64,000 bases of DNA. Source: Bradyrhizobium sp. ISRA464 (GTDB lineage: Bacteria; Pseudomonadota; Alphaproteobacteria; Rhizobiales; Xanthobacteraceae). Of the stretch, positions 1-64,000 are shown in pieces. A program made the translations under genes and the position numbers. The notes under the pieces are model-generated. The model was not told the origin of the DNA. It saw nothing but the letters and a program-made list of their open reading frames with translations, and made no database searches. The DNA is taken from positions 7,812,001 to 7,876,000 of the forward strand of contig NZ_CP094526.1 of the NCBI RefSeq assembly GCF_029910095.1, given 5' to 3'. Each line of letters opens with the position of its first letter. Within the stretch, counting starts at the first letter, position 1.

Positions 1-2
1 CC

Positions 3-167
3 CAGCTCCGCGTCTTCTTCCGCAAGCGCGACAACGCACGCGTGGTGCAGTTCGACGCCGCGGCCTTCTACACCCTGCGCGACGGCAAGATCACCGAGAT
101 CCGCGAGATCATCGACACTTTCGACCTGGTCCAGCAGGTGCTGGAGCGCGACATCGCGGCGACTTGA
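3..167 (+). CDS. SnoaL / NTF2-like protein, C-terminal part
   Basis: Only the last 54 codons lie in the window; the start is off the left edge. The fragment ends like the nuclear-transport-factor-2 fold (SnoaL, ketosteroid isomerase): a strand FDAAAFYTLRDGKI, then the strand IREIIDTFDLVQQ, which is the usual family C-terminus. Members are small alpha+beta barrels, some isomerases or polyketide cyclases and many of unknown role. Nothing visible points to a substrate. A second C-terminal piece of the same family follows about 100 bp downstream, so the locus once held two paralogues. Confidence 0.6.
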   Translation, partial: QLRVFFRKRDNARVVQFDAAAFYTLRDGKITEIREIIDTFDLVQQVLERDIAAT

Positions 168-228
168 CCGGCCGCACCGAACTCTAGCGCGTGATGAGAT
201 TAGGTTGAGCTGGAGCGGCAACGGAGGC

Positions 229-270
229 TCACCTCTCCCTTGGGAGAGGTCGGCGTGTAGCGCCGGGTGA
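229..270. repeat. REP-like intergenic palindrome
   Basis: A short hairpin (cacctctccc / gggagaggt) is followed by a GC-rich tail ending cgccgggtga. This matches the general form of the dispersed intergenic palindromes of Bradyrhizobium and relatives. It directly precedes the second SnoaL-like fragment and may mark the point where that gene lost its 5' part. The copy number in the genome cannot be judged from one window. Confidence 0.45.
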
Positions 271-446
271 TGCTGCGCTATTCGCTCACCGCGCTCGACT
301 CTAACAAGCCGATTTCGCTGCGGATCGCGCATTTCGCCCGGTTCAGGACCGGCCGACTGACCAGCTTCCGCGTGCTGGTCGACAGCTTCGACCTCGTCGA
401 GCAGACCGTGGGTTATCCGATCCATCTGCCGCGTATCGCGGTCTGA
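270..446 (+). pseudogene. SnoaL-like gene remnant (5' truncated)
   Basis: A 58-codon open frame reads as the C-terminal half of an NTF2/SnoaL-fold protein: LRIAHFARFRTGRLTSF, then VLVDSFDLVEQTVGYP, parallel to the end of the fragment at the left edge. A full family member needs about 120-140 residues, so at least half is missing. The ATG overlaps the end of the REP-like repeat, so it is probably fortuitous and the gene a remnant. It could instead be expressed as a short peptide, but no convincing ribosome binding site is present. Confidence 0.5.
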
Positions 447-478
447 CCCGGTTTCGCGATTTCACGCGTTCGTCATGT

Positions 479-515
479 CCGGGCCGTCGTTCCGGCATCC
501 GCGGCCGGTTTTTTT
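479..515 (+). terminator. possible rho-independent terminator
   Basis: A 7-bp GC stem with one bulged G (ccgggccg against cggccgg) closes a roughly 15-nt loop and is followed by seven T residues. It lies 30 bp after the SnoaL remnant in the correct orientation. The loop is long, so the call is moderate. Confidence 0.4.
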
Positions 516-675
516 GCCAGCCCCGAGCGGGCCGCGGGTTGCCGCGCCGACTTGCGCGACTACATGCTTGGCGCGCCGGCCCGGGCATGGCGGCAGCCTG
601 TCCACATAACCCCGGTTGCCACAATTTCGTACCACGGGAATCGCATCTTGCGGCTCTGGAATTCGCGGGCTGGGA

Positions 676-1581
676 ATGACCACCACATCACGATTTGGCT
701 GGGCGAGGCTGCCACTGTTGGCGGCCGGCTTCAGCGTGGCCATGGCACTTTCGGCCGCGGCGCAGACGCCTCCTACCAAGGATGACGCCCCGACCGAAGA
801 AGCCAAGCCGGCGGCCGACGCCAATGACGCCGACATCCTGAAAGATATCGACGAGAGCAAGCTCGACTGGAGCCAGCTCAACACCGATCCCACCACCCTG
901 CCCACGCTGGTGCCGAAGGGCGCGGCCAAGCCGAGCAGCACCGCCAGCAACAATCCGTCCTGGTCGTCCAACCTCAATGCCAACGGCACGTCGGGGGTGT
1001 CGGTCAAGCAGTCGATCTCACCGTTCCTCGACACCCAGGTGGGTGCCGACATGACGGTGGCGCGGCAGGGCACGCTGACGACGTCGGAGGAGCTGTCGGA
1101 ACGGGTCGCCAATGGCGGCAACCTGCCGGAGTCCGGAGGCTCTGCCTGGGCCTCGATATCAGCGCCTGGCGTGGCCTCGATCTGGGACAAGACCTCGGTG
1201 GAAGCCCGCGTCGATCCCGGCGCCGATCAAAGCAAGATCGGCACCTCGCTGAGCAAATCGGTGCCGCTGTCGGATCAATATTCACTGACGCTGCAGAGCG
1301 GCTACAACATCATCCAGCAGGGCGTGGTGCCGATGCCCGGCATCGCCGGCCACGCGTGGCAGAGCTACGACACCGACCAGTCGGCGAAGCTGTCCGTCAA
1401 CGACACCGGCACCAGCATCACGGCAGGACAGACCCTGTCGACCTCCGACGACAGGTGGCTGCGCCGGGTCGGCGCCGAACAGAAGCTGTTCGACGGCGTC
1501 ACTGTCTCGGGCTCGGTCGGCGAGACCGCACAGGGCACGACCAGCAAGAGCATCAGCGCCGGCTTCAAGCGGACGTGGTGA
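676..1581 (+). CDS. exported protein of unknown function, possible outer-membrane beta structure
   Basis: Residues 1-30 form a signal peptide (basic start, hydrophobic LLAAGFSVAMALSAAAQ, cleavage after AAAQ). A Pro/Glu/Ala-rich linker follows, then a Ser/Thr/Gly-rich region. The last 100 residues alternate polar and apolar in the manner of beta strands and end in SISAGFKRTW, an aromatic C-terminus as in outer-membrane barrels. I chose the ATG that begins the signal peptide; an in-frame ATG 60 bp upstream would bury it. No catalytic motif is visible. It is likely an envelope protein found in relatives; the substrate or partner is unknown. Confidence 0.7.
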   Translation: MTTTSRFGWARLPLLAAGFSVAMALSAAAQTPPTKDDAPTEEAKPAADANDADILKDIDESKLDWSQLNTDPTTLPTLVPKGAAKPSSTASNNPSWSSNLNANGTSGVSVKQSISPFLDTQVGADMTVARQGTLTTSEELSERVANGGNLPESGGSAWASISAPGVASIWDKTSVEARVDPGADQSKIGTSLSKSVPLSDQYSLTLQSGYNIIQQGVVPMPGIAGHAWQSYDTDQSAKLSVNDTGTSITAGQTLSTSDDRWLRRVGAEQKLFDGVTVSGSVGETAQGTTSKSISAGFKRTW

Positions 1582-1738
1582 AGACTCCGTTAGTCTTGTC
1601 GTGCTAATGATCAATCATTGCCGCAACTTGGCCCAGATGCGGTCAAATTCGGCGGGACACATAGGTCTGCAACTATCATCACATCAATTCGTCGTGCGGG
1701 GGACAGCCGCGCTTCGCCATGCGAACAGGGGAAAGCCG

Positions 1739-2155
1739 ATGAACGTTACCAATCGATCCGAAGACGCTGAGACGAATTCGGACGTCGACACCAACCTCGC
1801 CGCCGTCTCGGAGGTCGAGGCTGGAATCCGCGACTTCGTGCGCAACGACATCGCCTATCTGCGGCGGCCCGTGGCGAGCCCGGAGACCGCGCCGGTCGAG
1901 CCGAACACCGACGCCACCGTCAACAACGTCAACTCGCTGATCCAGCGCGTTGCCGGCACGTCGCTGGCCGAGATCGAAAAGCTGATCTCGGAACTCGAGA
2001 GCCTGCGCGACCTCCTGCATGCCGAGGGCCAGCGCGTGCAGCGTGAGATTTCCGGCTATGCCCAGCTCAGCCAGGCCGCGATGAAGTCGACGCGCATGAT
2101 CGCCGACAACGTCACGCAGTGGAAGCGCGCCGCCGACGGTCTGCGCAATAGCTGA
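1739..2155 (+). CDS. small cytoplasmic protein with C-terminal coiled coil
   Basis: This 138-residue acidic protein has no signal or membrane segment. Residues 60-110 (SLAEIEKLISELESLRDLL) have heptad spacing of Leu/Ile and probably form a coiled coil; the N-terminal 50 residues look disordered. I chose the ATG after AGGGGAAAGCCG rather than an upstream in-frame ATG, because the extra residues are not protein-like. The gene stands alone and is followed 25 bp later by a strong terminator. I do not recognise a characterised family. Confidence 0.7.
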   Translation: MNVTNRSEDAETNSDVDTNLAAVSEVEAGIRDFVRNDIAYLRRPVASPETAPVEPNTDATVNNVNSLIQRVAGTSLAEIEKLISELESLRDLLHAEGQRVQREISGYAQLSQAAMKSTRMIADNVTQWKRAADGLRNS

Positions 2156-2180
2156 TCTGGCACCTTCACCAAGACCGACA

Positions 2181-2220
2181 GCCGCCGCCTCTCCCAACGG
2201 GAGGCGGCGGCTTCATTTTT
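2181..2220 (+). terminator. rho-independent terminator
   Basis: A stem of nine GC pairs (gccgccgcc / ggcggcggc), a 2-nt bulge and four more pairs around an AAC loop is followed by cttcattttt. It ends the preceding coiled-coil gene. Confidence 0.8.
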
Positions 2221-2394
2221 GCCATGGCCCTCGAAGCATGCTCGAGCTGGCCCTGGCGGTAGACGGCCTCCGTGCCTGTGTGACGCAACACATCACACAG
2301 GCAATTCTTGCGGGAATTGAATTGAACCTTAAATGCAGAGGCCGCACCAAATCCCAAGCGCCATCGGGGCGATGGACATCTTTGGGGGAAATTC

Positions 2395-2532
2395 ATGCAA
2401 AGCGTTCGACCGGATAACACCGCTCCGATTCCGCTGCGCCGGTCGCAGCAAGGCGTCGGTACGATCATGATCCGGTTTATCGGACTGCTGGCAGTGGCAA
2501 CCGCGGTGATGGTGCTGATCTGGAATCGATAG
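2395..2532 (+). CDS. 45-residue single-pass membrane peptide
   Basis: The ATG follows TTTGGGGGAAATTC, a good ribosome binding site. Residues 24-42 (MIRFIGLLAVATAVMVLIW) form one hydrophobic helix ending in NR; the N-terminus is polar and basic. Such orphan membrane peptides are common in this genus. The next gene on the opposite strand is a similar small membrane protein. The function is unknown. Confidence 0.6.
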   Translation: MQSVRPDNTAPIPLRRSQQGVGTIMIRFIGLLAVATAVMVLIWNR

Positions 2533-2585
2533 AGATCCGCGCGCCTGCGAATCGGGATCAGCGTCTATGGTGAGAGGATTCCGAC

Positions 2586-2729
2586 CTACCGATTGATGCT
2601 CGCGGTGGTCTCGAACGAATAGTCGCCGTCGGCAAAGCCCTTCACGACCATTCCGGTGGCCAGCATCACAACGAGCGTTACCGTCGCGAAGATCAAGCCG
2701 ACCAGTTTCAGCGCGCTGCGATCTGCCAT
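2586..2729 (-). CDS. 47-residue single-pass membrane protein
   Basis: The frame could start 14 codons earlier, but the internal ATG sits after CAGGGGATACCC, a good ribosome binding site, and gives a natural membrane-protein start (MADRSALKLVGLIFATVTLV). One transmembrane helix spans residues 8-30, followed by a short polar tail. It is convergent with the preceding membrane peptide gene. No known family was recognised. Confidence 0.6.
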   Translation of the reverse strand: MADRSALKLVGLIFATVTLVVMLATGMVVKGFADGDYSFETTASINR

Positions 2730-2888
2730 GGGTATCCCCTGAAGCTGTGCCCTGAAACCATAGGCAGGCACAAAGGTTCACAACGCGTTAGCAAAAAATG
2801 CGTTTCACGCAACGCACAACAGCGTGGGCGCGTGTAAGTCGTCTGCTAACCATGGCGTTCCTGCAACATCAGGTGCTTGCGGGCAACA

Positions 2889-3377
2889 TCAGGAACCGGG
2901 ATGCCGTCGCGGCACGAACGCGGTCGCCAGGAAAGAGAACACCACTTCGCCGCGCTGATTGGTGCCGGTGTTGCGCCCCTGCAGGATGCCCCATTCGGGA
3001 CGGCTCGACGAGGTGCGCTTGGTCTCGACCTGATTGGAGAAGCTGACGGTGTCGCCGGCGAGCACCGGACGGATCCAGCGCAGTTCGCGGAAGCCCGGCG
3101 AAGGCCCCCATACCGCGACCGGCTCGCCGCGCGCGGCGGCCTCCGCCGAGAGCCGCTTGCCGTCGGCGACCAGCAGTTTCATGCACACCGCCGCGACGTG
3201 CCAGCCGGATGCGGCGAGTCCGCCGAACAGCGACTTGCGTCCTTCCTCCTCGTCGAGATGGAAACGCTGCGGATCGAACTGCGAGGCGAAGCGCTTGATG
3301 TCCTCGGCCGTGAAAGTGAACGAGCCGAAGTCGCGCCGCGCGCCGATCTCGATATCCTCAAAAAAGCGCATGCGCAT
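2889..3377 (-). CDS. MaoC-like hotdog-fold dehydratase
   Basis: A MaoC/FAS1-type hotdog domain fills the protein: FFEDIEIG at the start, then FASQFDPQRFHLDEE, where the Asp-Pro-x-x-x-H arrangement matches the active site of (R)-specific enoyl-CoA hydratases, then ASGWHVAA and the VLAGDTVSF strand. The family hydrates or dehydrates acyl-CoA thioesters, but many bacterial members have no assigned substrate. Two ATGs lie six bases apart; AGGA four bases before the first supports the longer form. A paralogue lies 85 bp upstream in the same direction, so the two probably form an operon and perhaps a heteromer. Confidence 0.8.
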   Translation of the reverse strand: MRMRFFEDIEIGARRDFGSFTFTAEDIKRFASQFDPQRFHLDEEEGRKSLFGGLAASGWHVAAVCMKLLVADGKRLSAEAAARGEPVAVWGPSPGFRELRWIRPVLAGDTVSFSNQVETKRTSSSRPEWGILQGRNTGTNQRGEVVFSFLATAFVPRRHPGS

Positions 3378-3462
3378 AACATCCTGACTTGAGCATGATC
3401 TCCGCGCAAACGCCTTGCGTTTGTCGCGAGGAAAACCGCTCCACAATTCTCCGGATCATGCT

Positions 3463-3921
3463 CTACCCGCCCGCACTGTCGCGACGGCTGACGATGATCG
3501 GCGACTCCATCTCGCACAGCACCTCGCCGCGCGCATTGCGGATCGTGCCCTTGAAGGTCACGATGCCGGTGCTCGGCCGGCTGCGCGAGACGCGCGCCTC
3601 GACGACGTCGACATCCAGCGTCAAATCGTCGCCCGGGCGCAGCGGCGCCATCCAGCGCATCTCGTTGACCCCGGGCGAGCCGAGCGAGGCGGTGCGGCCG
3701 ATAAAGCCGTCGAACAGCATCCGCATCATCAGCGAGCCGAGATGCCAGCCCGAGCCGGACAGCCCCCTGAGCATCGACTTCCGCGCCGCCTCTTCGTCGA
3801 GATGCATCGGCTGCGGGTCGAATTCAGCGGCAAAGGCCAGGATTTCGTCGCGGGTGACATGGCGCGGGCCGAACGTCCCGAAGCGGCCCGGCGTGAAGTC
3901 TTCAAAGGTCAGCGTGGTCAT
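3463..3921 (-). CDS. MaoC-like hotdog-fold dehydratase (paralogue)
   Basis: Same architecture as the downstream gene: TFEDFTPGRFGTFG at the start, FAAEFDPQPMHLDEE with the conserved Asp and His, SGSGWHLGS, and the LRPGDDLTLDVDV strand. The 152-residue length is normal for a single-domain MaoC protein. It is first in a probable two-gene operon. The pair resembles tandem enoyl-CoA hydratase-like genes that are annotated as acyl dehydratases. The substrate cannot be inferred. Confidence 0.8.
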   Translation of the reverse strand: MTTLTFEDFTPGRFGTFGPRHVTRDEILAFAAEFDPQPMHLDEEAARKSMLRGLSGSGWHLGSLMMRMLFDGFIGRTASLGSPGVNEMRWMAPLRPGDDLTLDVDVVEARVSRSRPSTGIVTFKGTIRNARGEVLCEMESPIIVSRRDSAGG

Positions 3922-4080
3922 TGGGTGAGGATATGCCGGAAGGAAGCCCGATTGTGGCCGTTATTTGCAGCAATCACAACCTGTCCACTCGCATAGCTCG
4001 TCCCTGACTTGCCCGGCGCCCGGTTCAGGGCTAGCCCTTGGCCGCAAGGGGGCAGGCTAGGCGGACTGCGGCATCCATCC

Positions 4081-4180
4081 CCATGGTGAGGAGACGCCTC
4101 TCACTCCGTCTCGCGCCATGCGGCCCGGCTGGTGGCCTCGTCCTTCGACAGGCTTGCTTCGCAAGCTTCTTGGGATGAAG
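4081..4180. repeat. intergenic mosaic repeat
   Basis: Motifs 'ccatggtgaggagacgcc', 'gtctcgcgccatg', 'ggctggtggcctcgtccttc' and 'gcttgcttcgcaagcttc' are arranged as nested inverted segments. This is the form of a dispersed intergenic repeat I associate with Bradyrhizobiaceae. It fills most of the roughly 330-bp gap between the MaoC pair and the next gene. Confidence 0.45.
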
Positions 4181-4248
4181 TGATCAAGCCGGTTATCACG
4201 CAGTAGGATGAGACGCGAATCATGTTCGGCTTGCCGGGAGAACTACCG

Positions 4249-4542
4249 ATGTTCGATTTCCAGGATCTGTTTCAGTGGGACCGTTTCATCACGCCCACGA
4301 TCATCAAGACGTTCTACTGGCTGGTGATCGGCGTCATCGTGCTGTTCGGGATCTCCGGCATCCTGTCGAGCCTCTCGGCCATGGCGATCAGCCCATTCGT
4401 CGGTTTCGTCCTGCTGCTCGCATCGATCGCCAGCATCATTGTCGGCATCGTGTTCTCGCGCATCGTCGCCGAATTCATCCTGATCGTATTCCGCATCAAC
4501 GAGCATCTCGGCGCGATCCGCGACCAGGGCGGCATGCGCTGA
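4249..4542 (+). CDS. DUF4282-type membrane protein
   Basis: Two hydrophobic helices (about residues 20-45 and 50-80) are separated by a short turn, and a charged C-terminus ends in HLGAIRDQGGMR. The order FDFQDLFQWDRFITP, then TIIKTFYWLVIG, then IVAEFILIVFRINEHL matches the DUF4282 family of small inner-membrane proteins. I chose the second ATG, placed 8 nt after GGGAG, over one nine codons upstream. The function of the family is unknown. Confidence 0.7.
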   Translation: MFDFQDLFQWDRFITPTIIKTFYWLVIGVIVLFGISGILSSLSAMAISPFVGFVLLLASIASIIVGIVFSRIVAEFILIVFRINEHLGAIRDQGGMR

Positions 4543-4677
4543 GGCCTTCGGGGGGCGCGGGCTTCCGGTGAAGAAAGGGTGAATGCGGCGCCGCCAACTT
4601 GGACGGCGCGGCGAGCGGGAATCTTAGAGCTTTTGGCGTACTGCTCTCCCCCGGGGACGATATCGGGGGGCGACCTC

Positions 4678-4803
4678 TTGAACACCGACATCGATCACGA
4701 TCGGCGCTATCCGATCAGCGAACGCGCCCAGCGGCGGCATGACGTATTGATCGGCTCGTCGTTTTTGATCTGGGCGATGCTGATCGGCTTCGCGCGGTTA
4801 TAA
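4678..4803 (+). CDS. possible 41-residue membrane peptide
   Basis: A TTG start lies 7 nt after GGGGGG and gives a peptide with a charged N-terminal half (TDIDHDRRYPISERAQRRH) and one C-terminal hydrophobic segment (VLIGSSFLIWAMLIGFARL). A longer frame from an upstream ATG has no protein-like N-terminus. The orientation and style match the small membrane genes around it. Evidence is limited to composition and the binding site. Confidence 0.4.
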   Translation: MNTDIDHDRRYPISERAQRRHDVLIGSSFLIWAMLIGFARL

Positions 4804-4957
4804 ATCGCCTGTGATCGCCTGACGCGACGCCGTGGGCACCGCCATGGTTAATCGGCGGTAGCACCTGTGGTCAAATCCGAGCGAAATTGCGGCCGGGATA
4901 TTAAAACCGATCGCGTATCACCGTCACCGCCGCAAACAAGAATTGCACGGGGGCGTC

Positions 4958-5110
4958 GTGAAGTCGGAAGTGCGTTCGATTGCCGTGAGGCCCAAACTTG
5001 CTGCCAGGCCGGGCTTCACGATCGAGGATATTTTGTGGGCCGTCGGCATCTGGTCGGTGATCCTGACCCTGACGCCGGTCATCATTTTCTACATGCTGAT
5101 GGTGGCGTAA
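4958..5110 (+). CDS. 50-residue single-pass membrane peptide
   Basis: A GTG start follows CACGGGGGCGTC. The basic N-terminal half (VRPKLAARPGF) precedes one strong transmembrane helix (WAVGIWSVILTLTPVIIFYM). It is too short for most automated callers. The stop is 14 bp before a palindromic repeat. Function unknown. Confidence 0.55.
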   Translation: MKSEVRSIAVRPKLAARPGFTIEDILWAVGIWSVILTLTPVIIFYMLMVA

Positions 5111-5124
5111 GGCCACCTGCCTCG

Positions 5125-5160
5125 TCATTCCGGGCTCATGCTTCGCATGCCCCGGAATGA
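5125..5160. repeat. dispersed palindrome
   Basis: The arms tcattccggg and cccggaatga are perfect inverted repeats around a second small palindrome (gcatgcttcgcatgc-like). This is the commonest intergenic repeat form in Bradyrhizobium-type genomes. It could also end the preceding small gene. Confidence 0.6.
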
Positions 5161-5230
5161 CATTTCAAATATTCACGACCACAAAAAACGCGCGGAGCCC
5201 GCGCGTTACTTCCAGGTCGAAGCGGCGTGA

Positions 5231-5911
5231 TTACGCCGCCTGCTTGTGCATCGCGCCGGACGCCGACGCCGAACCGCGGATCGCCTTGATCGAGCGTTCG
5301 ATCGCGGCCCACAGCCGATTGATCTCGGCGGCGGCGCGGCCTTCCGCGTAATATTCGCGGGCGCCTTCACCCTGGCCGAGCGCCATCAACAGATCGGCGC
5401 GATTGGTGATCTGGCCGCTCCACACCGGCGCGCGGAATTTCGCCAGCGCTTCACGCGCGATCGCAACGATGCGGCTTTCGGCGCCGTCGCGCTGTGCGGG
5501 CGCGCCGTTGATCACGACCGCATAGGGCTTGCGCACCGAGCGGCAGGTCTGGATGGTTTCCTGCACCGCGTTGACGTCGAACACGCCGGGCCGCGCCGGA
5601 ATGATCACCATGGTGGCGTGCTTGATCGCGTCGCCGACCACGGCCGAGAGATTCGGCGGCGTGTCGATGAACACCCATTCGATGCCGTCACGCTGGGCTT
5701 GAGCGATGATGCCGCCGACCGAATTCACCGCCGTCTTGATCGGCGGTTCGTTGGTGCCGCGCAGTTTGTGCCAGAGGGTCAGCGAGCCCTGCGGATCGGC
5801 GTCGATCAGCAGACAGGGCTTCGTTGCCTTGTGCACTTGCGCGGCAAGGTGAGCAGCCAGGGTACTTTTCCCCGAGCCCCCCTTACGCGAAGCGAAAACA
5901 ATGACGTTCAT
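5231..5911 (-). CDS. ParA/MinD-family ATPase (orphan)
   Basis: A deviant Walker A box KGGSGKST lies at residues 10-17, a second conserved Asp in LLIDADPQGS near 40, and Walker B in WVFIDTPPNLS near 80. The 226-residue length is right for a single-domain ParA. No parB, parS-like repeat or replication gene is nearby, so it is probably a chromosomal orphan that positions some cell structure rather than a plasmid partition gene. It stands alone; the C-terminal tail is Ala-rich and not conserved in form. Confidence 0.85.
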   Translation of the reverse strand: MNVIVFASRKGGSGKSTLAAHLAAQVHKATKPCLLIDADPQGSLTLWHKLRGTNEPPIKTAVNSVGGIIAQAQRDGIEWVFIDTPPNLSAVVGDAIKHATMVIIPARPGVFDVNAVQETIQTCRSVRKPYAVVINGAPAQRDGAESRIVAIAREALAKFRAPVWSGQITNRADLLMALGQGEGAREYYAEGRAAAEINRLWAAIERSIKAIRGSASASGAMHKQAA

Positions 5912-6085
5912 ACCTTGGCCTCCACATTGACCCCAGAAGCCAAAAATGAATCAGCACGCTGATTCGTGAAAGAAAAAAAACTTGCAATTCGCAAAGTCGC
6001 CCAGATTACCGGCGCGTTTTGGCTTTTGAGTCACACTTCGCACATGACACAACTGGAAATGGAGCGAGCTAACCGCTTGATTGGC

Positions 6086-6427
6086 TCATCGCGCGCGCTT
6101 TGCGGCGCGTTTGTTGCGCTCGCGCTCGAGCCATTTGCGTTCGATCCAGCCGAGCAATTGCGCGGTCGGCTTCTGCAGGAATGGAACATCCTGCGCGAAC
6201 AAAAGGAGTCCGAGCGGCAGCATCCAGAGCCCGAGCACCGGCAGGAAGCTGAAGATGCCGCCGAGCACCAGCAGTATCGCGAGCGGAACCCGCACGTAGC
6301 GCGACGACGGCTTGCGCAGCCACGCGACGAACCGCGCCGGCCGCGCCGGAAGCTTGGCTTCGAACCAAGCGAAGTGCCGATCGATTTCCCGCTTATAAAA
6401 GTCGCTCACGCCTCTCTCCCGGTCCAT
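6086..6427 (-). CDS. small inner-membrane protein
   Basis: The basic amphipathic N-terminus (YKREIDRHFAWFEAKLP) precedes a hydrophobic hairpin (residues about 48-80, PLAILLVLGGIFSFLPVLG and LWMLPLGLLLFAQDVPFL) and a very basic C-terminus. I chose MDRERGVSDF as the start. Homologues of this layout are often mislabelled in databases as a tryptophan synthase beta-like protein; nothing in the sequence supports enzyme function. It stands alone. Confidence 0.65.
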   Translation of the reverse strand: MDRERGVSDFYKREIDRHFAWFEAKLPARPARFVAWLRKPSSRYVRVPLAILLVLGGIFSFLPVLGLWMLPLGLLLFAQDVPFLQKPTAQLLGWIERKWLERERNKRAAKRAR

Positions 6428-6581
6428 CCCGCGCACGGCGCGATGGAGTCTTCATCCGCACAGAACGCCAAACACGAGAGATGATGCTGCGTGACAACGT
6501 CACAAGGCGTCAGTCTGTCGCGCGCGCGGGTCTTGAAATTGTCGTGACGGCATCCTGGCGCGGCCAGACCGGCAACCGCGT

Positions 6582-6923
6582 CTAGCTCGCGGTGGACTTG
6601 GACTTCTTTACCCTGTGCGGATGCACCGGTTTGCGCTTGGTGACCGGCCGGAGCGCGGGACGCGCAGTCACCCCTCCCGGTTCCGGAGCTGACCGGAAGA
6701 ACACCTTGCAGGGCGGCGACAACAGCTCCCGGTTCCGGATCATGCAGGCCGTGATGCGATCGACATCGGGAATCTCGGAGTTGCAGAGCCGGAACGCATC
6801 GGGCGTGCAGGCCTGCTGCTGCTCGTCGGTATAGGCCTCGCCCCGCGCCGGCAACAACGCGGCCGCGAGTCCCGTCGAGAGCACAAGCGCAAACGAAAAG
6901 CTTCTTGAACGGGCGATTGCCAT
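6582..6923 (-). CDS. secreted Cys-rich protein
   Basis: The start at MAIARSRSFSFALVL gives a clear signal peptide cleaved near ARGEA. The mature part has a short domain with four cysteines: QQACTPDAFRLCNSEIPD, then ITACMIRN, then LLSPPCKVFF. This Cys spacing is typical of a small periplasmic family common in Bradyrhizobium. The last 35 residues are a Lys/His/Pro-rich tail. The frame extends 84 codons upstream, but that part is low in coding character and includes a tandem repeat, so it is excluded. Confidence 0.7.
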   Translation of the reverse strand: MAIARSRSFSFALVLSTGLAAALLPARGEAYTDEQQQACTPDAFRLCNSEIPDVDRITACMIRNRELLSPPCKVFFRSAPEPGGVTARPALRPVTKRKPVHPHRVKKSKSTAS

Positions 6924-7010
6924 GCGTCCCCCCAAGGCGTCGTTTGCGGGAATTGTGGGAGAACAGCTTGAGAAGTGCAAGCAGGTGAGATGACGCGCTG
7001 AAGTCGCAAC

Positions 7011-7064
7011 GAGCTTGGACTTGTGAGCTTGGACCTGTGAGCTTGGGCTTGCGCTTGGACCTGG
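7011..7064. repeat. 14-bp tandem repeat, about four copies
   Basis: The unit gagcttggacYtgt is repeated three times in full, with a fourth shortened copy and few mismatches. It lies upstream of the secreted Cys-rich gene. It may vary in copy number between strains; no regulatory role is evident. Confidence 0.7.
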
Positions 7065-7238
7065 AAGGCTTCGCGGTGTCGCTGTCGCGTGCGGGCCGCT
7101 TCCGTGGGATGGTACAGTCGGATGGGGACTGCCCGCCCCCAGCTTCAGCATTGACAAATATGGCGAATTTTTCACTCGAGACGGCTTCGCACTGAGCCCC
7201 GCACAAGGGATGGCGATCGTGCTGAGATCGCCATCTAG

Positions 7239-7988
7239 TTGCCCAAGTCGGCGCTGCCTACTGTGGGTTTTCTAGACGGCGGGCCGCCCGTGAACCCTGA
7301 CGAGTATCTCTTACGACTTCTCAACCAGTTTGCGCACCGGTCAGCGATATTTGATACGGCGGTAGGCTTCGTGGCAGGCCAGGCCGTATTCAAAGGCGCC
7401 CTTGTCACATCGTTGCTGTGGCTGGGTTGGTTTCAGCGTGACCCCGATCAAAAGCGGCGCCGGTCTCTGGTCATCTCAACGCTTGCGGCGACAATCGCGT
7501 CACTTTTGCTCACAAAGATCATCAGGTCTTATCTGCCGTTCCGGCTACGCCCAATCCATGATCCTGCGGTTGGCTTTACATTGCCCTACCACGTCAGCAC
7601 TGAGACGCTGTGGAACTGGAGCTCCTTTCCGAGCGACACCGCTGCATTTGAATTTGCGTTGGCTGTTGGTGTGTTCATGATCTGGCGCCGCTGGGGTTGG
7701 CTCGCGATCCTGTACAGTCTTGTTGTGATCTCCCTTCCGCGCGTCTATCTCGGTTACCATTATCCTTCTGACATCGTGGTGGGTGCCCTAATCGGTGCTG
7801 CTGTCACGCTCATAATGGGCCGTGAAAAAATCAGGATACCGCTGAGCCAACGGCTTTTGCTTTGGAGCAATGAGTATCCCGGCGCCTTCTATTGCGCCTT
7901 CTTCCTTTTCACATATGAGGTCGCGGCAGTCTTTGAGAACACTCGCCAGATTTTAACTGCTGCCTGGAAGCTCCCGCACCATTGGTAG
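7239..7988 (+). CDS. PAP2-superfamily membrane phosphatase
   Basis: A multi-helix membrane protein with the three phosphatase signature regions: KIIRSYLPFRLRP (motif 1), SSFPSDTAAFEFA (motif 2) and PRVYLGYHYPSDIVVG (motif 3, nucleophilic His in GYH). Family members remove phosphate from lipid or undecaprenyl pyrophosphates. In motif 2 the usual catalytic His after PSG/PSD is Thr, which may weaken activity. The start is TTG; a GTG 17 codons later (NPDEYLLRLLNQF) is equally possible. The gene stands alone at the edge of the accessory region. Confidence 0.8.
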   Translation: MPKSALPTVGFLDGGPPVNPDEYLLRLLNQFAHRSAIFDTAVGFVAGQAVFKGALVTSLLWLGWFQRDPDQKRRRSLVISTLAATIASLLLTKIIRSYLPFRLRPIHDPAVGFTLPYHVSTETLWNWSSFPSDTAAFEFALAVGVFMIWRRWGWLAILYSLVVISLPRVYLGYHYPSDIVVGALIGAAVTLIMGREKIRIPLSQRLLLWSNEYPGAFYCAFFLFTYEVAAVFENTRQILTAAWKLPHHW

Positions 7989-8557
7989 AGGTAGCCGCTC
8001 ATACTCATCGCGCACGTGCGCCGGGATATGGCGATCTGTGCAAACGCGCCCACTTCATTCAACCGTCCAGCGTCTGCGTGCTTGAACGTGAGGTGATCGC
8101 CGTAAGCGATCCATTCGCAGCGATGGCGCTGGATTGCTTCCTGCCTGATCCGGAAGGCACGGTGGCGAAGATGAAAGCCTACACGATGTTCCAATCGCGG
8201 TGTGCACAACGCGGCCACATCGCGCTCGCCAAGCTCACCTCCGAACGGAATTTTGGAAAGAAGCTCGTGGGGGTCGCCGGGTTCGAAGGTGTGATCACTG
8301 GGCCCCGCGCCCACGGTCAACCTCGAACGTGGCTCGGGATGCGCCTACGCACTGCTCAAGAGCGAAAGGCCGGTGATGACTGAACACGCTGAACCACATA
8401 AAATACGTGGTTCAGCGACCAGCCCGGCCATGCGCCAGCCGGGACCGATCCCGCCGCCAGCGCCCCCCGGCCCGGCCGGGGCAAAAAGGCGGGCGCGCCT
8501 CCGGCACTGCGTGGAAAATTCCATCATGCATACAATCTGGGCCCCGCCCCTGGCCCT
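7989..8557. other. 570-bp stretch without a convincing gene; contains a 9-bp inverted repeat
   Basis: Open frames exist on both strands but none has a recognisable domain, binding site or consistent codon bias. At 8389-8415 ctgaaccac and gtggttcag are perfect inverted repeats around an AT-rich 9-nt loop, which could be an operator or terminator. The part after it is rich in C runs. Confidence 0.4.
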
Positions 8558-8728
8558 CTACGCTGCCCAGTCCATGATTGCGTCAATGAAAGTCTGAGCT
8601 TGGCGGATCGCATCCAGCCTAGTAGCGCAAACGCCGACCGAGACTGTCCGGCCCTTTCCCACGGTCCATTTCCAACCGCTCGGATAGCTCATCTCTATGA
8701 CCGAAAAGCTGATGCCTCGATGTTCCAC
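8558..8728 (-). CDS. 56-residue hypothetical protein
   Basis: A GTG start lies 6 nt after GGAGG. The product is protein-like throughout: an N-terminal beta hairpin (GISFSVIEMSYPSGWKW, then GRTVSVGVCAT) and a C-terminal helix (RLDAIRQAQTFIDAIMDWAA). Small proteins of this layout are common in Bradyrhizobium and have no assigned role. Confidence 0.6.
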   Translation of the reverse strand: MEHRGISFSVIEMSYPSGWKWTVGKGRTVSVGVCATRLDAIRQAQTFIDAIMDWAA

Positions 8729-9359
8729 GGAGGACCTCCGCTAACATGGGTTGTCACGCGCCAATGAGGTTACTGCATTGGATCGGCCCAGCCTAGGTGC
8801 CACCCCCGGCTGCGGCCCTGCACCTAATGGCGGCGCACCTAGGGGGACCCCGCCGAATGCTGGCAAAAATGAAAAATAATGCGGGTGGAAATTCCGATCC
8901 GGCCCCGACAGTTTTCGAGGTGATAAGCGTAGGGGACTCGTCCACGCTACCTTGCGAACAGGCGGCAACTCTCACATGTGCGTGGCCGGGGCCGGTCCAA
9001 CCGCCAAGCTAGTCCGGCCCGCCCTTGTCACTGGCGATCCCTATCGGGGACCTGAGCTACAGCGGATCGGCGATCTTGTCGGGGGCGCCAAATTTATCCG
9101 CCGCAGGTAAGAGCGAGTCGCTATAGTCCAGTAAAATGCGCGGTTCGAATTCGTGCGTGAGTCGGATTCTGCAATAACAGCGAGTCGGAACCGCGGGTTT
9201 TCAGGATAACGGCGAGTCGATGTACTTCGATCTATCTCTAAGCCATTCTACTATCTATGTTTATTGGCGCGTCTTACATTGGCTCTTCGTTGGTACCGTC
9301 ACTACGCGATGGCACCTGCGGCTGAGACCAGCCTACCGGTTTCTTTGCCGCGGCCTGCC
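8729..9359. other. gene-poor stretch at the backbone / island junction
   Basis: No supported coding frame. GC-rich runs at 8790-9060 give way to AT-richer DNA at 9220-9300. The stretch includes the IS21-like repeat cluster listed separately. It looks like insertion-sequence debris at the junction between backbone and island. Confidence 0.4.
9107..9219 (-). mobile_element. stranded IS21-like terminal repeat cluster
   Basis: Three related copies of a 14-15 bp direct repeat (rTAACrGCGAGTCG on the plus strand) end at 9120, 9187 and 9219. Read on the minus strand they are cgactcgccgttatcc, cgactcgctgttattg and cgactcgctcttac. Multiple terminal repeats of this kind are a hallmark of IS21-family ends. 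No istA or istB gene is adjacent, so this is a solo end or deletion remnant. The family assignment is inference from layout. Confidence 0.4.
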
Positions 9360-10070
9360 CTATTCGGCTTCAGCAGCTGAGGAGTCATCGCCGGCGTCGA
9401 CCGGACCTGTCGCGCGCGGGCTCGCGCTCATGATCGTGTCGTACGATACCGGGCTCCACCTTCTGGTCTCGCGATCGAATTCCACGAACTGCCCGCCGTG
9501 CACGGAGAATATCCGAAATTGCGGAAAGCAGGCGAAGGCGGCGTCCCGATCGACTTCTCCCTCGCCGCCAGAGAAATGCCTAACGAGGATCGGGCCGAAG
9601 GCGAATATTCCGACCGTGCGGTAGCCGCGAACGAGCCACTCGTTGCTGGTTCTTCGCTCGTCGATGCTCCGTCCGCAGCTTTCCGGGGTAGGAGCGTAGC
9701 CGCCCGATATGATCTCGCCGGTCGACGGATTGAACGAGGTGCCGTCGTCGTTGGCCCCAACGGTGACAACGGAGTCGTTCGACGGGATATCGACAATGAT
9801 GCCGATGCTGCCACCGGCATTCGCGTCCGCGGGGTGCATGCCGGGACGCTGATATGGCCCGACATCGCCGGCCATGATCGTGCTGAAGGAGAGCGGGACG
9901 TCGGCCAGACCGGCCGCCTGCCGAAGGTCGTCAGGAAAGACCAGGCCGGGGTGGTTGCTCATCAGCGTCGAGAAATGGACCAGCAGTGCCTGGCGCTCCC
10001 GGAGGAAAGACCGGATCGAGAAGTCGGTCTGGTCGGACGGCGTGGTTTCGGTGGTGCCTTGAGTGTTCAT
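9360..10070 (-). CDS. hypothetical protein of island A
   Basis: A 236-residue protein starting at MNTQGTTETT after AAGGATACC. It has no signal peptide or membrane segment. The middle contains beta-rich segments (IGIIVDIPSNDSVVTVGAN, then GTSFNPSTGEIISGGYAP); the C-terminus is acidic and probably disordered. No motif is recognised. The frame extends 86 codons further upstream, but that part is unlike protein. Its neighbours are also uncharacterised, and the next minus-strand gene upstream may be cotranscribed. Confidence 0.55.
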   Translation of the reverse strand: MNTQGTTETTPSDQTDFSIRSFLRERQALLVHFSTLMSNHPGLVFPDDLRQAAGLADVPLSFSTIMAGDVGPYQRPGMHPADANAGGSIGIIVDIPSNDSVVTVGANDDGTSFNPSTGEIISGGYAPTPESCGRSIDERRTSNEWLVRGYRTVGIFAFGPILVRHFSGGEGEVDRDAAFACFPQFRIFSVHGGQFVEFDRETRRWSPVSYDTIMSASPRATGPVDAGDDSSAAEAE

Positions 10071-10353
10071 CGGTATCCTTCTTGGGACCGTTGATATCGT
10101 CCTCAGGTTCCGGTCAGGCCTAGGGAAGGAGCCCAGGAATGGGATCGTTGTATTTAGAAATCTGCAGATGGTTTCCGGGCATTCAGGGCGCCAAAACCGA
10201 TAATATATTGGCGTTCTGGCAGACCTCTCGGCACCCGGGCATGGTCTGCTTCCTATGGAAATCGCGATCTTAACCCTCAAGGACCCGGCCCGAAGCTCCA
10301 GGAAGCGAGGCTTCCGGGCGAGCAACACGGTGATCGCCCGGAAGATTTGCCCA
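10071..10353. other. 283-bp intergenic region
   Basis: No coding frame is supported. AT-rich segments (gtatttagaaatctgc and accgataatatattgg) could hold the promoter of the downstream minus-strand gene. Confidence 0.3.
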
Positions 10354-10908
10354 CTACCCCATCATGGGCCGCGGCGGACCTGATTTCTCCCGTAGCTGGA
10401 GATCCCTCAGGACTCCCGCCGGCATCCGAACGTTGCCCACGGACGTGACCATCAGCGGCAACAGGTCGATCAGCAGCGGCAATCCGGTGATACCGAACGA
10501 CCTCAGGCGGGCCTCTTCCTCGGCCTGGCGGTGCCGATCCTCCCACGGTGCAGTGGCATCTTCCCAGAACCACGTTTCGTCCTGGTGCTTGATCCAGTCT
10601 GTCGATGGGACCTGCTGCGGCCGCTGTCCGTCGCGCAGGCGCCAGAGTGGAGCGTAATCTCGCGAGAACAGGACTTTGCTGCCGTCCGGTTCCGTCCAGG
10701 CGCCGTAGACGAAGTAAAGCCGGTGCGGCAGAAACGGCGGCAGCGGATCGCGAGGAATGGAGATCTCCTCGCGTGTGCAGATCCCACAGCGATTATCGGT
10801 GATGATCTGCACCGGGGAATCGCGCCCACGGCCGAAGTCGGCCGTCAGCATGGCAAGGCGTCGGGGTCCGGCGAAGCTCCCGTGGAAACGAACGGTGGTC
10901 CCCGCCAT
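10354..10908 (-). CDS. hypothetical protein with Trp-rich C-terminal half
   Basis: The protein begins with a short beta segment (TTVRFHGSFAG), has an isolated CxxC (NRCGICTREE), then a Trp/Tyr/Asp-rich segment (RLYFVYGAWTEPDG, SRDYAPLWRLRDGQR, TWFWEDATAPWEDRHR). The same cadence occurs in an uncharacterised family of accessory genes with the form K-V-L-F-x-R-x-Y-x-P-x-W. A GTG 19 codons upstream is an alternative start; neither has a good ribosome binding site. No enzyme motif is seen. Confidence 0.5.
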   Translation of the reverse strand: MAGTTVRFHGSFAGPRRLAMLTADFGRGRDSPVQIITDNRCGICTREEISIPRDPLPPFLPHRLYFVYGAWTEPDGSKVLFSRDYAPLWRLRDGQRPQQVPSTDWIKHQDETWFWEDATAPWEDRHRQAEEEARLRSFGITGLPLLIDLLPLMVTSVGNVRMPAGVLRDLQLREKSGPPRPMMG

Positions 10909-11102
10909 TCCGTAAGCGGGCCGAAGCTCGCCCAGGCTCTCGACATCACGGCCGGGGAGGCGCACCGCGCGGCGAGGTCGAGGATATCAGGTGAGCTCGT
11001 CCCGGCGGGCGGATAAGTTTGCGCACGCTCATGGCGCCGCGGCCGCGGGATTGCCACCTTCCTGGGGGAAGGTAGTCGCCCCCTCCAGCCTGGCTTCACG
11101 AC

Positions 11103-11945
11103 ATGTGCAATGCCGCCAATCATTCCGACGCCTGCGACTGCGGATTCGGTGGAGACACGGGCGGTGGTGGCGGCGGCCGCTGGGGGAGCGTTTCGAATTT
11201 CGTCCTCAACTACTCGCCGCCAGCTTTCGGATGGTCTCGCGACAGCGACGGGACGGTCGCAAGCTACGTCAACCCCAATGCGCGTTGCCCGGTTTGCGGA
11301 TGTTCGGTTTTCTTCTACCGCAGCCCATACAACGGGCGCGTCTATTTCGACGATCTCGGCTGGCCTTGGCCGAAGCACCGCTGCACCGACAATCGCCAGG
11401 AGCCCCGGCGAGCGACCCGCACGTCCATAGTGCCGAAGTCGCTCGGGGACACTCGATGGCATCGGGAGGGCTGGAGTCCGCTCCTGTCGCTGCATGTAGC
11501 TCAGGAGGGCGGTCGCGCCGCGGTCCGTGGCGACCTCGACGAAACCTTCGTCGACCTGGTCTTGCCGGCGGGTCAGAGGATCGACCGCGAGACTCCGGTC
11601 CTGATCAAGCGGATCCTTCCCCGCCTCTTCCGGATCACGTGCCTCGCCTCCGATCCGACGTCGACGAGGCCCGTCGAAAGTCTGGCGTTCGATAGACGGC
11701 TGCTCGGCGCCCGCGACGATGCGATCAGGCGAGCCGCGGACGGGGACGCATCCGGCCTCCAGGCGGTCGGCGGCTATCTCCTTTGGAAGCTCGAAGACCC
11801 GGCCGGAGCCAGACCATACCTTGAGGCCGCGGCGGCAGGTGGAAGCTTCGAAGCGATCCTCGACCTGTTCGTGGTCTCGCTCTTCGAGACCGCCCGTCCC
11901 TCCGATGCCGCTGCGGTTCTGCCGGAGGCCGAGCTCGCGTCGTAG
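11103..11945 (+). CDS. hypothetical protein with CPVCG zinc-binding motif
   Basis: The Gly/Cys-rich start (MCNAANHSDACDCGFGG) is followed near residues 58-95 by ARCPVCGCSVFFYRSPYNG, then VYFDDLGWPWPKHRC. This CxxC plus W-P-x-H-x-C block recurs in uncharacterised proteins of plasmids and islands and probably binds zinc. The C-terminal 110 residues are Ala-rich helices (ARDDAIRRAADGDASGLQAV, ARPYLEAAAAGG) that resemble Sel1/TPR-like repeats. It faces away from the preceding minus-strand gene. Its role is unknown. Confidence 0.6.
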   Translation: MCNAANHSDACDCGFGGDTGGGGGGRWGSVSNFVLNYSPPAFGWSRDSDGTVASYVNPNARCPVCGCSVFFYRSPYNGRVYFDDLGWPWPKHRCTDNRQEPRRATRTSIVPKSLGDTRWHREGWSPLLSLHVAQEGGRAAVRGDLDETFVDLVLPAGQRIDRETPVLIKRILPRLFRITCLASDPTSTRPVESLAFDRRLLGARDDAIRRAADGDASGLQAVGGYLLWKLEDPAGARPYLEAAAAGGSFEAILDLFVVSLFETARPSDAAAVLPEAELAS

Positions 11946-12028
11946 TGCGTATCCGTCGCCACGCGGGACGCCCCCGTGTCGCGGTCTTTTTTGCTGAGGC
12001 ACGATCCCTTCAGCGGGAGCCAACGATC

Positions 12029-12625
12029 ATGCGCGTTGTGTTCGGGTATCTCGTCAAGGCGGCGCTGTTCATCGGGCTCGATCTCTTCTTGCGTCGATTC
12101 CTTGGACCGGTCGTCAGCAATCTTTCCGCCTTGATCGGGTTCGGATTGTGCGAGGCTTGGTCGCTCGTCCGGCACGCCGGAATCGACGCCGTCGTCGATT
12201 TTCTCATGGACAAGCCGAAGGAGATTTTCGAATTCGTACTCGGGCTTGCGGTGCTGACCGTCCCGCTCTGGGTGGGTAGTCTGCTGTTGTGGTATGGACA
12301 CCCGCTCCTCGCATGGCCGCTTATGATCGTCGGCGAACCCGCGTGGCTGGCTTTGGTGTGCGAGGACGAGCGACGCGAGATCATCGAGTGGTCGTTCGCA
12401 ATTCCGGTGATTGCGGCGCCTCTCCTGGTCGGATGTCTGCTGTCGTGGTTTGAACACCCGATCCTCGCAGCGCCGTTGATTTTCGTCGGCGAGCCCGCGT
12501 GGCTCGTCTACGTGGTGAAGCATGCCCCGCCCAAAGAGGCGGGCCCGGAGCCGCCTCCAGGTGGCAATAGGCCTACGGATCCGCCACCGGAAGCCGGAAC
12601 GCCGGGTGCCGTAGCGCCCGCATAG
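12029..12625 (+). CDS. multi-pass membrane protein with repeated GEPAWL segment
   Basis: About five hydrophobic segments. Two similar halves each end in a helix pair followed by the same short motif (LMIVGEPAWLALV and LIFVGEPAWLVYV), showing internal duplication. The tail is Pro/Glu-rich and cytoplasmic-looking. I chose the ATG after CGGGAGCCAACGATC. It could be an island membrane effector or anchor, but no family was recognised. Confidence 0.55.
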   Translation: MRVVFGYLVKAALFIGLDLFLRRFLGPVVSNLSALIGFGLCEAWSLVRHAGIDAVVDFLMDKPKEIFEFVLGLAVLTVPLWVGSLLLWYGHPLLAWPLMIVGEPAWLALVCEDERREIIEWSFAIPVIAAPLLVGCLLSWFEHPILAAPLIFVGEPAWLVYVVKHAPPKEAGPEPPPGGNRPTDPPPEAGTPGAVAPA

Positions 12626-12679
12626 GCTCGATCCGCACCTTCAGAGGAAAGCAGGGCGTGTATTTATAGATCGAGGTTC

Positions 12680-12859
12680 ATGGGCGAGCTTGACCCATGT
12701 CCTACGCCGTCAGATCTCACACGCGGCGATGCGAACTTCTGTTCCGGATCACTGGCGCTGGGACATCACAGGGTGCTCCGTCAAAGCGGACGCGTGCGGC
12801 ATGGATACCTGACGAAGCCGATGGCCGATCAGATTTCGAGGGCGTTCAGGGAAAAGTAG
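12680..12859 (+). CDS. possible 59-residue protein
   Basis: An ATG three bases after GAGG opens a frame with a compact product (GDANFCSGSLALGHHRVLRQ, then GRVRHGYLTKPMADQISRAF). The composition is protein-like, and the stop lies 28 bp before the end of the convergent RusA-like gene. The support is coding character only. Confidence 0.35.
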   Translation: MGELDPCPTPSDLTRGDANFCSGSLALGHHRVLRQSGRVRHGYLTKPMADQISRAFREK

Positions 12860-12886
12860 GGCGCCGGTACGGCGCGGCCGACACGC

Positions 12887-14155
12887 CTAGAGGCGGCCTG
12901 CATAGCGTCGCCGAGGGCTGGCCTCTTCGTCGAGCCGCTCGGCCCAGCACTTGATCTTAGCATCGACCCGCTGCATGAGGTCGCCCTCGAAGTCGGGCTG
13001 CGCCGTCATGGTGACGCTCACGAAGCCGGGTTGCCCCGGCGGAAGCCGCCACACCTCGTAGCCCGTCACACCATCCTTGGTTCCCTTCGGCGGCAGCGGA
13101 TTCGGACCCCAAAGCTTGGCGGCATCGGGCGCGGTCCGCTTCATCTCATCGAAGTCGATCGTCCATTTGTGGTCACTCACCGTACCAAATTTGGGGACGA
13201 TCTTGGGCAAGAGATAATCGCGCACGATGTTGTCGAGGTCATGTTGCGTGCCAACCGTCACCAAAGCATTTGGCTGAACGATGACCTGCAGGCCCACCGG
13301 CACCACAAGCGGCGTGATCAGCCAGCCCCATCGGTTTTGGAAATCCTCGAGCGCCTCGTCGATCTTCTGCTTGAACGCCTCGGACTCGCCTGTTCGAGAT
13401 GGGAGTTCGCCCAATTGAATGCGGAGACCCGTTTGCCGTATGACCGACGGCCACGGTTCGAGTAGCGGCTGCATGAACGGTCCTTTTGGACGGCCGTAGA
13501 GCCACCCGAGGACCGGGATGGAGACAGCCGAAGTACCGTTCAGGAAGGCGCGTTGAGCGTAGAAGCGCTGCATCTTGATCATCGACTCGTACAGTCGATC
13601 GCCACCTCGGGTCCGATACTGCGCCTCGTTCGTAAGCAGACGCCTGAAGCTGCCGATCCAGTCTTCTTCACGCTCCCGCTCCACCTCGTCTGAGCCGTCG
13701 GCGGCGAGCGCGTGTGTGGCTTCGGCGGCCAACTCGACATCGTCGATCATGTTTGCAAAAGGGCGCGCCACGACGGTTATCGATGGATGTTCCTGGCCGT
13801 GCGCGCAGGACACGGACAGCGCGTGAATTTGCACGTCGTTCTTGTAAAGCCGGGTCTTCTGCCAGTTGTTGTCCTTCGGGCCCTGACAGCCCAGGAGATC
13901 CAAAAGGTTTTTTGCGATCGTGTGCGCGTGCGGAGGCGATTTGTGGGTCGTTGACAGCTGCAGTTGTAGCGCGATGCCGCCGCGAAAGGCGGTGCGATTG
14001 GAGTCCGAGAGCGCTTCTGCGACTTGGCGCTGGAATTCGACCTTGTTTGCCGACGGCATGTTTTTAGAGCCCGGCTCGAGGTCATGAATCACGACGGCGA
14101 ACCTCCGACGACGGCGGACACGGTATCGCGCCAACTTGCCCGCGACCTTTTTCAT
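12887..14155 (-). CDS. protein with two RusA-like segments
   Basis: The N-terminal half has the layout of RusA-family Holliday junction resolvases: a strand AFRGGIALQLQLS, then SPPHAHTIAKNLLDLLG, then YKNDVQIHALSVS. The family normally carries several Asp residues here (DxDN..K...D....D); the first is replaced by His. A second similar block in the C-terminal half (VPVGLQVIVQPN, then QHDLDNIVRDYLLPKI) does carry DLDN. So it may be a fused, partly degenerate pair. The start MKKVAGKLARYRV is tentative. It is 210 bp downstream of the DUF2235 gene on the same strand and may belong to that operon. Confidence 0.45.
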   Translation of the reverse strand: MKKVAGKLARYRVRRRRRFAVVIHDLEPGSKNMPSANKVEFQRQVAEALSDSNRTAFRGGIALQLQLSTTHKSPPHAHTIAKNLLDLLGCQGPKDNNWQKTRLYKNDVQIHALSVSCAHGQEHPSITVVARPFANMIDDVELAAEATHALAADGSDEVEREREEDWIGSFRRLLTNEAQYRTRGGDRLYESMIKMQRFYAQRAFLNGTSAVSIPVLGWLYGRPKGPFMQPLLEPWPSVIRQTGLRIQLGELPSRTGESEAFKQKIDEALEDFQNRWGWLITPLVVPVGLQVIVQPNALVTVGTQHDLDNIVRDYLLPKIVPKFGTVSDHKWTIDFDEMKRTAPDAAKLWGPNPLPPKGTKDGVTGYEVWRLPPGQPGFVSVTMTAQPDFEGDLMQRVDAKIKCWAERLDEEASPRRRYAGRL

Positions 14156-14365
14156 GTATTCGGCTATGTGTTCTTTGCGATCCACGCTGTCGGCCCGTCG
14201 ATGAATGGCTGAACATAGCGGGTTTCGCTGGAAGATGAAGGCAGCACCAGGTTCGCGCGCGCGTGCACGAGGCCGCTGCGGCTCTCGGCGGCGGCGCACC
14301 CTATTCAAGTCCGTTCTGGCCGCTAAGGTGCCTAAACAGGAGCTTTCCGGCAGCGGCTTGAACGG

Positions 14366-15655
14366 CTATGGATCAGGCACAGCTACGCTGGGATCGTCGG
14401 CCCGGACTGAAGTCTGCAACTCGCTTGGATCCACGTTCTTGCGCCGAGCCCATTCCACGAGGTTCTGCGGCCGGTAGGTTGGATCGGCCCGCCATCGTTT
14501 GAAAACATTGGCGTCAATGGTCTCGTTGACGTTGGTGTGGGTGCCGTCGTCGCGCACATCCGGCGCCGCGCCGATGGTTCGATAAAATGGCCGGGGGGAA
14601 ATGATCTGGTAGGCGCCGTACAGGAACTCCCGGTAGGAGTTCTTGATCTTCGCGGTGACGTCGTCGCCGTCCAGATTGACTTCCGACCGGAACGACAGCC
14701 CCTGCGATTCCGCCTTCTTCATCAGCCAGCGCAGAGGAGGCTGCGCGAGCAGATCGGTCTCGTAGCCGCCGCCGACGTTGGCGTGAGCGCCCACGAACCA
14801 CCGCTGTTCGACGCTCGAAAGCGGCCTCGGCTTGGCGGTGCTGCGATGGACGTCCCAGATCGTGGGAGCGAACTTAGCGCGGTGTTCATCGATGGCGAGT
14901 GCATGATAGCCGTTCTGGATGGGCAGACGCAGTCCCGTCTGCAGATAGTCGAACTGCGAACTGCTGATGCCGGTGAAGTCGCCCGCCGCGATACCTATCG
15001 AGCCGACGGTATCCCACACGCCGACCACCTTGACGTTCACAGGCCGCGCGTATTTGAGAAGCCACTTCTCCTGGGCGGATATATTGGCGATGTCGCCGGC
15101 CGCTTGCTTCTCCTTCAGCCTCCAGATCGTCTCCTCGTCGCCCCTTTTGTAGCGATCGAAGAGTTCGTTCACGCCGATCGGCGAACCCTGCTCCAGCAGT
15201 CCGTCGATGGCGATCAGACCCGCCAGCGCTCTGGCGGTGTACGCGCCGCGACTGAAGCCGAAGATGAAGATCTCGTCTCCGTCCCGGTAGTTCTCGATCA
15301 GCCACTCGTAGGCCAGACGGATGTTCTCATCGAGTCCTTGCCCGAAGGTGCCGCCGAGAAAGCCGTTCACGCCGACAGAATAGTAGATCAGTTGAGGCTT
15401 GCCGTCCTTGCCTGTCGGCGCGCACAGAGAGCGCATGCGCCACACGTTCGTGTTGGTATCGACGCTGTTCCATGTACCGTCGAGGAAGACCGCCAGGCGC
15501 TTCTGCTGCTGCTGGTCCGCGCCGGCGACGTTCGACTGGTTGCCGCCCTTCTCTCCCGGACGACCGATGAAGACGCCAATAGCGATCATCGCCGCGATCA
15601 CGGCCAGAAGAATGATGGAATGCGCGATCTGCCAGACCCAGTGCCAAACTTTCAT
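14366..15655 (-). CDS. membrane-anchored DUF2235 alpha/beta hydrolase
   Basis: Residues 8-30 form one transmembrane helix (WQIAHSIILLAVIAAMIAIG). The rest is a DUF2235 hydrolase, the fold shared with T6SS Tle1-type phospholipases: KRLAVFLDGTWNSVDTNTNV, the nucleophile elbow GFSRGAYTARALAGL, the Asp segment VVGVWDTVGSIG, and the His segment RWFVGAHANVGGGY. All catalytic positions appear present. The start overlaps the E2-like stop by 4 bp (ATGA), so translation is coupled. Next to cyclases, the simplest idea is a membrane-lipid-attacking effector held at the membrane. A metabolic lipase is the alternative. Confidence 0.8.
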   Translation of the reverse strand: MKVWHWVWQIAHSIILLAVIAAMIAIGVFIGRPGEKGGNQSNVAGADQQQQKRLAVFLDGTWNSVDTNTNVWRMRSLCAPTGKDGKPQLIYYSVGVNGFLGGTFGQGLDENIRLAYEWLIENYRDGDEIFIFGFSRGAYTARALAGLIAIDGLLEQGSPIGVNELFDRYKRGDEETIWRLKEKQAAGDIANISAQEKWLLKYARPVNVKVVGVWDTVGSIGIAAGDFTGISSSQFDYLQTGLRLPIQNGYHALAIDEHRAKFAPTIWDVHRSTAKPRPLSSVEQRWFVGAHANVGGGYETDLLAQPPLRWLMKKAESQGLSFRSEVNLDGDDVTAKIKNSYREFLYGAYQIISPRPFYRTIGAAPDVRDDGTHTNVNETIDANVFKRWRADPTYRPQNLVEWARRKNVDPSELQTSVRADDPSVAVPDP

Positions 15656-16446
15656 GCCTCACCTCCTATTGCGCCTTCGTGCGTTTCCGCGGCGTGCAAT
15701 TTTCTTCCGTCGTCCGTCGTCGCGTCTCCGGTCCGCAGCGGGCATTCGCGCATGGTGCCGCAGCAAGAAACGCGTCCACGCAGCGTCCGCCAAAAATCGT
15801 CTACCAGGACGCGCCGGCGATGCTCGAAAATGATCGGACAGCCGAGTCCGTTGTCATGACAATCCCTCCGGAGCAGAGGGCGTCCCCGGCGGTCTGTGCG
15901 TCCGCAGATGCAGGCGCTTCGCCCGTTGCGCAGCATCCCCGTCTTCGCGTTGATCCTGCGTACGCCGAAGGCGATGACACCGGTGTCGAATGCGACTGCT
16001 TCGCGATAGGCGGCTCGCAGCCCCAGCTGATCGGCCGCGTTCTCGGCCGCGAGCTCTATCTCGCCGGCTTCGCCATGCGAGAGTTGCGCCTCGCTCGGCC
16101 AGAAGCCCGTCTCCTCCGCGGTCTCTTGCCACAGTGCGAAAGCGTGCAGCTTCGTCCACCATGCTGGCGCCGTCTCGTCCGTGATGCCCTCGCCGGCGCG
16201 CAGGCCGATGCAGAAGGATCCGCCCCGGTTGATGTGCCGCTCGGGGCAGCACGCCGGCAGCGTGCTTCCGACCGATCGTTCGGACACGATGATCTCGCCG
16301 CCGAGAGAGACGGCCCTGAGTTGGAAAACTCGGGTCAAGGCCTTGCTGCTCCGCACCGCGACCACATCGATCTCCGCCTCACGGGCGTGGACAGACCGGA
16401 ACTCCGCCCAGGTCGGACAGCATCGTGCGAGCGCGTCGAGCGACAT
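15652..16446 (-). CDS. E2-like (ubiquitin-conjugating fold) protein with Cys-rich tail
   Basis: Residues 50-145 resemble prokaryotic E2-fold domains: EIIVSERS, LPACCPERHINRGG, then SFCIGLRAG with a candidate catalytic Cys at 79, W-W near 96-97, and LSHGEAGEIELAAENAADQL. The C-terminal 90 residues carry seven cysteines (C179, C181, C196, C203, C228, C229, C235), matching what databases call E2-associated Cys-rich regions and probably binding metal. No E1-like ThiF or JAB protease is nearby. It sits between the cyclase and hydrolase genes, with 9 bp before it and a 4-bp overlap after it. The E2 call is family-pattern recognition. Confidence 0.6.
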   Translation of the reverse strand: MSLDALARCCPTWAEFRSVHAREAEIDVVAVRSSKALTRVFQLRAVSLGGEIIVSERSVGSTLPACCPERHINRGGSFCIGLRAGEGITDETAPAWWTKLHAFALWQETAEETGFWPSEAQLSHGEAGEIELAAENAADQLGLRAAYREAVAFDTGVIAFGVRRINAKTGMLRNGRSACICGRTDRRGRPLLRRDCHDNGLGCPIIFEHRRRVLVDDFWRTLRGRVSCCGTMRECPLRTGDATTDDGRKLHAAETHEGAIGGEA

Positions 16447-16455
16447 GATCGTCGA

Positions 16456-17937
16456 TCATCCCCGCGACGGCTTCGGCGACGCCGCGTGGGACCGTGCTGC
16501 CGGTTCGCTGCGCAAGATCTGGACCGCCGGGGCCTGCGGCGTCATCAGCAGGTCCGAGGCCGAATCGAAGGACATCAGCCGCCCGGACGAGAAGTGCTTG
16601 CGGACAGTGGGATCTGCGATGGCCGCTGCGGCCGCACCGAGGCGGATACCGCCATGTTCGATGGCTTGCTGGGTGCGTTCGGCGTTGATCGTGGCGCGGC
16701 TGGCGGCGCAACGCACGCTGTCATCGCCACGATGGCCCAATCGCGTCATCGGGGTCGGCCCGTATTCGATGCCGACGGCGAGGTCGATTGCGGCATCAGG
16801 TTGGACGGCTTCCAGGCAGAGGTCGAAAGACGACCTCATAGCCGAAGCGCACAGCGCGGCCTCACGCACGCTTGCGGCAGCATCGTCGGCGCGTTCGCCT
16901 TCGGCAACGCAGCCGTGGATGCAATCACCGATGAAGCGCACGCGCTTGCCGCCGAAATCGTCCTTGAGGACAGAGTTGAGCTCCTCGCGGATGACGTGGA
17001 CGATCTTGACCGCATCACGGATCGCTTCCGAGCCGCCTTGGATCGACTGGTCGACGAAATTGGTGAACCCGTCGATGTCCGCGAAGATCGAGGCCATCCC
17101 CATGCGGATCGAGTTCGCAGGAGAGAGCTCGCTGAACTTCACGGAGGACAGCGGCAACGTGGGGCGCTTGAAGCGGAACATCGGCTCGGAAGAGTCGGAG
17201 GCGATGGCCGAAGCGGTCCGGTCGAGGCTGTCGAAAGCATACTTCCTTGCCGCGGTCGCGATGTAGGCTTCGTCCAGCGTCAAGCCGCCCGCATGCTTGC
17301 GCATCGCCGCGGCGGCGACACGCTTCTGGGCCGTTTCGGTCAGGAAGATGCCCTCCTCGGCTCCGGATGCGACGAGCTTCGCCGCGTGGTTCGCGGGCCG
17401 CCCCAGAAACAGGGTGTCCTTCTCGTGCGCGCCGCGTCCCGTGGTCATGGCGAGGCACTTGCCGTGATCGATGCCGAAGCGGATGCGCGAGGGGAAGCCG
17501 TGAGCCTCGCCGACCTTCTGTGCGGCTTCCGTGAGCTTGCGGGCAAGCGCCACGGCTCGCTCGATCTGCGCGGCGGGGTCGCCTATCGGCGAGGCGACAA
17601 CGGCATGAAGGCGGGCGCCGTGATAATCGATCCGGTCGCCGTCGTCGCCGTCGACGAGGGAATCCCACACCCGATAGTGCATGTTGAGGAAGCGCAGCAG
17701 GCGCCGGTGCGCCGCCTCCGTCTCCTGGCCGTGCTCCGTCACCAGGTCCTCGAAGTCGAGAAGCTGGCCGTAGAGATGGGCGCCTTCGACGACGAAGGCT
17801 TCCCTGAGCGGCATGCGGCTGAGCAGTCCGCGTTTGGCCAGAACCTTGCTGTCGAGCGCGATATGGCGATCGACGTCGGGCACCGTCTTCAGATGTTCGC
17901 GGATCCTCGATTTCGCGCGGTCTTGATTCCAGGACAT
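16456..17937 (-). CDS. tandem class III nucleotide cyclase
   Basis: Two cyclase homology domains. The C-terminal one (about 275-470) has SIFADIDGFTNFVD with both metal Asp positions (287 and the 338 of RFIGDC), and a VRCAASRATINAERTQ helix in place of the usual N-x-x-x-R. The N-terminal one (about 55-245) keeps FGIDHGKCLAM and LFLGRPANHAAKLVA but lacks a clear second metal motif, so it may be regulatory, or the two may form one active centre. The purine-selecting Lys before GDG is Arg in the C-terminal domain. The nucleotide specificity is open, pyrimidine included. It follows the cNMP-cyclase gene after 10 bp. Confidence 0.75.
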   Translation of the reverse strand: MSWNQDRAKSRIREHLKTVPDVDRHIALDSKVLAKRGLLSRMPLREAFVVEGAHLYGQLLDFEDLVTEHGQETEAAHRRLLRFLNMHYRVWDSLVDGDDGDRIDYHGARLHAVVASPIGDPAAQIERAVALARKLTEAAQKVGEAHGFPSRIRFGIDHGKCLAMTTGRGAHEKDTLFLGRPANHAAKLVASGAEEGIFLTETAQKRVAAAAMRKHAGGLTLDEAYIATAARKYAFDSLDRTASAIASDSSEPMFRFKRPTLPLSSVKFSELSPANSIRMGMASIFADIDGFTNFVDQSIQGGSEAIRDAVKIVHVIREELNSVLKDDFGGKRVRFIGDCIHGCVAEGERADDAAASVREAALCASAMRSSFDLCLEAVQPDAAIDLAVGIEYGPTPMTRLGHRGDDSVRCAASRATINAERTQQAIEHGGIRLGAAAAAIADPTVRKHFSSGRLMSFDSASDLLMTPQAPAVQILRSEPAARSHAASPKPSRG

Positions 17938-17947
17938 TACCTTCTCC

Positions 17948-19060
17948 TCAGATGGAATAGACGTCGAGTTCGACGCCGTGCTTCACTTCCACCTTCGTCG
18001 GGCCCCGGAAGGTGTCGGGGTCTGCACCCGACCCGACCATCAGGTCGCGCAGGGTCGGGCTGATTCTGATCTCGCCGAGTTCGGGAGATTTCGCTTGTTC
18101 GTACCTGGCCGCCATGTTGACGGCGGCTCCGAGCAGCGTGACGGCGATCCTGTTCTCGGCGCCAAAGTCGCCGAACGCCACGTCACCGGCGTGCAGGCCG
18201 ATGCGCAGGCCGAGCGGCAAGCCGTGCTTCTCGAAGTAGGCCCGGCATTCCGCGGCTACCTTCAGCACGCAGGCGAGCACAGCGGTCGGCACGCACCTCT
18301 CGCGATCGCCGGAATCGACGAACCAGTAGGCCATCGCACCGTCGCCCATAAGCTTGTCGATCTGGCCGCCGCCATCGCGCACCGCGTTGATCTGGATGGC
18401 GGCGAGTTCGCTGAGATGCGCGGCGACTTCGCTGGAGGATTTGGAGGCCGACCAGACGCTGAATCCGGCGATGTCACTGAAGAAGATGACCGCGCGGCGG
18501 CTCTGGATCGCAGGTCGGTCGCCGCGCGTCGCTATTTTGACGAGCCCGAGGGCGTCTCCATCAGAAAACCTGCGGAGGAGTCGTTCGTGCTGGGAGGCCA
18601 GGCTGCGCAACTCGGAGCGCATGTCGGTGGCCTGTTCGAGCTTGTGGTTGATGACGCCCGCCAGCGTCAGCGTCCAGATGACCTTCTCTTGATCTTGCAA
18701 TCGCTCCTGGAAGGATGCGTCGATGCACAGCAGTTTGACCGGTCCGACAGCCCGCACATCGGCCGTGCGGGTGCCGTCTTTGCCGGACAGGACGTGGACG
18801 AGCCCCTGCTCCCCGAAGAGTTCGCCGTCGGCGCGAAAGACGACGATCTGGTCGTCGGCGCGGACCTCCACCTGACCGGCGATGATCAGCCAGCATCCCT
18901 GGACGCGCTCTCCGCGTCTGCAGATCGATTCGCCCGGGAGAGCGTCTTGCACGGTCCCCAGTCCCGTCCGCTCGAGCGCTTTCTGGATCGCGACCGGATC
19001 CGGGCAGAACTGCCGGAGAAAAACTTCGAGCTTGTCCTCGACATCGGAGGGAAAGGGCAT
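17948..19060 (-). CDS. cyclic-nucleotide-binding domain fused to class III cyclase
   Basis: Residues 30-135 form a CRP-type cNMP-binding barrel (PGESICRRGERVQGCWLIIAG, VEVRADDQIVVFRADGELFGEQ). Residues 188-370 are a complete class III cyclase: VIFFSDIAGFS with D196, IDKLMGDGAMA with K236 and D240, and AAVNMAARYEQ with N315 and R319. All metal, base-selecting and transition-state positions are present, so it should make a cyclic nucleotide, plausibly cAMP. A sensor and a cyclase in one chain suggests feedback or cross-talk with the tandem cyclase downstream. It is first in the operon, and the divergent intergenic region holds two repeated sites. Confidence 0.85.
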   Translation of the reverse strand: MPFPSDVEDKLEVFLRQFCPDPVAIQKALERTGLGTVQDALPGESICRRGERVQGCWLIIAGQVEVRADDQIVVFRADGELFGEQGLVHVLSGKDGTRTADVRAVGPVKLLCIDASFQERLQDQEKVIWTLTLAGVINHKLEQATDMRSELRSLASQHERLLRRFSDGDALGLVKIATRGDRPAIQSRRAVIFFSDIAGFSVWSASKSSSEVAAHLSELAAIQINAVRDGGGQIDKLMGDGAMAYWFVDSGDRERCVPTAVLACVLKVAAECRAYFEKHGLPLGLRIGLHAGDVAFGDFGAENRIAVTLLGAAVNMAARYEQAKSPELGEIRISPTLRDLMVGSGADPDTFRGPTKVEVKHGVELDVYSI

Positions 19061-19127
19061 ATCTCGTGTTCCACCTGGACGTGTATCAAAGGTTAAAGGG
19101 CAACCATTTTGTTTTGCGGCATATTAA

Positions 19128-19148
19128 GTATGTCTATTCCGAACATAC
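19128..19148. promoter_or_regulatory. operator-like site 1
   Basis: GTATGT and ACATAC are perfect inverted repeats with 9 bp between them. The core TGTnnCTAyTCCGAACA recurs 50 bp downstream. It lies between the divergent cyclase operon and the XRE gene, so it is a likely site for the XRE repressor. Confidence 0.5.
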
Positions 19149-19180
19149 AAAGGCCTTTGCCGCCGGTCAAGGACGGATTA

Positions 19181-19197
19181 TGTTGCTACTCCGAACA
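19181..19197. promoter_or_regulatory. operator-like site 2
   Basis: TGTTGCTACTCCGAACA matches site 1 at nearly all core positions and has TGTT/AACA ends. It lies 23 bp before the chosen GTG of the XRE gene, consistent with autoregulation. Confidence 0.5.
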
Positions 19198-19219
19198 GAA
19201 CGCGAAGGGGAAGCAGCGC

Positions 19220-19537
19220 GTGGCAGAGACCATCCGGGATCGAATTAAGGCACTGAGAAAGAAGGCGAAATTGACGCTAGATCAGGCGGCAGAACAGGCA
19301 GGATTGAGTAAGTCCTACCTGTGGGAGCTCGAAAATCGAGACCTCCCGCGCCCATCGGCGGAGAAGCTCGCCGGGCTGGCGCGCGCCTTCAACGTGACGG
19401 TCGATTACCTTCTCGGCGGCGAAGCTGTCGAGAACCTGGGGTCAGCCGAAGACAAGGCGTTCTTCCGCGAATACCAGTCCATGTCGCCGGAGGCCAAGGC
19501 TCGTCTGAGGCGGTTGGCGAAAGCTCTGGACGATTGA
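19220..19537 (+). CDS. XRE-family HTH regulator
   Basis: Residues 4-70 are a classic XRE helix-turn-helix (IRDRIKALRKKAKLTLDQAA, then AGLSKSYLWELENRDLPRPS, ending VTVDYLLGG). The C-terminal 35 residues are a charged helical tail, a plausible cleavage or dimerisation segment. I chose the GTG after GAAGGGGAAG; upstream alternative starts add low-quality residues and would cover site 2. One base separates its stop from the ImmA/IrrE gene, the usual layout of repressor-protease pairs like DdrO/IrrE. It probably represses the divergent cyclase operon and itself. Confidence 0.85.
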   Translation: MAETIRDRIKALRKKAKLTLDQAAEQAGLSKSYLWELENRDLPRPSAEKLAGLARAFNVTVDYLLGGEAVENLGSAEDKAFFREYQSMSPEAKARLRRLAKALDD

Positions 19538-19538
19538 C

Positions 19539-20417
19539 ATGAATTTCGAGGGGTGGGGGCTTCAGAGGTGGGCCAACCACTTCAACCAGATGCTGAACCT
19601 GGCGAACCCACCCGACCGTTACCGCTTCGACGTCGGCCGGCTCGCCATGGAAACGACCGCGCAGATGTTTCCGAGCGACCCGATCACGAAGGTCGAAGAA
19701 GAGGACCTCGATGGCTTTGCCGGTGCCCTCGTCCCAGCCGAATCCAGGACTCGCTGGGGCATCGCTTACGGCAAGGGACAGTCGCCTGGAAGGCGCAGGT
19801 TCACCATCGCCCATGAATTCGGGCACTTCCTGCTCCACAGGAAGAAATATCCGAACGGCATCCATTCGAGCGAAGCCGATGTGGACGGCCGGACGAAAAT
19901 CGAAGTCGAACGCGAGGCGAACGAGTTCGCGGCGTGGCTGCTGATGCCGCTGGACGATTTCCGACAGCAGATCGCGCCGAGGGACAAGCCCGACTTCGAT
20001 GCCATCGGCAACTGCGCGGATCGCTACGAGGTCTCTTTGGTTGCAGCGGTTCTGAGATGGCTCAGATACACCGATAGACGGGCCGTCTTCGTCACCTCCG
20101 TCGACGGATACGTCAAGTGGGCGTGGTCCAGCGACGCAGCTTTCAAGAGCGGCGTCTTCATCCGCACCAGCCGGGGCCCCGTCGAGCTTCCGGCCGCGTC
20201 CGCCGCGGGGCAGGAGCAGTTCACGCCCGAAGTCCGGAGCGGCGTCGATCACGCAGCCGGGGTGTGGTTCAACGAGCGCGTCAGGGAGCATTCGTTCAGG
20301 AGCGAGAAGTACGACACCGTCTATAGCCTGCTGCATCTTGGCGATGCCGAACCCAAGTCCTGGAGCGAAGGAAAACCGCTCGAGGACACGTACGAACGTT
20401 TCGTGCGCCGCGGGTGA
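19539..20417 (+). CDS. ImmA/IrrE-family metalloprotease
   Basis: A zinc-protease motif lies near residue 90: FTIAHEFGHFLLHRK (HExxH), followed about 35 residues later by VEREANEFAAWLLMP with the third ligand Glu. The family cleaves partner XRE repressors after a stress signal, as in ImmR/ImmA and DdrO/IrrE. The C-terminal 130 residues (KWAWSSDAAFKSGVFI) form a beta-rich domain that could sense the signal. It is coupled to the XRE gene upstream. The expected outcome is derepression of the cyclase operon when the protease is activated. Confidence 0.85.
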   Translation: MNFEGWGLQRWANHFNQMLNLANPPDRYRFDVGRLAMETTAQMFPSDPITKVEEEDLDGFAGALVPAESRTRWGIAYGKGQSPGRRRFTIAHEFGHFLLHRKKYPNGIHSSEADVDGRTKIEVEREANEFAAWLLMPLDDFRQQIAPRDKPDFDAIGNCADRYEVSLVAAVLRWLRYTDRRAVFVTSVDGYVKWAWSSDAAFKSGVFIRTSRGPVELPAASAAGQEQFTPEVRSGVDHAAGVWFNERVREHSFRSEKYDTVYSLLHLGDAEPKSWSEGKPLEDTYERFVRRG

Positions 20418-20567
20418 GATCGAGCGTCGCTTCGTAGTTCGGGCCTTACCGCCAGCCCCGACGCATGTGCGCTTCGATGTCGTGGGACGAAAGCACTTTC
20501 TCCGTGAACCCCCAATCGAGTTGCAGTTGGCGCAGCGCGCCCGCCAGGTGCCGCCCGAGGCCTGAAG

Positions 20568-21296
20568 ATGTGCAACCTTTACTCAATGACAAAGAACGTT
20601 GATGCGATCCGTCGGCTGTTTGGGGCGCTCAACAGCCGCGTGGGCAACCTGCCTAGCATGCCGGGAATCTTTCCGGACTATCCGGCGCCGATCGTGCGCA
20701 ACGCGCCCGACGGGCCAGAAATCGTCACGGCGCGCTGGGGCATGCCGTCGTCGCAGCGGGCGCTGATGGATGCCACGAAGAAGCGGGCGCAGAAGCTGGA
20801 GGCCAAGGGGCAGGCCGTCGATTTCAAGGAGCTGCTGCGCATGGAGCCGGACAGCGGCACGACCAACATCCGAAACGTCAACAGTGCACATTGGAAACGG
20901 TGGCTTGCACCGGACAACCGGTGCCTGGTGCCGTTTACGTCGTTTTCCGAGTACGACACGATCGACGGCAAGAAGGTTCCGGTGTGGTTTGCACAGGACG
21001 AGAGCCGCCCGCTGCTGGCGTTTGCCGGCATCTGGACGAACTGGACCAGCGTGCGCAAGGTCAAGGAAGGCGAAGTGACCTCCGATGTGTTTGGCTTTCT
21101 GACTAGCGATCCCAACGCCGAGGTGAAGCGCGTCCACCCGAAGGCAATGCCGGTTATCCTGACGACTACGGAGGAACGCGACGTGTGGATGCGCGCCCCT
21201 TGGGACAAGGCCAAAGCGCTGCAGCGGCCCCTGCCCGACGACGCGCTCGAGATCGTCGCCAGGGGCGAGAAGGAAGACCCATTCCCGACCGCCTAG
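20568..21296 (+). CDS. SRAP-domain protein (SOS response-associated peptidase family)
   Basis: It starts MCNLYS, so Cys2 is exposed after Met removal as in YedK/HMCES, which form a covalent link with abasic sites in single-stranded DNA. The family motifs follow in order: [39 protein letters not shown] with the conserved Glu, and [12 protein letters not shown] with the conserved His. The 242-residue length is normal. It precedes a small gene and dinB in the same direction, consistent with a DNA-damage tolerance cluster. No clear LexA box was found upstream. Confidence 0.9.
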
Positions 21297-21422
21297 CCTT
21301 GTACACAGGAGCGCGGAACAGGTGGAAAAGCGGCAGACCCCGCAATCCGGAATCCCTGCCCTGTGCTAACCGCCGGGAACAGAGGTGAGACGGGCGGATT
21401 CGTTCGGGCAGGAAAGATCTCG

Positions 21423-21695
21423 ATGCTGATGACGAAAGAACGGCGGCCCGCGATCCGGACGCTGCGCGGCTGGGCCATCTCGGCGCTCAACGAAGCCGGC
21501 GCCATCCGTGAATGTGAGGAGCACGGCTGGATGCGGGATCGCGCGGATCCGCACGCACGCGACCGCGCGTTCGATATCGCCCGCCGGGATCCGACGACTG
21601 GCGTTTCGCCGGAAGCTGCGGCCGTCGCGATCGCCGAGGTGTTGGATTCGATCGGCGACACCTGCCCTGAATGCCCGCCGGCGGATTGCGGCTGA
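21423..21695 (+). CDS. hypothetical protein of the dinB neighbourhood
   Basis: A 90-residue protein with segments RTLRGWAISALNEAGAIREC, HGWMRDRADPHARDRAFDIA, then SIGDTCPECPPADCG with a C-terminal Cys cluster. I recognise the pattern as one common in Bradyrhizobium, without an assigned function. An earlier in-frame ATG would add 20 poorly protein-like residues. It lies between the SRAP and dinB genes on the same strand. Confidence 0.6.
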   Translation: MLMTKERRPAIRTLRGWAISALNEAGAIRECEEHGWMRDRADPHARDRAFDIARRDPTTGVSPEAAAVAIAEVLDSIGDTCPECPPADCG

Positions 21696-21737
21696 CTTCG
21701 CCGCGACTCGACTTGCGGATCCCTGTACAATCCGCGC

Positions 21738-22841
21738 ATGATCCCTTCCGATCAGGAACACGACGTCTCAACGTCGCCTCACCGCAAGATCATCCATATC
21801 GACATGGACGCCTTCTACGCGTCGGTCGAGCAGCGCGACAATCCGGACCTGCGCGGCAAGCCAGTCGCGGTGGGCGGTTCGGCCGAGCGCGGAGTCGTCG
21901 CCGCCGCGAGCTATGAAGCCCGCAAATTCGGCGTCCGCTCCGCGATGCCGTCGGTCACCGCCAAGCGACAGTGCCCCGACCTGATCTTCGTCAAGCCGCG
22001 CTTCGAAATCTACAAAGCGATCAGCCGGCAGATTCGTGAAATCTTCGCCGAGCACACGCCGATCATCGAGCCCCTCTCGCTCGACGAAGCCTACCTCGAC
22101 GTCACCGAGAATCTGCAAGGCATTCCACTGGCCAGAGACGTCGCGCTGCGGATCCGCGAGAAGATCAAGGCTGAGACTGGCCTGAACGCCTCGGCGGGCA
22201 TCTCCTACAACAAATTCCTGGCGAAGCTTGCCTCCGATCACCGAAAGCCCAACGGTCAGTACGTCATCTCGCCGGAGATGGGACCGGCTTTCGTCGAGAC
22301 GCTGCCGGTCGGAAAGTTTCACGGCATCGGGCCGGCGACCGCGGCAAAGTTCAACGCCTTCGGGATCCGGACCGGCCTCGACATCCGCAACCAATCCCTC
22401 GCCTTTTTGCAGGAGAATTTTGGCAAATCCGGCACCTACTATTACTGGATCTCACGCGGCATCGATGAGCGTCCTGTTCGAGCCAACCGCATCCGTAAAT
22501 CCGTCGGCGCCGAGAACACGTTCTCCACTGACCTCACTGAGTTCGACTCCATGGCGGCAGAGCTCGAACCGCTGATCGACAAGGTCTGGCGGCACTGCGA
22601 GTCGGCGAACACTCGGGCGCGAACGGTAACGCTCAAAGTGAAGTTCGCCGACTTCGAGATCATTACGCGCAGCCGATCCGTTTCTTCGGTCGTCGCGAGT
22701 CGCGATGACCTCGCACACCTGGCGATCGGTCTACTGGAAGACAATATGCCTCTTCCGAAGGCGGTGCGTCTCTTGGGTGTGTCGTTGTCGTCCCTGCTAG
22801 ACGAGAACGACACGGAGCCACAACTGGATTTCGGGATTTGA
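21738..22841 (+). CDS. dinB: DNA polymerase IV (Y family)
   Basis: The Y-family palm motifs are intact: IIHIDMDAFYASVEQ with the catalytic Asp, and EPLSLDEAYLDVT with the Asp-Glu pair. The thumb HhH (VGKFHGIGPATAAKFNAFGI) and the little finger follow. The C-terminus ends QLDFGI, which fits a beta-clamp-binding motif. The 367-residue length is typical. It performs error-prone translesion synthesis. The genus often carries several dinB copies; this one lies with SRAP and exonuclease genes. Confidence 0.95.
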   Translation: MIPSDQEHDVSTSPHRKIIHIDMDAFYASVEQRDNPDLRGKPVAVGGSAERGVVAAASYEARKFGVRSAMPSVTAKRQCPDLIFVKPRFEIYKAISRQIREIFAEHTPIIEPLSLDEAYLDVTENLQGIPLARDVALRIREKIKAETGLNASAGISYNKFLAKLASDHRKPNGQYVISPEMGPAFVETLPVGKFHGIGPATAAKFNAFGIRTGLDIRNQSLAFLQENFGKSGTYYYWISRGIDERPVRANRIRKSVGAENTFSTDLTEFDSMAAELEPLIDKVWRHCESANTRARTVTLKVKFADFEIITRSRSVSSVVASRDDLAHLAIGLLEDNMPLPKAVRLLGVSLSSLLDENDTEPQLDFGI

Positions 22842-22911
22842 ACCGGACTAGACTTGTAGCTCCAGCAGACTCAATGCGCGGATAACGTGTCCAGAGGATC
22901 GCAACACTCCA

Positions 22912-23808
22912 ATGCTTGAACCCGACCTGACTCTGGCCGCCATGGCCGAGGCATTGGCCAAATCTACCGACTATCGCGTCCTCCGACGCCTGGTTCCTCG
23001 GACGATGTTCAGCTCATCCATCGGCCAAAGTACAAAAACCGGCATCCTGATCGACACCGAGACTACAGGTCTCGATGTGCAAAAAGACGAGGTTATCGAA
23101 CTGGGGATGGTAAAGTTCGACTATCTGGCCGACGGCCGCATCGCCGGCGTACGGGATGTCCTCTCTTCGTTCAACGAGCCGACAGTGTCGATCTCACAGG
23201 AAGTCACTGCGCTCACCGGCATCACCGACGAGATGGTCGCCGGACATCGGATCGATGCGGACGCGGTTTCTGCGTTCGCCGAGGATGCGGTAATCGTCAT
23301 CGCCCACAATGCCGGCTTCGACCGCAAATTCGCGGAGCGCTACTGGCCCATCTTCGAACGGAAAGCGTGGGGATGTTCGGCCACGGAAGTCGAGTGGCGC
23401 AAGCACGGCTTCGAAGGCTCTCGCTTGGGCTACCTCCTCAACGGAACCGGCTTCTTCCACCACGCCCATAGGGCGGTCGACGATTGCCACGCCCTTCTTG
23501 AGATCCTCGCGTTCGAGTTGCCGACGACCGGAACGCCAGCGCTCGCCGTTCTGCTGGAACGGGCCCGCAAAAAGACGATACGCCTATGGGCAGAGCAGTC
23601 GCCCTTCGATCTCAAGGACGCGCTCAAGCGGCGCGGCTACCGCTGGAGCGACGGGAGCGATGGCAGGCCGAGGTCATGGTACGTCGACGTCGACGAAAGC
23701 ATGCTGGACGACGAAATCGCATTCCTCACGACCGAGATCTATTTTTGTGACGTCGAGCCACGTCTTCAGGCCTTGACCGCCTTTGATCGGTTTTCGATCA
23801 GGGCCTAG
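22912..23808 (+). CDS. DEDDh 3'-5' exonuclease (DnaQ-like)
   Basis: Exo I is GILIDTETTGLD, Exo II lies in VIVIAHNAGFDRKFAE, and Exo III is FHHAHRAVDDCHALLE with the H-x4-D form, so all four acidic residues and the His are present. A C-terminal extension (KRRGYRWSDGSDGRPRSWYV) forms a small extra domain found in some DnaQ-like proteins of islands. It acts on single-stranded or mismatched 3' ends. The SNF2-like helicase that follows could be its partner. Confidence 0.85.
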   Translation: MLEPDLTLAAMAEALAKSTDYRVLRRLVPRTMFSSSIGQSTKTGILIDTETTGLDVQKDEVIELGMVKFDYLADGRIAGVRDVLSSFNEPTVSISQEVTALTGITDEMVAGHRIDADAVSAFAEDAVIVIAHNAGFDRKFAERYWPIFERKAWGCSATEVEWRKHGFEGSRLGYLLNGTGFFHHAHRAVDDCHALLEILAFELPTTGTPALAVLLERARKKTIRLWAEQSPFDLKDALKRRGYRWSDGSDGRPRSWYVDVDESMLDDEIAFLTTEIYFCDVEPRLQALTAFDRFSIRA

Positions 23809-23968
23809 GCGAGCCCAGAGTCGGACGGCGCTGCCCTCAACGTTCACGGCACTTTCTCGACGCGCTCGCAGCCGCCGCCAGCCGAGCTACCCGCAAAGGT
23901 TGCCGACGGGCGCCAAACCGGGCATGCTACGGCAATTAGAACAACCAAATGCCCGGGCTTTGCGAGGA

Positions 23969-26900
23969 ATGGCGGCATCGTCATCCGAATTTCAAACGAA
24001 AATTTTGCGTCGCAGCGTCCTTCCGGACGAATACAGACTGTATCGAGCGGCGCTCGAATGGGACCTGACCGACCCCATCGTCATCGAGACACGCAAGGAC
24101 CTCAAATCCGAAAAGCGGTGGCAAGACCACCTACAACCCTATCACCATCAGGTCACTAACCTCATCACCTTTTGCCGCCGCCTCCCGGTGACGCTGCTCG
24201 CCGACGACGTAGGCCTGGGCAAAACTATTAGCGCCGGACTGATTGCCAGCGAACTTATCGCGCGAGCGAGGGTCTCCAAGATCCTTATCGTGTGTCCGAA
24301 ACTGCTTGGACCGCAATGGCAGGCGGAATTACAGGCAAAATTCGATGTCCCTGCTCAAATCGCCACCGGCAGAGAGCTGATAGCCGCCGAACCGGACGAT
24401 GTTGGCGCGGTGATAACGACCTATGCTTCAGCACGCCTGCATCTCGAGAAGATCCCTCAAGATCGTTTCCAAATGCTGGTGCTCGACGAGGCGCACAAGC
24501 TGCGCAACCTCTACGGCGTCGATCCACCTCCGCAGGTCGCTTTGCGCTTCAAGGAGGCTCTTGAAAAGAGGCGCTTTCGCTACGTTCTGATGCTCACCGC
24601 CACTCCGATCCAGAACCGGCTTTGGGATCTCTACTCGCTCGTCGACCTCCTTACGGTAGCCCGTGGTCACCAAAATCCGTTCGGAAGCGAGGGGATGTTC
24701 GCGCGCAAGTTCATCGCCGACAAGCGCGATACGGCTCGTCAGCTCAAGGCCGAAGCTCGCGAAGAGTTTCGCTCGATCGTGTACGGTTACATGTCACGGG
24801 TGCGGCGCGGCGACGCGAAGCTGTACTTCCCGGATCGCGTCGTCCAGCTTCACCGGGTCGAACCGACTCTCGCTGAGCTCGAGCTTATCCGTGTCATCAG
24901 CAAACCGATTCAAAAGCTCAATCGGCTCGCCCAAATCGGAATCCTGCAGGCGCTCACCAGCAGTCCACATGCGCTGATGGCCCACCTCACCAACATGGCA
25001 CGAAACGGGACCGTACCCCGGGAGCTTGCTGCTGCGGTCTGCAGCATCGTCGCTGGCATGAGCACCAGCGCGAAACTGAACGGACTCGGCACGCTGATTG
25101 ATCAATTGATGCGTCAAAACCCTGAGCGATGGCGCATGGTGGTGTTCACTGGCCGGCTCGAGACGCAGACGACGATTCAGGCTTTCCTGGAGGCACGGGG
25201 CCTCAAGGTCGGAATCATCAACGGCAATTCAGGACAACGTAACCAAGACACCATCGCCCGCTTCTGGAAAAATCCGCCCGCCTGCCATGTGATCGTGTCG
25301 ACCGAAGCGGGCTCAGAGGGCGTGAACTTGCAGATCGCCAACGTGCTGGTGAACTTCGATCTTCCGTGGAACCCGATGATCGTTGAGCAGCGCATCGGCC
25401 GAATTCAGAGGCTCGCGTCCGAACATGCGAGCGTCAGCATCCTCAACATCACGCTAAAGGGAACTTTCGAAGAGTATATCGTCGGTCGCTTAATGGAAAA
25501 GCTGCAGATGGCAGCGCATGCCATAGGCGACATCGAGTCGCTTCTTGAGGCGTCTGGCGTCGACGACGACGATGGGGAGGATTTCGAGGACAGGATCCTT
25601 CGGCTGGTGCTGGCGGCGCTCGCCGGTAAGGACTTTGAAAAGGCCACGAAGCAGGCAGAGCAAAGCATACTCGATGCGAAGGAAAAGCTGGAAGCGGAAG
25701 AGGCTAACATCAACGACATGCTCGGCAGCATGGATGGTGCGGAATATGTCGGACCGCGGGCTCCCAAGCTTCCTCCGATCGTGAGGTCGATGGAGCTACG
25801 GGAGTTCGCACTCGCCGGCCTCAAGAGCCTTGGAGCTACGGTGACGCCTAAAGAAGGCGGCCTTTATCTACTGGAAGAGGATACTGGCCGCGAATGGATT
25901 TGTTTCGAAGAAGGCGCCCGCAATGGCCGCGCCACCTTGTACGCACCCGGATCAGCCGCGTTTTCGAGATTGGTAAGCCGAATGATCGCCACTGGGGTTC
26001 ATCAGGTGGAGGATATGGATGAGGACCCGGCCGGCCTAGCAAATGAAATCTCGCGTCGTTGGGTCGACAGCTTCGGCGCATCGCCCATCACGACAAAGGT
26101 GGAAGGGGTGCGCCGCTGCTTCGAAGGCAAAGCGCTTATCCGGGTGCGCGCGACTGTGGCGCACGACAGCTACGAACGCCTCGTCGAAGTGGAATGTCGG
26201 CCCGGCGAACACCGAGCACACGCCGTCCGGTCCGGTCTCTATAAATTGGCCGATACGATCGAGAACGCCCAACATCTCGGAATTGATACCGAACGGCTGG
26301 CCGATGCAGCCGGACGTGATCAAGGCATCGGCGAGTTCTGCCGTTTCTATGTCGAGCGGCGCGTTCAGGAGCTGGCGGCCGCTGGCGATGATGCTCGCAA
26401 ACGCAAGAAGATGGAGGACGACTTCACTCCGCGGCTTGAATTGACGGTCGTCGCGTTGGAAGGCGGCATTCACCGCGAAGTCACCTCAGAGGTGCAGTAT
26501 AAGTTCGACAAAGGCCCGCATTATGAGAGCCGTTTGACCGTGATACCGCGGACGGGCGATTGCCTTTCCGCTCCGGAACTGGGCCGATGCGACAGCAGCG
26601 GCACTCTCGCGCCAAAGGAATGCTTGGGCCATTGCGTCATGACCGGCGTGGATGTCTTGCGACACCTGCTCGTCACCTCAGAAATCAGCGGCCGGATGGC
26701 CCTCCCGGACCACGCGCTGCGCTGCAGCCTAAGCGGCAAACTCATCCTGACGGACGAAGCGGAACTTTCCGCGGTTACAGGAAATCCTGTCGCGAGCTCG
26801 CTTCTCAAGACCTGCGTTTTGACAGGAAAACGGGCAGAACCAGAGCACTTCGGTCGGTGCGAGTTCACTGGCATCGAGCTACTGAAGAGCGAATTGGCCG

Positions 26901-27661
26901 TCAGCGACATCTCGGGCAAACCCTATCGTCGCGACCAGAAATCGAAGTCAGTAGTATCTGATCAAACGGGCCACAAGGACGAGTTTCTCCTTTGTCATGA
27001 GACACGGCAACCGATAACAAAACAAGAGGCCGAACGGTGCGAAATCACCGGGAAGTTCGTTCGGCCCGGCGTGCTCGAGCGCTGCAGCACCACCGGGAAA
27101 GCCGTCTTACCGTCTGAGCTGGAGCGCTGCGCGGTTGCGGATTCTCGCGTGCTGAAAAGGTTACTTGTTATCAGCAGCGTTTCTGGCGCTCGCATCCAGC
27201 ATCAACTAGCGATCCGTTCGGCTGGCGGCAAATACTGTGCTCCGGCCGAAGCTAGACCCTGCACGTGGAGCGGGCGCAGATCGCACCCGGATGATCTTAG
27301 GGTCTGCAGCCTTACCGGAATTTCCTTCCACTTCGACTTCGCCGCCCCCGGCGGCAGTCCCTATCTTCAGCCGCTGGGTGATTTGCTGCATGGGGTGCGC
27401 CACACGACGGACGCATCAGATCGCTGGAGCGAGATCGCCCTAAAGGCATCCAACGCCTTGCGCGGAGGCCGCTGCCGTGTGGAATCCGCCTTCACTTCGC
27501 CGGATAGGCGGCATCTAGCCCTATGCACTGAGGTTCGCACGCTGTTGGGCTTGCGAGTTCAACAGGCGGGTTTGCTGTACTCGATTGAGGAAGGATCTTT
27601 CGTCGGCCGCTTGGCCTTAGGCAAGCGCACGCCGAAGGGATGGATCCAGTCGGCTGTCTAG
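23969..27661 (+). CDS. SNF2/RapA-like helicase with C-terminal Cys/Gly repeat array
   Basis: A two-lobe SF2 ATPase: LLADDVGLGKTISAGLIASE (Walker A), LVLDEAHKLRNL (DEAH), MLTATPIQNRLWDLYSL (motif III), STEAGSEGVNLQIANVL and EQRIGRIQRLA (motifs V and VI). It resembles RapA-type bacterial SNF2 translocases. The middle is acidic and helical. The last third holds about 16 copies of a roughly 16-residue unit, [C/S]-x-x-[S/T]-G-x(4-6)-L (CVMTGVDVL, CSLSGKLIL, CVLTGKRAE), then an alpha/beta tail. The start is uncertain: ATGs at 23924 and 23969 are both possible. It is convergent with a RecB-like nuclease. Confidence 0.85.
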   Translation: MAASSSEFQTKILRRSVLPDEYRLYRAALEWDLTDPIVIETRKDLKSEKRWQDHLQPYHHQVTNLITFCRRLPVTLLADDVGLGKTISAGLIASELIARARVSKILIVCPKLLGPQWQAELQAKFDVPAQIATGRELIAAEPDDVGAVITTYASARLHLEKIPQDRFQMLVLDEAHKLRNLYGVDPPPQVALRFKEALEKRRFRYVLMLTATPIQNRLWDLYSLVDLLTVARGHQNPFGSEGMFARKFIADKRDTARQLKAEAREEFRSIVYGYMSRVRRGDAKLYFPDRVVQLHRVEPTLAELELIRVISKPIQKLNRLAQIGILQALTSSPHALMAHLTNMARNGTVPRELAAAVCSIVAGMSTSAKLNGLGTLIDQLMRQNPERWRMVVFTGRLETQTTIQAFLEARGLKVGIINGNSGQRNQDTIARFWKNPPACHVIVSTEAGSEGVNLQIANVLVNFDLPWNPMIVEQRIGRIQRLASEHASVSILNITLKGTFEEYIVGRLMEKLQMAAHAIGDIESLLEASGVDDDDGEDFEDRILRLVLAALAGKDFEKATKQAEQSILDAKEKLEAEEANINDMLGSMDGAEYVGPRAPKLPPIVRSMELREFALAGLKSLGATVTPKEGGLYLLEEDTGREWICFEEGARNGRATLYAPGSAAFSRLVSRMIATGVHQVEDMDEDPAGLANEISRRWVDSFGASPITTKVEGVRRCFEGKALIRVRATVAHDSYERLVEVECRPGEHRAHAVRSGLYKLADTIENAQHLGIDTERLADAAGRDQGIGEFCRFYVERRVQELAAAGDDARKRKKMEDDFTPRLELTVVALEGGIHREVTSEVQYKFDKGPHYESRLTVIPRTGDCLSAPELGRCDSSGTLAPKECLGHCVMTGVDVLRHLLVTSEISGRMALPDHALRCSLSGKLILTDEAELSAVTGNPVASSLLKTCVLTGKRAEPEHFGRCEFTGIELLKSELAVSDISGKPYRRDQKSKSVVSDQTGHKDEFLLCHETRQPITKQEAERCEITGKFVRPGVLERCSTTGKAVLPSELERCAVADSRVLKRLLVISSVSGARIQHQLAIRSAGGKYCAPAEARPCTWSGRRSHPDDLRVCSLTGISFHFDFAAPGGSPYLQPLGDLLHGVRHTTDASDRWSEIALKASNALRGGRCRVESAFTSPDRRHLALCTEVRTLLGLRVQQAGLLYSIEEGSFVGRLALGKRTPKGWIQSAV

Positions 27662-27685
27662 GCCTGGACCGAGCGCCTACCGGCA

Positions 27686-29155
27686 TCAATCGGCAAGTCC
27701 TCTGATTCCGTCCAGCAACACTCGGGTGGCGCGACAATCGTCCTCGTTGTAGTCGAGTATGCGTTGCCGGATGACCGGACTTCGTTCCCGACACCAGCGG
27801 TCGAACCATTCGACGGAAGCGGCTCCCGAGGGATGCGTGTCCCTCCACGCAAAGCCTAAGAATTTGGCCAAGGTTTTGATCGAATGATCTCTGGTGGGCC
27901 ATTCGGTCGCTTTCAGAACGATATCTCCGTAGAGATCAATCGCCCGTCGTGGGTCGAACAACTGTTCTATATCCTCAGGTGTGCAGATGTCCGGATACTT
28001 CTGCTGGAGCTTCCGGTAGATTGTCCGTTCGTACTTGGAGTAATAATAGATCCCAGCATCTTCCCGAGAGGCAAAATAGTCGAGGGCTGCGGCGAAAGTC
28101 TCGCGTTCTGCTTTCGGCGTCGGCTCGTCCGCAAAGAACGAAACGAAGCGCTCAGTGTCGTTGTCTCCATTCTTCCGCTCAACAAATCCATGCAGGTAGC
28201 AAACTCCGCGGAGCGGATCGACTTCGATATCGAAGAACAACTCGACCGAGAAGGAGTCCAGCCTTATGGGCAGGCGCAAATAGGGCTTCGGCGAAGAAGC
28301 CTTCAGCATGACGGCACGTGCCTGCAAAGCCCGGAAGCGATCCGCTCCAACGCCGGCGAATACGGTCTTCTTGCCCTTGATGAACGCTTCCGGATCGATC
28401 GCCGCCAGGGAGGCGATCGTGGGTATCTGATCATTCATCGTGTCGCGATCTGATCGTCGAAGAAATGGGATCAACGTCAGATCGTCCGACGAGACGAGCT
28501 GTTGGATACAGAAACTATACCAATGGCAAAGTTTGCAGGCGCTGGCATAGCCGGGGAGCGGGACGATTTGCCGCGCCAGTATCGACCGCGCTTCGGCGAG
28601 CGCATTTTCGTAGTCACCCCAAAGATCTTGACTGGAAAGGTCGCTGAAATCGTACGTGACTTCATCCCCATGAACGTCCAAGACGAACGCCCGACGTCCC
28701 GCCGAAAGATTCAATTGCTCAAGGATATCGACATACAGCCCGAGCTGGACAGCATAATGGCGCTTCGGCCTGCCGTCCTGATCGTCATCTCCGCCCTCCT
28801 TGCCGCGCCCTGACTTGATGTCGCCCGGGACGTAGCCGCCGACCTCTTTGCGTAATAGGTCGGGCTTACCAAGCAGATCGCCGGCCCTTATGCATCCTCC
28901 GTAGATTAGGGGCTCGCCCTTGCTCATAGCGTCGAGCGTGAGCCGCTCACGGTCGACCTCGTTGGCGCCCGAGAGATCGACAAAGGGGACTTGCAACTTC
29001 GAAATCGCGTCCTGCTCAAACAGACTCCCCCTTTCCCAGAGCAATCGGACGAAAGGACTGATCTGGTCTCGCTTTGCGGACTCGCCGAACGCGTCCAAAG
29101 CAAGACGCTGCGGGCATTCGACGAGGTTGTACAAAATCGTAGCCGTTACGGTCAC
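27686..29155 (-). CDS. TM0106-type RecB-like nuclease with RNase H-like domain
   Basis: The N-terminal half is a PD-(D/E)xK RecB-type nuclease: GKPDLLR, GYVPGDIKSGRG and YAVQLGLYVDILE (motif QxxxY), followed by a Cys cluster ACKLCHWYSFC that may bind Fe-S. The C-terminal half is an RNase H/DEDD-like domain (LFFDIEVDP, YYYSKYERTIYRKL, YNEDDCRATRVLL), as in TM0106/YprB-type proteins. Both catalytic centres look intact. It converges on the helicase gene, 24 bp apart at the stops. Confidence 0.85.
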   Translation of the reverse strand: MTVTATILYNLVECPQRLALDAFGESAKRDQISPFVRLLWERGSLFEQDAISKLQVPFVDLSGANEVDRERLTLDAMSKGEPLIYGGCIRAGDLLGKPDLLRKEVGGYVPGDIKSGRGKEGGDDDQDGRPKRHYAVQLGLYVDILEQLNLSAGRRAFVLDVHGDEVTYDFSDLSSQDLWGDYENALAEARSILARQIVPLPGYASACKLCHWYSFCIQQLVSSDDLTLIPFLRRSDRDTMNDQIPTIASLAAIDPEAFIKGKKTVFAGVGADRFRALQARAVMLKASSPKPYLRLPIRLDSFSVELFFDIEVDPLRGVCYLHGFVERKNGDNDTERFVSFFADEPTPKAERETFAAALDYFASREDAGIYYYSKYERTIYRKLQQKYPDICTPEDIEQLFDPRRAIDLYGDIVLKATEWPTRDHSIKTLAKFLGFAWRDTHPSGAASVEWFDRWCRERSPVIRQRILDYNEDDCRATRVLLDGIRGLAD

Positions 29156-29309
29156 GGTCTAGCTCCGAGCGCTTGATCGAGAAGTTGTCCCATGTGCGGG
29201 CTACAGCGAGAAAAATCGAGCTTAGCTGAAGCTATTTTGAAGCAGCAAACTATACATATGTGGTCGGCGCAGCCTAAATGAAGTTCTAAATCGGAGGAAG
29301 CTAGGCTAG

Positions 29310-30731
29310 CATTACAGTTGTAATTTTTGCTTGAGATGCGCTTTGCGCGCGTTGGCTTGATGAGCCCTGCGCCAGGATGACCATGCGAGGATGTGGGCAT
29401 GCGGGATGCGCCGCTGGGCGAGCTTCATGGCGATGCGGCGGATTTCCTGGATCGACCAGCGGATCAAGAACGATGCTTCGGTCGGGGCCGCGGTCGCGTT
29501 TTTTTAAGCAATGCTCCGGTGTTGGCCCGATGACGGATGACGGCCATCGTGGCGAAGGCAAGCATGACCAGTGAGACATGGCGATGCCAGCCATGCCAGG
29601 AGCGGGTTTCGTTGTGATCAAGACCGAGCTCGTTCTTGGCGGTTTCGAAGCTGTCTTCGATGGCCCAGCGATGGCCTTCCACGGATACCAGCTTCTGCAT
29701 GGACGTGCCCTTGGGGCACCATGTGGAGAAGAAGGCTAAGCTGTTGTCGGCAATATTGCGGCGGATCAGAAGACCTCGGGTCCATTCCCCGGCAAGGTCG
29801 TCGTTGTATTCGCCGGCGTCGAGATCGGCCAGCTCAAGATAGGCCCAGTCGTGCCAGCGCGGACCTTTGGTTCCTTCGCCGGACGGCAGGCGGCGCCAGG
29901 CCTTCTTGGGAAGGCTCTGCGCGATCGTAGAGGCAGTGCCGGCGACAGGCTGCTGCTTGCCCCAGGAATAGAACACGTGATTGGAAGCAACCCCCAGAAC
30001 AAGCCTTTGCCCGCCTTGCGCAGCAGGGTTTCGATCGCTCCCGTGCCATACACGCTGTCCGCTGCTACGAACGAGAACGGCACCTTTGCGGCGATCGCGC
30101 GAGCGATCATTTGATGCGCGATCCGGGGCTTCGTCGCAAAGCTCACATCGCTCGGGACATGTGCGGCCTTCAGGCGAGCGGGTTCGTCCGTCCATTCCTT
30201 TGGCAGGTAGAGCGCCCGATCGATGAAGGCATGGCCATGCCGCGACACATAGGAGGCAAACACTCCGATCTGGCAATTGGTGATCTTGCCCGCCGAGCCA
30301 GTGTACTGGCGCGCGACCCCACACGAGGCCTTGCCCTGTTTCAAAAAGCCGGTCTCATCGATGACCAGAACCGCGTCCTCGTCACCCAGCGTTTCCAGCG
30401 CGTACTCACGTACAATATCGCGCAGCGCGTCGGCATCCCACTGCCCCCGACCCAGAATCGCCTGCTGGCGCCACGGGCCTGGATCGCCAGCCGCTTCCGC
30501 CCGCATCCAACCCGTCTTGCGCGGCTCGTTGCCCAACAGTCCGTCGAGAAATTGCCCCGCCGAGGCCGCGACCCGCTCTTGCGTAAACAGCGGACGGATG
30601 CGTTGCTTGGCATCTCGCAACGACGAAGCCCACAGCGTCAGCGTATCCTCAACCGACGCGCCACCAATCATCAGATCCCGAATCATGGTCGCCCATAGAT
30701 TCAGAACCTTCAGGAAGATGCAACTGTAATG
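29310..30731. mobile_element. IS701-like insertion sequence (1.4 kb)
   Basis: Both ends carry the perfect 11-bp inverted repeat cattacagttg. The element is flanked by the direct repeat CTAG on each side (29306-29309 and 30732-30735), which fits the YTAR target duplication of the IS701 group. It holds one frameshifted transposase gene on the minus strand. It is inserted at the 3' end of an older IS5-like transposase gene. Confidence 0.75.
29464..30686 (-). pseudogene. IS701-like transposase, frameshifted
   Basis: The N-terminal part has AVLVIDETGFLKQGKASCG and FVAADSVYGTGAIETLL (first two acidic residues); the C-terminal part has EGHRWAIEDSFETAKNELGL with the Glu. The frame breaks near position 30000: GGCTTG-TTCTGGGG needs one extra G to read on as GLVLGVASNHVFYSWG. 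The single-base loss separates the DDE residues, so no active protein is expected unless ribosomes shift. Otherwise the gene is full length and recent-looking. Confidence 0.85.
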
Positions 30732-31130
30732 CTAGGACGTGGACTCATTAACGCGAAGCCATAGCCTGATCGAGGCGAGCTGAACGAAAGCAAGATAGTT
30801 CGCTGCCAGCTTGTCATAGCGAGTTGCCACGCGACGGCACTGTCTGATCCTGTTGAAGAACCGCTCGACCTGGTTGCGAGCGCGATAGAGATACGGGCTG
30901 AAGCAGATCGGATCGCTACGATTGCTCTTTGGCGGGATGTTGGCCCACGCGCCCTTCTTCATCGCAAGTTCTCTGATCCAGTCGGCGTCATAGCCACGGT
31001 CGGCGAGTAACATTGCCCCGGATTTCAGACGAGACAGCAGTTTTCCGGCTAGTCGAACGTCGTGCGCCTCACCGGGGCTCAGCGCCAGCCGTACCGGCAG
31101 ACCATTGCTATCGACCACCGCATGAATTTT
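30732..31130 (-). pseudogene. IS5-like transposase, C-terminal half
   Basis: The frame reads KIHAVVDSNGLPVRLALSPG, then LLADRGYDADWIRELA, then RNQVERFFNRIRQCRRVATR, the C-terminal part of an IS5-family DDE transposase (second Asp and Glu). It joins perfectly, in frame, to the N-terminal half at 31951-32321 if the 820-bp element between them and one 8-bp repeat are removed. Its stop codon lies in the CTAG duplicated by the IS701-like element. Confidence 0.85.
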
Positions 31131-31261
31131 GGCTTTCCGGAATATCGTGTTGAAATGCGATCATCCACGACACGGAAAGCTCGGATTATCGTGTTGAGAG
31201 TTACCGTGGTGGCCCTCAAAGCAGTCGGCAAAAGGCTGGCCAATCGGATGCGATTGTGCTA

Positions 31262-31275
31262 GGTTACATGTAACC
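31262..31275. promoter_or_regulatory. 14-bp palindrome before the antitoxin gene
   Basis: GGTTACATGTAACC is a perfect palindrome five bases before AAGGAGG and 15 bases before the antitoxin ATG. The position fits an autoregulatory operator for the toxin-antitoxin complex. Confidence 0.6.
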
Positions 31276-31289
31276 AACAAGGAGGACGG

Positions 31290-31514
31290 ATGGCGACGGC
31301 ATCAAGGCCCAAGCCTGGTCGGATGAAGGTGCGGGAACATCGTGAGAGGCTGCGGGCACAGGGCTTGCGACCTATCCAGATTTGGGTGCCCGACGTGCGG
31401 TCTTCATCCTTCCGCAAGCAGGCTCATCGTCAGTCACTTGCTGTTGCGGCCAGCAGCCATGCGCGCGACGATCAGGCTTTCATCGACGACGTGTCCGACC
31501 TGGACGATGAATGA
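31290..31514 (+). CDS. MazE-like antitoxin (DUF3018 type)
   Basis: A 74-residue protein: basic helical start (GRMKVREHRERLRAQGLRPI), strand QIWVPDVRSSSF, helix FRKQAHRQSLAVAAS, acidic C-terminal tail (FIDDVSDLDDE) suited to binding a basic MazF dimer. This is the DUF3018/MazE-like antitoxin layout. A strong AAGGAGG binding site precedes it. The stop overlaps the toxin start by 4 bp. It has to be read with the mobile element that carries it. Confidence 0.8.
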   Translation: MATASRPKPGRMKVREHRERLRAQGLRPIQIWVPDVRSSSFRKQAHRQSLAVAASSHARDDQAFIDDVSDLDDE

Positions 31515-31861
31515 GACGCGGTGAGATCTGGACCGTCGCTGGCGGCAAGGATTACGCAGACAAGCCGCGCCCCGTCGTCATCGTGCAGGACGACAGGTTC
31601 GACGCGACCGACACCATCACCATTTGCGCCTTCACCACCGATCCGACGGATGCGCCGTTGTTCCGGCTCATCATCGAGCCGAATGAGCGCAACGGCTTGC
31701 TCTCGACATGCCGGCTGATGGTAGACAAAATCACAACCGTTCCCAAGGTCAAGGTCGGCAGGCGTGTTGGGCGTCTCGACGACGAGAATATGGTACGGCT
31801 CAATCAGGCAATGATGGTGTTCCTCGGCATGGCCGTATCCCCCAGGGGCGGAAGAAAATGA
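31511..31861 (+). CDS. MazF/PemK-family endoribonuclease toxin
   Basis: The family fold is evident: MRRGEIWTVAGG, KPRPVVIVQDDRFD, then TITICAFTTDP, ERNGLLSTCRLMVDKITTVP (the TC.. and D.. positions of the MazF active site) and the C-terminal helix ENMVRLNQAMMVFLGM. It would cut mRNA at short sequence motifs when released from its antitoxin. At 116 residues it is full length. It starts inside the antitoxin stop (ATGA). Confidence 0.9.
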   Translation: MRRGEIWTVAGGKDYADKPRPVVIVQDDRFDATDTITICAFTTDPTDAPLFRLIIEPNERNGLLSTCRLMVDKITTVPKVKVGRRVGRLDDENMVRLNQAMMVFLGMAVSPRGGRK

Positions 31862-31950
31862 AGCCATGGCCGCCGCCTTAGGCGCCGAGCCGCCCACACG
31901 GACGGCCATTCCCAGAGCATGGACATTTCAACACGAAAATCCGGATAGGC

Positions 31951-32321
31951 TGAATTTTGCTCGTCAAGCCGCCGCGTGACCTTCCCATCGATTGGCGCTG
32001 GTTTCTCGTAACGCAGGCTCCATGCTGGTGCACGCGGACAATAGATGTGTCGATCATCTGGACAGCGGCATCATGAGCAGTGGCAAGTGCGTCTATGATG
32101 CGGCCCCAGACACCAGCCCGCCGCCAACGGACGAAACGGTTATAGCAGGTCGTGTAAGGGCCAAAATGATCCGGCAGATCGCGCCAAGGTGCCCCGGATC
32201 GCAGGACCCAGAAGATGCCGTTTAAAACACGTCGGTCGTTTACCCGAGGAACGCCACGAGGCTTGTTTGGCAGCATCGGCTTGATGGCAAGCCATTCATA
32301 GTCGGCGAGTTCGTAGCGCAT
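31951..32321 (-). pseudogene. IS5-like transposase, N-terminal half
   Basis: The frame starts MRYELADYEWLAIKPMLP after GGGGGACGAATC and continues with RVLNGIFWVLRSGAPWRDLP, the classic IS5 N-terminus, through MIDTSIVRVHQHGA with the first catalytic Asp, to GRSRGGLTSKI. It then runs into the 820-bp element. The upstream AT-rich stretch (32330-32360) should contain the element end, but I could not fix an inverted repeat. Confidence 0.85.
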
Positions 32322-32414
32322 GATTCGTCCCCCAGTTTGGGAGTTTGAATCATGGGGGGCGGTCCAAGCGCAACGCTTCTGGCCTGGCTCGGCGCTCTCT
32401 GGGCAAAGCTTCAG

Positions 32415-33065
32415 CTAACCGCCCACTTGGTCGTTGTCACGGTGCGCGGCGATGAACATGGCGACGGCCGACCGGCAATAGGATTCGATTTCGTTATCGT
32501 CCTCTGCTTTCGCCTGATCGAAGCGTGCGATCATCAGGAGATCGGATCCTTTGAAAAGCGCGGCGAACAAGCGGGCGGACCGGAGAGGATCGGGCACGTT
32601 CAGAACCGCCTTCGCGTGCAACTGACGCAACAGGGCCTCGATTTCGGCGATGACATGGGCGGGGCCGGCTTCGAAATGGAGCTTGCTTAACGCGTTTTGA
32701 CTCGTCTTGTCGGCCATGACCATGGCTTCGAGGCTGCGGACGTCTGATCTCAACAGCGTGCGAAGCAGTGATGATCCCACCGCCACGAGCTGATCTTCGA
32801 CCGAACCGTCGACGCCTTCAAGAAGGGCCTGTGGTGCAAACAACTGTTGGCAGCCGGCCGCCATGGCCTCGCCGAACAGCGCCTCCTTGTTCTCGAAGTG
32901 CCTGTAGATGCTGAGCTTGGATATCTTCGCTCGCTGGGCGACCTTGTCCAATGTCGTCGCTTGAAAACCCAACTCCACAAAGAGCTCGCGCGCGGCGTCG
33001 ATGATGGTTTGGCCAAGCGCCTCGTTGGCGGGCCGGCCGCGCCGGCCCCGGCTGTTTTCGGTCAC
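32415..33065 (-). CDS. TetR-family repressor
   Basis: Residues 20-65 are a TetR helix-turn-helix (IIDAARELFVELGFQATTLD, then AKISKLSIYRHFENKEALFG). The C-terminal ligand domain is longer than minimal. A GTG start at VTENSRGRRGRPA is preferred, because earlier codons run through the divergent promoter. It is transcribed away from a flavoprotein gene, and a 26-bp imperfect palindrome lies between them. It probably represses that gene cluster and itself; the inducer is unknown. Confidence 0.85.
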   Translation of the reverse strand: MTENSRGRRGRPANEALGQTIIDAARELFVELGFQATTLDKVAQRAKISKLSIYRHFENKEALFGEAMAAGCQQLFAPQALLEGVDGSVEDQLVAVGSSLLRTLLRSDVRSLEAMVMADKTSQNALSKLHFEAGPAHVIAEIEALLRQLHAKAVLNVPDPLRSARLFAALFKGSDLLMIARFDQAKAEDDNEIESYCRSAVAMFIAAHRDNDQVGG

Positions 33066-33079
33066 GGAAATTCCAGTAC

Positions 33080-33111
33080 TTGACAGTATCCTAATTCTTG
33101 AATTACGATAC
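33080..33111 (+). promoter_or_regulatory. promoter with overlapping TetR operator
   Basis: TTGACA (33080-33085) and TACGAT (33104-33109) are 18 bp apart and form a good sigma-70 promoter. Between and over them lies a palindrome with arms GTATCCTAATTC and GAATTACGATAC, one mismatch, 2-bp centre. This is the expected size and place for the adjacent TetR protein. Confidence 0.7.
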
Positions 33112-33159
33112 CATGAAGTATCTGAAATGTGCAAGCCAGGGGGTAGGGTGACTCCTTCG

Positions 33160-34170
33160 ATGCAACGACGAGCCCTGCTGAAGTTGGCTGCGCTTTCCGC
33201 CATCGGCCTCGCCCGCGCTCAGGCCACCGCCAAGCCCAACTCGTCTCCCTCCATCCACAACACGGAGCCCATCACCATGGATGACGTCATCATCATCGGC
33301 GGCAGCTTTGCCGGTCTCGCCGGCGCCTTGCAGCTCGGCCGCGCCCGCCGCAAGGTCACCGTTCTCGATACCGGTCTGCCACGCAACCGCTTCGCCGGCC
33401 ACTCGCATGGACTGCTCGGCCACGATCACAAGCCGCCGCTGGACATCCTGGCGGAGGCGCGGCGGCAGCTGGCGCGTTATCCCGCGATCAAGCTTGTCAG
33501 TGCCCGGGCCGACAGCGTCTCCGGCGCCATCGACAATTTCTCTGTCCTTACTGGCGATGGTGAAAGCCTTGCGGCGCGTCGTCTGATCCTGAGCTATGGC
33601 GTCGCCGACCAGATGCCTGATGTTCCGGGCTACGCCGAAAGCTGGGGCACGTCCATCGTGCCATGCCCCTATTGCGACGGCTTTGAAGTCGCCGGCCAGC
33701 ATTGGGGCCTCGTCTGGTCCAGCCCGCAGTCGCACAATCAGGTCAGGCTGTTCCACGATTGGACTGACAAGTTGACGCTCTTCGCCGATGGTCACGACAT
33801 TCCGCCCGATATCCAGGCCGATCTGGCGCGCCGCAACATACCTCTCGTCGATGGCCGGATCGTCGAGATCGCCCATCACCAGGGCCATATCGCCACCGTC
33901 AATCTCGATACCGGCCGCAATGTCGCGGTCGACATCCTGTTCGCCAATCCGCGCAACAAGCCGTCCGCAAGCCTGCATGAAACACTGGGCCTTGCCACCG
34001 TGGCTACGCCCGCCGGCATCGTCCTCAAGGTCGACGAACGCCGTCAAACCAGCACGCCTGGCATCTACGCCGCCGGCGACCTCACCACGCCCTTCTTGCC
34101 CTCGGTCACCCAGGCATCATCGCAGGGCGCGATGGCGGGCATCTTCGCCCAGCAGTCGATGCTGGTTTGA
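33160..34170 (+). CDS. thioredoxin-reductase-like FAD/NAD(P) oxidoreductase
   Basis: FAD-binding DDVIIIGGSFAGLAGALQLG and a second dinucleotide region are present, and the redox pair is in SIVPCPYCDGFEVA (CxxC of the TrxR type). The C-terminal GIYAAGDLTTPFLPSVTQAS is the conserved FAD-contacting segment. A leader of about 39 residues with RRALLKLAALSAIGLARAQA resembles a twin-Arg export signal; starting at MDDVIIIGG (33277) would give the cytoplasmic form. It is first in the putative TetR-controlled cluster. The electron acceptor is unknown. Confidence 0.85.
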   Translation: MQRRALLKLAALSAIGLARAQATAKPNSSPSIHNTEPITMDDVIIIGGSFAGLAGALQLGRARRKVTVLDTGLPRNRFAGHSHGLLGHDHKPPLDILAEARRQLARYPAIKLVSARADSVSGAIDNFSVLTGDGESLAARRLILSYGVADQMPDVPGYAESWGTSIVPCPYCDGFEVAGQHWGLVWSSPQSHNQVRLFHDWTDKLTLFADGHDIPPDIQADLARRNIPLVDGRIVEIAHHQGHIATVNLDTGRNVAVDILFANPRNKPSASLHETLGLATVATPAGIVLKVDERRQTSTPGIYAAGDLTTPFLPSVTQASSQGAMAGIFAQQSMLV

Positions 34171-34207
34171 GAGCACAGATTCCCTCCTCCCGAACTCAGG
34201 ATCTCCG

Positions 34208-34963
34208 ATGACGGACGACCTCCCCCTTGTGCTCCTCCATGGCTCCGCCACCGGCTCCCACTCCTGGGCCGCGGTCCGCACGGGTCTGGAGGCGCACGGC
34301 GCCAGGGTGTTGGCACCCGACATGCTCGGCTACGGACGGTCGCCGACACCGAGCAAGGCGTGGCAGCTAAAGGACGAGATGGCCCACCTGCGCGGCTGGC
34401 TCGACATGCAGGGCGTCGGCGCGTTCCACCTCGTCACCCACTCGATCGGGGCCTTTGTCGGACTTCACCTGCGGCTGGCCGTCGGGTCTCGCGTGGCGCG
34501 CCTCACGTTGGTCGATCCTGTGGTCGTCAGCGTGCTGCGCGTGCCCGGGGAGGAAGACGCCCTGCGCGAGGTGCAGACCCTCTGCGATCGGTTCATGCGC
34601 GCGCTCCCGGATCACGATGCGGCCGCCTGCCTGTTGGTGGAGCACTGGAGCGGCGCCGGCGCGTGGAACGCGCTGGGCGAGAAGGGCCGTGCGCTAGTTG
34701 CAGGGCTCGCACCGCGGCTGCGGCTCGATATGACCGCCAGCGCAGCCGATCGGACCACGCTCGCCGAGCTCACCTCGACCGCGGTGCCGACCTCGGTGCT
34801 CGTCGGAGAGCGAACGTCGGCCGCTCCGCGGTCGGTGAGCCGTCTGCTCGCGGAAGCGTTCGACGCTCGCACGGTCGTTGTCCCGGGGGCTGCACACATG
34901 ATCCCACTGACCCACCCCGCCGCGGTCGTCGAGGCGATTCACGCCGACATGGTGGCATCGTGA
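34208..34963 (+). CDS. alpha/beta hydrolase
   Basis: The oxyanion strand LPLVLLHGSATGSHSW, a nucleophile elbow FHLVTHSIGAFVGLH (Ser in HSIGA), and a C-terminal GAAHMIPLTHP with the catalytic His are in order. The 251-residue size is normal for small esterases or haloalkane-type hydrolases. The nucleophile motif lacks the first Gly of G-x-S-x-G. It follows the flavoprotein gene by 37 bp, probably in one transcript. The substrate cannot be deduced. Confidence 0.8.
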   Translation: MTDDLPLVLLHGSATGSHSWAAVRTGLEAHGARVLAPDMLGYGRSPTPSKAWQLKDEMAHLRGWLDMQGVGAFHLVTHSIGAFVGLHLRLAVGSRVARLTLVDPVVVSVLRVPGEEDALREVQTLCDRFMRALPDHDAAACLLVEHWSGAGAWNALGEKGRALVAGLAPRLRLDMTASAADRTTLAELTSTAVPTSVLVGERTSAAPRSVSRLLAEAFDARTVVVPGAAHMIPLTHPAAVVEAIHADMVAS

Positions 34964-35048
34964 GTCGCGCCGAGCGCTCGCTCGATCCCAGGTGATCGGC
35001 CTCGAACAGCCCCGTCAATCAATTCAACACCAATTCCAGGAGTCGCCA

Positions 35049-35123
35049 GTGAAGTTGTCCGGTCACACCATTCTCGTCACGGGCGGGAGCGCCGGTATCG
35101 GTCTCGCGGAAACCTTGACATGA
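35049..35123 (+). pseudogene. short-chain dehydrogenase, N-terminal remnant
   Basis: Twenty-four codons read KLSGHTILVTGGSAGIGLAE, the Rossmann start (TGGxxGIG) of a short-chain dehydrogenase, then stop. A full protein needs about 250 residues, so the rest was lost. The stop TGA overlaps the ATG of the next gene, which suggests that a deletion fused the remnant to the NmrA-like gene. Confidence 0.7.
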
Positions 35124-36046
35124 AACACTCCCATCCCATCCTTGTCACCGGTGCCGCTGGCCAAGTTGGCGCGATCGGACCGAGCGTGACGAAGTCTCTG
35201 CTGGAGCGCGGGCTGAAGGTGCGCGCCATGCTCCGCCGGGATGACGGCCGGGCGGAATCGCTGAGGGCACTTGGTGCCGAGGTGATCGTCGGAGATCTGT
35301 TCGACCTGGACGCGGTGCACCGCGCCGTGGATGGCTGCAAGCGCCTGTACTTCAGCATGTCGGTCAACGAGAAGTATCTCGAGGCTACGACGAACGTGGC
35401 GGTGGTTGCCCGACACCATGGCGTCGAAGCATTCGTCAACATGTCGCAGATGACGGTCTCGGAGATGAGCATCCGCGAGACCGCGCGCAGCCCGCAGCAC
35501 AAGCAGCACTGGCTGGCCGAACAGGTCTTGCAGTGGAGCGGCTTGCCGGTGGTCACGATGCGTCCGACCGCCTTCATGGACGCGTTCTTCTGGCGATTTG
35601 CCGTTCCGACGGTCACCGCTCAGGACGCGCTGATGTTGCCCTTCGGAGAGGGAAAGACGTCGCCAATCGCCGCCCACGATGTTGCGCGGTGCGTGACAGA
35701 GGTGTTGGCCAATCCCGAGTCTCACCTTGGAAGGGTATACGAGCTGACCGGTCCCCGTGCGGAGACGCTTCGCGAGGTCGCCGAAGATTTCACAAGAGTC
35801 TTGGGGCGTCCAATCACCTACAAGAACATTCCGTTGGAACCGTGGCTGGAGAGCCTGCGATCCATTGGCGCATCCGCACACGTGGTCGCGCACTTGGAGT
35901 CGATGGCACTGCTGCACCGGGACGGCCGATACGACCGATCCTCGGGCGATGTGGACCTGCTGACTGGTGTGCCGCCGATGTCGATCGAGGACTTCGTGCG
36001 CGCGCATCAGAACGACTTTCTGAAGGCAGACGCGCGCAAGCCGTAA
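35120..36046 (+). CDS. NmrA-like NAD(P)-binding protein
   Basis: The Rossmann motif HPILVTGAAGQVGAIGPSVT is followed by the NmrA/atypical SDR pattern: LRALGAEVIVGDLFDLDAV, FVNMSQMTV, VVTMRPTAFMDAFFW and SPIAAHDVARCVTEVL. The full 308-residue length is present. Such proteins act as redox sensors or quinone/NAD(P)H oxidoreductases. It lies in the TetR-divergent cluster with a flavoprotein and a hydrolase, which suggests electrophile or aromatic-compound stress. Confidence 0.85.
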   Translation: MKHSHPILVTGAAGQVGAIGPSVTKSLLERGLKVRAMLRRDDGRAESLRALGAEVIVGDLFDLDAVHRAVDGCKRLYFSMSVNEKYLEATTNVAVVARHHGVEAFVNMSQMTVSEMSIRETARSPQHKQHWLAEQVLQWSGLPVVTMRPTAFMDAFFWRFAVPTVTAQDALMLPFGEGKTSPIAAHDVARCVTEVLANPESHLGRVYELTGPRAETLREVAEDFTRVLGRPITYKNIPLEPWLESLRSIGASAHVVAHLESMALLHRDGRYDRSSGDVDLLTGVPPMSIEDFVRAHQNDFLKADARKP

Positions 36047-36204
36047 TCTTTCGCTTGTCGGCCGGATGAACTGCATCGTCTCGGAAGTCCACGGCGGTCG
36101 CCACTGCGCCCAGGGATCGGGTAGCTGGAGGCGGGATCGCTGGAGACGATGATCGCTTTGACATCGGATGGCTTAGTTGAGAACCATCAGAACAAGGATA
36201 TGTC

Positions 36205-37068
36205 ATGGCACAGCACAATGCCGGTCGGGTCGCCGACTGGAATGGCCAAAGCGGGCAGCGCTGGGTCGCCCACCAGGCCCGGCTCGACGCCAGGCTGGCG
36301 GTGTTCGGCCAGGCCGCGATCGAAGCCGCCGCGCCCGCGGCGGGCGAGCGCGTGCTGGACGTCGGCTGCGGCACGGGCGCGTCGAGTCTGGCTCTGGCCG
36401 CTTGCGTCGGCGCGGGGGGCCAGGTGCTGGGCGTGGACATATCCGAGCCGCTGATCGCCCGAGCGCGCGCGCTTGCGCCAAAGGATACCCAGGTCCTGTT
36501 CCGGGTAGCCGACGTCAGCAGCGCCGAGCTGCCTGAGGGCGGGTTCGACATCCTGTTCTCGCGTTTCGGGGTGATGTTCTTCGCCGATCCGACAGCGGCG
36601 TTCGCCCATATGCGCCGCGCGCTCCAACCGGGCGGCCGGGTCGCGTTCGTCTGCTGGCGCGGCGTGGCCGAGAACGATTGGATGCGCCTCCCGATGGGCG
36701 CGATCAGAGGCATCGTCCCGCCGATGGCGCCGCGCGATCCCGAAGCGCCCGGTCCATTCTCGTTCGGCGACCGGGGACGGGTGGCTCGCATCCTGACGGC
36801 GGCCGGCTTCACCGATATTGCTATCGAGCCATTCGATGCTTCCGTCCCGTTTGGCGAGGGCGCGACGCGGGACGCGGCGATCGACGACGCGGTGAAGATG
36901 ACGTTCGAGGTAGGCCCGCTGTCGCGCGTACTCGCTGATCAGCCCGACGACATCCGCGCCCGCGCCTCGGCCGCGGTTCGTGCCGCCTTCGCGGGCCGCC
37001 CCGGCGAGCGGTCGGTGATGATCAACAGCGCGACGTGGATCGTCACGGCGCGCAATCCGGCAAGCTGA
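36205..37068 (+). CDS. SAM-dependent methyltransferase
   Basis: Class I methyltransferase: RVLDVGCGTGASSLALAACV (motif I), QVLGVDISEPLIARA, then LFSRFGVMFFADPTAAFAHM and LQPGGRVAFVCW. The C-terminal part (FSFGDRGRVARILTAAGF) matches the UbiE/COQ5-like subgroup that methylates small molecules. It is full length, with a start after AACAAGGATATGTC. It lies about 160 bp after the NmrA-like gene, so cotranscription is possible but unproven. Confidence 0.85.
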   Translation: MAQHNAGRVADWNGQSGQRWVAHQARLDARLAVFGQAAIEAAAPAAGERVLDVGCGTGASSLALAACVGAGGQVLGVDISEPLIARARALAPKDTQVLFRVADVSSAELPEGGFDILFSRFGVMFFADPTAAFAHMRRALQPGGRVAFVCWRGVAENDWMRLPMGAIRGIVPPMAPRDPEAPGPFSFGDRGRVARILTAAGFTDIAIEPFDASVPFGEGATRDAAIDDAVKMTFEVGPLSRVLADQPDDIRARASAAVRAAFAGRPGERSVMINSATWIVTARNPAS

Positions 37069-37167
37069 GGGATTAAGAGGGGAAGACGCCCCCGCTCGGT
37101 GGCCTTTGGCCGGTCAGCGGGATCAGATGAGGGCGTATCCGCGGTGTCGGAGCAAAGCGATTTATGA

Positions 37168-37500
37168 GTACGCGCCCTAGGGATTCGTGCCGAACTGTTC
37201 CGTTGCGCGGTCGCGGGGGCCTTCCCGACCTACACGGAGTTTTTCAATCGGATCCATCCCGGCAAGCAGATGGGCAACTTTCCCTACCAGACCCATTTCA
37301 ACGAGATCGCGAAGGAAGAGCGTGACCTCGGATATTCGGACATCACCTTGCTTGTCAGGGGAGTGAATGGATTTCCAGACCAGATCGATTTTCGCGATGC
37401 TCGGAAGGGGCCCGACGACGATCAGCTCCCAAGTCTGCGTGCCGGCACAGACAGGCTTATCGAACTCTACTGCCCGCCGCGCACTCCGAATCCTTACTGA
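37168..37500 (+). pseudogene. 5'-truncated hypothetical gene
   Basis: An open frame begins after a TGA with no start codon and reads LFRCAVAGAFPTYTEFFNRI, HPGKQMGNFPYQTHFNEIAK, then TLLVRGVNGFPDQIDFRDAR and a short tail. It is protein-like from its first codon, so the 5' end of a real gene is missing. An internal ATG at 37270 could still yield 76 residues. I do not recognise a named family. Confidence 0.5.
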
Positions 37501-37607
37501 TCTGCAGAGCCATTAGCTCACCAAACCTCGCGCCCGTTCGCGCTCATTCGCGAAAACCGAGACACAGGGACCTCGCCGGACAAGTCCTCATTTCCGGCCT
37601 TGCACAG

Positions 37608-37639
37608 GCGTTGAACAATTGTTATATTTTGTTCAACGC
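37608..37639. promoter_or_regulatory. inverted repeat upstream of the VapB-like gene
   Basis: GCGTTGAACAA and TTGTTCAACGC are a perfect 11-bp inverted repeat separated by an AT-rich 10 bp (ttgttatatt) that could be a -10 region. It ends 11 bp before the antitoxin ATG, as expected for a toxin-antitoxin operator. Confidence 0.7.
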
Positions 37640-37650
37640 TGGAGGTTGCT

Positions 37651-37947
37651 ATGGTTATGCGGACCCGCACGTCGACAGAGACCGAGGAGCAAATTGCGCT
37701 TAAGCGCAACCGGCTCGTGCTCGAACAGGCGCGCGCCGTCGGGCTGCTCGGTGAGGCAAAGAACACGCGCTTGTCCGGCCGCGTGTCGGCAGGCCTGATA
37801 GAAGCTGCAAAGAAGCGGGCTCACGTATCTTCCGATACCGAACTTCTAGAGCTCGCGTTGTCGCGTCTGGCGCTCGAGGACGATTTCGGCGCGCGTCTTG
37901 TCAGGCGCAAGGGAAGCGTCCCGGCAGATATCGATCTTGCCATTTGA
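37651..37947 (+). CDS. antitoxin of a VapBC-type pair
   Basis: A 98-residue protein after GGAGGTTGCT. The basic start is followed by helices (EEQIALKRNRLVLEQARAVG, SGRVSAGLIEAAKKRAHVSS) and the C-terminal LLELALSRLALEDDFGARLV segment that would fill the toxin groove. It overlaps the PIN-toxin start by 11 bp. The DNA-binding fold is not clear to me; the context defines the role. Confidence 0.7.
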   Translation: MVMRTRTSTETEEQIALKRNRLVLEQARAVGLLGEAKNTRLSGRVSAGLIEAAKKRAHVSSDTELLELALSRLALEDDFGARLVRRKGSVPADIDLAI

Positions 37948-38509
37948 TCTCCAGGGAACGTTGCGGAGGCTGAAGCCGCACAAGCGTTTGGAGCGGTTGA
38001 CGCGACGAGCAGATTCCGAACTTGCTTGGGCATCCGACGAGCCGCTCATCGGCGGCGCGCTAATTCTCGATACCAGCGTTTACCTCGACGTCTTGCAGGC
38101 ACGCACGCCGGCCGCCGTCGATGAATTGCTGACATATCGCGTCTGCTACCATTCGGCCGTCTGCCTAGCCGAACTAACGCATGTCTTCGGGCGGCTCGAT
38201 CCGGCCCACCCCTCAACGAGTGGGGTTCTGCAAACGGTACGCGATTTGATTGAAGACATTCCGCAGCATCGCTTGCAATCTGCAGATACGGCGATGTGGG
38301 GCGAAGCGGGAATACTTGCGGGCGAGCTATTTCGTCTCAGCGGCGCGCCGAAAGGTGCGGGTCATGAGCGGAAATACCTCAACGATGCGCTCATCTATCT
38401 CCAGGCGCGGGGTATCGGTGCCAGCATATTGACAGGGAATGTCGGCGACTTCGACTTCCTGAACCAACTTGCTCCAGGCGTTCCAACCATTCTGTATCGG
38501 CATGCGTGA
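37937..38509 (+). CDS. PIN-domain toxin (VapC-like)
   Basis: The PIN nuclease begins at ALILDTSVYLDVLQART (first Asp), has CLAELTHVFGRLD with the conserved Glu, and ends with YLNDALIYLQARGIGASIL and GNVGDFDFLNQL carrying the last Asp residues. VapC proteins cleave tRNA or rRNA. A TTG start overlapping the antitoxin stop gives a 52-residue basic extension before the PIN domain, longer than usual. The gene is otherwise complete. Confidence 0.8.
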   Translation: MPFDLQGTLRRLKPHKRLERLTRRADSELAWASDEPLIGGALILDTSVYLDVLQARTPAAVDELLTYRVCYHSAVCLAELTHVFGRLDPAHPSTSGVLQTVRDLIEDIPQHRLQSADTAMWGEAGILAGELFRLSGAPKGAGHERKYLNDALIYLQARGIGASILTGNVGDFDFLNQLAPGVPTILYRHA

Positions 38510-39087
38510 GCCAATGAGTGAGCGTCGAACAGGCAATTCTGGTCGCGAAGTCTGCCGAGCCGACAGGAGCCCTCCAGCCGCCCGCAGGAGCCTGCGACGG
38601 GCGTGGAGGTAGGCCGCGTTGGGCTGCTGCTTGGGCCGCGGCAGACTCCGATTGAAGCAGAAAGACTCATATCGAACGAGAAACGACAGCCCCGACGGCT
38701 CAACATCCTCCAACTGCGGATAATTCGGTTTTTCCATCACCCCCACACCGTAGTCCGGATAGCTTTTTTTTGCTGAACGGGTGCCAGGTCGGCTGAGATC
38801 GCGGCGGCAATATTGGCTCCGTCGTGCAAAAAATAGACTGACGTGACAAGGCACAACCGATACAGCTCTCCAGGACTATCTCAAGGACTACAACCTGAGG
38901 TAGATCAGCGTTTCCGATTGCCCCGCTTTGATCGCCGAACCGGAGCAATCTAGCCTCTGGTCGACTGCGGCGTTAAGCTTTGGACGGAAATGTCCGGTGA
39001 ATCGGCATCAGCCATAAATTCGTGCCGGCCAGTTGGCCTCGCCAGCGTGGCTTCCGCGAGTTCGCGGTCCGGTGATTTCAAGGAGAT
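38510..39087. other. 578-bp stretch without a convincing gene
   Basis: Frames on both strands are short and have no domain signal. At 38743-38758 agtccggatagct is similar to the right end of the two toxin-antitoxin elements (ccggatagcc), followed by eight T residues. It may be a worn element end, or chance. Confidence 0.3.
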
Positions 39088-39315
39088 ATGGCCGTGGCGA
39101 GGATGGTAGGTTCCCTTCCCAACACGATGTCCTCGCCGCAGACTGGCGAGATCTTAACTCGTGGCGTGCGACCGTTTGAGGTCACGTATCGGGGGCAAAG
39201 TATTACTGTGGACCTGCCAGGATACTACCCGGAGGCCGAGGGCGAGGGTGTGCATGTGGGAGACGATATGAGCGTCGTCGACTGCGCTCGGCGCGCTGAA
39301 GAAGAAATTGGGTAG
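39088..39315 (+). pseudogene. truncated MqsA-like antitoxin
   Basis: The frame SPQTGEILTRGVRPFEVTYR, GQSITVDLPGYYPEAEGEGV, HVGDDMSVVDCARRAEEEIG matches the N-terminal domain of MqsA-family antitoxins, which continue with an XRE-type helix-turn-helix. Here the stop comes right where that DNA-binding half should begin, so about 60 residues are missing, and the zinc-binding CxxC is not present. No MqsR toxin is adjacent. It is probably a remnant. Confidence 0.55.
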
Positions 39316-39332
39316 CTATTGAACCAGCCGCT

Positions 39333-40010
39333 GTGCGATCAGTGGAGCACCCCTTGCTAACCCAGATCTACGAAATATCCACCCCGGACGAAGCGCGAGC
39401 GGTCTCGAAAATCGGAGTTGACCACATCGGCGTCCTGGTCGGCGACGGCGAGTTCCCGCGCGAACAGCCTCTCGCCCGGGCGGCCGAGATCGCAGCGGCG
39501 ATATCGGGTCCATCGAAGTTTTCGGCGCTCTTTCTCACGGCGAGGGAGGACTTCATCATCGAATGGGCGCAAGCGTTGAATCCTGCGATTGTTCACTTGG
39601 GCGCAGCGCCTGAACTACTCGATCCGGCTCAGATCGCGGCTATCAAGGCTGCGCTGCCTGATAGCATGATCATGCGGAGCGTGCCGGTGTTCGGGGAGGA
39701 GAGCGTCGAGATCGCCCGGAGCTACGACGGTATTGCGGACTATCTTTTGTTAGACAGCCATCGTCCTTCAGACCGGCAAATTGGTGCGCTTGGCGTGCCG
39801 CACGACTGGACCATCAGTCGGCGCATCGTCGAACTGGTGAGTAACCCCGTAATCCTTGCCGGGGGCCTGGGTCCCGACAACGTCGCGCAGGCGATCGCGG
39901 CCGTCCGGCCGTCCGGTGTCGATTCAAAGACGAAGACTGACCGAGACGGCTCTCACACAAAGGATTTGGAGCGCGTAAGACGCTTCTACGAAGCGGCGCA
40001 CCCGCTCTGA
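39333..40010 (+). CDS. TrpF-like (phosphoribosylanthranilate isomerase-like) TIM-barrel protein
   Basis: The order of motifs fits a TrpF-type barrel: GVDHIGVLVGDGEFPREQ, then NPAIVHLGAAPELL, SVPVFGEESVEIA, YLLLDSHRPSDRQIG, and PVILAGGLGPDNVAQAIAAV followed by GVDSKTKTD. The C-terminal phosphate-binding segment is conserved, but the first catalytic Cys region is not evident. It lies among toxin-antitoxin debris rather than trp genes, so a different substrate is likely. The GTG start is tentative. Confidence 0.6.
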   Translation: MRSVEHPLLTQIYEISTPDEARAVSKIGVDHIGVLVGDGEFPREQPLARAAEIAAAISGPSKFSALFLTAREDFIIEWAQALNPAIVHLGAAPELLDPAQIAAIKAALPDSMIMRSVPVFGEESVEIARSYDGIADYLLLDSHRPSDRQIGALGVPHDWTISRRIVELVSNPVILAGGLGPDNVAQAIAAVRPSGVDSKTKTDRDGSHTKDLERVRRFYEAAHPL

Positions 40011-40385
40011 GCCGCATTGGTTCCCGCTAGGTTGGCTGCCCGAGAAGGCGATCCCCGCGTAGCCGCGAAGTCAGAGAGGCGGTTCTTGGCGCAGCACTCA
40101 ATTGCTCTCCCCAAGCTCCCCATGGTTGGCTTCCCCGAGCGATTGCAGGAGGCGCGCAGCGTTAGCTGGACTCTTCAGAAGATGGATCGTCTCCAGAAGA
40201 CCCTCGTAGTCTTCCTCGGATATAAGAACTATGTTGCGAGAATTCTGGCGGGTTACAAGAAGGGTTGCGTGGCCGTCGCAGACCTTATCATATAGCCTGA
40301 AAGATCGTTTTGAAACTCGCTAAGAGACATATGTCATTGCTTTCACTCAACCGGATGTTGCTACAAGATATTTGACTGGAATGAC

Positions 40386-40571
40386 TTAGCCGTCGTCGTC
40401 AGGGCCAGCGATCTCGTCGAGCGCGCTCATAACCTGGTGCATTCTCTCCACGTCTCTGAGCTGGACGTGGATGATCTCACCGACGTAAGCCTGAACGTCC
40501 TTACCTTCACGGGCGGCCGCTTGGGCTAGCCGGCTGTACAGCTCTTCGTCGATCTCAAGGGTTACCGGCAC
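40386..40571 (-). CDS. ribbon-helix-helix-like antitoxin (orphan)
   Basis: A 61-residue protein: strand PVTLEIDEELYSRLAQAAAR followed by helices EGKDVQAYVGEIIHVQ and RMHQVMSALDEIAG with an acidic end. This is the layout of RHH-type antitoxins or regulators. No toxin gene follows; the next bases upstream are not coding. An orphan antitoxin in decayed surroundings is the simplest reading. Confidence 0.55.
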   Translation of the reverse strand: MPVTLEIDEELYSRLAQAAAREGKDVQAYVGEIIHVQLRDVERMHQVMSALDEIAGPDDDG

Positions 40572-40884
40572 CGGTCGTCCTCCGCATGCCGGCCGAAGAT
40601 ATCAAAATCACGGACAAGAGCCTACCACGGAACGCTCATAGTTAGGGACTCCTGAGAGAAAAGGTGCGGTTCTCGTCAGGAAGAGGATTCCGACTTGCAG
40701 CCGCGCCTCATAGTCTCTCTTCAGAACAGGAGAGAGTTCATGAAAGCGCAGGACTTTTGGGCCATTTCGCCAAGAAGATCGCGAAGCCGATCGCCTAGAC
40801 GTATCTGATGAATGACCGCGGGATTTACATTGAGCGCAACTACGTGGTCGAGCCGTAGCTGTCGATGAAAACACCCTTCATGCA

Positions 40885-41145
40885 ATGGTAACGCTGAAGA
40901 GCGAGACCATGCGCGCGGGCCGGGACAAGCCTCCCCGGCCAACTGTTCTCTGTGGCGAAGTTGAGATCCCGTTTCAGGACGGCGATTCAGCACTGGAAGT
41001 GCTAGCAATGGCGATTGCCGACGCCGACTTCAGCGAGAAATGCATGCGTTTTGCGAACGAAAACGTCATGCGCCTGGCGTTCCAGGAGCTGAATGCTCGG
41101 CGAGCCGACTTGGAAATGCATCGGATCGGCATCATCAAGTTCTGA
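40885..41145 (+). CDS. possible small hypothetical protein
   Basis: An 86-residue frame with protein-like stretches (RPTVLCGEVEIPFQDGDSAL, EVLAMAIADADFSEKCMRFA, RLAFQELNARRADLEMHRIG). No ribosome binding site or recognised domain. It ends 72 bp before a solo mobile-element end. Confidence 0.35.
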   Translation: MVTLKSETMRAGRDKPPRPTVLCGEVEIPFQDGDSALEVLAMAIADADFSEKCMRFANENVMRLAFQELNARRADLEMHRIGIIKF

Positions 41146-41216
41146 GGGGCGCGGGAACCGGTCAGGCGACGGCCGAGGAGGCGAACCGGCCAAAGGGCCA
41201 TCCTCGCCCGCATCTA

Positions 41217-41238
41217 CTATCCGGATTTTCGTGTTGAA
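41217..41238 (+). repeat. solo copy of the toxin-antitoxin element end
   Basis: ctatccggattttcgtgttgaa starts here (CTATCCGG... 22 bp) and matches the terminal repeats of the two elements exactly except for the outermost GG. No partner end or target duplication was found within 800 bp. It may be what is left of a third copy. Confidence 0.65.
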
Positions 41239-41385
41239 CTGCCCCTTGGCGCCTCCGCGTGACGGCCGAGGACGAACTGGCTGGCGTCAACGACGCGGCC
41301 GTGGAAGGCGAGGTCCGGGATCTTCTGCTTTGTCAGCCTTGGCTGACGTACGGGTCCGATTCGTTCCAGGGCACCGTACCATCGC

Positions 41386-41718
41386 TCACGAGCTACGTTC
41401 GGCCTGAACCACAAGCCGGGAATCCGGCCCGACATGAAGGTCGATGCTAAACCGATCGCCGGGGTGGGCTGCGTCTATCGCCGCACGCCAAACCTTCCCC
41501 CATGCGCGCGCCAATTCATCGGACCGTACACGGCAGTCGCGCAAAAGCGGTACGCGGAGCTCACAACGAACATCGCTCTCCTGTCCGCGCCGGATCAGAA
41601 GCTTCGTCGCGCGAGACCTTCCAAAATCCTGAAGAGCGTCGACGAGCTGTAGCGGCAGCGGATCGCCATGAGCGTCCTCGTCGTTCCAGATCGCAATCGT
41701 GAGCGTCTCGATCGCCAT
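41386..41718 (-). CDS. possible hypothetical protein
   Basis: A 110-residue frame beginning MAIETLTIAIWNDEDAHGDP with helices and strands of natural composition (LQLVDALQDFGRSRATKLLI, SDELARAWGKVWRAAIDAAH, GDRFSIDLHVGPDSRLVVQ). No family was recognised and no good binding site is visible. The opposite strand holds shorter frames with less coding character. Confidence 0.4.
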   Translation of the reverse strand: MAIETLTIAIWNDEDAHGDPLPLQLVDALQDFGRSRATKLLIRRGQESDVRCELRVPLLRDCRVRSDELARAWGKVWRAAIDAAHPGDRFSIDLHVGPDSRLVVQAERSS

Positions 41719-41942
41719 GCCCTCCTATAGAGGACCGTGCGCCGCTGCCCATACTCCATGTAACGTTTACTCCATCTCGGAAGGCAAATGCGGCCCCAAT
41801 AAAGCCGCAGACGCGGCGAAAACAAACTGCTGAGTGTTAGGATTATTACCTAGCCTGCTCTTCCCCGGTCAGACCCGATGCAAGCGCCTTTGCGTTGGAA
41901 CGGCCAGCGGGAAGGATGGCAGGCGAAGGTGTCGGCAAAGAC

Positions 41943-42068
41943 ATGAGCCTTGTCGAACGCGCCCTTCGCGAGCTAAGATTGCCCGAGTCCGATAGCCACG
42001 CCTGCTATCGTGAGTACATGGACAGAGCGAACGAATATCGAGCGGCTTGCTCCGGTCCAAGAATGTAA
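41943..42068 (+). CDS. possible 41-residue peptide
   Basis: ATG opens SLVERALRELRLPESDSHAC followed by YREYMDRANEYRAACSG; helical and protein-like. It ends 13 bp before the target duplication of the second toxin-antitoxin element. Support is composition only. Confidence 0.3.
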   Translation: MSLVERALRELRLPESDSHACYREYMDRANEYRAACSGPRM

Positions 42069-42186
42069 CCGCGCCTTCGCTCAAATTTTGGCTTTCCGGA
42101 TTTTCGCGTGGAATTGGCCGCGTCCGAACCACAATCTAGTTGAGGATTATCGTGTTGGTGTTCCCTGGTCCGGGCTCGGCACCCGC

Positions 42187-42228
42187 TTGACCAATCCTCG
42201 GGCTGTATCTACATTGTATCATCAATGT
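42187..42228 (+). promoter_or_regulatory. promoter and operator of the second MazEF pair
   Basis: TTGACC (42187-42192) is a possible -35 box. ACATTG (42211-42216) and CAATGT (42223-42228) form an inverted repeat with a 6-bp centre in the -10 region, 12 bp before the antitoxin ATG. Confidence 0.5.
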
Positions 42229-42240
42229 CGGAGCCCGAAT

Positions 42241-42495
42241 ATGAAGGTAGCATTTCAGAAGTGGGGCAACAGCCTGGCACTGAGAGTTCCAAAAGCATTC
42301 GCCGATGAAATCGGTGCCAGCGACGGCAAGGCCGCCGAAATGACCGTGAGCGACGGCAAACTGGTGATCGAGATCGCGCGCTCGCCGCGGCGCAAGCGTC
42401 GCTACGCACTCGACAAGCTGGTTGCAGGTATAACGCCGGACAACCGTCATGAAGAGGTTGATTGGGGGCGACCCATTGGCAACGAAGTCTGGTAA
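42241..42495 (+). CDS. mazE: MazE-like antitoxin (AbrB/SpoVT fold)
   Basis: MKVAFQKWGNSLALRVPKAF is the hallmark swapped-hairpin start of MazE/AbrB DNA-binding domains, followed by GASDGKAAEMTVSDGKLVIE. The C-terminal tail (LDKLVAGITPDNRHEEVDWG) is the usual toxin-binding extension. GGAG lies 7 nt before the ATG. The toxin gene overlaps its 3' end. Confidence 0.9.
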   Translation: MKVAFQKWGNSLALRVPKAFADEIGASDGKAAEMTVSDGKLVIEIARSPRRKRRYALDKLVAGITPDNRHEEVDWGRPIGNEVW

Positions 42496-42829
42496 CTACT
42501 GTCCCGAGGCCGGCGACTTCGTCTGGATCGATCTTGATCCCACGATCGGCCACGAACAAAGCGGCCGACGACCGGCCATCGTATTATCGCCGCACAACTA
42601 CAATGCCGCAGCCGGCCTTTGCGTGATCTGCCCAATCACAAGCAGCGTACGCGACTATCCCTTCGAGGCCAAGCTGCCCGACGGCGCCAGCTTTCACGGC
42701 GTCGTGCTCGCCGACCAACCCCGCAGCATCTCGTGGGAGAAGCGACCGATCCAGCATGCCGGACGAGCGCCTGACGTCCTGCTCACCGAAGTCCGTGAGC
42801 GTTTGGCCGCGTTGCTCGGAATCGACTGA
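42449..42829 (+). CDS. mazF: MazF-family endoribonuclease toxin
   Basis: Motifs: EAGDFVWIDLDPTIGHEQSG, RRPAIVLSPHNYNAAAGLCV, then ICPITSSVRDYPFEAKLP and VVLADQPRSISWEKRPIQ, the chromosomal MazF pattern with the conserved Arg and Ser/Thr active-site positions. It would cleave mRNA. The ATG start gives a 47-bp overlap with mazE; a TTG in PLATKSG just upstream of the mazE stop is an alternative. It is not similar enough to the MazF at 31.5 kb to be a copy. Confidence 0.9.
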   Translation: MKRLIGGDPLATKSGNYCPEAGDFVWIDLDPTIGHEQSGRRPAIVLSPHNYNAAAGLCVICPITSSVRDYPFEAKLPDGASFHGVVLADQPRSISWEKRPIQHAGRAPDVLLTEVRERLAALLGID

Positions 42830-42969
42830 ACTCCCTCCCTTATCTCCGAGAGGGACAGCTTTAGATATTCCGCTTGGCCCATCTCCACGAAGCAGCCATG
42901 GAATCCACACGTACCAGCCCAATACCCTTGACTGCGATTCAACACGATAATCCGGATAGCCCAAATTTT

Positions 42970-43565
42970 AGCGATCTCTCGGACGGACCTTTCAAGGATT
43001 CGATTTATACGTTGGGTCATGAGCATCACGACCCCACTTCCCGTCCGCACGCCTCGCGCCCGCGGCCAAGCCGTCTCTCCCAGCCTGAGACCGGCGCGCG
43101 CAAGCGCGAGCTCCCGAACAGTCTCCTGATCTCAGGCAAAACACGCGGGCGGTGTCGCCTGCGAACGGCCGAACTTTGCCCGCTGCCCGCGGACGACCTC
43201 GCTCGTCCATGCGCCACGGGCGCAACGAAGAGGCAGCCATGGCTAGCGCCAGCTTACTCGTCACCGCCCCGCAATCACCGTACCGGGACTGAGAAATCGA
43301 AATCATTCGGTCCGCAGACCAAGCAAGTCCGCCAGGCGGTCTGCACCGAGGCGACGACCGGCTTCATCATCGGAAGCCCGTCCATCTCGTCGGGCCGCGA
43401 GCAGGGTCATCAAGAGATCAACGCAGAGGACGTCATCCGCATGATCGGCGGCAGCTACCGCCTAGCCTCGATCGCGGTCGACATCGCGACGGAGGAGTTG
43501 GCCCGGTAGACCCGCCGGCTATCTGACGAATTATAGGTGCGACGGCGCTTGTGGCGGCGGCGCCA
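42970..43565. other. 596-bp stretch without a convincing gene
   Basis: A frame runs through much of it on the plus strand, but its composition (runs of RPHASRPRPSRLSQ) and lack of any motif or binding site argue against a gene. The end (INAEDVIRMIGGSYRLASIA) is more protein-like and may be a remnant. Confidence 0.3.
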
Positions 43566-45221
43566 CTAGGAGGCGCTGCCTGCATCCAGCCCACCGGGTC
43601 GAAGGTCCAGAACCTGGATCTGCGGCTTCCCATCTCCCTTGAGAACAGCGGCGACTCGTTCCGGAAAGAGCCGATGATACTTCTCCACGAGCCCCTTCTC
43701 GGTGCGCCAGCCTGCGTCGCGCAACTTGTCTGCTAGGGGGCGGTCGATAATGACGTATCGAATTCCAATATCAGGAGGCGCGATGGATATCTGCCTCAGT
43801 CGGTGCTCTGGCTCAATGTGCATCGCGTCCACAATGACGTCTCGTCCCGTTTGCAGCACGCCGGAGCTTCCTGCACGCACCTGATGAAACACCCAGGCTT
43901 GATGCCCCGGAATCTCGCCGTCGGCCTTTTTTTCCCGTCTGATCGCGTCTGACGATACGACCGCGGCCCCCTGTTCCGCCGACCAGGCAGATTTGCCGGC
44001 CCCACTCGGGCCGACCGTTAGGGTCAACATCTGACCGCATCTCGGCCAATTCCAGCCTGGAATATCGCTATCAAGCGCGTGTTCGTTTGCTTCGTAGTGT
44101 TCTGAAAAGCGCTGGATCCGGCTCGCTGCTATGACATTGCGGTGGCACACCGCATTTCGAGTCCATCGCGCAATTCGCGCCAGTTCATATTCGGGAGGAG
44201 TCATGACCTCCTTTGTGAGCTCCATCATGTCGTGGAATTCGAGCTTCCAAAAGTCGGTAACAGGCTCTGCTGCGCGGTCGCCGTACTGTTTGAGCAGAGG
44301 CGTTTCGGGCGAAACTTTCTTGGCGAGGGCGTCCCGGTACTTCGATATCAGTGACCGAAGGATGCGATAGGTGAACGGCAGAAGTATGCTAGCCTGAGCG
44401 CTCCAAACCCGCCTTGCTATATGGTCCCTGAGCCCATGTTTCACGGCTGCGATGGCGTGCGCCGTTGGTTCATCGTCCCAGTAGTCGACAAGACCGTTCT
44501 CCCAACACGGATACGAAAAGGAGACTTGGTCGGCAAGACGCTCCAGTAATGCGAAAGGGTCGAGCTGATCGGAAGTCTCCCAAGCGATCATCGTCTCCAG
44601 AAGTTCGCGAGACCAAGCAGCCACATCGATCGCAACTGCATGGCCGACGCGAGAAGCCAAATCGGATGTGGGGCGCGCTCCGATACCTGTTACGTAGCTG
44701 ACAGTGTCGTACCGGTCGACGCAGCCGAGCGTCGAGACGAGGTTCGCGGGGCCGCGGAGTTCTGCGATTGCCTCGCTGGTCAATTGATTGGGCAGTACGA
44801 CAACCACCACCGGTCCAATGACCGCGTCGCTGGCTCGTTCCGAATGCAACTGCCGCAGGAAAAGACTCCAACGCCGTATCTGGGCCGGATCAATCCCGTC
44901 CACAATCAACGCTTGGTCGACGAGGCCGGGATGGGCCGCAAAATCTGAGATTGAGCCGATTTCGACGGCGGATATCCCGAGCAGGCCCGCCAAAAGGTGC
45001 GGAATCGGTTCGGTTTGGTCGAGCCGCGACACGTCTAGGATCGCACCCTCCAGGGATAATTCCGCCCTGAGCTTTTGTTGAATGGCTTTGCACATCCCGG
45101 CAGGCCGTGGATAAGGCGCCGAGACGCAGACAACTCTGTCCCGATCTCCAACGGCATGCGTGACCTTGTTGATGACACTTGCAGGCCCGGGCAGATCCCA
45201 CCACAGCTGAAGCCGTTCCAT
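43566..45221 (-). CDS. polynucleotide-kinase-like P-loop protein of the pPIWI-RE operon
   Basis: The start MERLQLWWDLP is chosen because GGAG, embedded in the end of the preceding gene, lies 7 nt before it. The C-terminal 150 residues are a Zeta/PNK-type P-loop kinase: LTLTVGPSGAGKSAWSAEQ, VVSSDAIRREKK, DVIVDAMHIEPEHR and YVIIDRPLADKLRDAGW. The N-terminal 390 residues contain an alpha/beta part (VVVVLPNQLTSEAIAELRGP) and helices with ARWTRNAVCHRNVI, reminiscent of a degraded NTPase. It is last in the operon, 4 bp after the giant gene. End-processing of nucleic acid is a reasonable guess. Confidence 0.65.
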   Translation of the reverse strand: MERLQLWWDLPGPASVINKVTHAVGDRDRVVCVSAPYPRPAGMCKAIQQKLRAELSLEGAILDVSRLDQTEPIPHLLAGLLGISAVEIGSISDFAAHPGLVDQALIVDGIDPAQIRRWSLFLRQLHSERASDAVIGPVVVVVLPNQLTSEAIAELRGPANLVSTLGCVDRYDTVSYVTGIGARPTSDLASRVGHAVAIDVAAWSRELLETMIAWETSDQLDPFALLERLADQVSFSYPCWENGLVDYWDDEPTAHAIAAVKHGLRDHIARRVWSAQASILLPFTYRILRSLISKYRDALAKKVSPETPLLKQYGDRAAEPVTDFWKLEFHDMMELTKEVMTPPEYELARIARWTRNAVCHRNVIAASRIQRFSEHYEANEHALDSDIPGWNWPRCGQMLTLTVGPSGAGKSAWSAEQGAAVVSSDAIRREKKADGEIPGHQAWVFHQVRAGSSGVLQTGRDVIVDAMHIEPEHRLRQISIAPPDIGIRYVIIDRPLADKLRDAGWRTEKGLVEKYHRLFPERVAAVLKGDGKPQIQVLDLRPGGLDAGSAS

Positions 45222-45225
45222 CGGC

Positions 45226-48200
45226 TCACTCCGCACGAAGAAGAGCGGCGTGGACAAGAGGATTCAGGTCCACTTTCCGGTGACCTTGCCCGGATGGGTC
45301 GGGCGGAAATGACAGTATTCCCAGAAGGTCCGCGTAAATACCCACTGCCCGCGCATGCACGTTTCGGCCGTCGGTGGATAGGTACTGGAAATCTGCTGTC
45401 GTTACTGTGGATCCATCGGAGTATGCGGCGAGATCCTTGAAGAAGCTCATGAGCTCAGGCTCCGCAGGGATGCCAAGCCGTTCCAGCAAGTCAGGAGACT
45501 TCAGGACCGCCTCCTTTTCGTCGCTGATCATTGACCTAATCGCTGCGGACGCATGGCCGGGACGTTCCGCTATGCGGGACAGCAAAGGACCAGCAGTCTG
45601 CGACCAGCCACCAGTCGCCAGGAAGATTCCGTCGACATGTTCGCCTGGCAGATGAAGCGATTCGATACGGTTGCCAAGATAGGACCGAGCCCAAGGTCGT
45701 AGCTTCACGATCTTGATCTGCGGAAGGACGCGATTGAGTATCAGCCGATCCCGCGACCATTCCCCAGCGTGCTCAGGTCCTCCGATGAAAATCATTCGGA
45801 GATCGCCTTTCCGGATTCGGCCAGCGCGTTCGGCTTCGACGACCCAATCAGGACGCCACGCCGTCTTGTGGGAGACGACTATCACCTTCGGACGCAGCGG
45901 CTTGGGGCCTCGCTTCGCGTCGTCGAGCATGTCCTTCTTGCTTTCGTAGGTTTTCACCTCGACGTCGACAAGTTTGTCCTTTACGCGCTTGGCGTCCAAC
46001 AGCGCCGCTTCGACGAATTTGATTCCAGCGCACTCAGTGCCAAATACCACGCCGACGCTCGATGGCCGCGGATCGTCGTCATTTCCGTCCAATACGGCGA
46101 CATTGAAGGGCGCCAACAGATCTGCCTCCTGTCCGTCCGTCAGCGGCGAGACGCGGCCTATCGTCTCGAGGCCGGGCATTGGCTTGCCAAATTGCCGGCG
46201 GTAGTTTTTTGGGTCGAACGGCTTCGGCGGGGCCCTTAGATTTTTGTAGCTCTCAAGTTTCCTGCTGAGGTCATCCTCGGTAGCCGCCATTAACTCGAGC
46301 AGGCTCCTTGACCGCAGCGCAAACGAGCCGGCAACGGTGCGCCGAGCGATGCCAAAGCCCTCCATCTCCTCCAGAAGATATTCGAGCTCGTTTGGATCGG
46401 TCCCGCGGGGGAATGCGGCCGGCCAGTACGCCATCGCTCGTTCGGCGACTTCCGCGGCGGTCATTCCTTCCGCGGTCATGCCCGAATCGCGCTCCACGAG
46501 TTCTCGAACCGCAAGAATGTACGTTAGGAGTTCGTACCTCCGCTCGATTGAGCCGATTGTCGCCTCGAACGTGGCGAACAGCTTGCTCCTCACGTCGGAC
46601 GAGGACAGCGCACGCTCGACCAGCACGGTGTTGATGGTGGCGGGAACTTGACCTGTTTTTTGTGCGTGATCGTGAATAAGTCGGAGTAATTCTTGGCAGA
46701 AGACCTGGATCAGCACCGGATAGTAGTTTGTGAAGGTCAAAATCCGCCAAACGTCCTCCCGCTTTTCGAACTCGAAGCCCATTGCCGCCAACGGGCCGCG
46801 AACCAAAAATTCCGCGTCCCCGACGTCGCGGTTGAGCAATGGGCCGATCTTCAGCGGGCTGCTCGCAATCTGTACGAGGGGAGAGTTTTCGGCTCGCACC
46901 ATGCGCGAGACGTTGTGTAGACCGGCGAGCACGAACTTGAACCGGTGTTTCGTCTCAGCCATGAGCTGCAACAGCGTCTGGATGCAGGGGAAACCGTTCT
47001 CGACCTCCTTGCGGACGAAATTGTCCGCTTCGTCGATCAAGAGCAAAATGCGTCGCCTGTCGTCGGCGTTGAGCCAACTCGTAATCGTCGACGAAAACTC
47101 TTCTGCTGTTCGAACCGAGGATTTGAACACGGTTGACTCGACGCGACGCGATATCTGCTCGAAATCATCGGAAGTGTCGTTCACCATGTCGAGATCGACG
47201 TAGGCGAAGACAGCATGCGGAGGCTGTGTCGCGTGAATTTGTTGGAGAAGAGCCGTCTTGCCGAGCCGACGACCGCCGAACACGACGTAAGATCCGAATG
47301 GTTCGAGGATCGCGTTTCGCTCTAACGTGCGCCCTTTGAACATCTCAGGCGGGACCGCAGACTTTCCATGATCTCGGTAGGGATCGGCGCTGGAATAGGC
47401 TTGAGCGATCTCGATAATGGCGCGACGCGGATCTTCCGAGTCAGCGATCGCGTATGCAACCAATGCCTCATCTACAATGAGCATGGTACGCTTCCGTCTG
47501 ATCATCTCGATCCGAAGTTGCTGTCGGCGTTCAGCGTTGAGAACTCCACGATAGAGAACAAGTACGCCGCGGTGACCGGCTCCGTCGCCAAGGCTCAGCA
47601 AGGTCTCCTGCGGAATCGCGGGCGTCACGACGCAAATGCGCCAGGAACCTTGCGTCAGGCTTCCGAACTCGGGCAGGAGTAACGACGCTGGATCCGGAGG
47701 CGGGAGCGATACTGTGGCGTCGAACACGAATATCTGTTGCAGCCGCCTCGTCATTGTCGGCTCTTCTACGCACTTCGTGACTTCGTACAGCAGTCGGGAC
47801 ACGACCTCTGTTACGTGGTGCGCGATTTGGGCCGTCGAGGCATTCTTCGTAGGCTTTAGGTTGGGGAAGGCGCGGGTTACACTCCGGGCCTCTTGCCGAC
47901 GGTCTTCGTCCAGAAGGCTGTAGTCGAGCGGGCCATAGGCTTTCGCAAGATCGATTGCGCGGCCGACCTGTAGCAGATCGACAGCTCCAAGTTGTGGCAA
48001 AACCGACTTGAAGTTCGCCAATCGCCAGTTCAGGGGCCCGCTTGCCAGGAGAGGATGGTTCCGAACCTCATCGCCTCGTAACAGGATCAGGCGATCGGCA
48101 AGCGTAGTGAATTCGCGTCGCTCCAGGAGGTGGAGGAGTTCTAGACGCGTCTGGGTGTCCAACTTGCCTTTGCGATCCAGGTCCTCGATGCTGGAGGCGT

Positions 48201-51200
48201 ATTCGTTCTGCGATTTGTCGAACTCGCGCTGCGCCTCCGTCTCGACTTCTCGGATACGAGCGAGTGCTGAGTTGAAGTCTTCGATCCTGTCGCCGGTCAA
48301 GGTCTCAGGCAGGAACGTGGGCGGAAGCTCGACCGGGAGATTCGATGGTTTGATGGTTGAAAGCATCTCCTTGAGTCGTGCCGATTGCTCGAGCGAGCCA
48401 ACCGCCATGCGCCTCATTCGGTCTATCGTGCGCTCGGCCTCGCCCAGCAACAATGAAACCTGATGCTTCTTGGCTTCCTTGTCGGCATCGAGTTTGGCCC
48501 GCCAGCCGTCCGTCGTCTGGGAGCTGACGCCGAACCAGTGAGCGACGTTCAGCAACATGTACGCGGGAACGAAAGCCGACTCGCTCCGGCGGGCCTCGAA
48601 CGCTTGATGTATCGATTCCGTCGGATTCTGTCCGATCAGGGGGACGGGAGCGTTGAGAGCCTCCTGGAGGATCTTCTCTGGAACGTAAGGGGAAGGTCGC
48701 CATCCTCCGGTCCAGGTAAGTCCAGGAAGCCAAAGTAGCGGAGTATGCAGACCGACCGCCAGAGGGGCCGCCTCTCTTCCACTCGCACCGACGCCTTGAA
48801 GAATATTGCGACTGGCTTCCAGAATTCTGTTGCCCTGACGTACGGCCGATTCCGTCAGGAGGCCGAATTCAGCCTGAGGTGTGTAGGACAGCGCTTCCGA
48901 GATGCCGGTCAGCGCGAGGTCCCGAAGACGTTTGACCGTTTCAAGACGGCCAGCGTTCCGTCGCAGCACATCGAAGCCTTCGACCGATTGCAAGAGGTGG
49001 TGGCACTGTTGGCCGAGCCGGGACAGTGCCCCGAATATTCGTTCGCGTCCCGGTCCGTCGAGTTCGCCGCCGCCCCCGAATTCCTCGACGAGCTTGGCGA
49101 CGAAGCTGGCGGTCTTGTCTCGACTCTGGAAGAGGTCGGCGACCTCCCGGGCGGAGGTATGGTCTGCCTGCGCAATCCGGGATTCCAGTTGACCCAACAC
49201 CCCCTGCGGCCGAGTGAGAGCGTGTCGAATGCGCTCGCCCGTCTGGAATCGAAAACGAGCAGAGCGCAATCCCGCGATTGTTTCCTTTATGGACTCGATT
49301 GACTCCGAGACGAAAGTTGCCTCCCGGGAATGAGCTTCAATAGCCAAGAGATTGGCGGGCGTCAGCGGGAAGTTCAGCTTTCGGTTTTCCTCTACCGCCT
49401 GCACCAATTTTTCGTAGTGCCTGTACCCATCTTGCCGGCCAATGTCTTTTATCACCTCGATGGCGGCGGGGTCGTCGGATCGGAAAAGCGCGGAGGAAAG
49501 AGCGCCCGGAAACAGAAGGGTTAGCCTGGCGCGGGAGCGATCGTCGTCGAAGCCATAGAGAGATTGTGCAACGGATAGAGCCTCACCCGTCAACTCCGAG
49601 AGAGCTTGAAGGTCATCGGTCGAGAGGCCGACAGTGCGTCCGGTGGCGGCTGCCAGACGGAGTTCAACAGGCGTATAGACGTTTCTCTCTGAGGGCGGGA
49701 TGACCGACATAGCTGCTGTGCGCAGGTGGTAGGCCAATCCGTGCTCTCCAAGAGAGAAGAGATGATCCAGCCGTTTGGTCAACTCCTGGTACAGCGGATC
49801 AACGGGCGGCTGCGCCGGCAGCACTACGTTTGTCGCTTCCAGCACAGAAGTGAAGTGAGGATCCTCTTCGTGCGGTTCCTCGACGGCGAGCGCTTCGTCC
49901 TCGGGCCGAACGTCGAGGTCGTCTTCAAGCGCGACGGACGCTTCAGAGTGAACCAACGGTCCTTCCGGCGGCTCTTCAGGATGAGGCTCCGGAGAAGCTG
50001 CCGACGATGGGGTTGCAGCCACCGGCGTCCCCTCCGTGGCCAGAAGCCTGACTGCACCCGCGATGAGTTCGAGCGCGCGACGAAGATGCGCTTCCTGCGC
50101 ATCAATGAGCGGTTCGGTCCGCTGCCGTGCGAGCTTGATGGGAAGGCTGCCCTCGAGACTCTCGATTTCATTCGCCAGTGACCTGGCTTCCGAAAACGCC
50201 AGCTCGGCGTCTCTGCGGAGAGAACTGGCCGTGTCCAGATCTGCTACGGGGACCTGATCATTTATCTTGAATAGCTGCAACAGAATGGTCGGAACACTCA
50301 GCGGCTCTCCGATGAGGCTTGTCAATGCGTCGGAGATCTGCGCCGTAAGCGATCGAATAGCTTCCTTGATTTCGTCCGTTGGCGCTTCGGAGGGCCTAAG
50401 CAGCGCGGCTTTCGCTTGCAACGCCTCCAGTCCGGCGAGCATTGTGGCGAGCTTGGTCGTTGCGTCGCCATCCGGACCAGATGACCTTGCCTCGAAGGCA
50501 AGCTTAGCGATTTGGTCGCAATGATGCTGCCACGACTCTAGCACTTCTTCCAGTGTTGGCCCTGCCGCGGAATCCGAGGGTCCGGCTGTCTCGTCCGGAG
50601 CCGCTTCGATCGGTGTGTCGGCAAGGCAGACTGCATCATCCTTCGATGGTGGTTGGGAGGTCGCGTCCGGATTCCTTCGCACGTATGGGATGATTACGTC
50701 TTGCAGAACCTCTCCGATTGTCCGGTCGTCTCCGAACTGCGCGAACGGACCGACCACCGCTCGGAGGTACCGGCCTAATTCGGCGCACTCATCCTGACGC
50801 CCCTCAAGACGGTCGAGCCCCGCGGACGCTCTTGCGCATGGAGATCGCCAGGCCGCTTGCCCGGGAAGCGCCAGAATGTCGGCTAGTAGCGCCTTCTGGT
50901 CGCCGCCGTTGTCCAATGCGTGAAGGGAGCACAAGACGCTCAGGTCAGCCTCTCCCTTCGGGATCGGCTTCTCCTTGCGGATGCGTCGAAGGAAATCGCG
51001 ATTCTTCAGCAGGATCGCCCGCTTGGGCAGGCCACGCTCTTTCTCGTCGGGAAAAAACTGATGCTGGAAGGCGATTGCGAAAGCGGGATAGCGTAACGCG
51101 TCGAGATAGAGTCCGGGGAAGTCGTAGGCCGCGGGTCGCTCCTCAGGCCAAGGAAAGCCCGTGACAGTGCGGATCCATTCGCGATCCTGGTGAATCTCTC

Positions 51201-54200
51201 TGGCGTCGGAATTGACGACGTGCATCGCGTCCGCAAGGAATTCCTCTGTTACGAAGCTTGGAAGCGGCGCAGAAGGACTCCTTAGCAAACGAACAAGTGC
51301 GCCAAGGTCGTCGGAGCCATCCGGATAATCGGAGCCACCCGGATAAGATGCATCAGAAGTCGTTGCGACCGCGGGCTGAAGCGGCTCCAGAGTCGCGATG
51401 GCCATGGATTTTTCCTCGCCTGGTTTTTGGGGGTTATGTTCGCGGAGCGGTGAGTTATCGAGAGCGACTTGATCGAGCTGAAAGGAGTCGCCGCTCTCGT
51501 CCTCGAACGGAGGTATGTCCTTCTCCCCAAACTCAGAGGAGCCCTCGTACCAACGTCGAGTTTCACCATATCCGATCGCCGTCTCGGCGACGTCGCTCTC
51601 CTCCGGAAGCTCCGGTTCGTCTACTGAGCGATCATCCTCAGGATCGTCGTCCTCGGTCTCACTGGCGTACCGATCCATGTAGTCCAGGATTTTGGACTTG
51701 AACGACAGCGGCGCCGGAAGGAAGGTGCCATCGGCCGTGTGCGAGTATCCGTTCCGGAGAGCCGCGACCAGTGTTGCGGTTGCATCCGCCTCGTCCTCCC
51801 GCAGCGTCGGCAGGACGGTTACCTCAAGCGTCACCGGAATTCGGGACGGAACGTCCCATGGAGCAATCGTGGCCCGTTTCCAAAGCACCTTGTTTTTGTA
51901 TTCAGCGTTCGATTTGGGAGGGCCGGCCTTTTGGAATCCGTCCTTGCTGCGATACACGGATTGCCCGCGCGCGCCTCGATTACGGACGTCGAAGCCATGG
52001 GCCGTGAGGTAGTGGCGAGCTCGCGCATTTCCTTCCGGAAGACTTTCCGCGAGACGTTCAGTGGCGGTCGCATATATCTCGTCGACCGGCTCGGCGGCTC
52101 TCGAGTTGCCGTCTCGGTTTACGGGCATCCATCTTCTGCGCGCCTCGACCGCAAGCCGTCCCGCCGACCGCTCCCTAACACGGACGAACCGTAACCCTTT
52201 CCAGGACGACGGTGCCCTGACGGTCGGATCGTCCAGGTAGAGATCGGAAGAGATGTTTTCGTCCGACAGCCATGGCCACAGCGAGCGAGCTGTGGTCGAT
52301 TCGACCAGTATCAGAGCGTGCGGATCTTCCGCCGCGACCTCATCCACGACCGCACGCACGAAACTCAAGAAATTCATGCGGCAATCAGGTTGGGTATCGC
52401 CAAGAGATGTCCGGCCCGCTGACGCAACACCGATTAATGTCTTCGATAGGGTCTGGAATAGACCGGTATTCATCGCGCCGTTCCGGACGCTGCCGAACCG
52501 CCCGGAAATCCGACCGGTGGCAATATCGATCTTCATTGCCGCTGCCAGCGTGGCGCCATTGGGTCGGCCCGTGCGGGTTGCGGCTTGTGAGATCACCGAC
52601 AATCCGACAATCGATCTCGGACGATTGGATTCCCCAAAAGTGGAAGCTACCAAGTTTGCGAGAACAGGACCTAGCCCAGCATGTCCGAACAGCAGATCGT
52701 ACAGCGCCGCCTGTACACGATGCATGTACTCGGCAGCCTTACCGGCAGCTGGCGGAAGCAGATACTGCACATTGCAGCCGGCTATCGTGGCAAGCGTATT
52801 GCGACCGACGTCCTTATTGACCTTATCGTCGTTTCGCCCGTCGTACTTGAGGGCGGCTTGGACGATGACAGGTGAGTTGGGGAATTCATCTCGAATTTGA
52901 GTGGCCAGCGGGGTCCAGGCTTCGCGACGCAATGCTGCGCGATGCATTCGCTTGTGCCTAATCTCTCCGTCGAGATCCTGGCGGGCACCGTGAACGCCCG
53001 CGGGCATTGCATGACGCACGACGTTGATGCGGTCTCCGAAGAGAAGCGCAACGACTGAACGAAAGATGTGGGCTTCCTGTTCACGTCGGCAAATGAATAT
53101 CAGGTCAATGCCGCAGTCCTTACCAAATGCTTTGTCGAGCCGTTCCCGATTCGCGAGCACCATCGGCTCAAGATCGACTGTCTTGATGGGCTGCTTCTTG
53201 CCGCGGGCCTTGCTTTCCGGCGATCCAAAAAGCTGTTCAACGCGGCTCGGCAATTCCTCTTCTGTCACCCTCCCGAAATGGTGGGTGATGAGATTGTACA
53301 AGGTAGCCTGAAGGTGAAACTCTTCGGAGCGCTCGATCCTTGAATTCAGGAGCCTAAGTCGAGACTCGGCGAAGCCGAACGAGGCAATCCGCTCCTTTAC
53401 CGCGGACGTCAGATCCACCTGGTCTTGCAGCGTCACCCCAAACGGTATCTTAGGAGCGGCGCTGTAGCCGTGGCGGAATGGCACGCCGACGAACAGATCG
53501 GGCATCCGGCCGCGGGACTTTATCAGATCCGGTAAGTCGCCGGTGAGAGATACATCGGTATTACGACCGGCTTCGTGGACGATGGCGTCCAGATTCACGG
53601 TCGGAACACCCCTCCCCACGCGGACGGTCAAAGTTGCAGCACGCGCAACCGACGAACGCGTTACAACGCGGACGGATATCCGCCGGCGCCCAAACAAATC
53701 ATTTGCGGTGGGAAATTCGTTGCACCAAATCCGCTTGGCGGCCCGGACCACGAGGAGCGGCAGTCTAGACGAAGGGCGGGTTTCGACAGAAACCTCGGCT
53801 ACCATCGAAAACAAGTCGCTCTTGCCGGGTAGCGAGGTCGGCCAGGTCTCGAAGGCGATGGTGTTGCCGTAGTCGCGGTCGAGCAAACGATAGACCGGCC
53901 CGAGACCGGGGAATAGTTCGGCTCCTTCCAGCGAAGAAGCTACGATTGCCAGAAGGATATCGGAGAACTGATGGAAGTCGGAACGTAGCGCGTCGGGAGC
54001 GCGGCCCTCATCGGTCAAGTGAGGCGTGGAGCGCTGCTCGAACAACTGTTGCTGTCGAGCACGGGTCTCGAAGAGGTCGACATCGCCACAGTCGGCCCCC
54101 AATCGTTCTACCCAAGGCCGGAGCGTAAGTTGCGCCCAGGCTGCTACCAAACGGTGAGTAGCTGCCAAAATTTCCGACGGAGCCCCCGTCGCCGCGAACA

Positions 54201-54513
54201 ACGGAGCGTTATCGTTGCGCGGTAAAATCCAGCTCTCCAGGAGGAGCATTCCGCCGACGCGGGCCTGAAGGGCAGCCCGAAGGTCCGCATAGGGAATTTC
54301 GTTTCCTTCAGGGCGCTCGCTGCGCAGTGCATTGCGGTGTATGCGTTCAAGCAGGCTTTTGGCCGTCGCTGTCCAACCAAAGCGAAGGGGAGATACGGGG
54401 AGAGGCACGCCGGCAGGCAAGCCACGCCAGACAAACGCGCATTCGCGCGTTAGCTGCTCGCCCAAACTGCGGCTCTGCGTTCGAACGAACAGTTCATCCT
54501 GCTGGGTACTCAT
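45226..54513 (-). CDS. pPIWI-RE-like protein fused to a giant P-loop ATPase
   Basis: A 3095-residue protein. Residues 1-950 follow the pPIWI-RE layout: MID-like NSPVIVQAALKYDGRN and NTLATIAGCNVQYLLPP, PIWI-like SIVGLSVISQAATRTG, HALILVESTTARSLWPWLS, GLRFVRVRERSAG, and the Piwi-type end PVTLEVTVLP...FLPAPLSFKSKI. An acidic linker (951-1030) leads to a second part starting at Met1037, with long helices, then an ATPase with YVVFGGRRLGKTALL (Lys near 2419), RILLLIDEADNF and a winged-helix-like tail, then an alpha/beta C-terminus. It overlaps the helicase gene by 4 bp. Guide-directed nuclease control is inferred. Confidence 0.7.
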   Translation of the reverse strand: MSTQQDELFVRTQSRSLGEQLTRECAFVWRGLPAGVPLPVSPLRFGWTATAKSLLERIHRNALRSERPEGNEIPYADLRAALQARVGGMLLLESWILPRNDNAPLFAATGAPSEILAATHRLVAAWAQLTLRPWVERLGADCGDVDLFETRARQQQLFEQRSTPHLTDEGRAPDALRSDFHQFSDILLAIVASSLEGAELFPGLGPVYRLLDRDYGNTIAFETWPTSLPGKSDLFSMVAEVSVETRPSSRLPLLVVRAAKRIWCNEFPTANDLFGRRRISVRVVTRSSVARAATLTVRVGRGVPTVNLDAIVHEAGRNTDVSLTGDLPDLIKSRGRMPDLFVGVPFRHGYSAAPKIPFGVTLQDQVDLTSAVKERIASFGFAESRLRLLNSRIERSEEFHLQATLYNLITHHFGRVTEEELPSRVEQLFGSPESKARGKKQPIKTVDLEPMVLANRERLDKAFGKDCGIDLIFICRREQEAHIFRSVVALLFGDRINVVRHAMPAGVHGARQDLDGEIRHKRMHRAALRREAWTPLATQIRDEFPNSPVIVQAALKYDGRNDDKVNKDVGRNTLATIAGCNVQYLLPPAAGKAAEYMHRVQAALYDLLFGHAGLGPVLANLVASTFGESNRPRSIVGLSVISQAATRTGRPNGATLAAAMKIDIATGRISGRFGSVRNGAMNTGLFQTLSKTLIGVASAGRTSLGDTQPDCRMNFLSFVRAVVDEVAAEDPHALILVESTTARSLWPWLSDENISSDLYLDDPTVRAPSSWKGLRFVRVRERSAGRLAVEARRRWMPVNRDGNSRAAEPVDEIYATATERLAESLPEGNARARHYLTAHGFDVRNRGARGQSVYRSKDGFQKAGPPKSNAEYKNKVLWKRATIAPWDVPSRIPVTLEVTVLPTLREDEADATATLVAALRNGYSHTADGTFLPAPLSFKSKILDYMDRYASETEDDDPEDDRSVDEPELPEESDVAETAIGYGETRRWYEGSSEFGEKDIPPFEDESGDSFQLDQVALDNSPLREHNPQKPGEEKSMAIATLEPLQPAVATTSDASYPGGSDYPDGSDDLGALVRLLRSPSAPLPSFVTEEFLADAMHVVNSDAREIHQDREWIRTVTGFPWPEERPAAYDFPGLYLDALRYPAFAIAFQHQFFPDEKERGLPKRAILLKNRDFLRRIRKEKPIPKGEADLSVLCSLHALDNGGDQKALLADILALPGQAAWRSPCARASAGLDRLEGRQDECAELGRYLRAVVGPFAQFGDDRTIGEVLQDVIIPYVRRNPDATSQPPSKDDAVCLADTPIEAAPDETAGPSDSAAGPTLEEVLESWQHHCDQIAKLAFEARSSGPDGDATTKLATMLAGLEALQAKAALLRPSEAPTDEIKEAIRSLTAQISDALTSLIGEPLSVPTILLQLFKINDQVPVADLDTASSLRRDAELAFSEARSLANEIESLEGSLPIKLARQRTEPLIDAQEAHLRRALELIAGAVRLLATEGTPVAATPSSAASPEPHPEEPPEGPLVHSEASVALEDDLDVRPEDEALAVEEPHEEDPHFTSVLEATNVVLPAQPPVDPLYQELTKRLDHLFSLGEHGLAYHLRTAAMSVIPPSERNVYTPVELRLAAATGRTVGLSTDDLQALSELTGEALSVAQSLYGFDDDRSRARLTLLFPGALSSALFRSDDPAAIEVIKDIGRQDGYRHYEKLVQAVEENRKLNFPLTPANLLAIEAHSREATFVSESIESIKETIAGLRSARFRFQTGERIRHALTRPQGVLGQLESRIAQADHTSAREVADLFQSRDKTASFVAKLVEEFGGGGELDGPGRERIFGALSRLGQQCHHLLQSVEGFDVLRRNAGRLETVKRLRDLALTGISEALSYTPQAEFGLLTESAVRQGNRILEASRNILQGVGASGREAAPLAVGLHTPLLWLPGLTWTGGWRPSPYVPEKILQEALNAPVPLIGQNPTESIHQAFEARRSESAFVPAYMLLNVAHWFGVSSQTTDGWRAKLDADKEAKKHQVSLLLGEAERTIDRMRRMAVGSLEQSARLKEMLSTIKPSNLPVELPPTFLPETLTGDRIEDFNSALARIREVETEAQREFDKSQNEYASSIEDLDRKGKLDTQTRLELLHLLERREFTTLADRLILLRGDEVRNHPLLASGPLNWRLANFKSVLPQLGAVDLLQVGRAIDLAKAYGPLDYSLLDEDRRQEARSVTRAFPNLKPTKNASTAQIAHHVTEVVSRLLYEVTKCVEEPTMTRRLQQIFVFDATVSLPPPDPASLLLPEFGSLTQGSWRICVVTPAIPQETLLSLGDGAGHRGVLVLYRGVLNAERRQQLRIEMIRRKRTMLIVDEALVAYAIADSEDPRRAIIEIAQAYSSADPYRDHGKSAVPPEMFKGRTLERNAILEPFGSYVVFGGRRLGKTALLQQIHATQPPHAVFAYVDLDMVNDTSDDFEQISRRVESTVFKSSVRTAEEFSSTITSWLNADDRRRILLLIDEADNFVRKEVENGFPCIQTLLQLMAETKHRFKFVLAGLHNVSRMVRAENSPLVQIASSPLKIGPLLNRDVGDAEFLVRGPLAAMGFEFEKREDVWRILTFTNYYPVLIQVFCQELLRLIHDHAQKTGQVPATINTVLVERALSSSDVRSKLFATFEATIGSIERRYELLTYILAVRELVERDSGMTAEGMTAAEVAERAMAYWPAAFPRGTDPNELEYLLEEMEGFGIARRTVAGSFALRSRSLLELMAATEDDLSRKLESYKNLRAPPKPFDPKNYRRQFGKPMPGLETIGRVSPLTDGQEADLLAPFNVAVLDGNDDDPRPSSVGVVFGTECAGIKFVEAALLDAKRVKDKLVDVEVKTYESKKDMLDDAKRGPKPLRPKVIVVSHKTAWRPDWVVEAERAGRIRKGDLRMIFIGGPEHAGEWSRDRLILNRVLPQIKIVKLRPWARSYLGNRIESLHLPGEHVDGIFLATGGWSQTAGPLLSRIAERPGHASAAIRSMISDEKEAVLKSPDLLERLGIPAEPELMSFFKDLAAYSDGSTVTTADFQYLSTDGRNVHARAVGIYADLLGILSFPPDPSGQGHRKVDLNPLVHAALLRAE
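51403..51421 (-). promoter_or_regulatory. internal ribosome binding site in the giant gene
   Basis: Inside the frame, GGCGAGG lies 8 nt before an in-frame ATG (Met1037, MAIATLEPL), exactly between the pPIWI-RE-like part and the ATPase part. The spacing is good. It suggests two formerly separate genes or a second product from internal initiation. Confidence 0.5.
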
Positions 54514-57500
54514 TCCGGATCCATCTCCGGAAAAATGACGTGGGCGCAGTGTCGCAGCGGATGAAGGAACGGTTCGTAGAGCAAGCGGTAAATTTCCCGT
54601 TCAACCGGATCAGGGCAGGAAAGCAGGTCTTCCAAGACGTCACGCATTGCGACGATCATGCTCGTGCGCTGAGTGTCGCGCCGGTTCTTGGCGGATTGCG
54701 GCGCGAACGATGCGTCCACGAAAAAGACCCTCGTCTTGCACCCGTTGCGCATGGCGCGCCCGATCGTTTGGAGAAGATCGACCATGCCGTCTGCGACGAA
54801 CGGTCGGATCATGCGGCCAAGACGACTCATCTGTTGCGGGCGGCGGAGTAACCACCTGAGAGCATCCAGCGCCTCGTCGCGCGCCGAGCGCCATTCCCGC
54901 GCCAGCCCGGCAAGATCAGCATTCGGGGGGATCACACGTTGGTCGAACCGCAATGCGAGTTGGCCGGCAAGACCGCCCGTGAATGCCAAGCTATCAGCCG
55001 TCGGATGAGGTCTGACGAAGAAAGCGATGTTCCCAAGCACCGCGTCCCGCACCCGAGATCCATCAGGGAAGACGATGTTGACGCCGCGCCCGATCGCTTT
55101 CATCGGGAAGACGAGTGCATCCCAATCGTCACGGGTGCCGAGCATCTCTACCTGGCTGGCGGAGACCCATTCTGCGCGCTCCTGCGAAGGAACGTTCCTG
55201 ATATCAGACGTCACCCCGATCACCCGGTGCGCCGACGAGGAGGTTCGTCTGAGGTGCGCTTTGATGAAGGCGACTTGTTCATAGGAATTGACCACGATCC
55301 CGGTCCGCCGACCGGGATCGAACTGATCCTCACGGAATTTCCGGACGAGCGGATCTGCCCCGGAGAAGAAATGGTCGGTCAAGAGTCGTAGCGAATGGTT
55401 TCGCTCGCGTTCAGACCCTGCGCCGCTCACACGAACGAATTCGCCGGGCCTGTCGGGATCGCGAACCGGAAGGAATGCATAGGCACTGTGTCGCCAGGCG
55501 TCACTTTCTCCCTCCCGTCGAAGCACATAGCTGGGTCGGACTGGGACGTGATAGCTCGGACTCGGCGCGAGATAGCTCGTGGCGGATGCCATCAGCACCG
55601 CCGGCCCCTTGATTCCGTCTTCTGTCAGTAGTTCGGAAAGATGATACAGAAGTAATCGGGGAACGCCGGCAAACGAGAGATATTGCAGCCTCAACGAGCG
55701 CTGGCCGCGATCGTTGGTTTCGTAGGCGAATCGAATGCCCGAGAGACGGCCGATCAAGGATTCGGGCAAGGTCCTCCTGAGATCAGCCGTGACACCCTGA
55801 CCGAAGACCCTCTCGGTGTGCACGCCCTCGGCAATCATGGCGTACTGCGCTGGAACGAGCGCGAGGAACTGCAGCACGACAGTCGTAACCTCGACCAAAA
55901 ACCGAAACAGTATTCGCGCCTCCTGAGGATCCAGCCCTTGTCGATGGGGAAGTATTCCGAAGAAGGCGTCTCGCATCTCGTCGTAATTCTCTTCGAACCG
56001 CTCGACGAGTCGCACATTGAGAAGGGAGTTTAAGGCGCCGCGAAACCTTGTTGTCGCCGAGATTAGCGCGCCGTGATCGATCTCCAGATCTCTCGCGACG
56101 CGCTCCAGGTCGAGCTCGGACAGATCATCCTCACCGTCGCCGCCAACGTCGCTCGCCAGCACGGAGCGGACCAGTTGCTCGAACAGCCGCCTAACCAGGT
56201 CGAAGCGTCTGCTGCCATGTTCTTCCTCGTCCGTTTCCGGATCGAGGTACATGCTAGCCAGGATCGAATTGCCGGTAACGAAGGCGTCTTTGAACCTTGC
56301 CAGTACGCCGCCTTCCTCTGCCATTCGCTCCAAGAGATGAGCCCGCAATGCGCGGTTGAGACGCATGAAGCGGTTTGATGCAAGTGTATAGTTCTCGATC
56401 GAATTTGAGACGGCAAAGCCTCGCCCGGAAGCGACCGGATCGAACACGTCATCCAGGAGAATGGTTTCGTAGGACTCCGAGGAGCCGAACAGGTCTAATT
56501 CGGCGAAACCCTTTTGATCGAGGGCGGCTTGTGCGCCGTCGACCTCGTCGATGATCACCAGATCGCTCGTGCGGGCAACGCGCTCGAAATGACGCATCCT
56601 TTCGGTGTGGAAATGAGGGGACGCCATGACTTCTGTGGAGATTACGTGCCCGATTTGCACAAGAGCGTCGGCGTCGGCCAAGCGACGGGCCGAACGTTGC
56701 CGTCCGCAGGCTGTCGCAAGCGGACACGATCTGTAGCCTTCCTTTCCCTCCTTTCCATCCTTCTTGATGCTGGCCTGTCGCAGCGATGTGCAAGGAGGAC
56801 GGTCGTGCGGAAATTCGAAGGCGGGGGGCGGCACGGAGACGAAGGCGGATAACGCGCAACGCGTTCCGAGAAGCTCGGCTCCGGGGGCGGTCTGTCCGAA
56901 TCCCCCGCTGTCCATGGTGGCGATTCGTTCGGCCAGCCTTGTTGAGTGGCTCCTTCTCGCGTCAGGAGACTGACCAACCAGCAAGGCAGTGGGGATCGAA
57001 TAGCGGGTCAGGTCCGCATCGAGTGCCAGGGCGAATTCGATGGACGGAACGAGGAGAGTTATTCGTCGTCCTTGGCGGGCGAGGAGAACAACGAGAAGGA
57101 AGATCAGCGTCGATTTGCCGGCGCCGGGAAGCCCGATCATGTGGCTCACACTGTCGAGCGAGATGACATCAGTGCGGCGGAGCGCCGCGCCCTGTGGCGA
57201 AAGCACCGAAAATACCGCCTGCCCCTCCTCGGATCGTAGCCTCGTCAAGAAGTTGCGGGGGACCCGCGCCGGATCGCGAGCATCCTCTTCGTCGAGAGTC
57301 CTCGCGATGTTTTCGAGTTCCTCGATCGTCACGACGATAGGAGCTCGGCTTGCCTTGTCCTGAGCGGTAGCGGGACGCGGGGGCAGATTCATTATCTCGC
57401 GAGTATCGCAGATGACGTCGGAGCCGTTGTCGCCGTCGATGCGGAAGCGGAAGCGCCTCGTGTGATCGGCAGGGACGAGGTTGTGAATGTCATTGGGTAA

Positions 57501-57890
57501 GACGCCGAGCAGGGCATCAAGCATTGCATTGCGGCGTGCATCGTCGCGCCGAACGCGTTCACGAATTGCAAAACCCGTTCCCGGATCCGTAGAAATCTCG
57601 AACGGAGGCTCGACGTAATCGTCATCCGAAGCGTGATCATCCTCCCAGGCCCTGGCTTCAATCACGGCTTCCTGAAGATGCGCTTCGGATTCGATGTTTA
57701 CGCCTATCAAGCGGAGGTTTCGCAGTGCCGTGCGGGCTTTCCCAAGAGCTGGATGCCTGGTGATAGATCGATAGCCGGACAGGAGCGCCGGCGCTCCGGA
57801 TAGTGACTTAAGCCCCAAGAGGTCGTGCATGACGCACGCCATCCATTGTGCCCGCAAAGCGGGGACGAATCCTTCCGGAGCACGCCTCAT
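54510..57890 (-). CDS. XPD/DinG-type helicase of the pPIWI-RE operon
   Basis: Walker A is MIGLPGAGKSTLIFLLV (253-261 core), followed by VPSIEFALALDADLTRY. Four cysteines (C345, C367, C389, C395) lie between Walker A and TSDLVIIDEVDGAQ (D448-D451), the position of the Fe-S cluster in XPD/DinG helicases. Helicase lobe 2 includes VRPHPTADSLAFTGGLAGQL and DLLQTIGRAMRNGCKTRVFF (motif VI, Q-x-x-GR). The N-terminal 240 residues are an extra domain. pPIWI-RE islands are known for a helicase of this type. Overlaps of 4 bp on both sides show translational coupling. Confidence 0.8.
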   Translation of the reverse strand: MRRAPEGFVPALRAQWMACVMHDLLGLKSLSGAPALLSGYRSITRHPALGKARTALRNLRLIGVNIESEAHLQEAVIEARAWEDDHASDDDYVEPPFEISTDPGTGFAIRERVRRDDARRNAMLDALLGVLPNDIHNLVPADHTRRFRFRIDGDNGSDVICDTREIMNLPPRPATAQDKASRAPIVVTIEELENIARTLDEEDARDPARVPRNFLTRLRSEEGQAVFSVLSPQGAALRRTDVISLDSVSHMIGLPGAGKSTLIFLLVVLLARQGRRITLLVPSIEFALALDADLTRYSIPTALLVGQSPDARRSHSTRLAERIATMDSGGFGQTAPGAELLGTRCALSAFVSVPPPAFEFPHDRPPCTSLRQASIKKDGKEGKEGYRSCPLATACGRQRSARRLADADALVQIGHVISTEVMASPHFHTERMRHFERVARTSDLVIIDEVDGAQAALDQKGFAELDLFGSSESYETILLDDVFDPVASGRGFAVSNSIENYTLASNRFMRLNRALRAHLLERMAEEGGVLARFKDAFVTGNSILASMYLDPETDEEEHGSRRFDLVRRLFEQLVRSVLASDVGGDGEDDLSELDLERVARDLEIDHGALISATTRFRGALNSLLNVRLVERFEENYDEMRDAFFGILPHRQGLDPQEARILFRFLVEVTTVVLQFLALVPAQYAMIAEGVHTERVFGQGVTADLRRTLPESLIGRLSGIRFAYETNDRGQRSLRLQYLSFAGVPRLLLYHLSELLTEDGIKGPAVLMASATSYLAPSPSYHVPVRPSYVLRREGESDAWRHSAYAFLPVRDPDRPGEFVRVSGAGSERERNHSLRLLTDHFFSGADPLVRKFREDQFDPGRRTGIVVNSYEQVAFIKAHLRRTSSSAHRVIGVTSDIRNVPSQERAEWVSASQVEMLGTRDDWDALVFPMKAIGRGVNIVFPDGSRVRDAVLGNIAFFVRPHPTADSLAFTGGLAGQLALRFDQRVIPPNADLAGLAREWRSARDEALDALRWLLRRPQQMSRLGRMIRPFVADGMVDLLQTIGRAMRNGCKTRVFFVDASFAPQSAKNRRDTQRTSMIVAMRDVLEDLLSCPDPVEREIYRLLYEPFLHPLRHCAHVIFPEMDPE

Positions 57891-58999
57891 CCGATCACCA
57901 TTCTCGCAACATCACTGACTTTCGCGAAAGTCACCGATGTCGCGCCTTGGTAAGCGTGCCGGAGGTCATCCAGGTAGTGAGGACGACGGTTCACGATTGC
58001 GTCCGGAATGGCGACGTACCTTTGGTCAAAGGTGGCCAAACCGCCTAGGCGCTCGGAAAGCGTCTCACCGAGCAATCGGGGGCACGAGTAGCTTTTCACG
58101 TCGATTCCGAGTTCATGGGATCGGCCTACGTCGGCCGCGTCGTCTCTCGGGTAGAGGGTGACGTCCACGCCTGCGCGGCGTAGTTCGTCGTGGAGCCGGA
58201 TTTCCGCTAGGCCGGGGCCTACCCAATAGGCGAGGATGTCGTCGGCGAAGGCCCGCCATCCCGTCGCATTCTCGATTGTGGCGCCTGCCCGCGACGATGG
58301 CACCTCTTCGAGACATGGCCCGATTCGACAGCGACCGTCGGGGAACGCAGCCCTGTCGCGGTGGGGATAGAGCAGCCCGCCGCAGTTTGCGCATATCTTG
58401 AACGAGCCGTCCCGCAGCAACGCGCCGAGCGGAATTCCGGTGGACCAGCGGCGCAGCACGTCGTCCGCCACCACGATGGCGTGGTCTTCAAGAAAGTCGG
58501 ACAACTCCCGCCGTTCGTATACGGGCTTGCGCACAATTCGTTCGCGTAGGAGCGAGTAGATCTGCAATCGGCTTTCGGTACGAACCCGTTGCACGATCTC
58601 GCGCAGCTGCCGGTGATGAATGTCCTCGAACGCGTCGTCCGTCTGCCCTTTTGCCGCTAAGGCACGGCACTCCTCGCTCGGCGCGACAGGCTCACTAGAG
58701 AGAAGCTTGACCTCGGCGAATCGAAAGGGCGCAGCGAGGGCCGGCACTCCCCAGTCACCAACCGGCAGACGACGAGCGATATCCGAAAGGCAGTGAATGC
58801 TGTCGCCCAAATCGTTGACTGAGGACGTTATGCAGATTTTCGACAACATCTGCATGCCCGCGCCTATCGTTTCCGGCAGGGTATAGGGGTCGACGATATC
58901 TCCTGCGCGAACCCCAAGATGAAGATCCAGGAAGCCCCGGCTCAACACACGGAGCATGACTTCGACCTCGTCCTCCGAATCTGTTTGATTATTGATCAT
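57887..58999 (-). CDS. restriction-endonuclease-fold protein of the pPIWI-RE operon
   Basis: A zinc knuckle lies at FKICANCGGLLYPHRD (C203, C206) with RCRIGPCLEE (C224, C229). The C-terminal nuclease core has HDELRRAGVDVTLYPRDDAA and SHELGIDVKSYSCPRLL, with D300-V-K302 as the D/E-x-K pair. This is the nuclease that accompanies pPIWI-RE proteins in their three-gene islands. The first ATG touches the divergent regulator; an ATG at 58957, 8 nt after GAGG, is a good alternative and leaves a 66-bp intergenic region. It is first in the operon. Confidence 0.75.
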   Translation of the reverse strand: MINNQTDSEDEVEVMLRVLSRGFLDLHLGVRAGDIVDPYTLPETIGAGMQMLSKICITSSVNDLGDSIHCLSDIARRLPVGDWGVPALAAPFRFAEVKLLSSEPVAPSEECRALAAKGQTDDAFEDIHHRQLREIVQRVRTESRLQIYSLLRERIVRKPVYERRELSDFLEDHAIVVADDVLRRWSTGIPLGALLRDGSFKICANCGGLLYPHRDRAAFPDGRCRIGPCLEEVPSSRAGATIENATGWRAFADDILAYWVGPGLAEIRLHDELRRAGVDVTLYPRDDAADVGRSHELGIDVKSYSCPRLLGETLSERLGGLATFDQRYVAIPDAIVNRRPHYLDDLRHAYQGATSVTFAKVSDVARMVIG

Positions 59000-59004
59000 A
59001 TGAT
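58995..59004. promoter_or_regulatory. palindrome in the divergent promoter of the pPIWI-RE operon
   Basis: ATCATATGAT is a perfect 10-bp palindrome within an AT-rich 45 bp (gtttgattattgatc through attattagaattg) in otherwise GC-rich DNA. It lies between the operon and the WYL regulator, so it is a candidate operator for that protein. Confidence 0.45.
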
Positions 59005-59023
59005 TATTAGAATTGAAGATACG

Positions 59024-59929
59024 ATGTCTGTAAAGTTACTATCCGAACTTAATCAGAAGAGGGGTGGGGCAGCGCTGCGTGCCCGGCTGAAGCACATCGA
59101 CGACAGATTGATCTGGTTTGGTTTTCTGCGACTCGCGGACCATGCCTCAAAATTTGGCATATCCGACGTGCAAGGAAAAATAGATATTAAGACTTATCGC
59201 AACCTTTCGACTACACCTCCTCCGGAGCGAAAACCGGGGCCGGCTGCGGCAGGAGTGCGGGCCGGGACCTACACACGACCTGACAGGTTCGTCCCCGTTT
59301 TTGACGCGCCGGGGACGCTAGATGATCTCGCGCGGACCCTCTTGCAGGAGGCCCGGCCGGACGAATCCCTGGCGATCGAGCGAGTTCTGCCTCCAGCGCG
59401 CTGGATCGAGCCTGACAACGTCAGGGCAATTCTCGCTGCGACAGAGCTTCGGGAGAGTTGCAAGCTTCAGTATCAGTCGATGACAAGCTCCGAAGGGAGC
59501 GAGCGCGTCATTTGTCCCCATGCGTTGGTAAAAGCTTCGGGACGTTGGCACGTCAGGGCCTTCGATTTCTCGCGGAAGAAATTCATCGATTTCTCGCTCT
59601 CGCGCGCGCTCTCATCTGTGCCGCTACCGAGCCAACCTCCTGTACCTGCGGCCTTAGACGATGATTGGCACGCGACGGTCGCGGTAGAATTCGTGCCTCA
59701 CCCGAAGCTCTCCGCGGCCCAACGCCAGGCGATCGCACGGGAGTTCAAGATGCAGCAAGGGCTGTTGGTTGTTCCGGTCCGTCGTGCGCTGTTGTTCTAT
59801 CTGCTTGATGAAATGCGATTGCTGGGGCCAGTCAGGCGGCAGGACAAGGACGCGGCAGACGTGCCTGTCTGGGTGAAGAACGTTCGCGAGGTTGCATCTG
59901 AATTGGAGGCAATGGAAGCCGACAGCTAA
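59024..59929 (+). CDS. WYL-domain regulator (BrxR/CapW-like)
   Basis: The N-terminal winged helix reads RLIWFGFLRLADHASKFGIS then DVQGKIDIKTYRNLS, the pattern of the wHTH of BrxR/CapW-type repressors. The middle contains the WYL-like domain (PHALVKASGRWHVRAFDFSR, KKFIDFSLSRALS), and the C-terminus is a WCX-like extension. These proteins regulate phage-defence operons and respond to a bound nucleic acid or nucleotide. The ATG at MSVKLLSEL is preferred; an ATG at 59000 would lie in the palindrome. It is divergent from the pPIWI-RE operon. Confidence 0.8.
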   Translation: MSVKLLSELNQKRGGAALRARLKHIDDRLIWFGFLRLADHASKFGISDVQGKIDIKTYRNLSTTPPPERKPGPAAAGVRAGTYTRPDRFVPVFDAPGTLDDLARTLLQEARPDESLAIERVLPPARWIEPDNVRAILAATELRESCKLQYQSMTSSEGSERVICPHALVKASGRWHVRAFDFSRKKFIDFSLSRALSSVPLPSQPPVPAALDDDWHATVAVEFVPHPKLSAAQRQAIAREFKMQQGLLVVPVRRALLFYLLDEMRLLGPVRRQDKDAADVPVWVKNVREVASELEAMEADS

Positions 59930-60118
59930 CTTTTTCCTGCGCTTACCGGCCACCGCCTTGCAACCTCTTCCATCACATCCCACGCAGCCCGGTACTCCTC
60001 GATGGCGACCTGCCTGAAGTGAGGAACTGCCGTCGATCGCTGAGCTGCGCCATGCTTCTCGCTCTCATGGCCGAAGGCGGTCTGATAAAAGGGGAGCCGC
60101 GGAACATTTAATCTGTGG
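59926..60118 (-). pseudogene. 3' remnant of an unknown gene
   Basis: With no start codon, this frame reads RLNVPRLPFYQTAFGHESEK, then AVPHFRQVAIEEYRAAWDVM and EEVARRWPVSAGKS, then stop overlapping the WYL stop. It is fully protein-like and ends in a natural tail. The 5' part was lost, probably at the junction with the XRE gene. Confidence 0.4.
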
Positions 60119-60161
60119 GACGGAAAGCAGCCTCCCCGCGTAGCACGGCCGCTTGCAGTTT

Positions 60162-60428
60162 CTATTCAAAAGAGTCGGTAGGAGGCGCAATCGATATCCC
60201 GATGCCGACCATCTTCCGAAACTGAAATCGAATTCCCGCTTCCTCCAACGTTTTCCGTATGCGATCGGATGTGTCCGAATTGAGTATCGACAGACCCTGC
60301 TCGAAGCGATTCAAGGTCGTCTTTGACACGCGAGCCTTCTTCGCCAGAACGTCTTGATTCCAATTGAGCCATGCTCGGGCGGCTCTCACTTGGGCAGGAG
60401 ACATGCTCGGCTCCGGCGCATTAACCAT
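60162..60428 (-). CDS. small XRE-family HTH protein
   Basis: The helix-turn-helix is clear: SPAQVRAARAWLNWNQDVLA, KKARVSKTTLNRFEQGLSIL, TSDRIRKTLEEAGIRFQ. The end (RKMVGIGISIAPP) is short. An ATG at 60404, 6 nt after GGAG, is an alternative start. It stands alone; the orphan cro-like form is typical of phage or integrative element regulators. Confidence 0.85.
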   Translation of the reverse strand: MVNAPEPSMSPAQVRAARAWLNWNQDVLAKKARVSKTTLNRFEQGLSILNSDTSDRIRKTLEEAGIRFQFRKMVGIGISIAPPTDSFE

Positions 60429-60735
60429 GATTCTGGACTCTTCTTCCTTCCGGCGTCCGGATTTGTTATTATTAGGATGTTGTTAAGCATGGCGTCCGAG
60501 CGGGCGGGACAACAGACGCCGTCAAACCAGCAATCGAATCCTACGATCTAATCCTTGCCAGGTCCTTGGCCCGGCAGGAATGCCTTGGCTCGGCTCTGTC
60601 CCGCCCGGCAGGAAAGTGAGCAAATGAGTCCTTAGAGCGACAAGGATAACGGGATCGGGCAAGTACCGTCGAAGGTACGGAATATCCTAACTTGCGAATT
60701 CATTGTTCAGTGGCAACCACCTTTGGGGGGACCGT
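60429..60735. other. 307-bp intergenic region
   Basis: No gene is supported. AT-rich segments at 60470-60485 (ttattattagg) may be the promoter of the XRE gene. ggtacggaatatcctaactt before the next gene is another AT-richer stretch. Confidence 0.35.
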
Positions 60736-61167
60736 ATGCGCACGACCTTTGAAAGCGTTGTTCAGGGCAATCAGCTGCCAAACGCGAGCGTCCGAGCGCT
60801 TTTGGCTCGCCGCATGGCGGCCCCGCCGACCCATTGGTGGCGTATTCGAAGCCCACATGACTTCAGCATGCGGGATGTAGGGGCGATCCGTCAGGCGCTC
60901 TTAAAGACCGATTTGGTGAGCGACTGCGATTGGTTTCGGGCCGTCGGCGGAGATGCCGCGGCGGCAATCGGGATCGCCATCAAAGGACTCAAGAGCCACG
61001 GAATGAGAAATCCTGTGACAGACGCTGTTGTCTCGGCGGTGCTTTGCTGCGCGGTCGAAGGAAACCCTGCCGCAAAGGTCGTGATGATCTCGGCACTATG
61101 GCGCCGGGCAAAGATCGACCCGGTCTGTTACGGACTACGCCTCCGCTGGTTGCACGCACGCTTCTAG
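60736..61167 (+). CDS. hypothetical protein
   Basis: A 143-residue protein; the ATG follows TTTGGGGGGACCGT. Segments: TTFESVVQGNQLPNASVRAL, THWWRIRSPHDFSMRDVGAI, DWFRAVGGDAAAAIGIAIKG and a helical C-terminus (CCAVEGNPAAKVVMISALWR). No membrane segment or motif is recognised. It begins a plus-strand run of small genes of unknown function. Confidence 0.55.
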   Translation: MRTTFESVVQGNQLPNASVRALLARRMAAPPTHWWRIRSPHDFSMRDVGAIRQALLKTDLVSDCDWFRAVGGDAAAAIGIAIKGLKSHGMRNPVTDAVVSAVLCCAVEGNPAAKVVMISALWRRAKIDPVCYGLRLRWLHARF

Positions 61168-61268
61168 CCCAACTGCACGCGAGAAGACGCGAATTCGGCG
61201 CTTAAGTTCGTCGCAGTTTCACGCGTTACGCAATCTAAAACCAATCCTGTTGAAACCAGGAGTTTGGC

Positions 61269-61808
61269 ATGACCACTCATGTGTGTGATTGGCGCATCGA
61301 GCTGATACATGCTCATCGCAGCCTGTTTCGGCCTCCAGCAAAGGCGCCGGTTCTCGCACAAGGCTATCCGGACTGCGGCCCGGGATGGCGCGATCTTCTC
61401 GAGAAAGCTTGCGCCCGGATCAGCGCAGCGCTAGCGGCGGAAGAACGCGTCGAGATTCTGCTGATCAAAGAGAAGTACGGCACTCTACGCCTGTACTGGC
61501 AGGGGAAGCTCTCGAACGGCTCTCGGCTTAAGGTCGATGAGGCGGTGACGCTTGCGCAGGCTCGCTCTGCCTGCACGTGCGACCAGTGCGGGGAGCGGGG
61601 TCGTCTGTTCCGCAAAGGCGGGGTGTTGATGACGCGCTGTGCGTCTCATGCGCAGGGCGAGCACGTGCCGACCGAACCGGGCCAAGAGAACGTGCATCTC
61701 GTGCAGATCCCGACTTCAGAAGGCTATCGGATCGCTGCGCGGCGCTACGACCGCGAGACCGACAGCTTCGCCGACGTTCCGTCCGGTTCGATCAAAATCG
61801 AGGAGTGA
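61269..61808 (+). CDS. hypothetical zinc-binding protein, intact copy
   Basis: A 179-residue protein with DWRIELIHAHRSLF, QGYPDCGPGWRDLLEKACAR, IKEKYGTLRLYWQG, then SACTCDQCGERGRLFRKGGV with LMTRCASHAQG, a C4/H zinc-binding cluster, then a C-terminal beta part (YRIAARRYDRETDSFADVPS). This family occurs in phages, plasmids and islands without an assigned role. It is followed at once by a decayed paralogue, so the pair arose by tandem duplication. Confidence 0.65.
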   Translation: MTTHVCDWRIELIHAHRSLFRPPAKAPVLAQGYPDCGPGWRDLLEKACARISAALAAEERVEILLIKEKYGTLRLYWQGKLSNGSRLKVDEAVTLAQARSACTCDQCGERGRLFRKGGVLMTRCASHAQGEHVPTEPGQENVHLVQIPTSEGYRIAARRYDRETDSFADVPSGSIKIEE

Positions 61809-61809
61809 G

Positions 61810-62346
61810 ATGGCGGCCACTCGCAACGATTGGCGGATCGAATTCATGCAGGCGCACCCGCGGCTGTTCGAGATCATGCAGGACGAGCCCGAACTCTCTT
61901 TCGGCTACCCGCTCTGCCGGGAGGGTTGGCGGGACGTCCTGGAGCGAATGTGCCGCCGGATCGAAGGTGCGCTCCGGGAGAACGAGACGTTCGAGTTCGT
62001 CCGCATCAAGAAAAAGTTCGGCACACTCAGGATTCAGTGGGAAGGCGACATCTCGGATGAGACCGGGAGGCGAATCCGCGAAGCTATCAATCTCGGCGAG
62101 GCACGTTCCGCCTGCACCTGCGAAATCTCGGTGCCGAGGGACGGCGGTACGTGAGCCACGGCTGTTTGGCGACGGCCTGCTCCGAGCACGCGATCCGCGA
62201 TCCCGTGCCCGACAGACCGGGCTTCGAGAACGTCCACCTGCTGCGCCGGACGCCCGGCACGTCGGAGATCTAACCACGCGCGTTACGACCGCGAGACCGA
62301 CACGTTGATCGAGGTGCCGCCGCCCACGCGAGGAACGGAGCAATAG
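61810..62346 (+). pseudogene. frameshifted paralogue of the preceding gene
   Basis: The frame NDWRIEFMQAHPRLFEIM, FGYPLCREGWRDVLERMCRR and IKKKFGTLRIQWEGD parallels its neighbour, then breaks after SACTCEI: one base is missing in tgcggt (now tcggt). Shifting restores CGAEGRRYVSHGCLATACSE and FENVHLLRRTPG. A second shift (one extra A in taaccac) is needed to read YHARYDRETDTLIEVPP to the end. Two independent frameshifts make it a pseudogene, unless they are sequencing errors. Confidence 0.75.
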
Positions 62347-62348
62347 CC

Positions 62349-62423
62349 GTGGCCCGGTTTCGCTGCCGCACCTGCCGGAACGAAAACGTTCCCTTTAACG
62401 CGAAGCGCCACTGGAGGCTGTGA
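62349..62423 (+). pseudogene. zinc-ribbon gene fragment
   Basis: Twenty-four codons read ARFRCRTCRNENVPFNAKRH then stop. The first residues match the start of the intact zinc-ribbon gene at 62.9 kb (ARFRCRACGQEGEF), so this is a truncated copy. It and the frameshifted neighbour form a decayed duplicate block. Confidence 0.6.
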
Positions 62424-62425
62424 AC

Positions 62426-62935
62426 ATGAAGGTCATTACGATCATGGAGGAGGGCGAGCGCGCGCGGTCCGTCTACGTGCGGACCGACGGTGACGTGACG
62501 GTGTTCGACCGGCATCGCAAATTTCGCTTCCGGACCGACATCTCCGGTGCCGAGACGACATGGCAGATCCTTGAGCGGGTGGTGCCGGCCATCGTTCACG
62601 CCGAGACCGCCCGTCTCAAGATCGAAGCCCTCGCCGATCGATGCCGCACCGGCTGGCGCCCGGGATATCCGGACGAGATCGATCCCGATATCCCGCAAAG
62701 GGCGCTGCGGCGCGCGCAGTTCGGCATCGACCTGATCCGCTATCCGGATCACGACGAGTTCTACAGCCCAGCCACGATCTTGATGGGCATCGAGATGGGC
62801 ACGGGACCATCGACGAGCCTGGTCGGGAAGAGCGATGGAACGGTATGCGTCACCGGAGAAATCCTCTGGATCGATGCCGCACGCGAGTGGGCGATTTGCG
62901 AGGACGGCTTCTGGTGGACGCCAGCGGAGGACTAG
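62426..62935 (+). CDS. hypothetical protein
   Basis: The ATG lies 8 nt after GGAGG. The 170-residue product begins KVITIMEEGERARSVYVRTD, then GDVTVFDRHRKFRFRTDISG, a helix ETARLKIEALADRC, and a C-terminal part with AREWAICEDGFWWTPAED. No known family. It lies two bases before the zinc-ribbon gene, so the two are coupled. Confidence 0.55.
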   Translation: MKVITIMEEGERARSVYVRTDGDVTVFDRHRKFRFRTDISGAETTWQILERVVPAIVHAETARLKIEALADRCRTGWRPGYPDEIDPDIPQRALRRAQFGIDLIRYPDHDEFYSPATILMGIEMGTGPSTSLVGKSDGTVCVTGEILWIDAAREWAICEDGFWWTPAED

Positions 62936-62937
62936 CG

Positions 62938-63141
62938 ATGGCCCGATTTCGCTGCCGCGCATGCGGCCAGGAAGGCGAGTTCACTTACGATCCGACGCGG
63001 CACGAATGCCCGCGCTGCGGCTCGCCCGACGTTCAGTTCGCACTCGGCATAGACGAGATGCCCGAAGAACTCATCGACCGGATCGTGCAGGCGCTGAGCC
63101 AAGCCGAGCCGCTGGACGACCATCCAACCGACGAGGACTGA
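62938..63141 (+). CDS. zinc-ribbon protein
   Basis: A 67-residue protein with FRCRACGQEGEF and RHECPRCGSPDVQF, two CxxC knuckles about 16 residues apart (rubredoxin-like zinc ribbon), then an acidic helix PEELIDRIVQALSQAEPLDD. Such small proteins often bind nucleic acid or a partner enzyme. It sits between a hypothetical gene and a phosphoesterase, each within a few bases. Confidence 0.7.
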   Translation: MARFRCRACGQEGEFTYDPTRHECPRCGSPDVQFALGIDEMPEELIDRIVQALSQAEPLDDHPTDED

Positions 63142-63144
63142 ATC

Positions 63145-63987
63145 GTGTTGTTGTGGATCCTGTCAGACCTGCATGTCGAGCTGACCCGCGGCTGGGACCT
63201 GCCGTCCGGCACCGAGCGTCCGCAATTCGACGTCCTCGTGGTCGCCGGCGATGTCATTCGGCGTGCGGAGCGCGGGGTGAAGTGGCTGCGCGAACGCGTG
63301 CCGGATCGACCTGTCATCTACGTCGCTGGCAACCATGAGGCTTATGGCTGCGACATCGACCGCACGGTCGAGAAGGCCAAGGCAGCAGCAGCCGGCACGA
63401 ACATCCACGTGCTGCAGCACAACTCCATCCGAATCGGTGACGTCACCTTCGCCGGTGCGACGCTATGGACGGACTTCGATCTGTTCGGTGATCAGCATCG
63501 CGCAATGAGGGTCGCCGCCGAACGGATGAACGACTTCCGCAAGATCAGGATCAACCGCTATCTTGATCGCTTCCGGCCGGGACACGCCCTGGCTCGGCAC
63601 CTCCAAGCCCGCGCCTTCCTCGAAGCCGAAATGCGCAAGCCGCGCGGCGGGCCCCTGGTGGTCGTCACGCATCATGCACCGATTCCGAGCCGAGCGCGCC
63701 GCCTAGGCCCGTACGATCCCGGTGCGCGGCTGTCCGACGAAGAGGTCCTGACCGCAGCATATCGCAGCGCCCTGGGCTCGCTGATGTGGCCGGAGCCCGT
63801 CGCAAGCGGGAGGCCTGAGCTGAGGCCTGCGGACCTCTGGATCTACGGGCATACCCACGAGTCCGAGGACACCGTGATCGGCGCAACGCGCGTGGTGTCG
63901 AACGCGAAGGGCTACGGGCCATGGCCGCCGCAGCAGCGCGCCTGGGACAACCCGCGCTTCGATCCGAACTTCGTCATCGAAATCTAA
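63145..63987 (+). CDS. calcineurin-like metallophosphoesterase
   Basis: The metal motifs are in order: LWILSDLHVEL (D-x-H), VLVVAGDVIRRA (GD), VIYVAGNHEAYGCDI (GNHE), VVVTHHAPIPSRA (HH) and DLWIYGHTHESEDT (GHTH). All ligands are present. The 280-residue size fits the cNMP phosphodiesterase / Ap4A hydrolase-like subgroup; the substrate is unknown. A GTG start lies 3 bp after the zinc-ribbon stop. With cyclases elsewhere in the window a cyclic-nucleotide role is conceivable, but the distance is 44 kb. Confidence 0.85.
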   Translation: MLLWILSDLHVELTRGWDLPSGTERPQFDVLVVAGDVIRRAERGVKWLRERVPDRPVIYVAGNHEAYGCDIDRTVEKAKAAAAGTNIHVLQHNSIRIGDVTFAGATLWTDFDLFGDQHRAMRVAAERMNDFRKIRINRYLDRFRPGHALARHLQARAFLEAEMRKPRGGPLVVVTHHAPIPSRARRLGPYDPGARLSDEEVLTAAYRSALGSLMWPEPVASGRPELRPADLWIYGHTHESEDTVIGATRVVSNAKGYGPWPPQQRAWDNPRFDPNFVIEI

Positions 63988-64000
63988 GGGAGGCTGGCCA

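Follow-up and report, generated by a model that had tools for sequence, protein, structure and literature searches.

A probable Pycsar-type operon with an E2 protein, a Tle1-like hydrolase and a CapH–CapP-like switch in Bradyrhizobium sp. ISRA464

RESULTS

Four genes and a divergent regulator pair

We analyzed a stretch of 64,000 nt from Bradyrhizobium sp. ISRA464 (in the following, the window), in which four genes, g1 to g4, form one tight minus-strand operon. The first gene, g1 (17948..19060, 370 aa), encodes a cNMP-binding domain fused to a single class III cyclase domain and is followed by g2 (16456..17937, 493 aa), a tandem class III cyclase of the clade A PycC type. Next come g3 (15652..16446, 264 aa), an E2-ntca plus E2-Crich protein and candidate E1-less ligase, and g4 (14366..15655, 429 aa), a Tle1-like (DUF2235) hydrolase that bears a hydrophobic stretch at its N-terminus and is a candidate exchangeable membrane effector. 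The coordinates of the open reading frames (ORFs) confirm the gaps of 10 and 9 bp and the 4-bp overlap that an earlier note on this DNA had reported, and the divergent XRE–ImmA pair described there was found as well: the plus-strand ORFs 19109-19537 and 19539-20417 carry the Pfam domains HTH_3 and Peptidase_M78 (PF06114), respectively. The XRE repressor matches the PADLOC model capH (E 4.9e-28). Its frame is open from 19109, but GTG 19220 is the more likely start (19220..19537), given the annotated length of 318 bp for its counterpart on p192. The M78 (ImmA/IrrE) protease (19539..20417) matches capP (E 2.1e-67).

CapH and CapP together are a published DNA-damage switch of immune operons, Pycsar included, and cleavage of CapH activated by ssDNA is known for other such pairs (PMC13373217). 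The pair in the window likewise stands divergent from an immune-type operon, and in sequence we saw no difference from the published switch. Two putative CapH operators lie in front of the operon, neither assigned to a strand: copy 1 (19181..19197), with core columns invariant in 6/6 loci, and copy 2 (19128..19148), which overlaps a promoter-like -10 element. An inverted-repeat search gave short arms only. Defence genes neighbour the operon within the window.

Recurrence of the gene order

A genome scan with g1 gave 113 relatives, the best 80 of which were listed, and we examined the loci L025-L032; in L033 and L034, which were also scanned, neither g2 nor g3 was seen, and L035-L104, which match mainly the cyclase domain of g1, were left out of the locus examination. 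L026/L170 and L027/L169 were each treated as one contig on account of their equal lengths, a ‘g1’ tag near L018 was attributed to cross-matching of the HMM with split genes and dropped from the counts, and 20/21 other genus genomes were fetched (G557 was left out). Counted from the gene layouts of the distinct g1 loci examined, g1-g2-g3 are ordered alike in 15/18 loci, and therefore their clustering is more than chance. CapH and CapP accompany 10 of these 15 ordered loci. The occurrence is patchy, with 22/242 genus genomes and 2/385 class genomes (own genome included), and plasmid carriage was observed among the relatives.

The slot behind the E2 gene

The product of g4 matches T6SS_Tle1-like_cat (PF09994, E 1e-68), which we take to be the former DUF2235 model. 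It contains a GFSRG nucleophile motif, and S135, D215 and H291 are invariant in 10/10 sequences; lipase activity is predicted. A sequence search of g4 against the PDB gave no match at 0.01.

An intact DUF2235 gene stands behind the E2 gene in 3/15 of the g1-g2-g3 loci (the window, p192 and L167), while elsewhere it is swapped, followed or absent, so that it occupies an exchangeable slot. Near-identical copies of g4 (92-93% identity) were found alone on Bradyrhizobium plasmids. The homology to these copies (blastn to L105, L106 and L110) is confined to 14360..15665 on the minus strand: it includes 10 bp ahead of the g4 start codon and 6 bp after the stop codon, and extends no further. The earlier note had regarded scattered homologs as the sign of a chance cluster, and this is in part what we observed: the four-gene set is not fixed and the DUF2235 gene stands alone elsewhere.

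These stand-alone copies, the 12/15 loci without an intact g4 behind E2 and the presence of PF09994 genes in 59/60 genus genomes make it conceivable, with a probability of about one in three, that g4 is cargo, a mobile gene in its own right that inserted after E2 and has nothing to do with the cyclases; the system proper would then comprise g1-g2-g3 and the regulator. Against this, the 4-bp g3-g4 overlap is retained as a tight junction in the p192 neighbour, and PF09994 genes of differing lineages recur behind E2 (L167, about 50%; L013, 27%; L186; and a relic in L025), with 3 such genes observed in 21 genus loci compared to 0.0095 expected. PF09994 behind this E2 was found on p155 as well as on p192. 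We favour g4 as one occupant of an effector slot; as an interchangeable module, the DUF2235 gene cautions against taking the members of this operon for a fixed set.

The cyclase tail follows the ligase type

Two Guanylate_cyc stretches were found in g2 by Pfam, and the PADLOC PycC model PDLC00762 matches it over its full length (E 5e-162). In the PDB it resembles 6yii (E 1.5e-73), named PaPycC of clade A (PMC11224242). Relatives of g2 adjoin genes annotated as PycTIR, PycTM and ‘uridylate cyclase PycC’. From its clade A membership, g2 would make cCMP or cUMP.

The E2-like, Cys-rich identity of g3 proposed earlier holds by Pfam, with matches to PF20298 (E 3.9e-17) and PF20272 (E 6e-13) and 63 bits for E2-ntca against a cut-off of 27.5, and by Cys79, which follows R-H-I, is invariant in 7/7 homologs and is the predicted catalytic position. 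PADLOC adds a match to its E2 model PDLC00875. The fold may point in the same direction, more weakly: Foldseek gave nothing at E<=0.001, with E2s making up most of the top matches. By sequence, the PDB matches of g3 up to E 1 were all designed repeat proteins or further chains with no relation to it. We found no E1 at the locus, and the 3 ThiF matches of the genome are all far off.

We compared the C-terminal ends of the tandem cyclases, excluding g2 ORFs of <=400 aa (L013 is truncated) and near-copies (54 loci reduced to 44); L023, whose cyclase tail is the same as that of L014, was kept out. Near its C-terminus g2 bears the motif RSH, and an R-[ASP]-[HYF]-like motif lies within the last 25 residues of the clade A cyclase in 31/33 E2-only loci, compared to 0, 4 and 0 of the 33 in the three preceding segments. 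GF[AS] is the end of the cyclase in 9/10 E1-E2 loci and in 0/33 E2-only loci, and KPGGFA ends 4 of the 10. This same peptide of the B. cereus CBASS cyclase becomes ligated (PMC11153139). The tail of the tandem cyclases thus follows the ligase type, across the two ligase switches seen here, which makes the cyclase a probable target of the ligase.

The cNMP-binding cyclase

Pfam divides g1 into cNMP_binding (PF00027) and Guanylate_cyc (PF00211); the PADLOC PycC model PDLC00734 covers residues 1-370 (E 7e-146), and in the fold comparison (VIA) the matches listed span the cyclase half. That g1 is a plain cUMP amplifier, which would bind the cUMP of g2 and make more of it, while g4 responds to cUMP directly or via g3, would agree with the PADLOC class and with the ribose and phosphate contacts retained in the cNMP-binding domain (CNBD). 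We consider this unlikely: the uracil-reading Asn at +46, present in 8/9 Pycsar receptors, is replaced by Ala or Ser in 10/10 g1 sequences, and K236/T308 align with adenylyl cyclases. The missing Asn of PycTIR together with the adenylyl-cyclase-type residues suggests a relay role instead, so that g1 is a candidate relay or amplifier cyclase, and a pyrimidine cyclic nucleotide (cCMP/cUMP) as its product is doubtful.

DISCUSSION

Taken together, we read the locus as an abortive-infection operon of the Pycsar type, in a subtype with an E2, which would be induced by DNA damage and equipped with an exchangeable effector; we give this reading a probability of roughly 0.6. By homology to pairs for which this was shown elsewhere, ssDNA from infection or repair would activate CapP, and cleavage of CapH would de-repress the operon. 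On infection the clade A cyclase g2 would then make a cyclic pyrimidine, probably cUMP, judging by its family. The pairing of tail and ligase suggests that g3 acts on or docks at the g2 tail and thereby primes or localises g2, as Cap2 does on CBASS cyclases, here minus the E1. In the weakest step, g1 may relay or amplify the signal, with a ligand read unlike cUMP and an adenylyl-type active site. Finally, the exchangeable effector would halt the cell: here presumably the Tle1-like hydrolase, anchored in the membrane, whereas relatives would use PycTIR, PycTM or a DUF1488-type protein.

A stress or regulatory role in place of anti-phage defence is improbable: at some sister loci no killer gene can be seen, and Bub operons under the same switches are not known to protect (PMC13373217), but the patchy occurrence, the plasmid carriage, the defence neighbours and the homologs adjoining PycTIR and PycTM argue against it. 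Within the Pycsar-type reading, a more specific version is speculative: an E2-only subtype in which the E2 would modify the cyclase via its tail, parallel to CBASS, a cNMP-gated relay cyclase would make a second, purine messenger and a membrane lipase would respond, while sister E1-E2 loci would use the CBASS ligation peptide KPGGFA on a cyclase of another family.

Of the earlier interpretation, the defence-type cyclase system, the E2, the Tle1-like hydrolase and the XRE–ImmA switch are supported, whereas the locus is neither an undescribed system nor a fixed set: the cyclases match PADLOC PycC models over their full length, g3 and both regulators match PADLOC models as well, and CapH with CapP is published. 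Compared to known Pycsar (clade A PycC with PycTIR or PycTM), the locus has a CNBD-cyclase fusion, an E2 and a Tle1-like hydrolase instead; neither PycTIR nor PycTM was matched among g1-g4 by Pfam and PADLOC beyond the CNBD shared by g1, while one or the other is present in many relatives. As in type II CBASS, where the cyclase is conjugated (Cap2/Cap3), a ligase gene adjoins the cyclase gene and the tail of the cyclase is conserved; sister E1-E2-JAB Pycsar loci have the KPGGFA tail itself in common with CBASS. The cyclases at the locus, however, are class III, and no CD-NTase was found among the operon genes (Pfam, PADLOC); moreover, the E2 comes without E1 or JAB and the tail motif is not terminal. 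From Tle1-like (DUF2235) proteins, with which it has the PF09994 domain, the nucleophile motif and the conserved Asp and His in common, g4 differs by its N-terminal hydrophobic stretch and its cyclase operon.

Beyond the known picture lie the ligase-linked cyclase tail, the relay-type residues of g1 and the DUF2235 lineages recurring behind E2. Our literature search returned no paper joining Pycsar with DUF2235, one entry for Pycsar with an E2 domain, PycC or Cap2 and, in a further listing, no title on point, although we do not claim absence from print; the terms Pycsar, GFA and adenylate cyclase gave no match in PMC10097602. The E1-less working of E2-type ligases in bacterial immunity becomes testable at this locus, as does the question of whether one ligation tail was adopted by two differing cyclase families. 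Should the reading be borne out, the Pycsar parts list would gain a relay cyclase and a hydrolase of the Tle1-like kind, and if the two-messenger version were true, a bacterial immune cascade would end in a membrane lipase.

The RusA-like fifth member suggested earlier, ORF 12887-14308, was rejected. It lies at least 57 bp beyond g4; Pfam gave nothing for it at E<=1, and blastp (E<=1e-4 or 1e-5) no homolog in the scanned neighbour loci; elsewhere, its homologs were found in 3 plasmid records.

Gene content and recurrence of the operon

Profile searches assigned g1 (17948..19060, minus strand) a cyclic-nucleotide-binding domain (CNBD) and a single class III cyclase domain, g2 (16456..17937, minus) a tandem class III cyclase, g3 (15652..16446, minus) the domains E2-ntca and E2-Crich, and g4 (14366..15655, minus) a Tle1-like (DUF2235) hydrolase. 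The divergent pair comprises an XRE repressor (CapH, 19220..19537, plus) and an M78 protease (CapP, 19539..20417, plus), and the arrangement is as the earlier note described it. Among PADLOC models, g1 and g2 are both full-length matches to Pycsar PycC, g3 matches the E2 model and the divergent pair capH and capP; g4 has no PADLOC match at E<=0.1. PADLOC already classes these cyclases and this E2 as defence. The host genome (8.46 Mb, one contig), which its closest named relatives mark as probably a Bradyrhizobium or a near ally, contains one E2-ntca gene, no ThiF near the operon (the three genome-wide matches are all remote) and 14 matches to g1, of which the 13 other than g1 itself score below 60 bits. 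Published work already covers Pycsar, clade A cyclases, CapH-CapP and bacterial E2 proteins (PMC11224242, PMC13373217, PMC11153139, PMC12948488). A literature search of partial coverage, with key papers outside it, yielded no description of a tail-ligase pairing in Pycsar, a non-uracil relay cyclase or a Tle1-like effector.

In a plasmid search we found relatives of g2 in 28 records and of g1 in 4 (E<=1e-20), and relatives of g3 in 22 (E<=1e-5). Closest is plasmid p192_1 of Bradyrhizobium sp. 192 (p192), where capP-capH diverges from g1-g2-g3-g4 at ~85-93% protein identity. Scanning genomes with g1 and searching the genus with g2, which occurs in 22 of 242 genus genomes, its own included, yielded further loci; L numbers denote loci in other records. 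We observed g1-g2-g3 consecutively in 15 of 18 distinct g1 loci examined (the window, p192, L025-L028, L030, L031, L032, L167, L168 and L171-L174), L027 and L168 being a near-identical pair. In two others (L014, L023) g1-g2 is followed by an E2-E1 fusion, and in the last (L022, the same record as L029) g1 adjoins another cyclase, without an E2. CapH and CapP are both present in 10 of the 15 (window, p192, L026, L027, L031, L168, L171-L174); L167 has the M78 protein alone, neither was seen at L025, L028 and L030, and L032 is truncated by the end of its contig. Beyond these loci the family is rare in the class and phylum samples: g2 turned up in 4 of the 398 genomes sampled from the phylum and 2 of the 385 from the class, its own included, and three of the 385 class genomes have E2-ntca at E<=0.001, two of them above the cut-off.

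Cyclase tails and ligase type

The pattern R-[ASP]-[HYF] was spotted first in g2 C-termini; more loci were then fetched and the count was made with a somewhat broader pattern on the 44 g2 sequences left once near-copies had been collapsed. Beside an E2-only ligase, 31 of 33 g2 carry [RQK][ASP][HYF] within the last 25 residues; for the three windows preceding this one the counts are 0, 4 and 0 of 33. Beside an E1-E2 ligase, 9 of 10 end in GF[AS] (4 of 10 in KPGGFA), and the loose pattern occurs elsewhere in the tail in 4 of 10; no E2-only g2 ends in GF[AS] (0/33). Of 12 distinct E2-type loci that were added once the motif had been recognised, 10 have it; the 12 include L200, a locus with an annotated E2 missed by the scripted neighbour call, in which the motif is absent. 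In a g2 tree built without the last 60 residues, in which long branches leave some placements unsure, E2-only cyclases with the R-x-H tail fall to either side of the midpoint split, the E1-E2/GF cyclases form one clade (98/87), and L014, an E1-E2 locus with neither tail, marks a second ligase switch. According to one study, type II CBASS cyclase tails are highly conserved, and a B. cereus CBASS cyclase with a KPGGFA tail is linked to lysines of PspA (PMC11153139). This pairing of tail type with ligase type makes it probable that the cyclase tail is a target or docking site of the ligase. Ligation of the C-terminal carboxyl is not implied, since the E2-only motif ends 2-9 residues before the terminus and the last residue varies.

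The fourth slot

A Tle1-like g4 lies behind g3 in the window and p192. A DUF1488-type protein of 392-403 aa takes this place in L167, where a different Tle1-like gene comes after it, and in L026, L027 and L168, where none does; in L025 the Tle1-like gene is reduced to a 42-aa relic, and no conserved gene was found behind g3 in L028, L030, L031 and L171-L174. On p155 a truncated cyclase is succeeded by an E2, then a protein of 478 aa and a Tle1-like one at 27% identity, and L186 has the order g2-E2-PycTIR-Tle1-like. We offer the reading that the fourth slot is an exchangeable effector module. For 21 loci (the window and 20 fetched), we counted same-strand PF09994 copies <=2.5 kb behind the E2: three were seen (window, L167, L186) versus 0.0095 expected, a figure that ignores shared ancestry and defence-island clustering; the expectation is based on 176 PF09994 matches across 60 genus genomes, some genes being counted twice. 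That g4 is cargo rather than an effector module is a live rival: it occurs at 92-93% in five plasmid records besides p192, and in the three that were fetched (L105, L106, L110) nothing matches g1-g3, the homology being confined to window 14360-15665 and split by insertions in two of them.

g1 as a putative relay cyclase

In the g1 CNBD the ribose/phosphate-holding Gly-Glu and Arg are kept, G83, E84 and R98 being present in 19 of 19 sequences (g1 and Pycsar receptors). In PycTIR uracil is read by N143, which takes the position of S128 in CRP and comes 46 residues after R97, the phosphate Arg (PMC11224242). Eight of nine Pycsar receptors (8 TIR, 1 TM type) have Asn at +46 and one at +47; all ten g1 have Ala or Ser at +46 and nine have Thr or Ser at +47, in a register made uncertain by an aligner gap at this place. 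g1 retains the two catalytic Asp residues as well as the Asn and the Arg, and K236 and T308, conserved in 10/10, align with CyaC. Lys and Thr at these positions we take to be a mark of adenylyl specificity. These residues suggest that g1 is a cyclase gated by a cyclic nucleotide, which it would read differently from cUMP, and that it may make a purine nucleotide; of all steps in our interpretation this is the boldest and least certain.

Regulation and defence surroundings

One report states that ssDNA activates CapP, whereupon CapH is cleaved, and that CapH-CapP pairs govern adjacent immune operons, Pycsar among them (PMC13373217). Between CapH and g1 lie two copies of a GTTCGGARTAG-like element; the core columns of copy 1 are invariant in 6/6 aligned loci, and copy 2, which overlaps a promoter-like site, is present in all five aligned rows reaching that far. 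We regard them as candidate operators. In L171-L173 two clade A Pycsar modules flank a single CapH-CapP pair, with g1-g2-E2 on one side and a g2-like cyclase, E1-E2 and JAB on the other; in L172 the latter module also holds PycTIR.

Directly beyond CapP, window 20568-23808 (plus) holds genes for an SRAP peptidase, a DEDDh exonuclease and, by eye, a probable DNA polymerase IV. An SNF2-type helicase gene with BREX/DISARM-type PADLOC matches (BrxHI/DrmD-like) follows at 23783-27661 (plus), adjoined at 27686-29155 (minus) by an RNase_H_2 and PD-(D/E)XK protein that matches Cas4 weakly. A pPIWI-RE-type island of three genes (45226-58999, minus) matches PprPIWI, PprDinG and PprRE; the PprPIWI match covers residues 49-956 of a 3095-aa ORF, far longer than the 718-position model. 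Elsewhere, a JetD (Wadjet) gene adjoins CapP (L026 5978-7183), a patatin-like gene (L180 14120-15052) and a PycTM gene (L182 6170-6727) lie near related cyclase loci, and on the Methylobacterium plasmid of L200 the stretch 301-3854, directly upstream of the E2-type Pycsar locus, encodes two proteins with TIR domains, one of the caspase family and a metallophosphoesterase.
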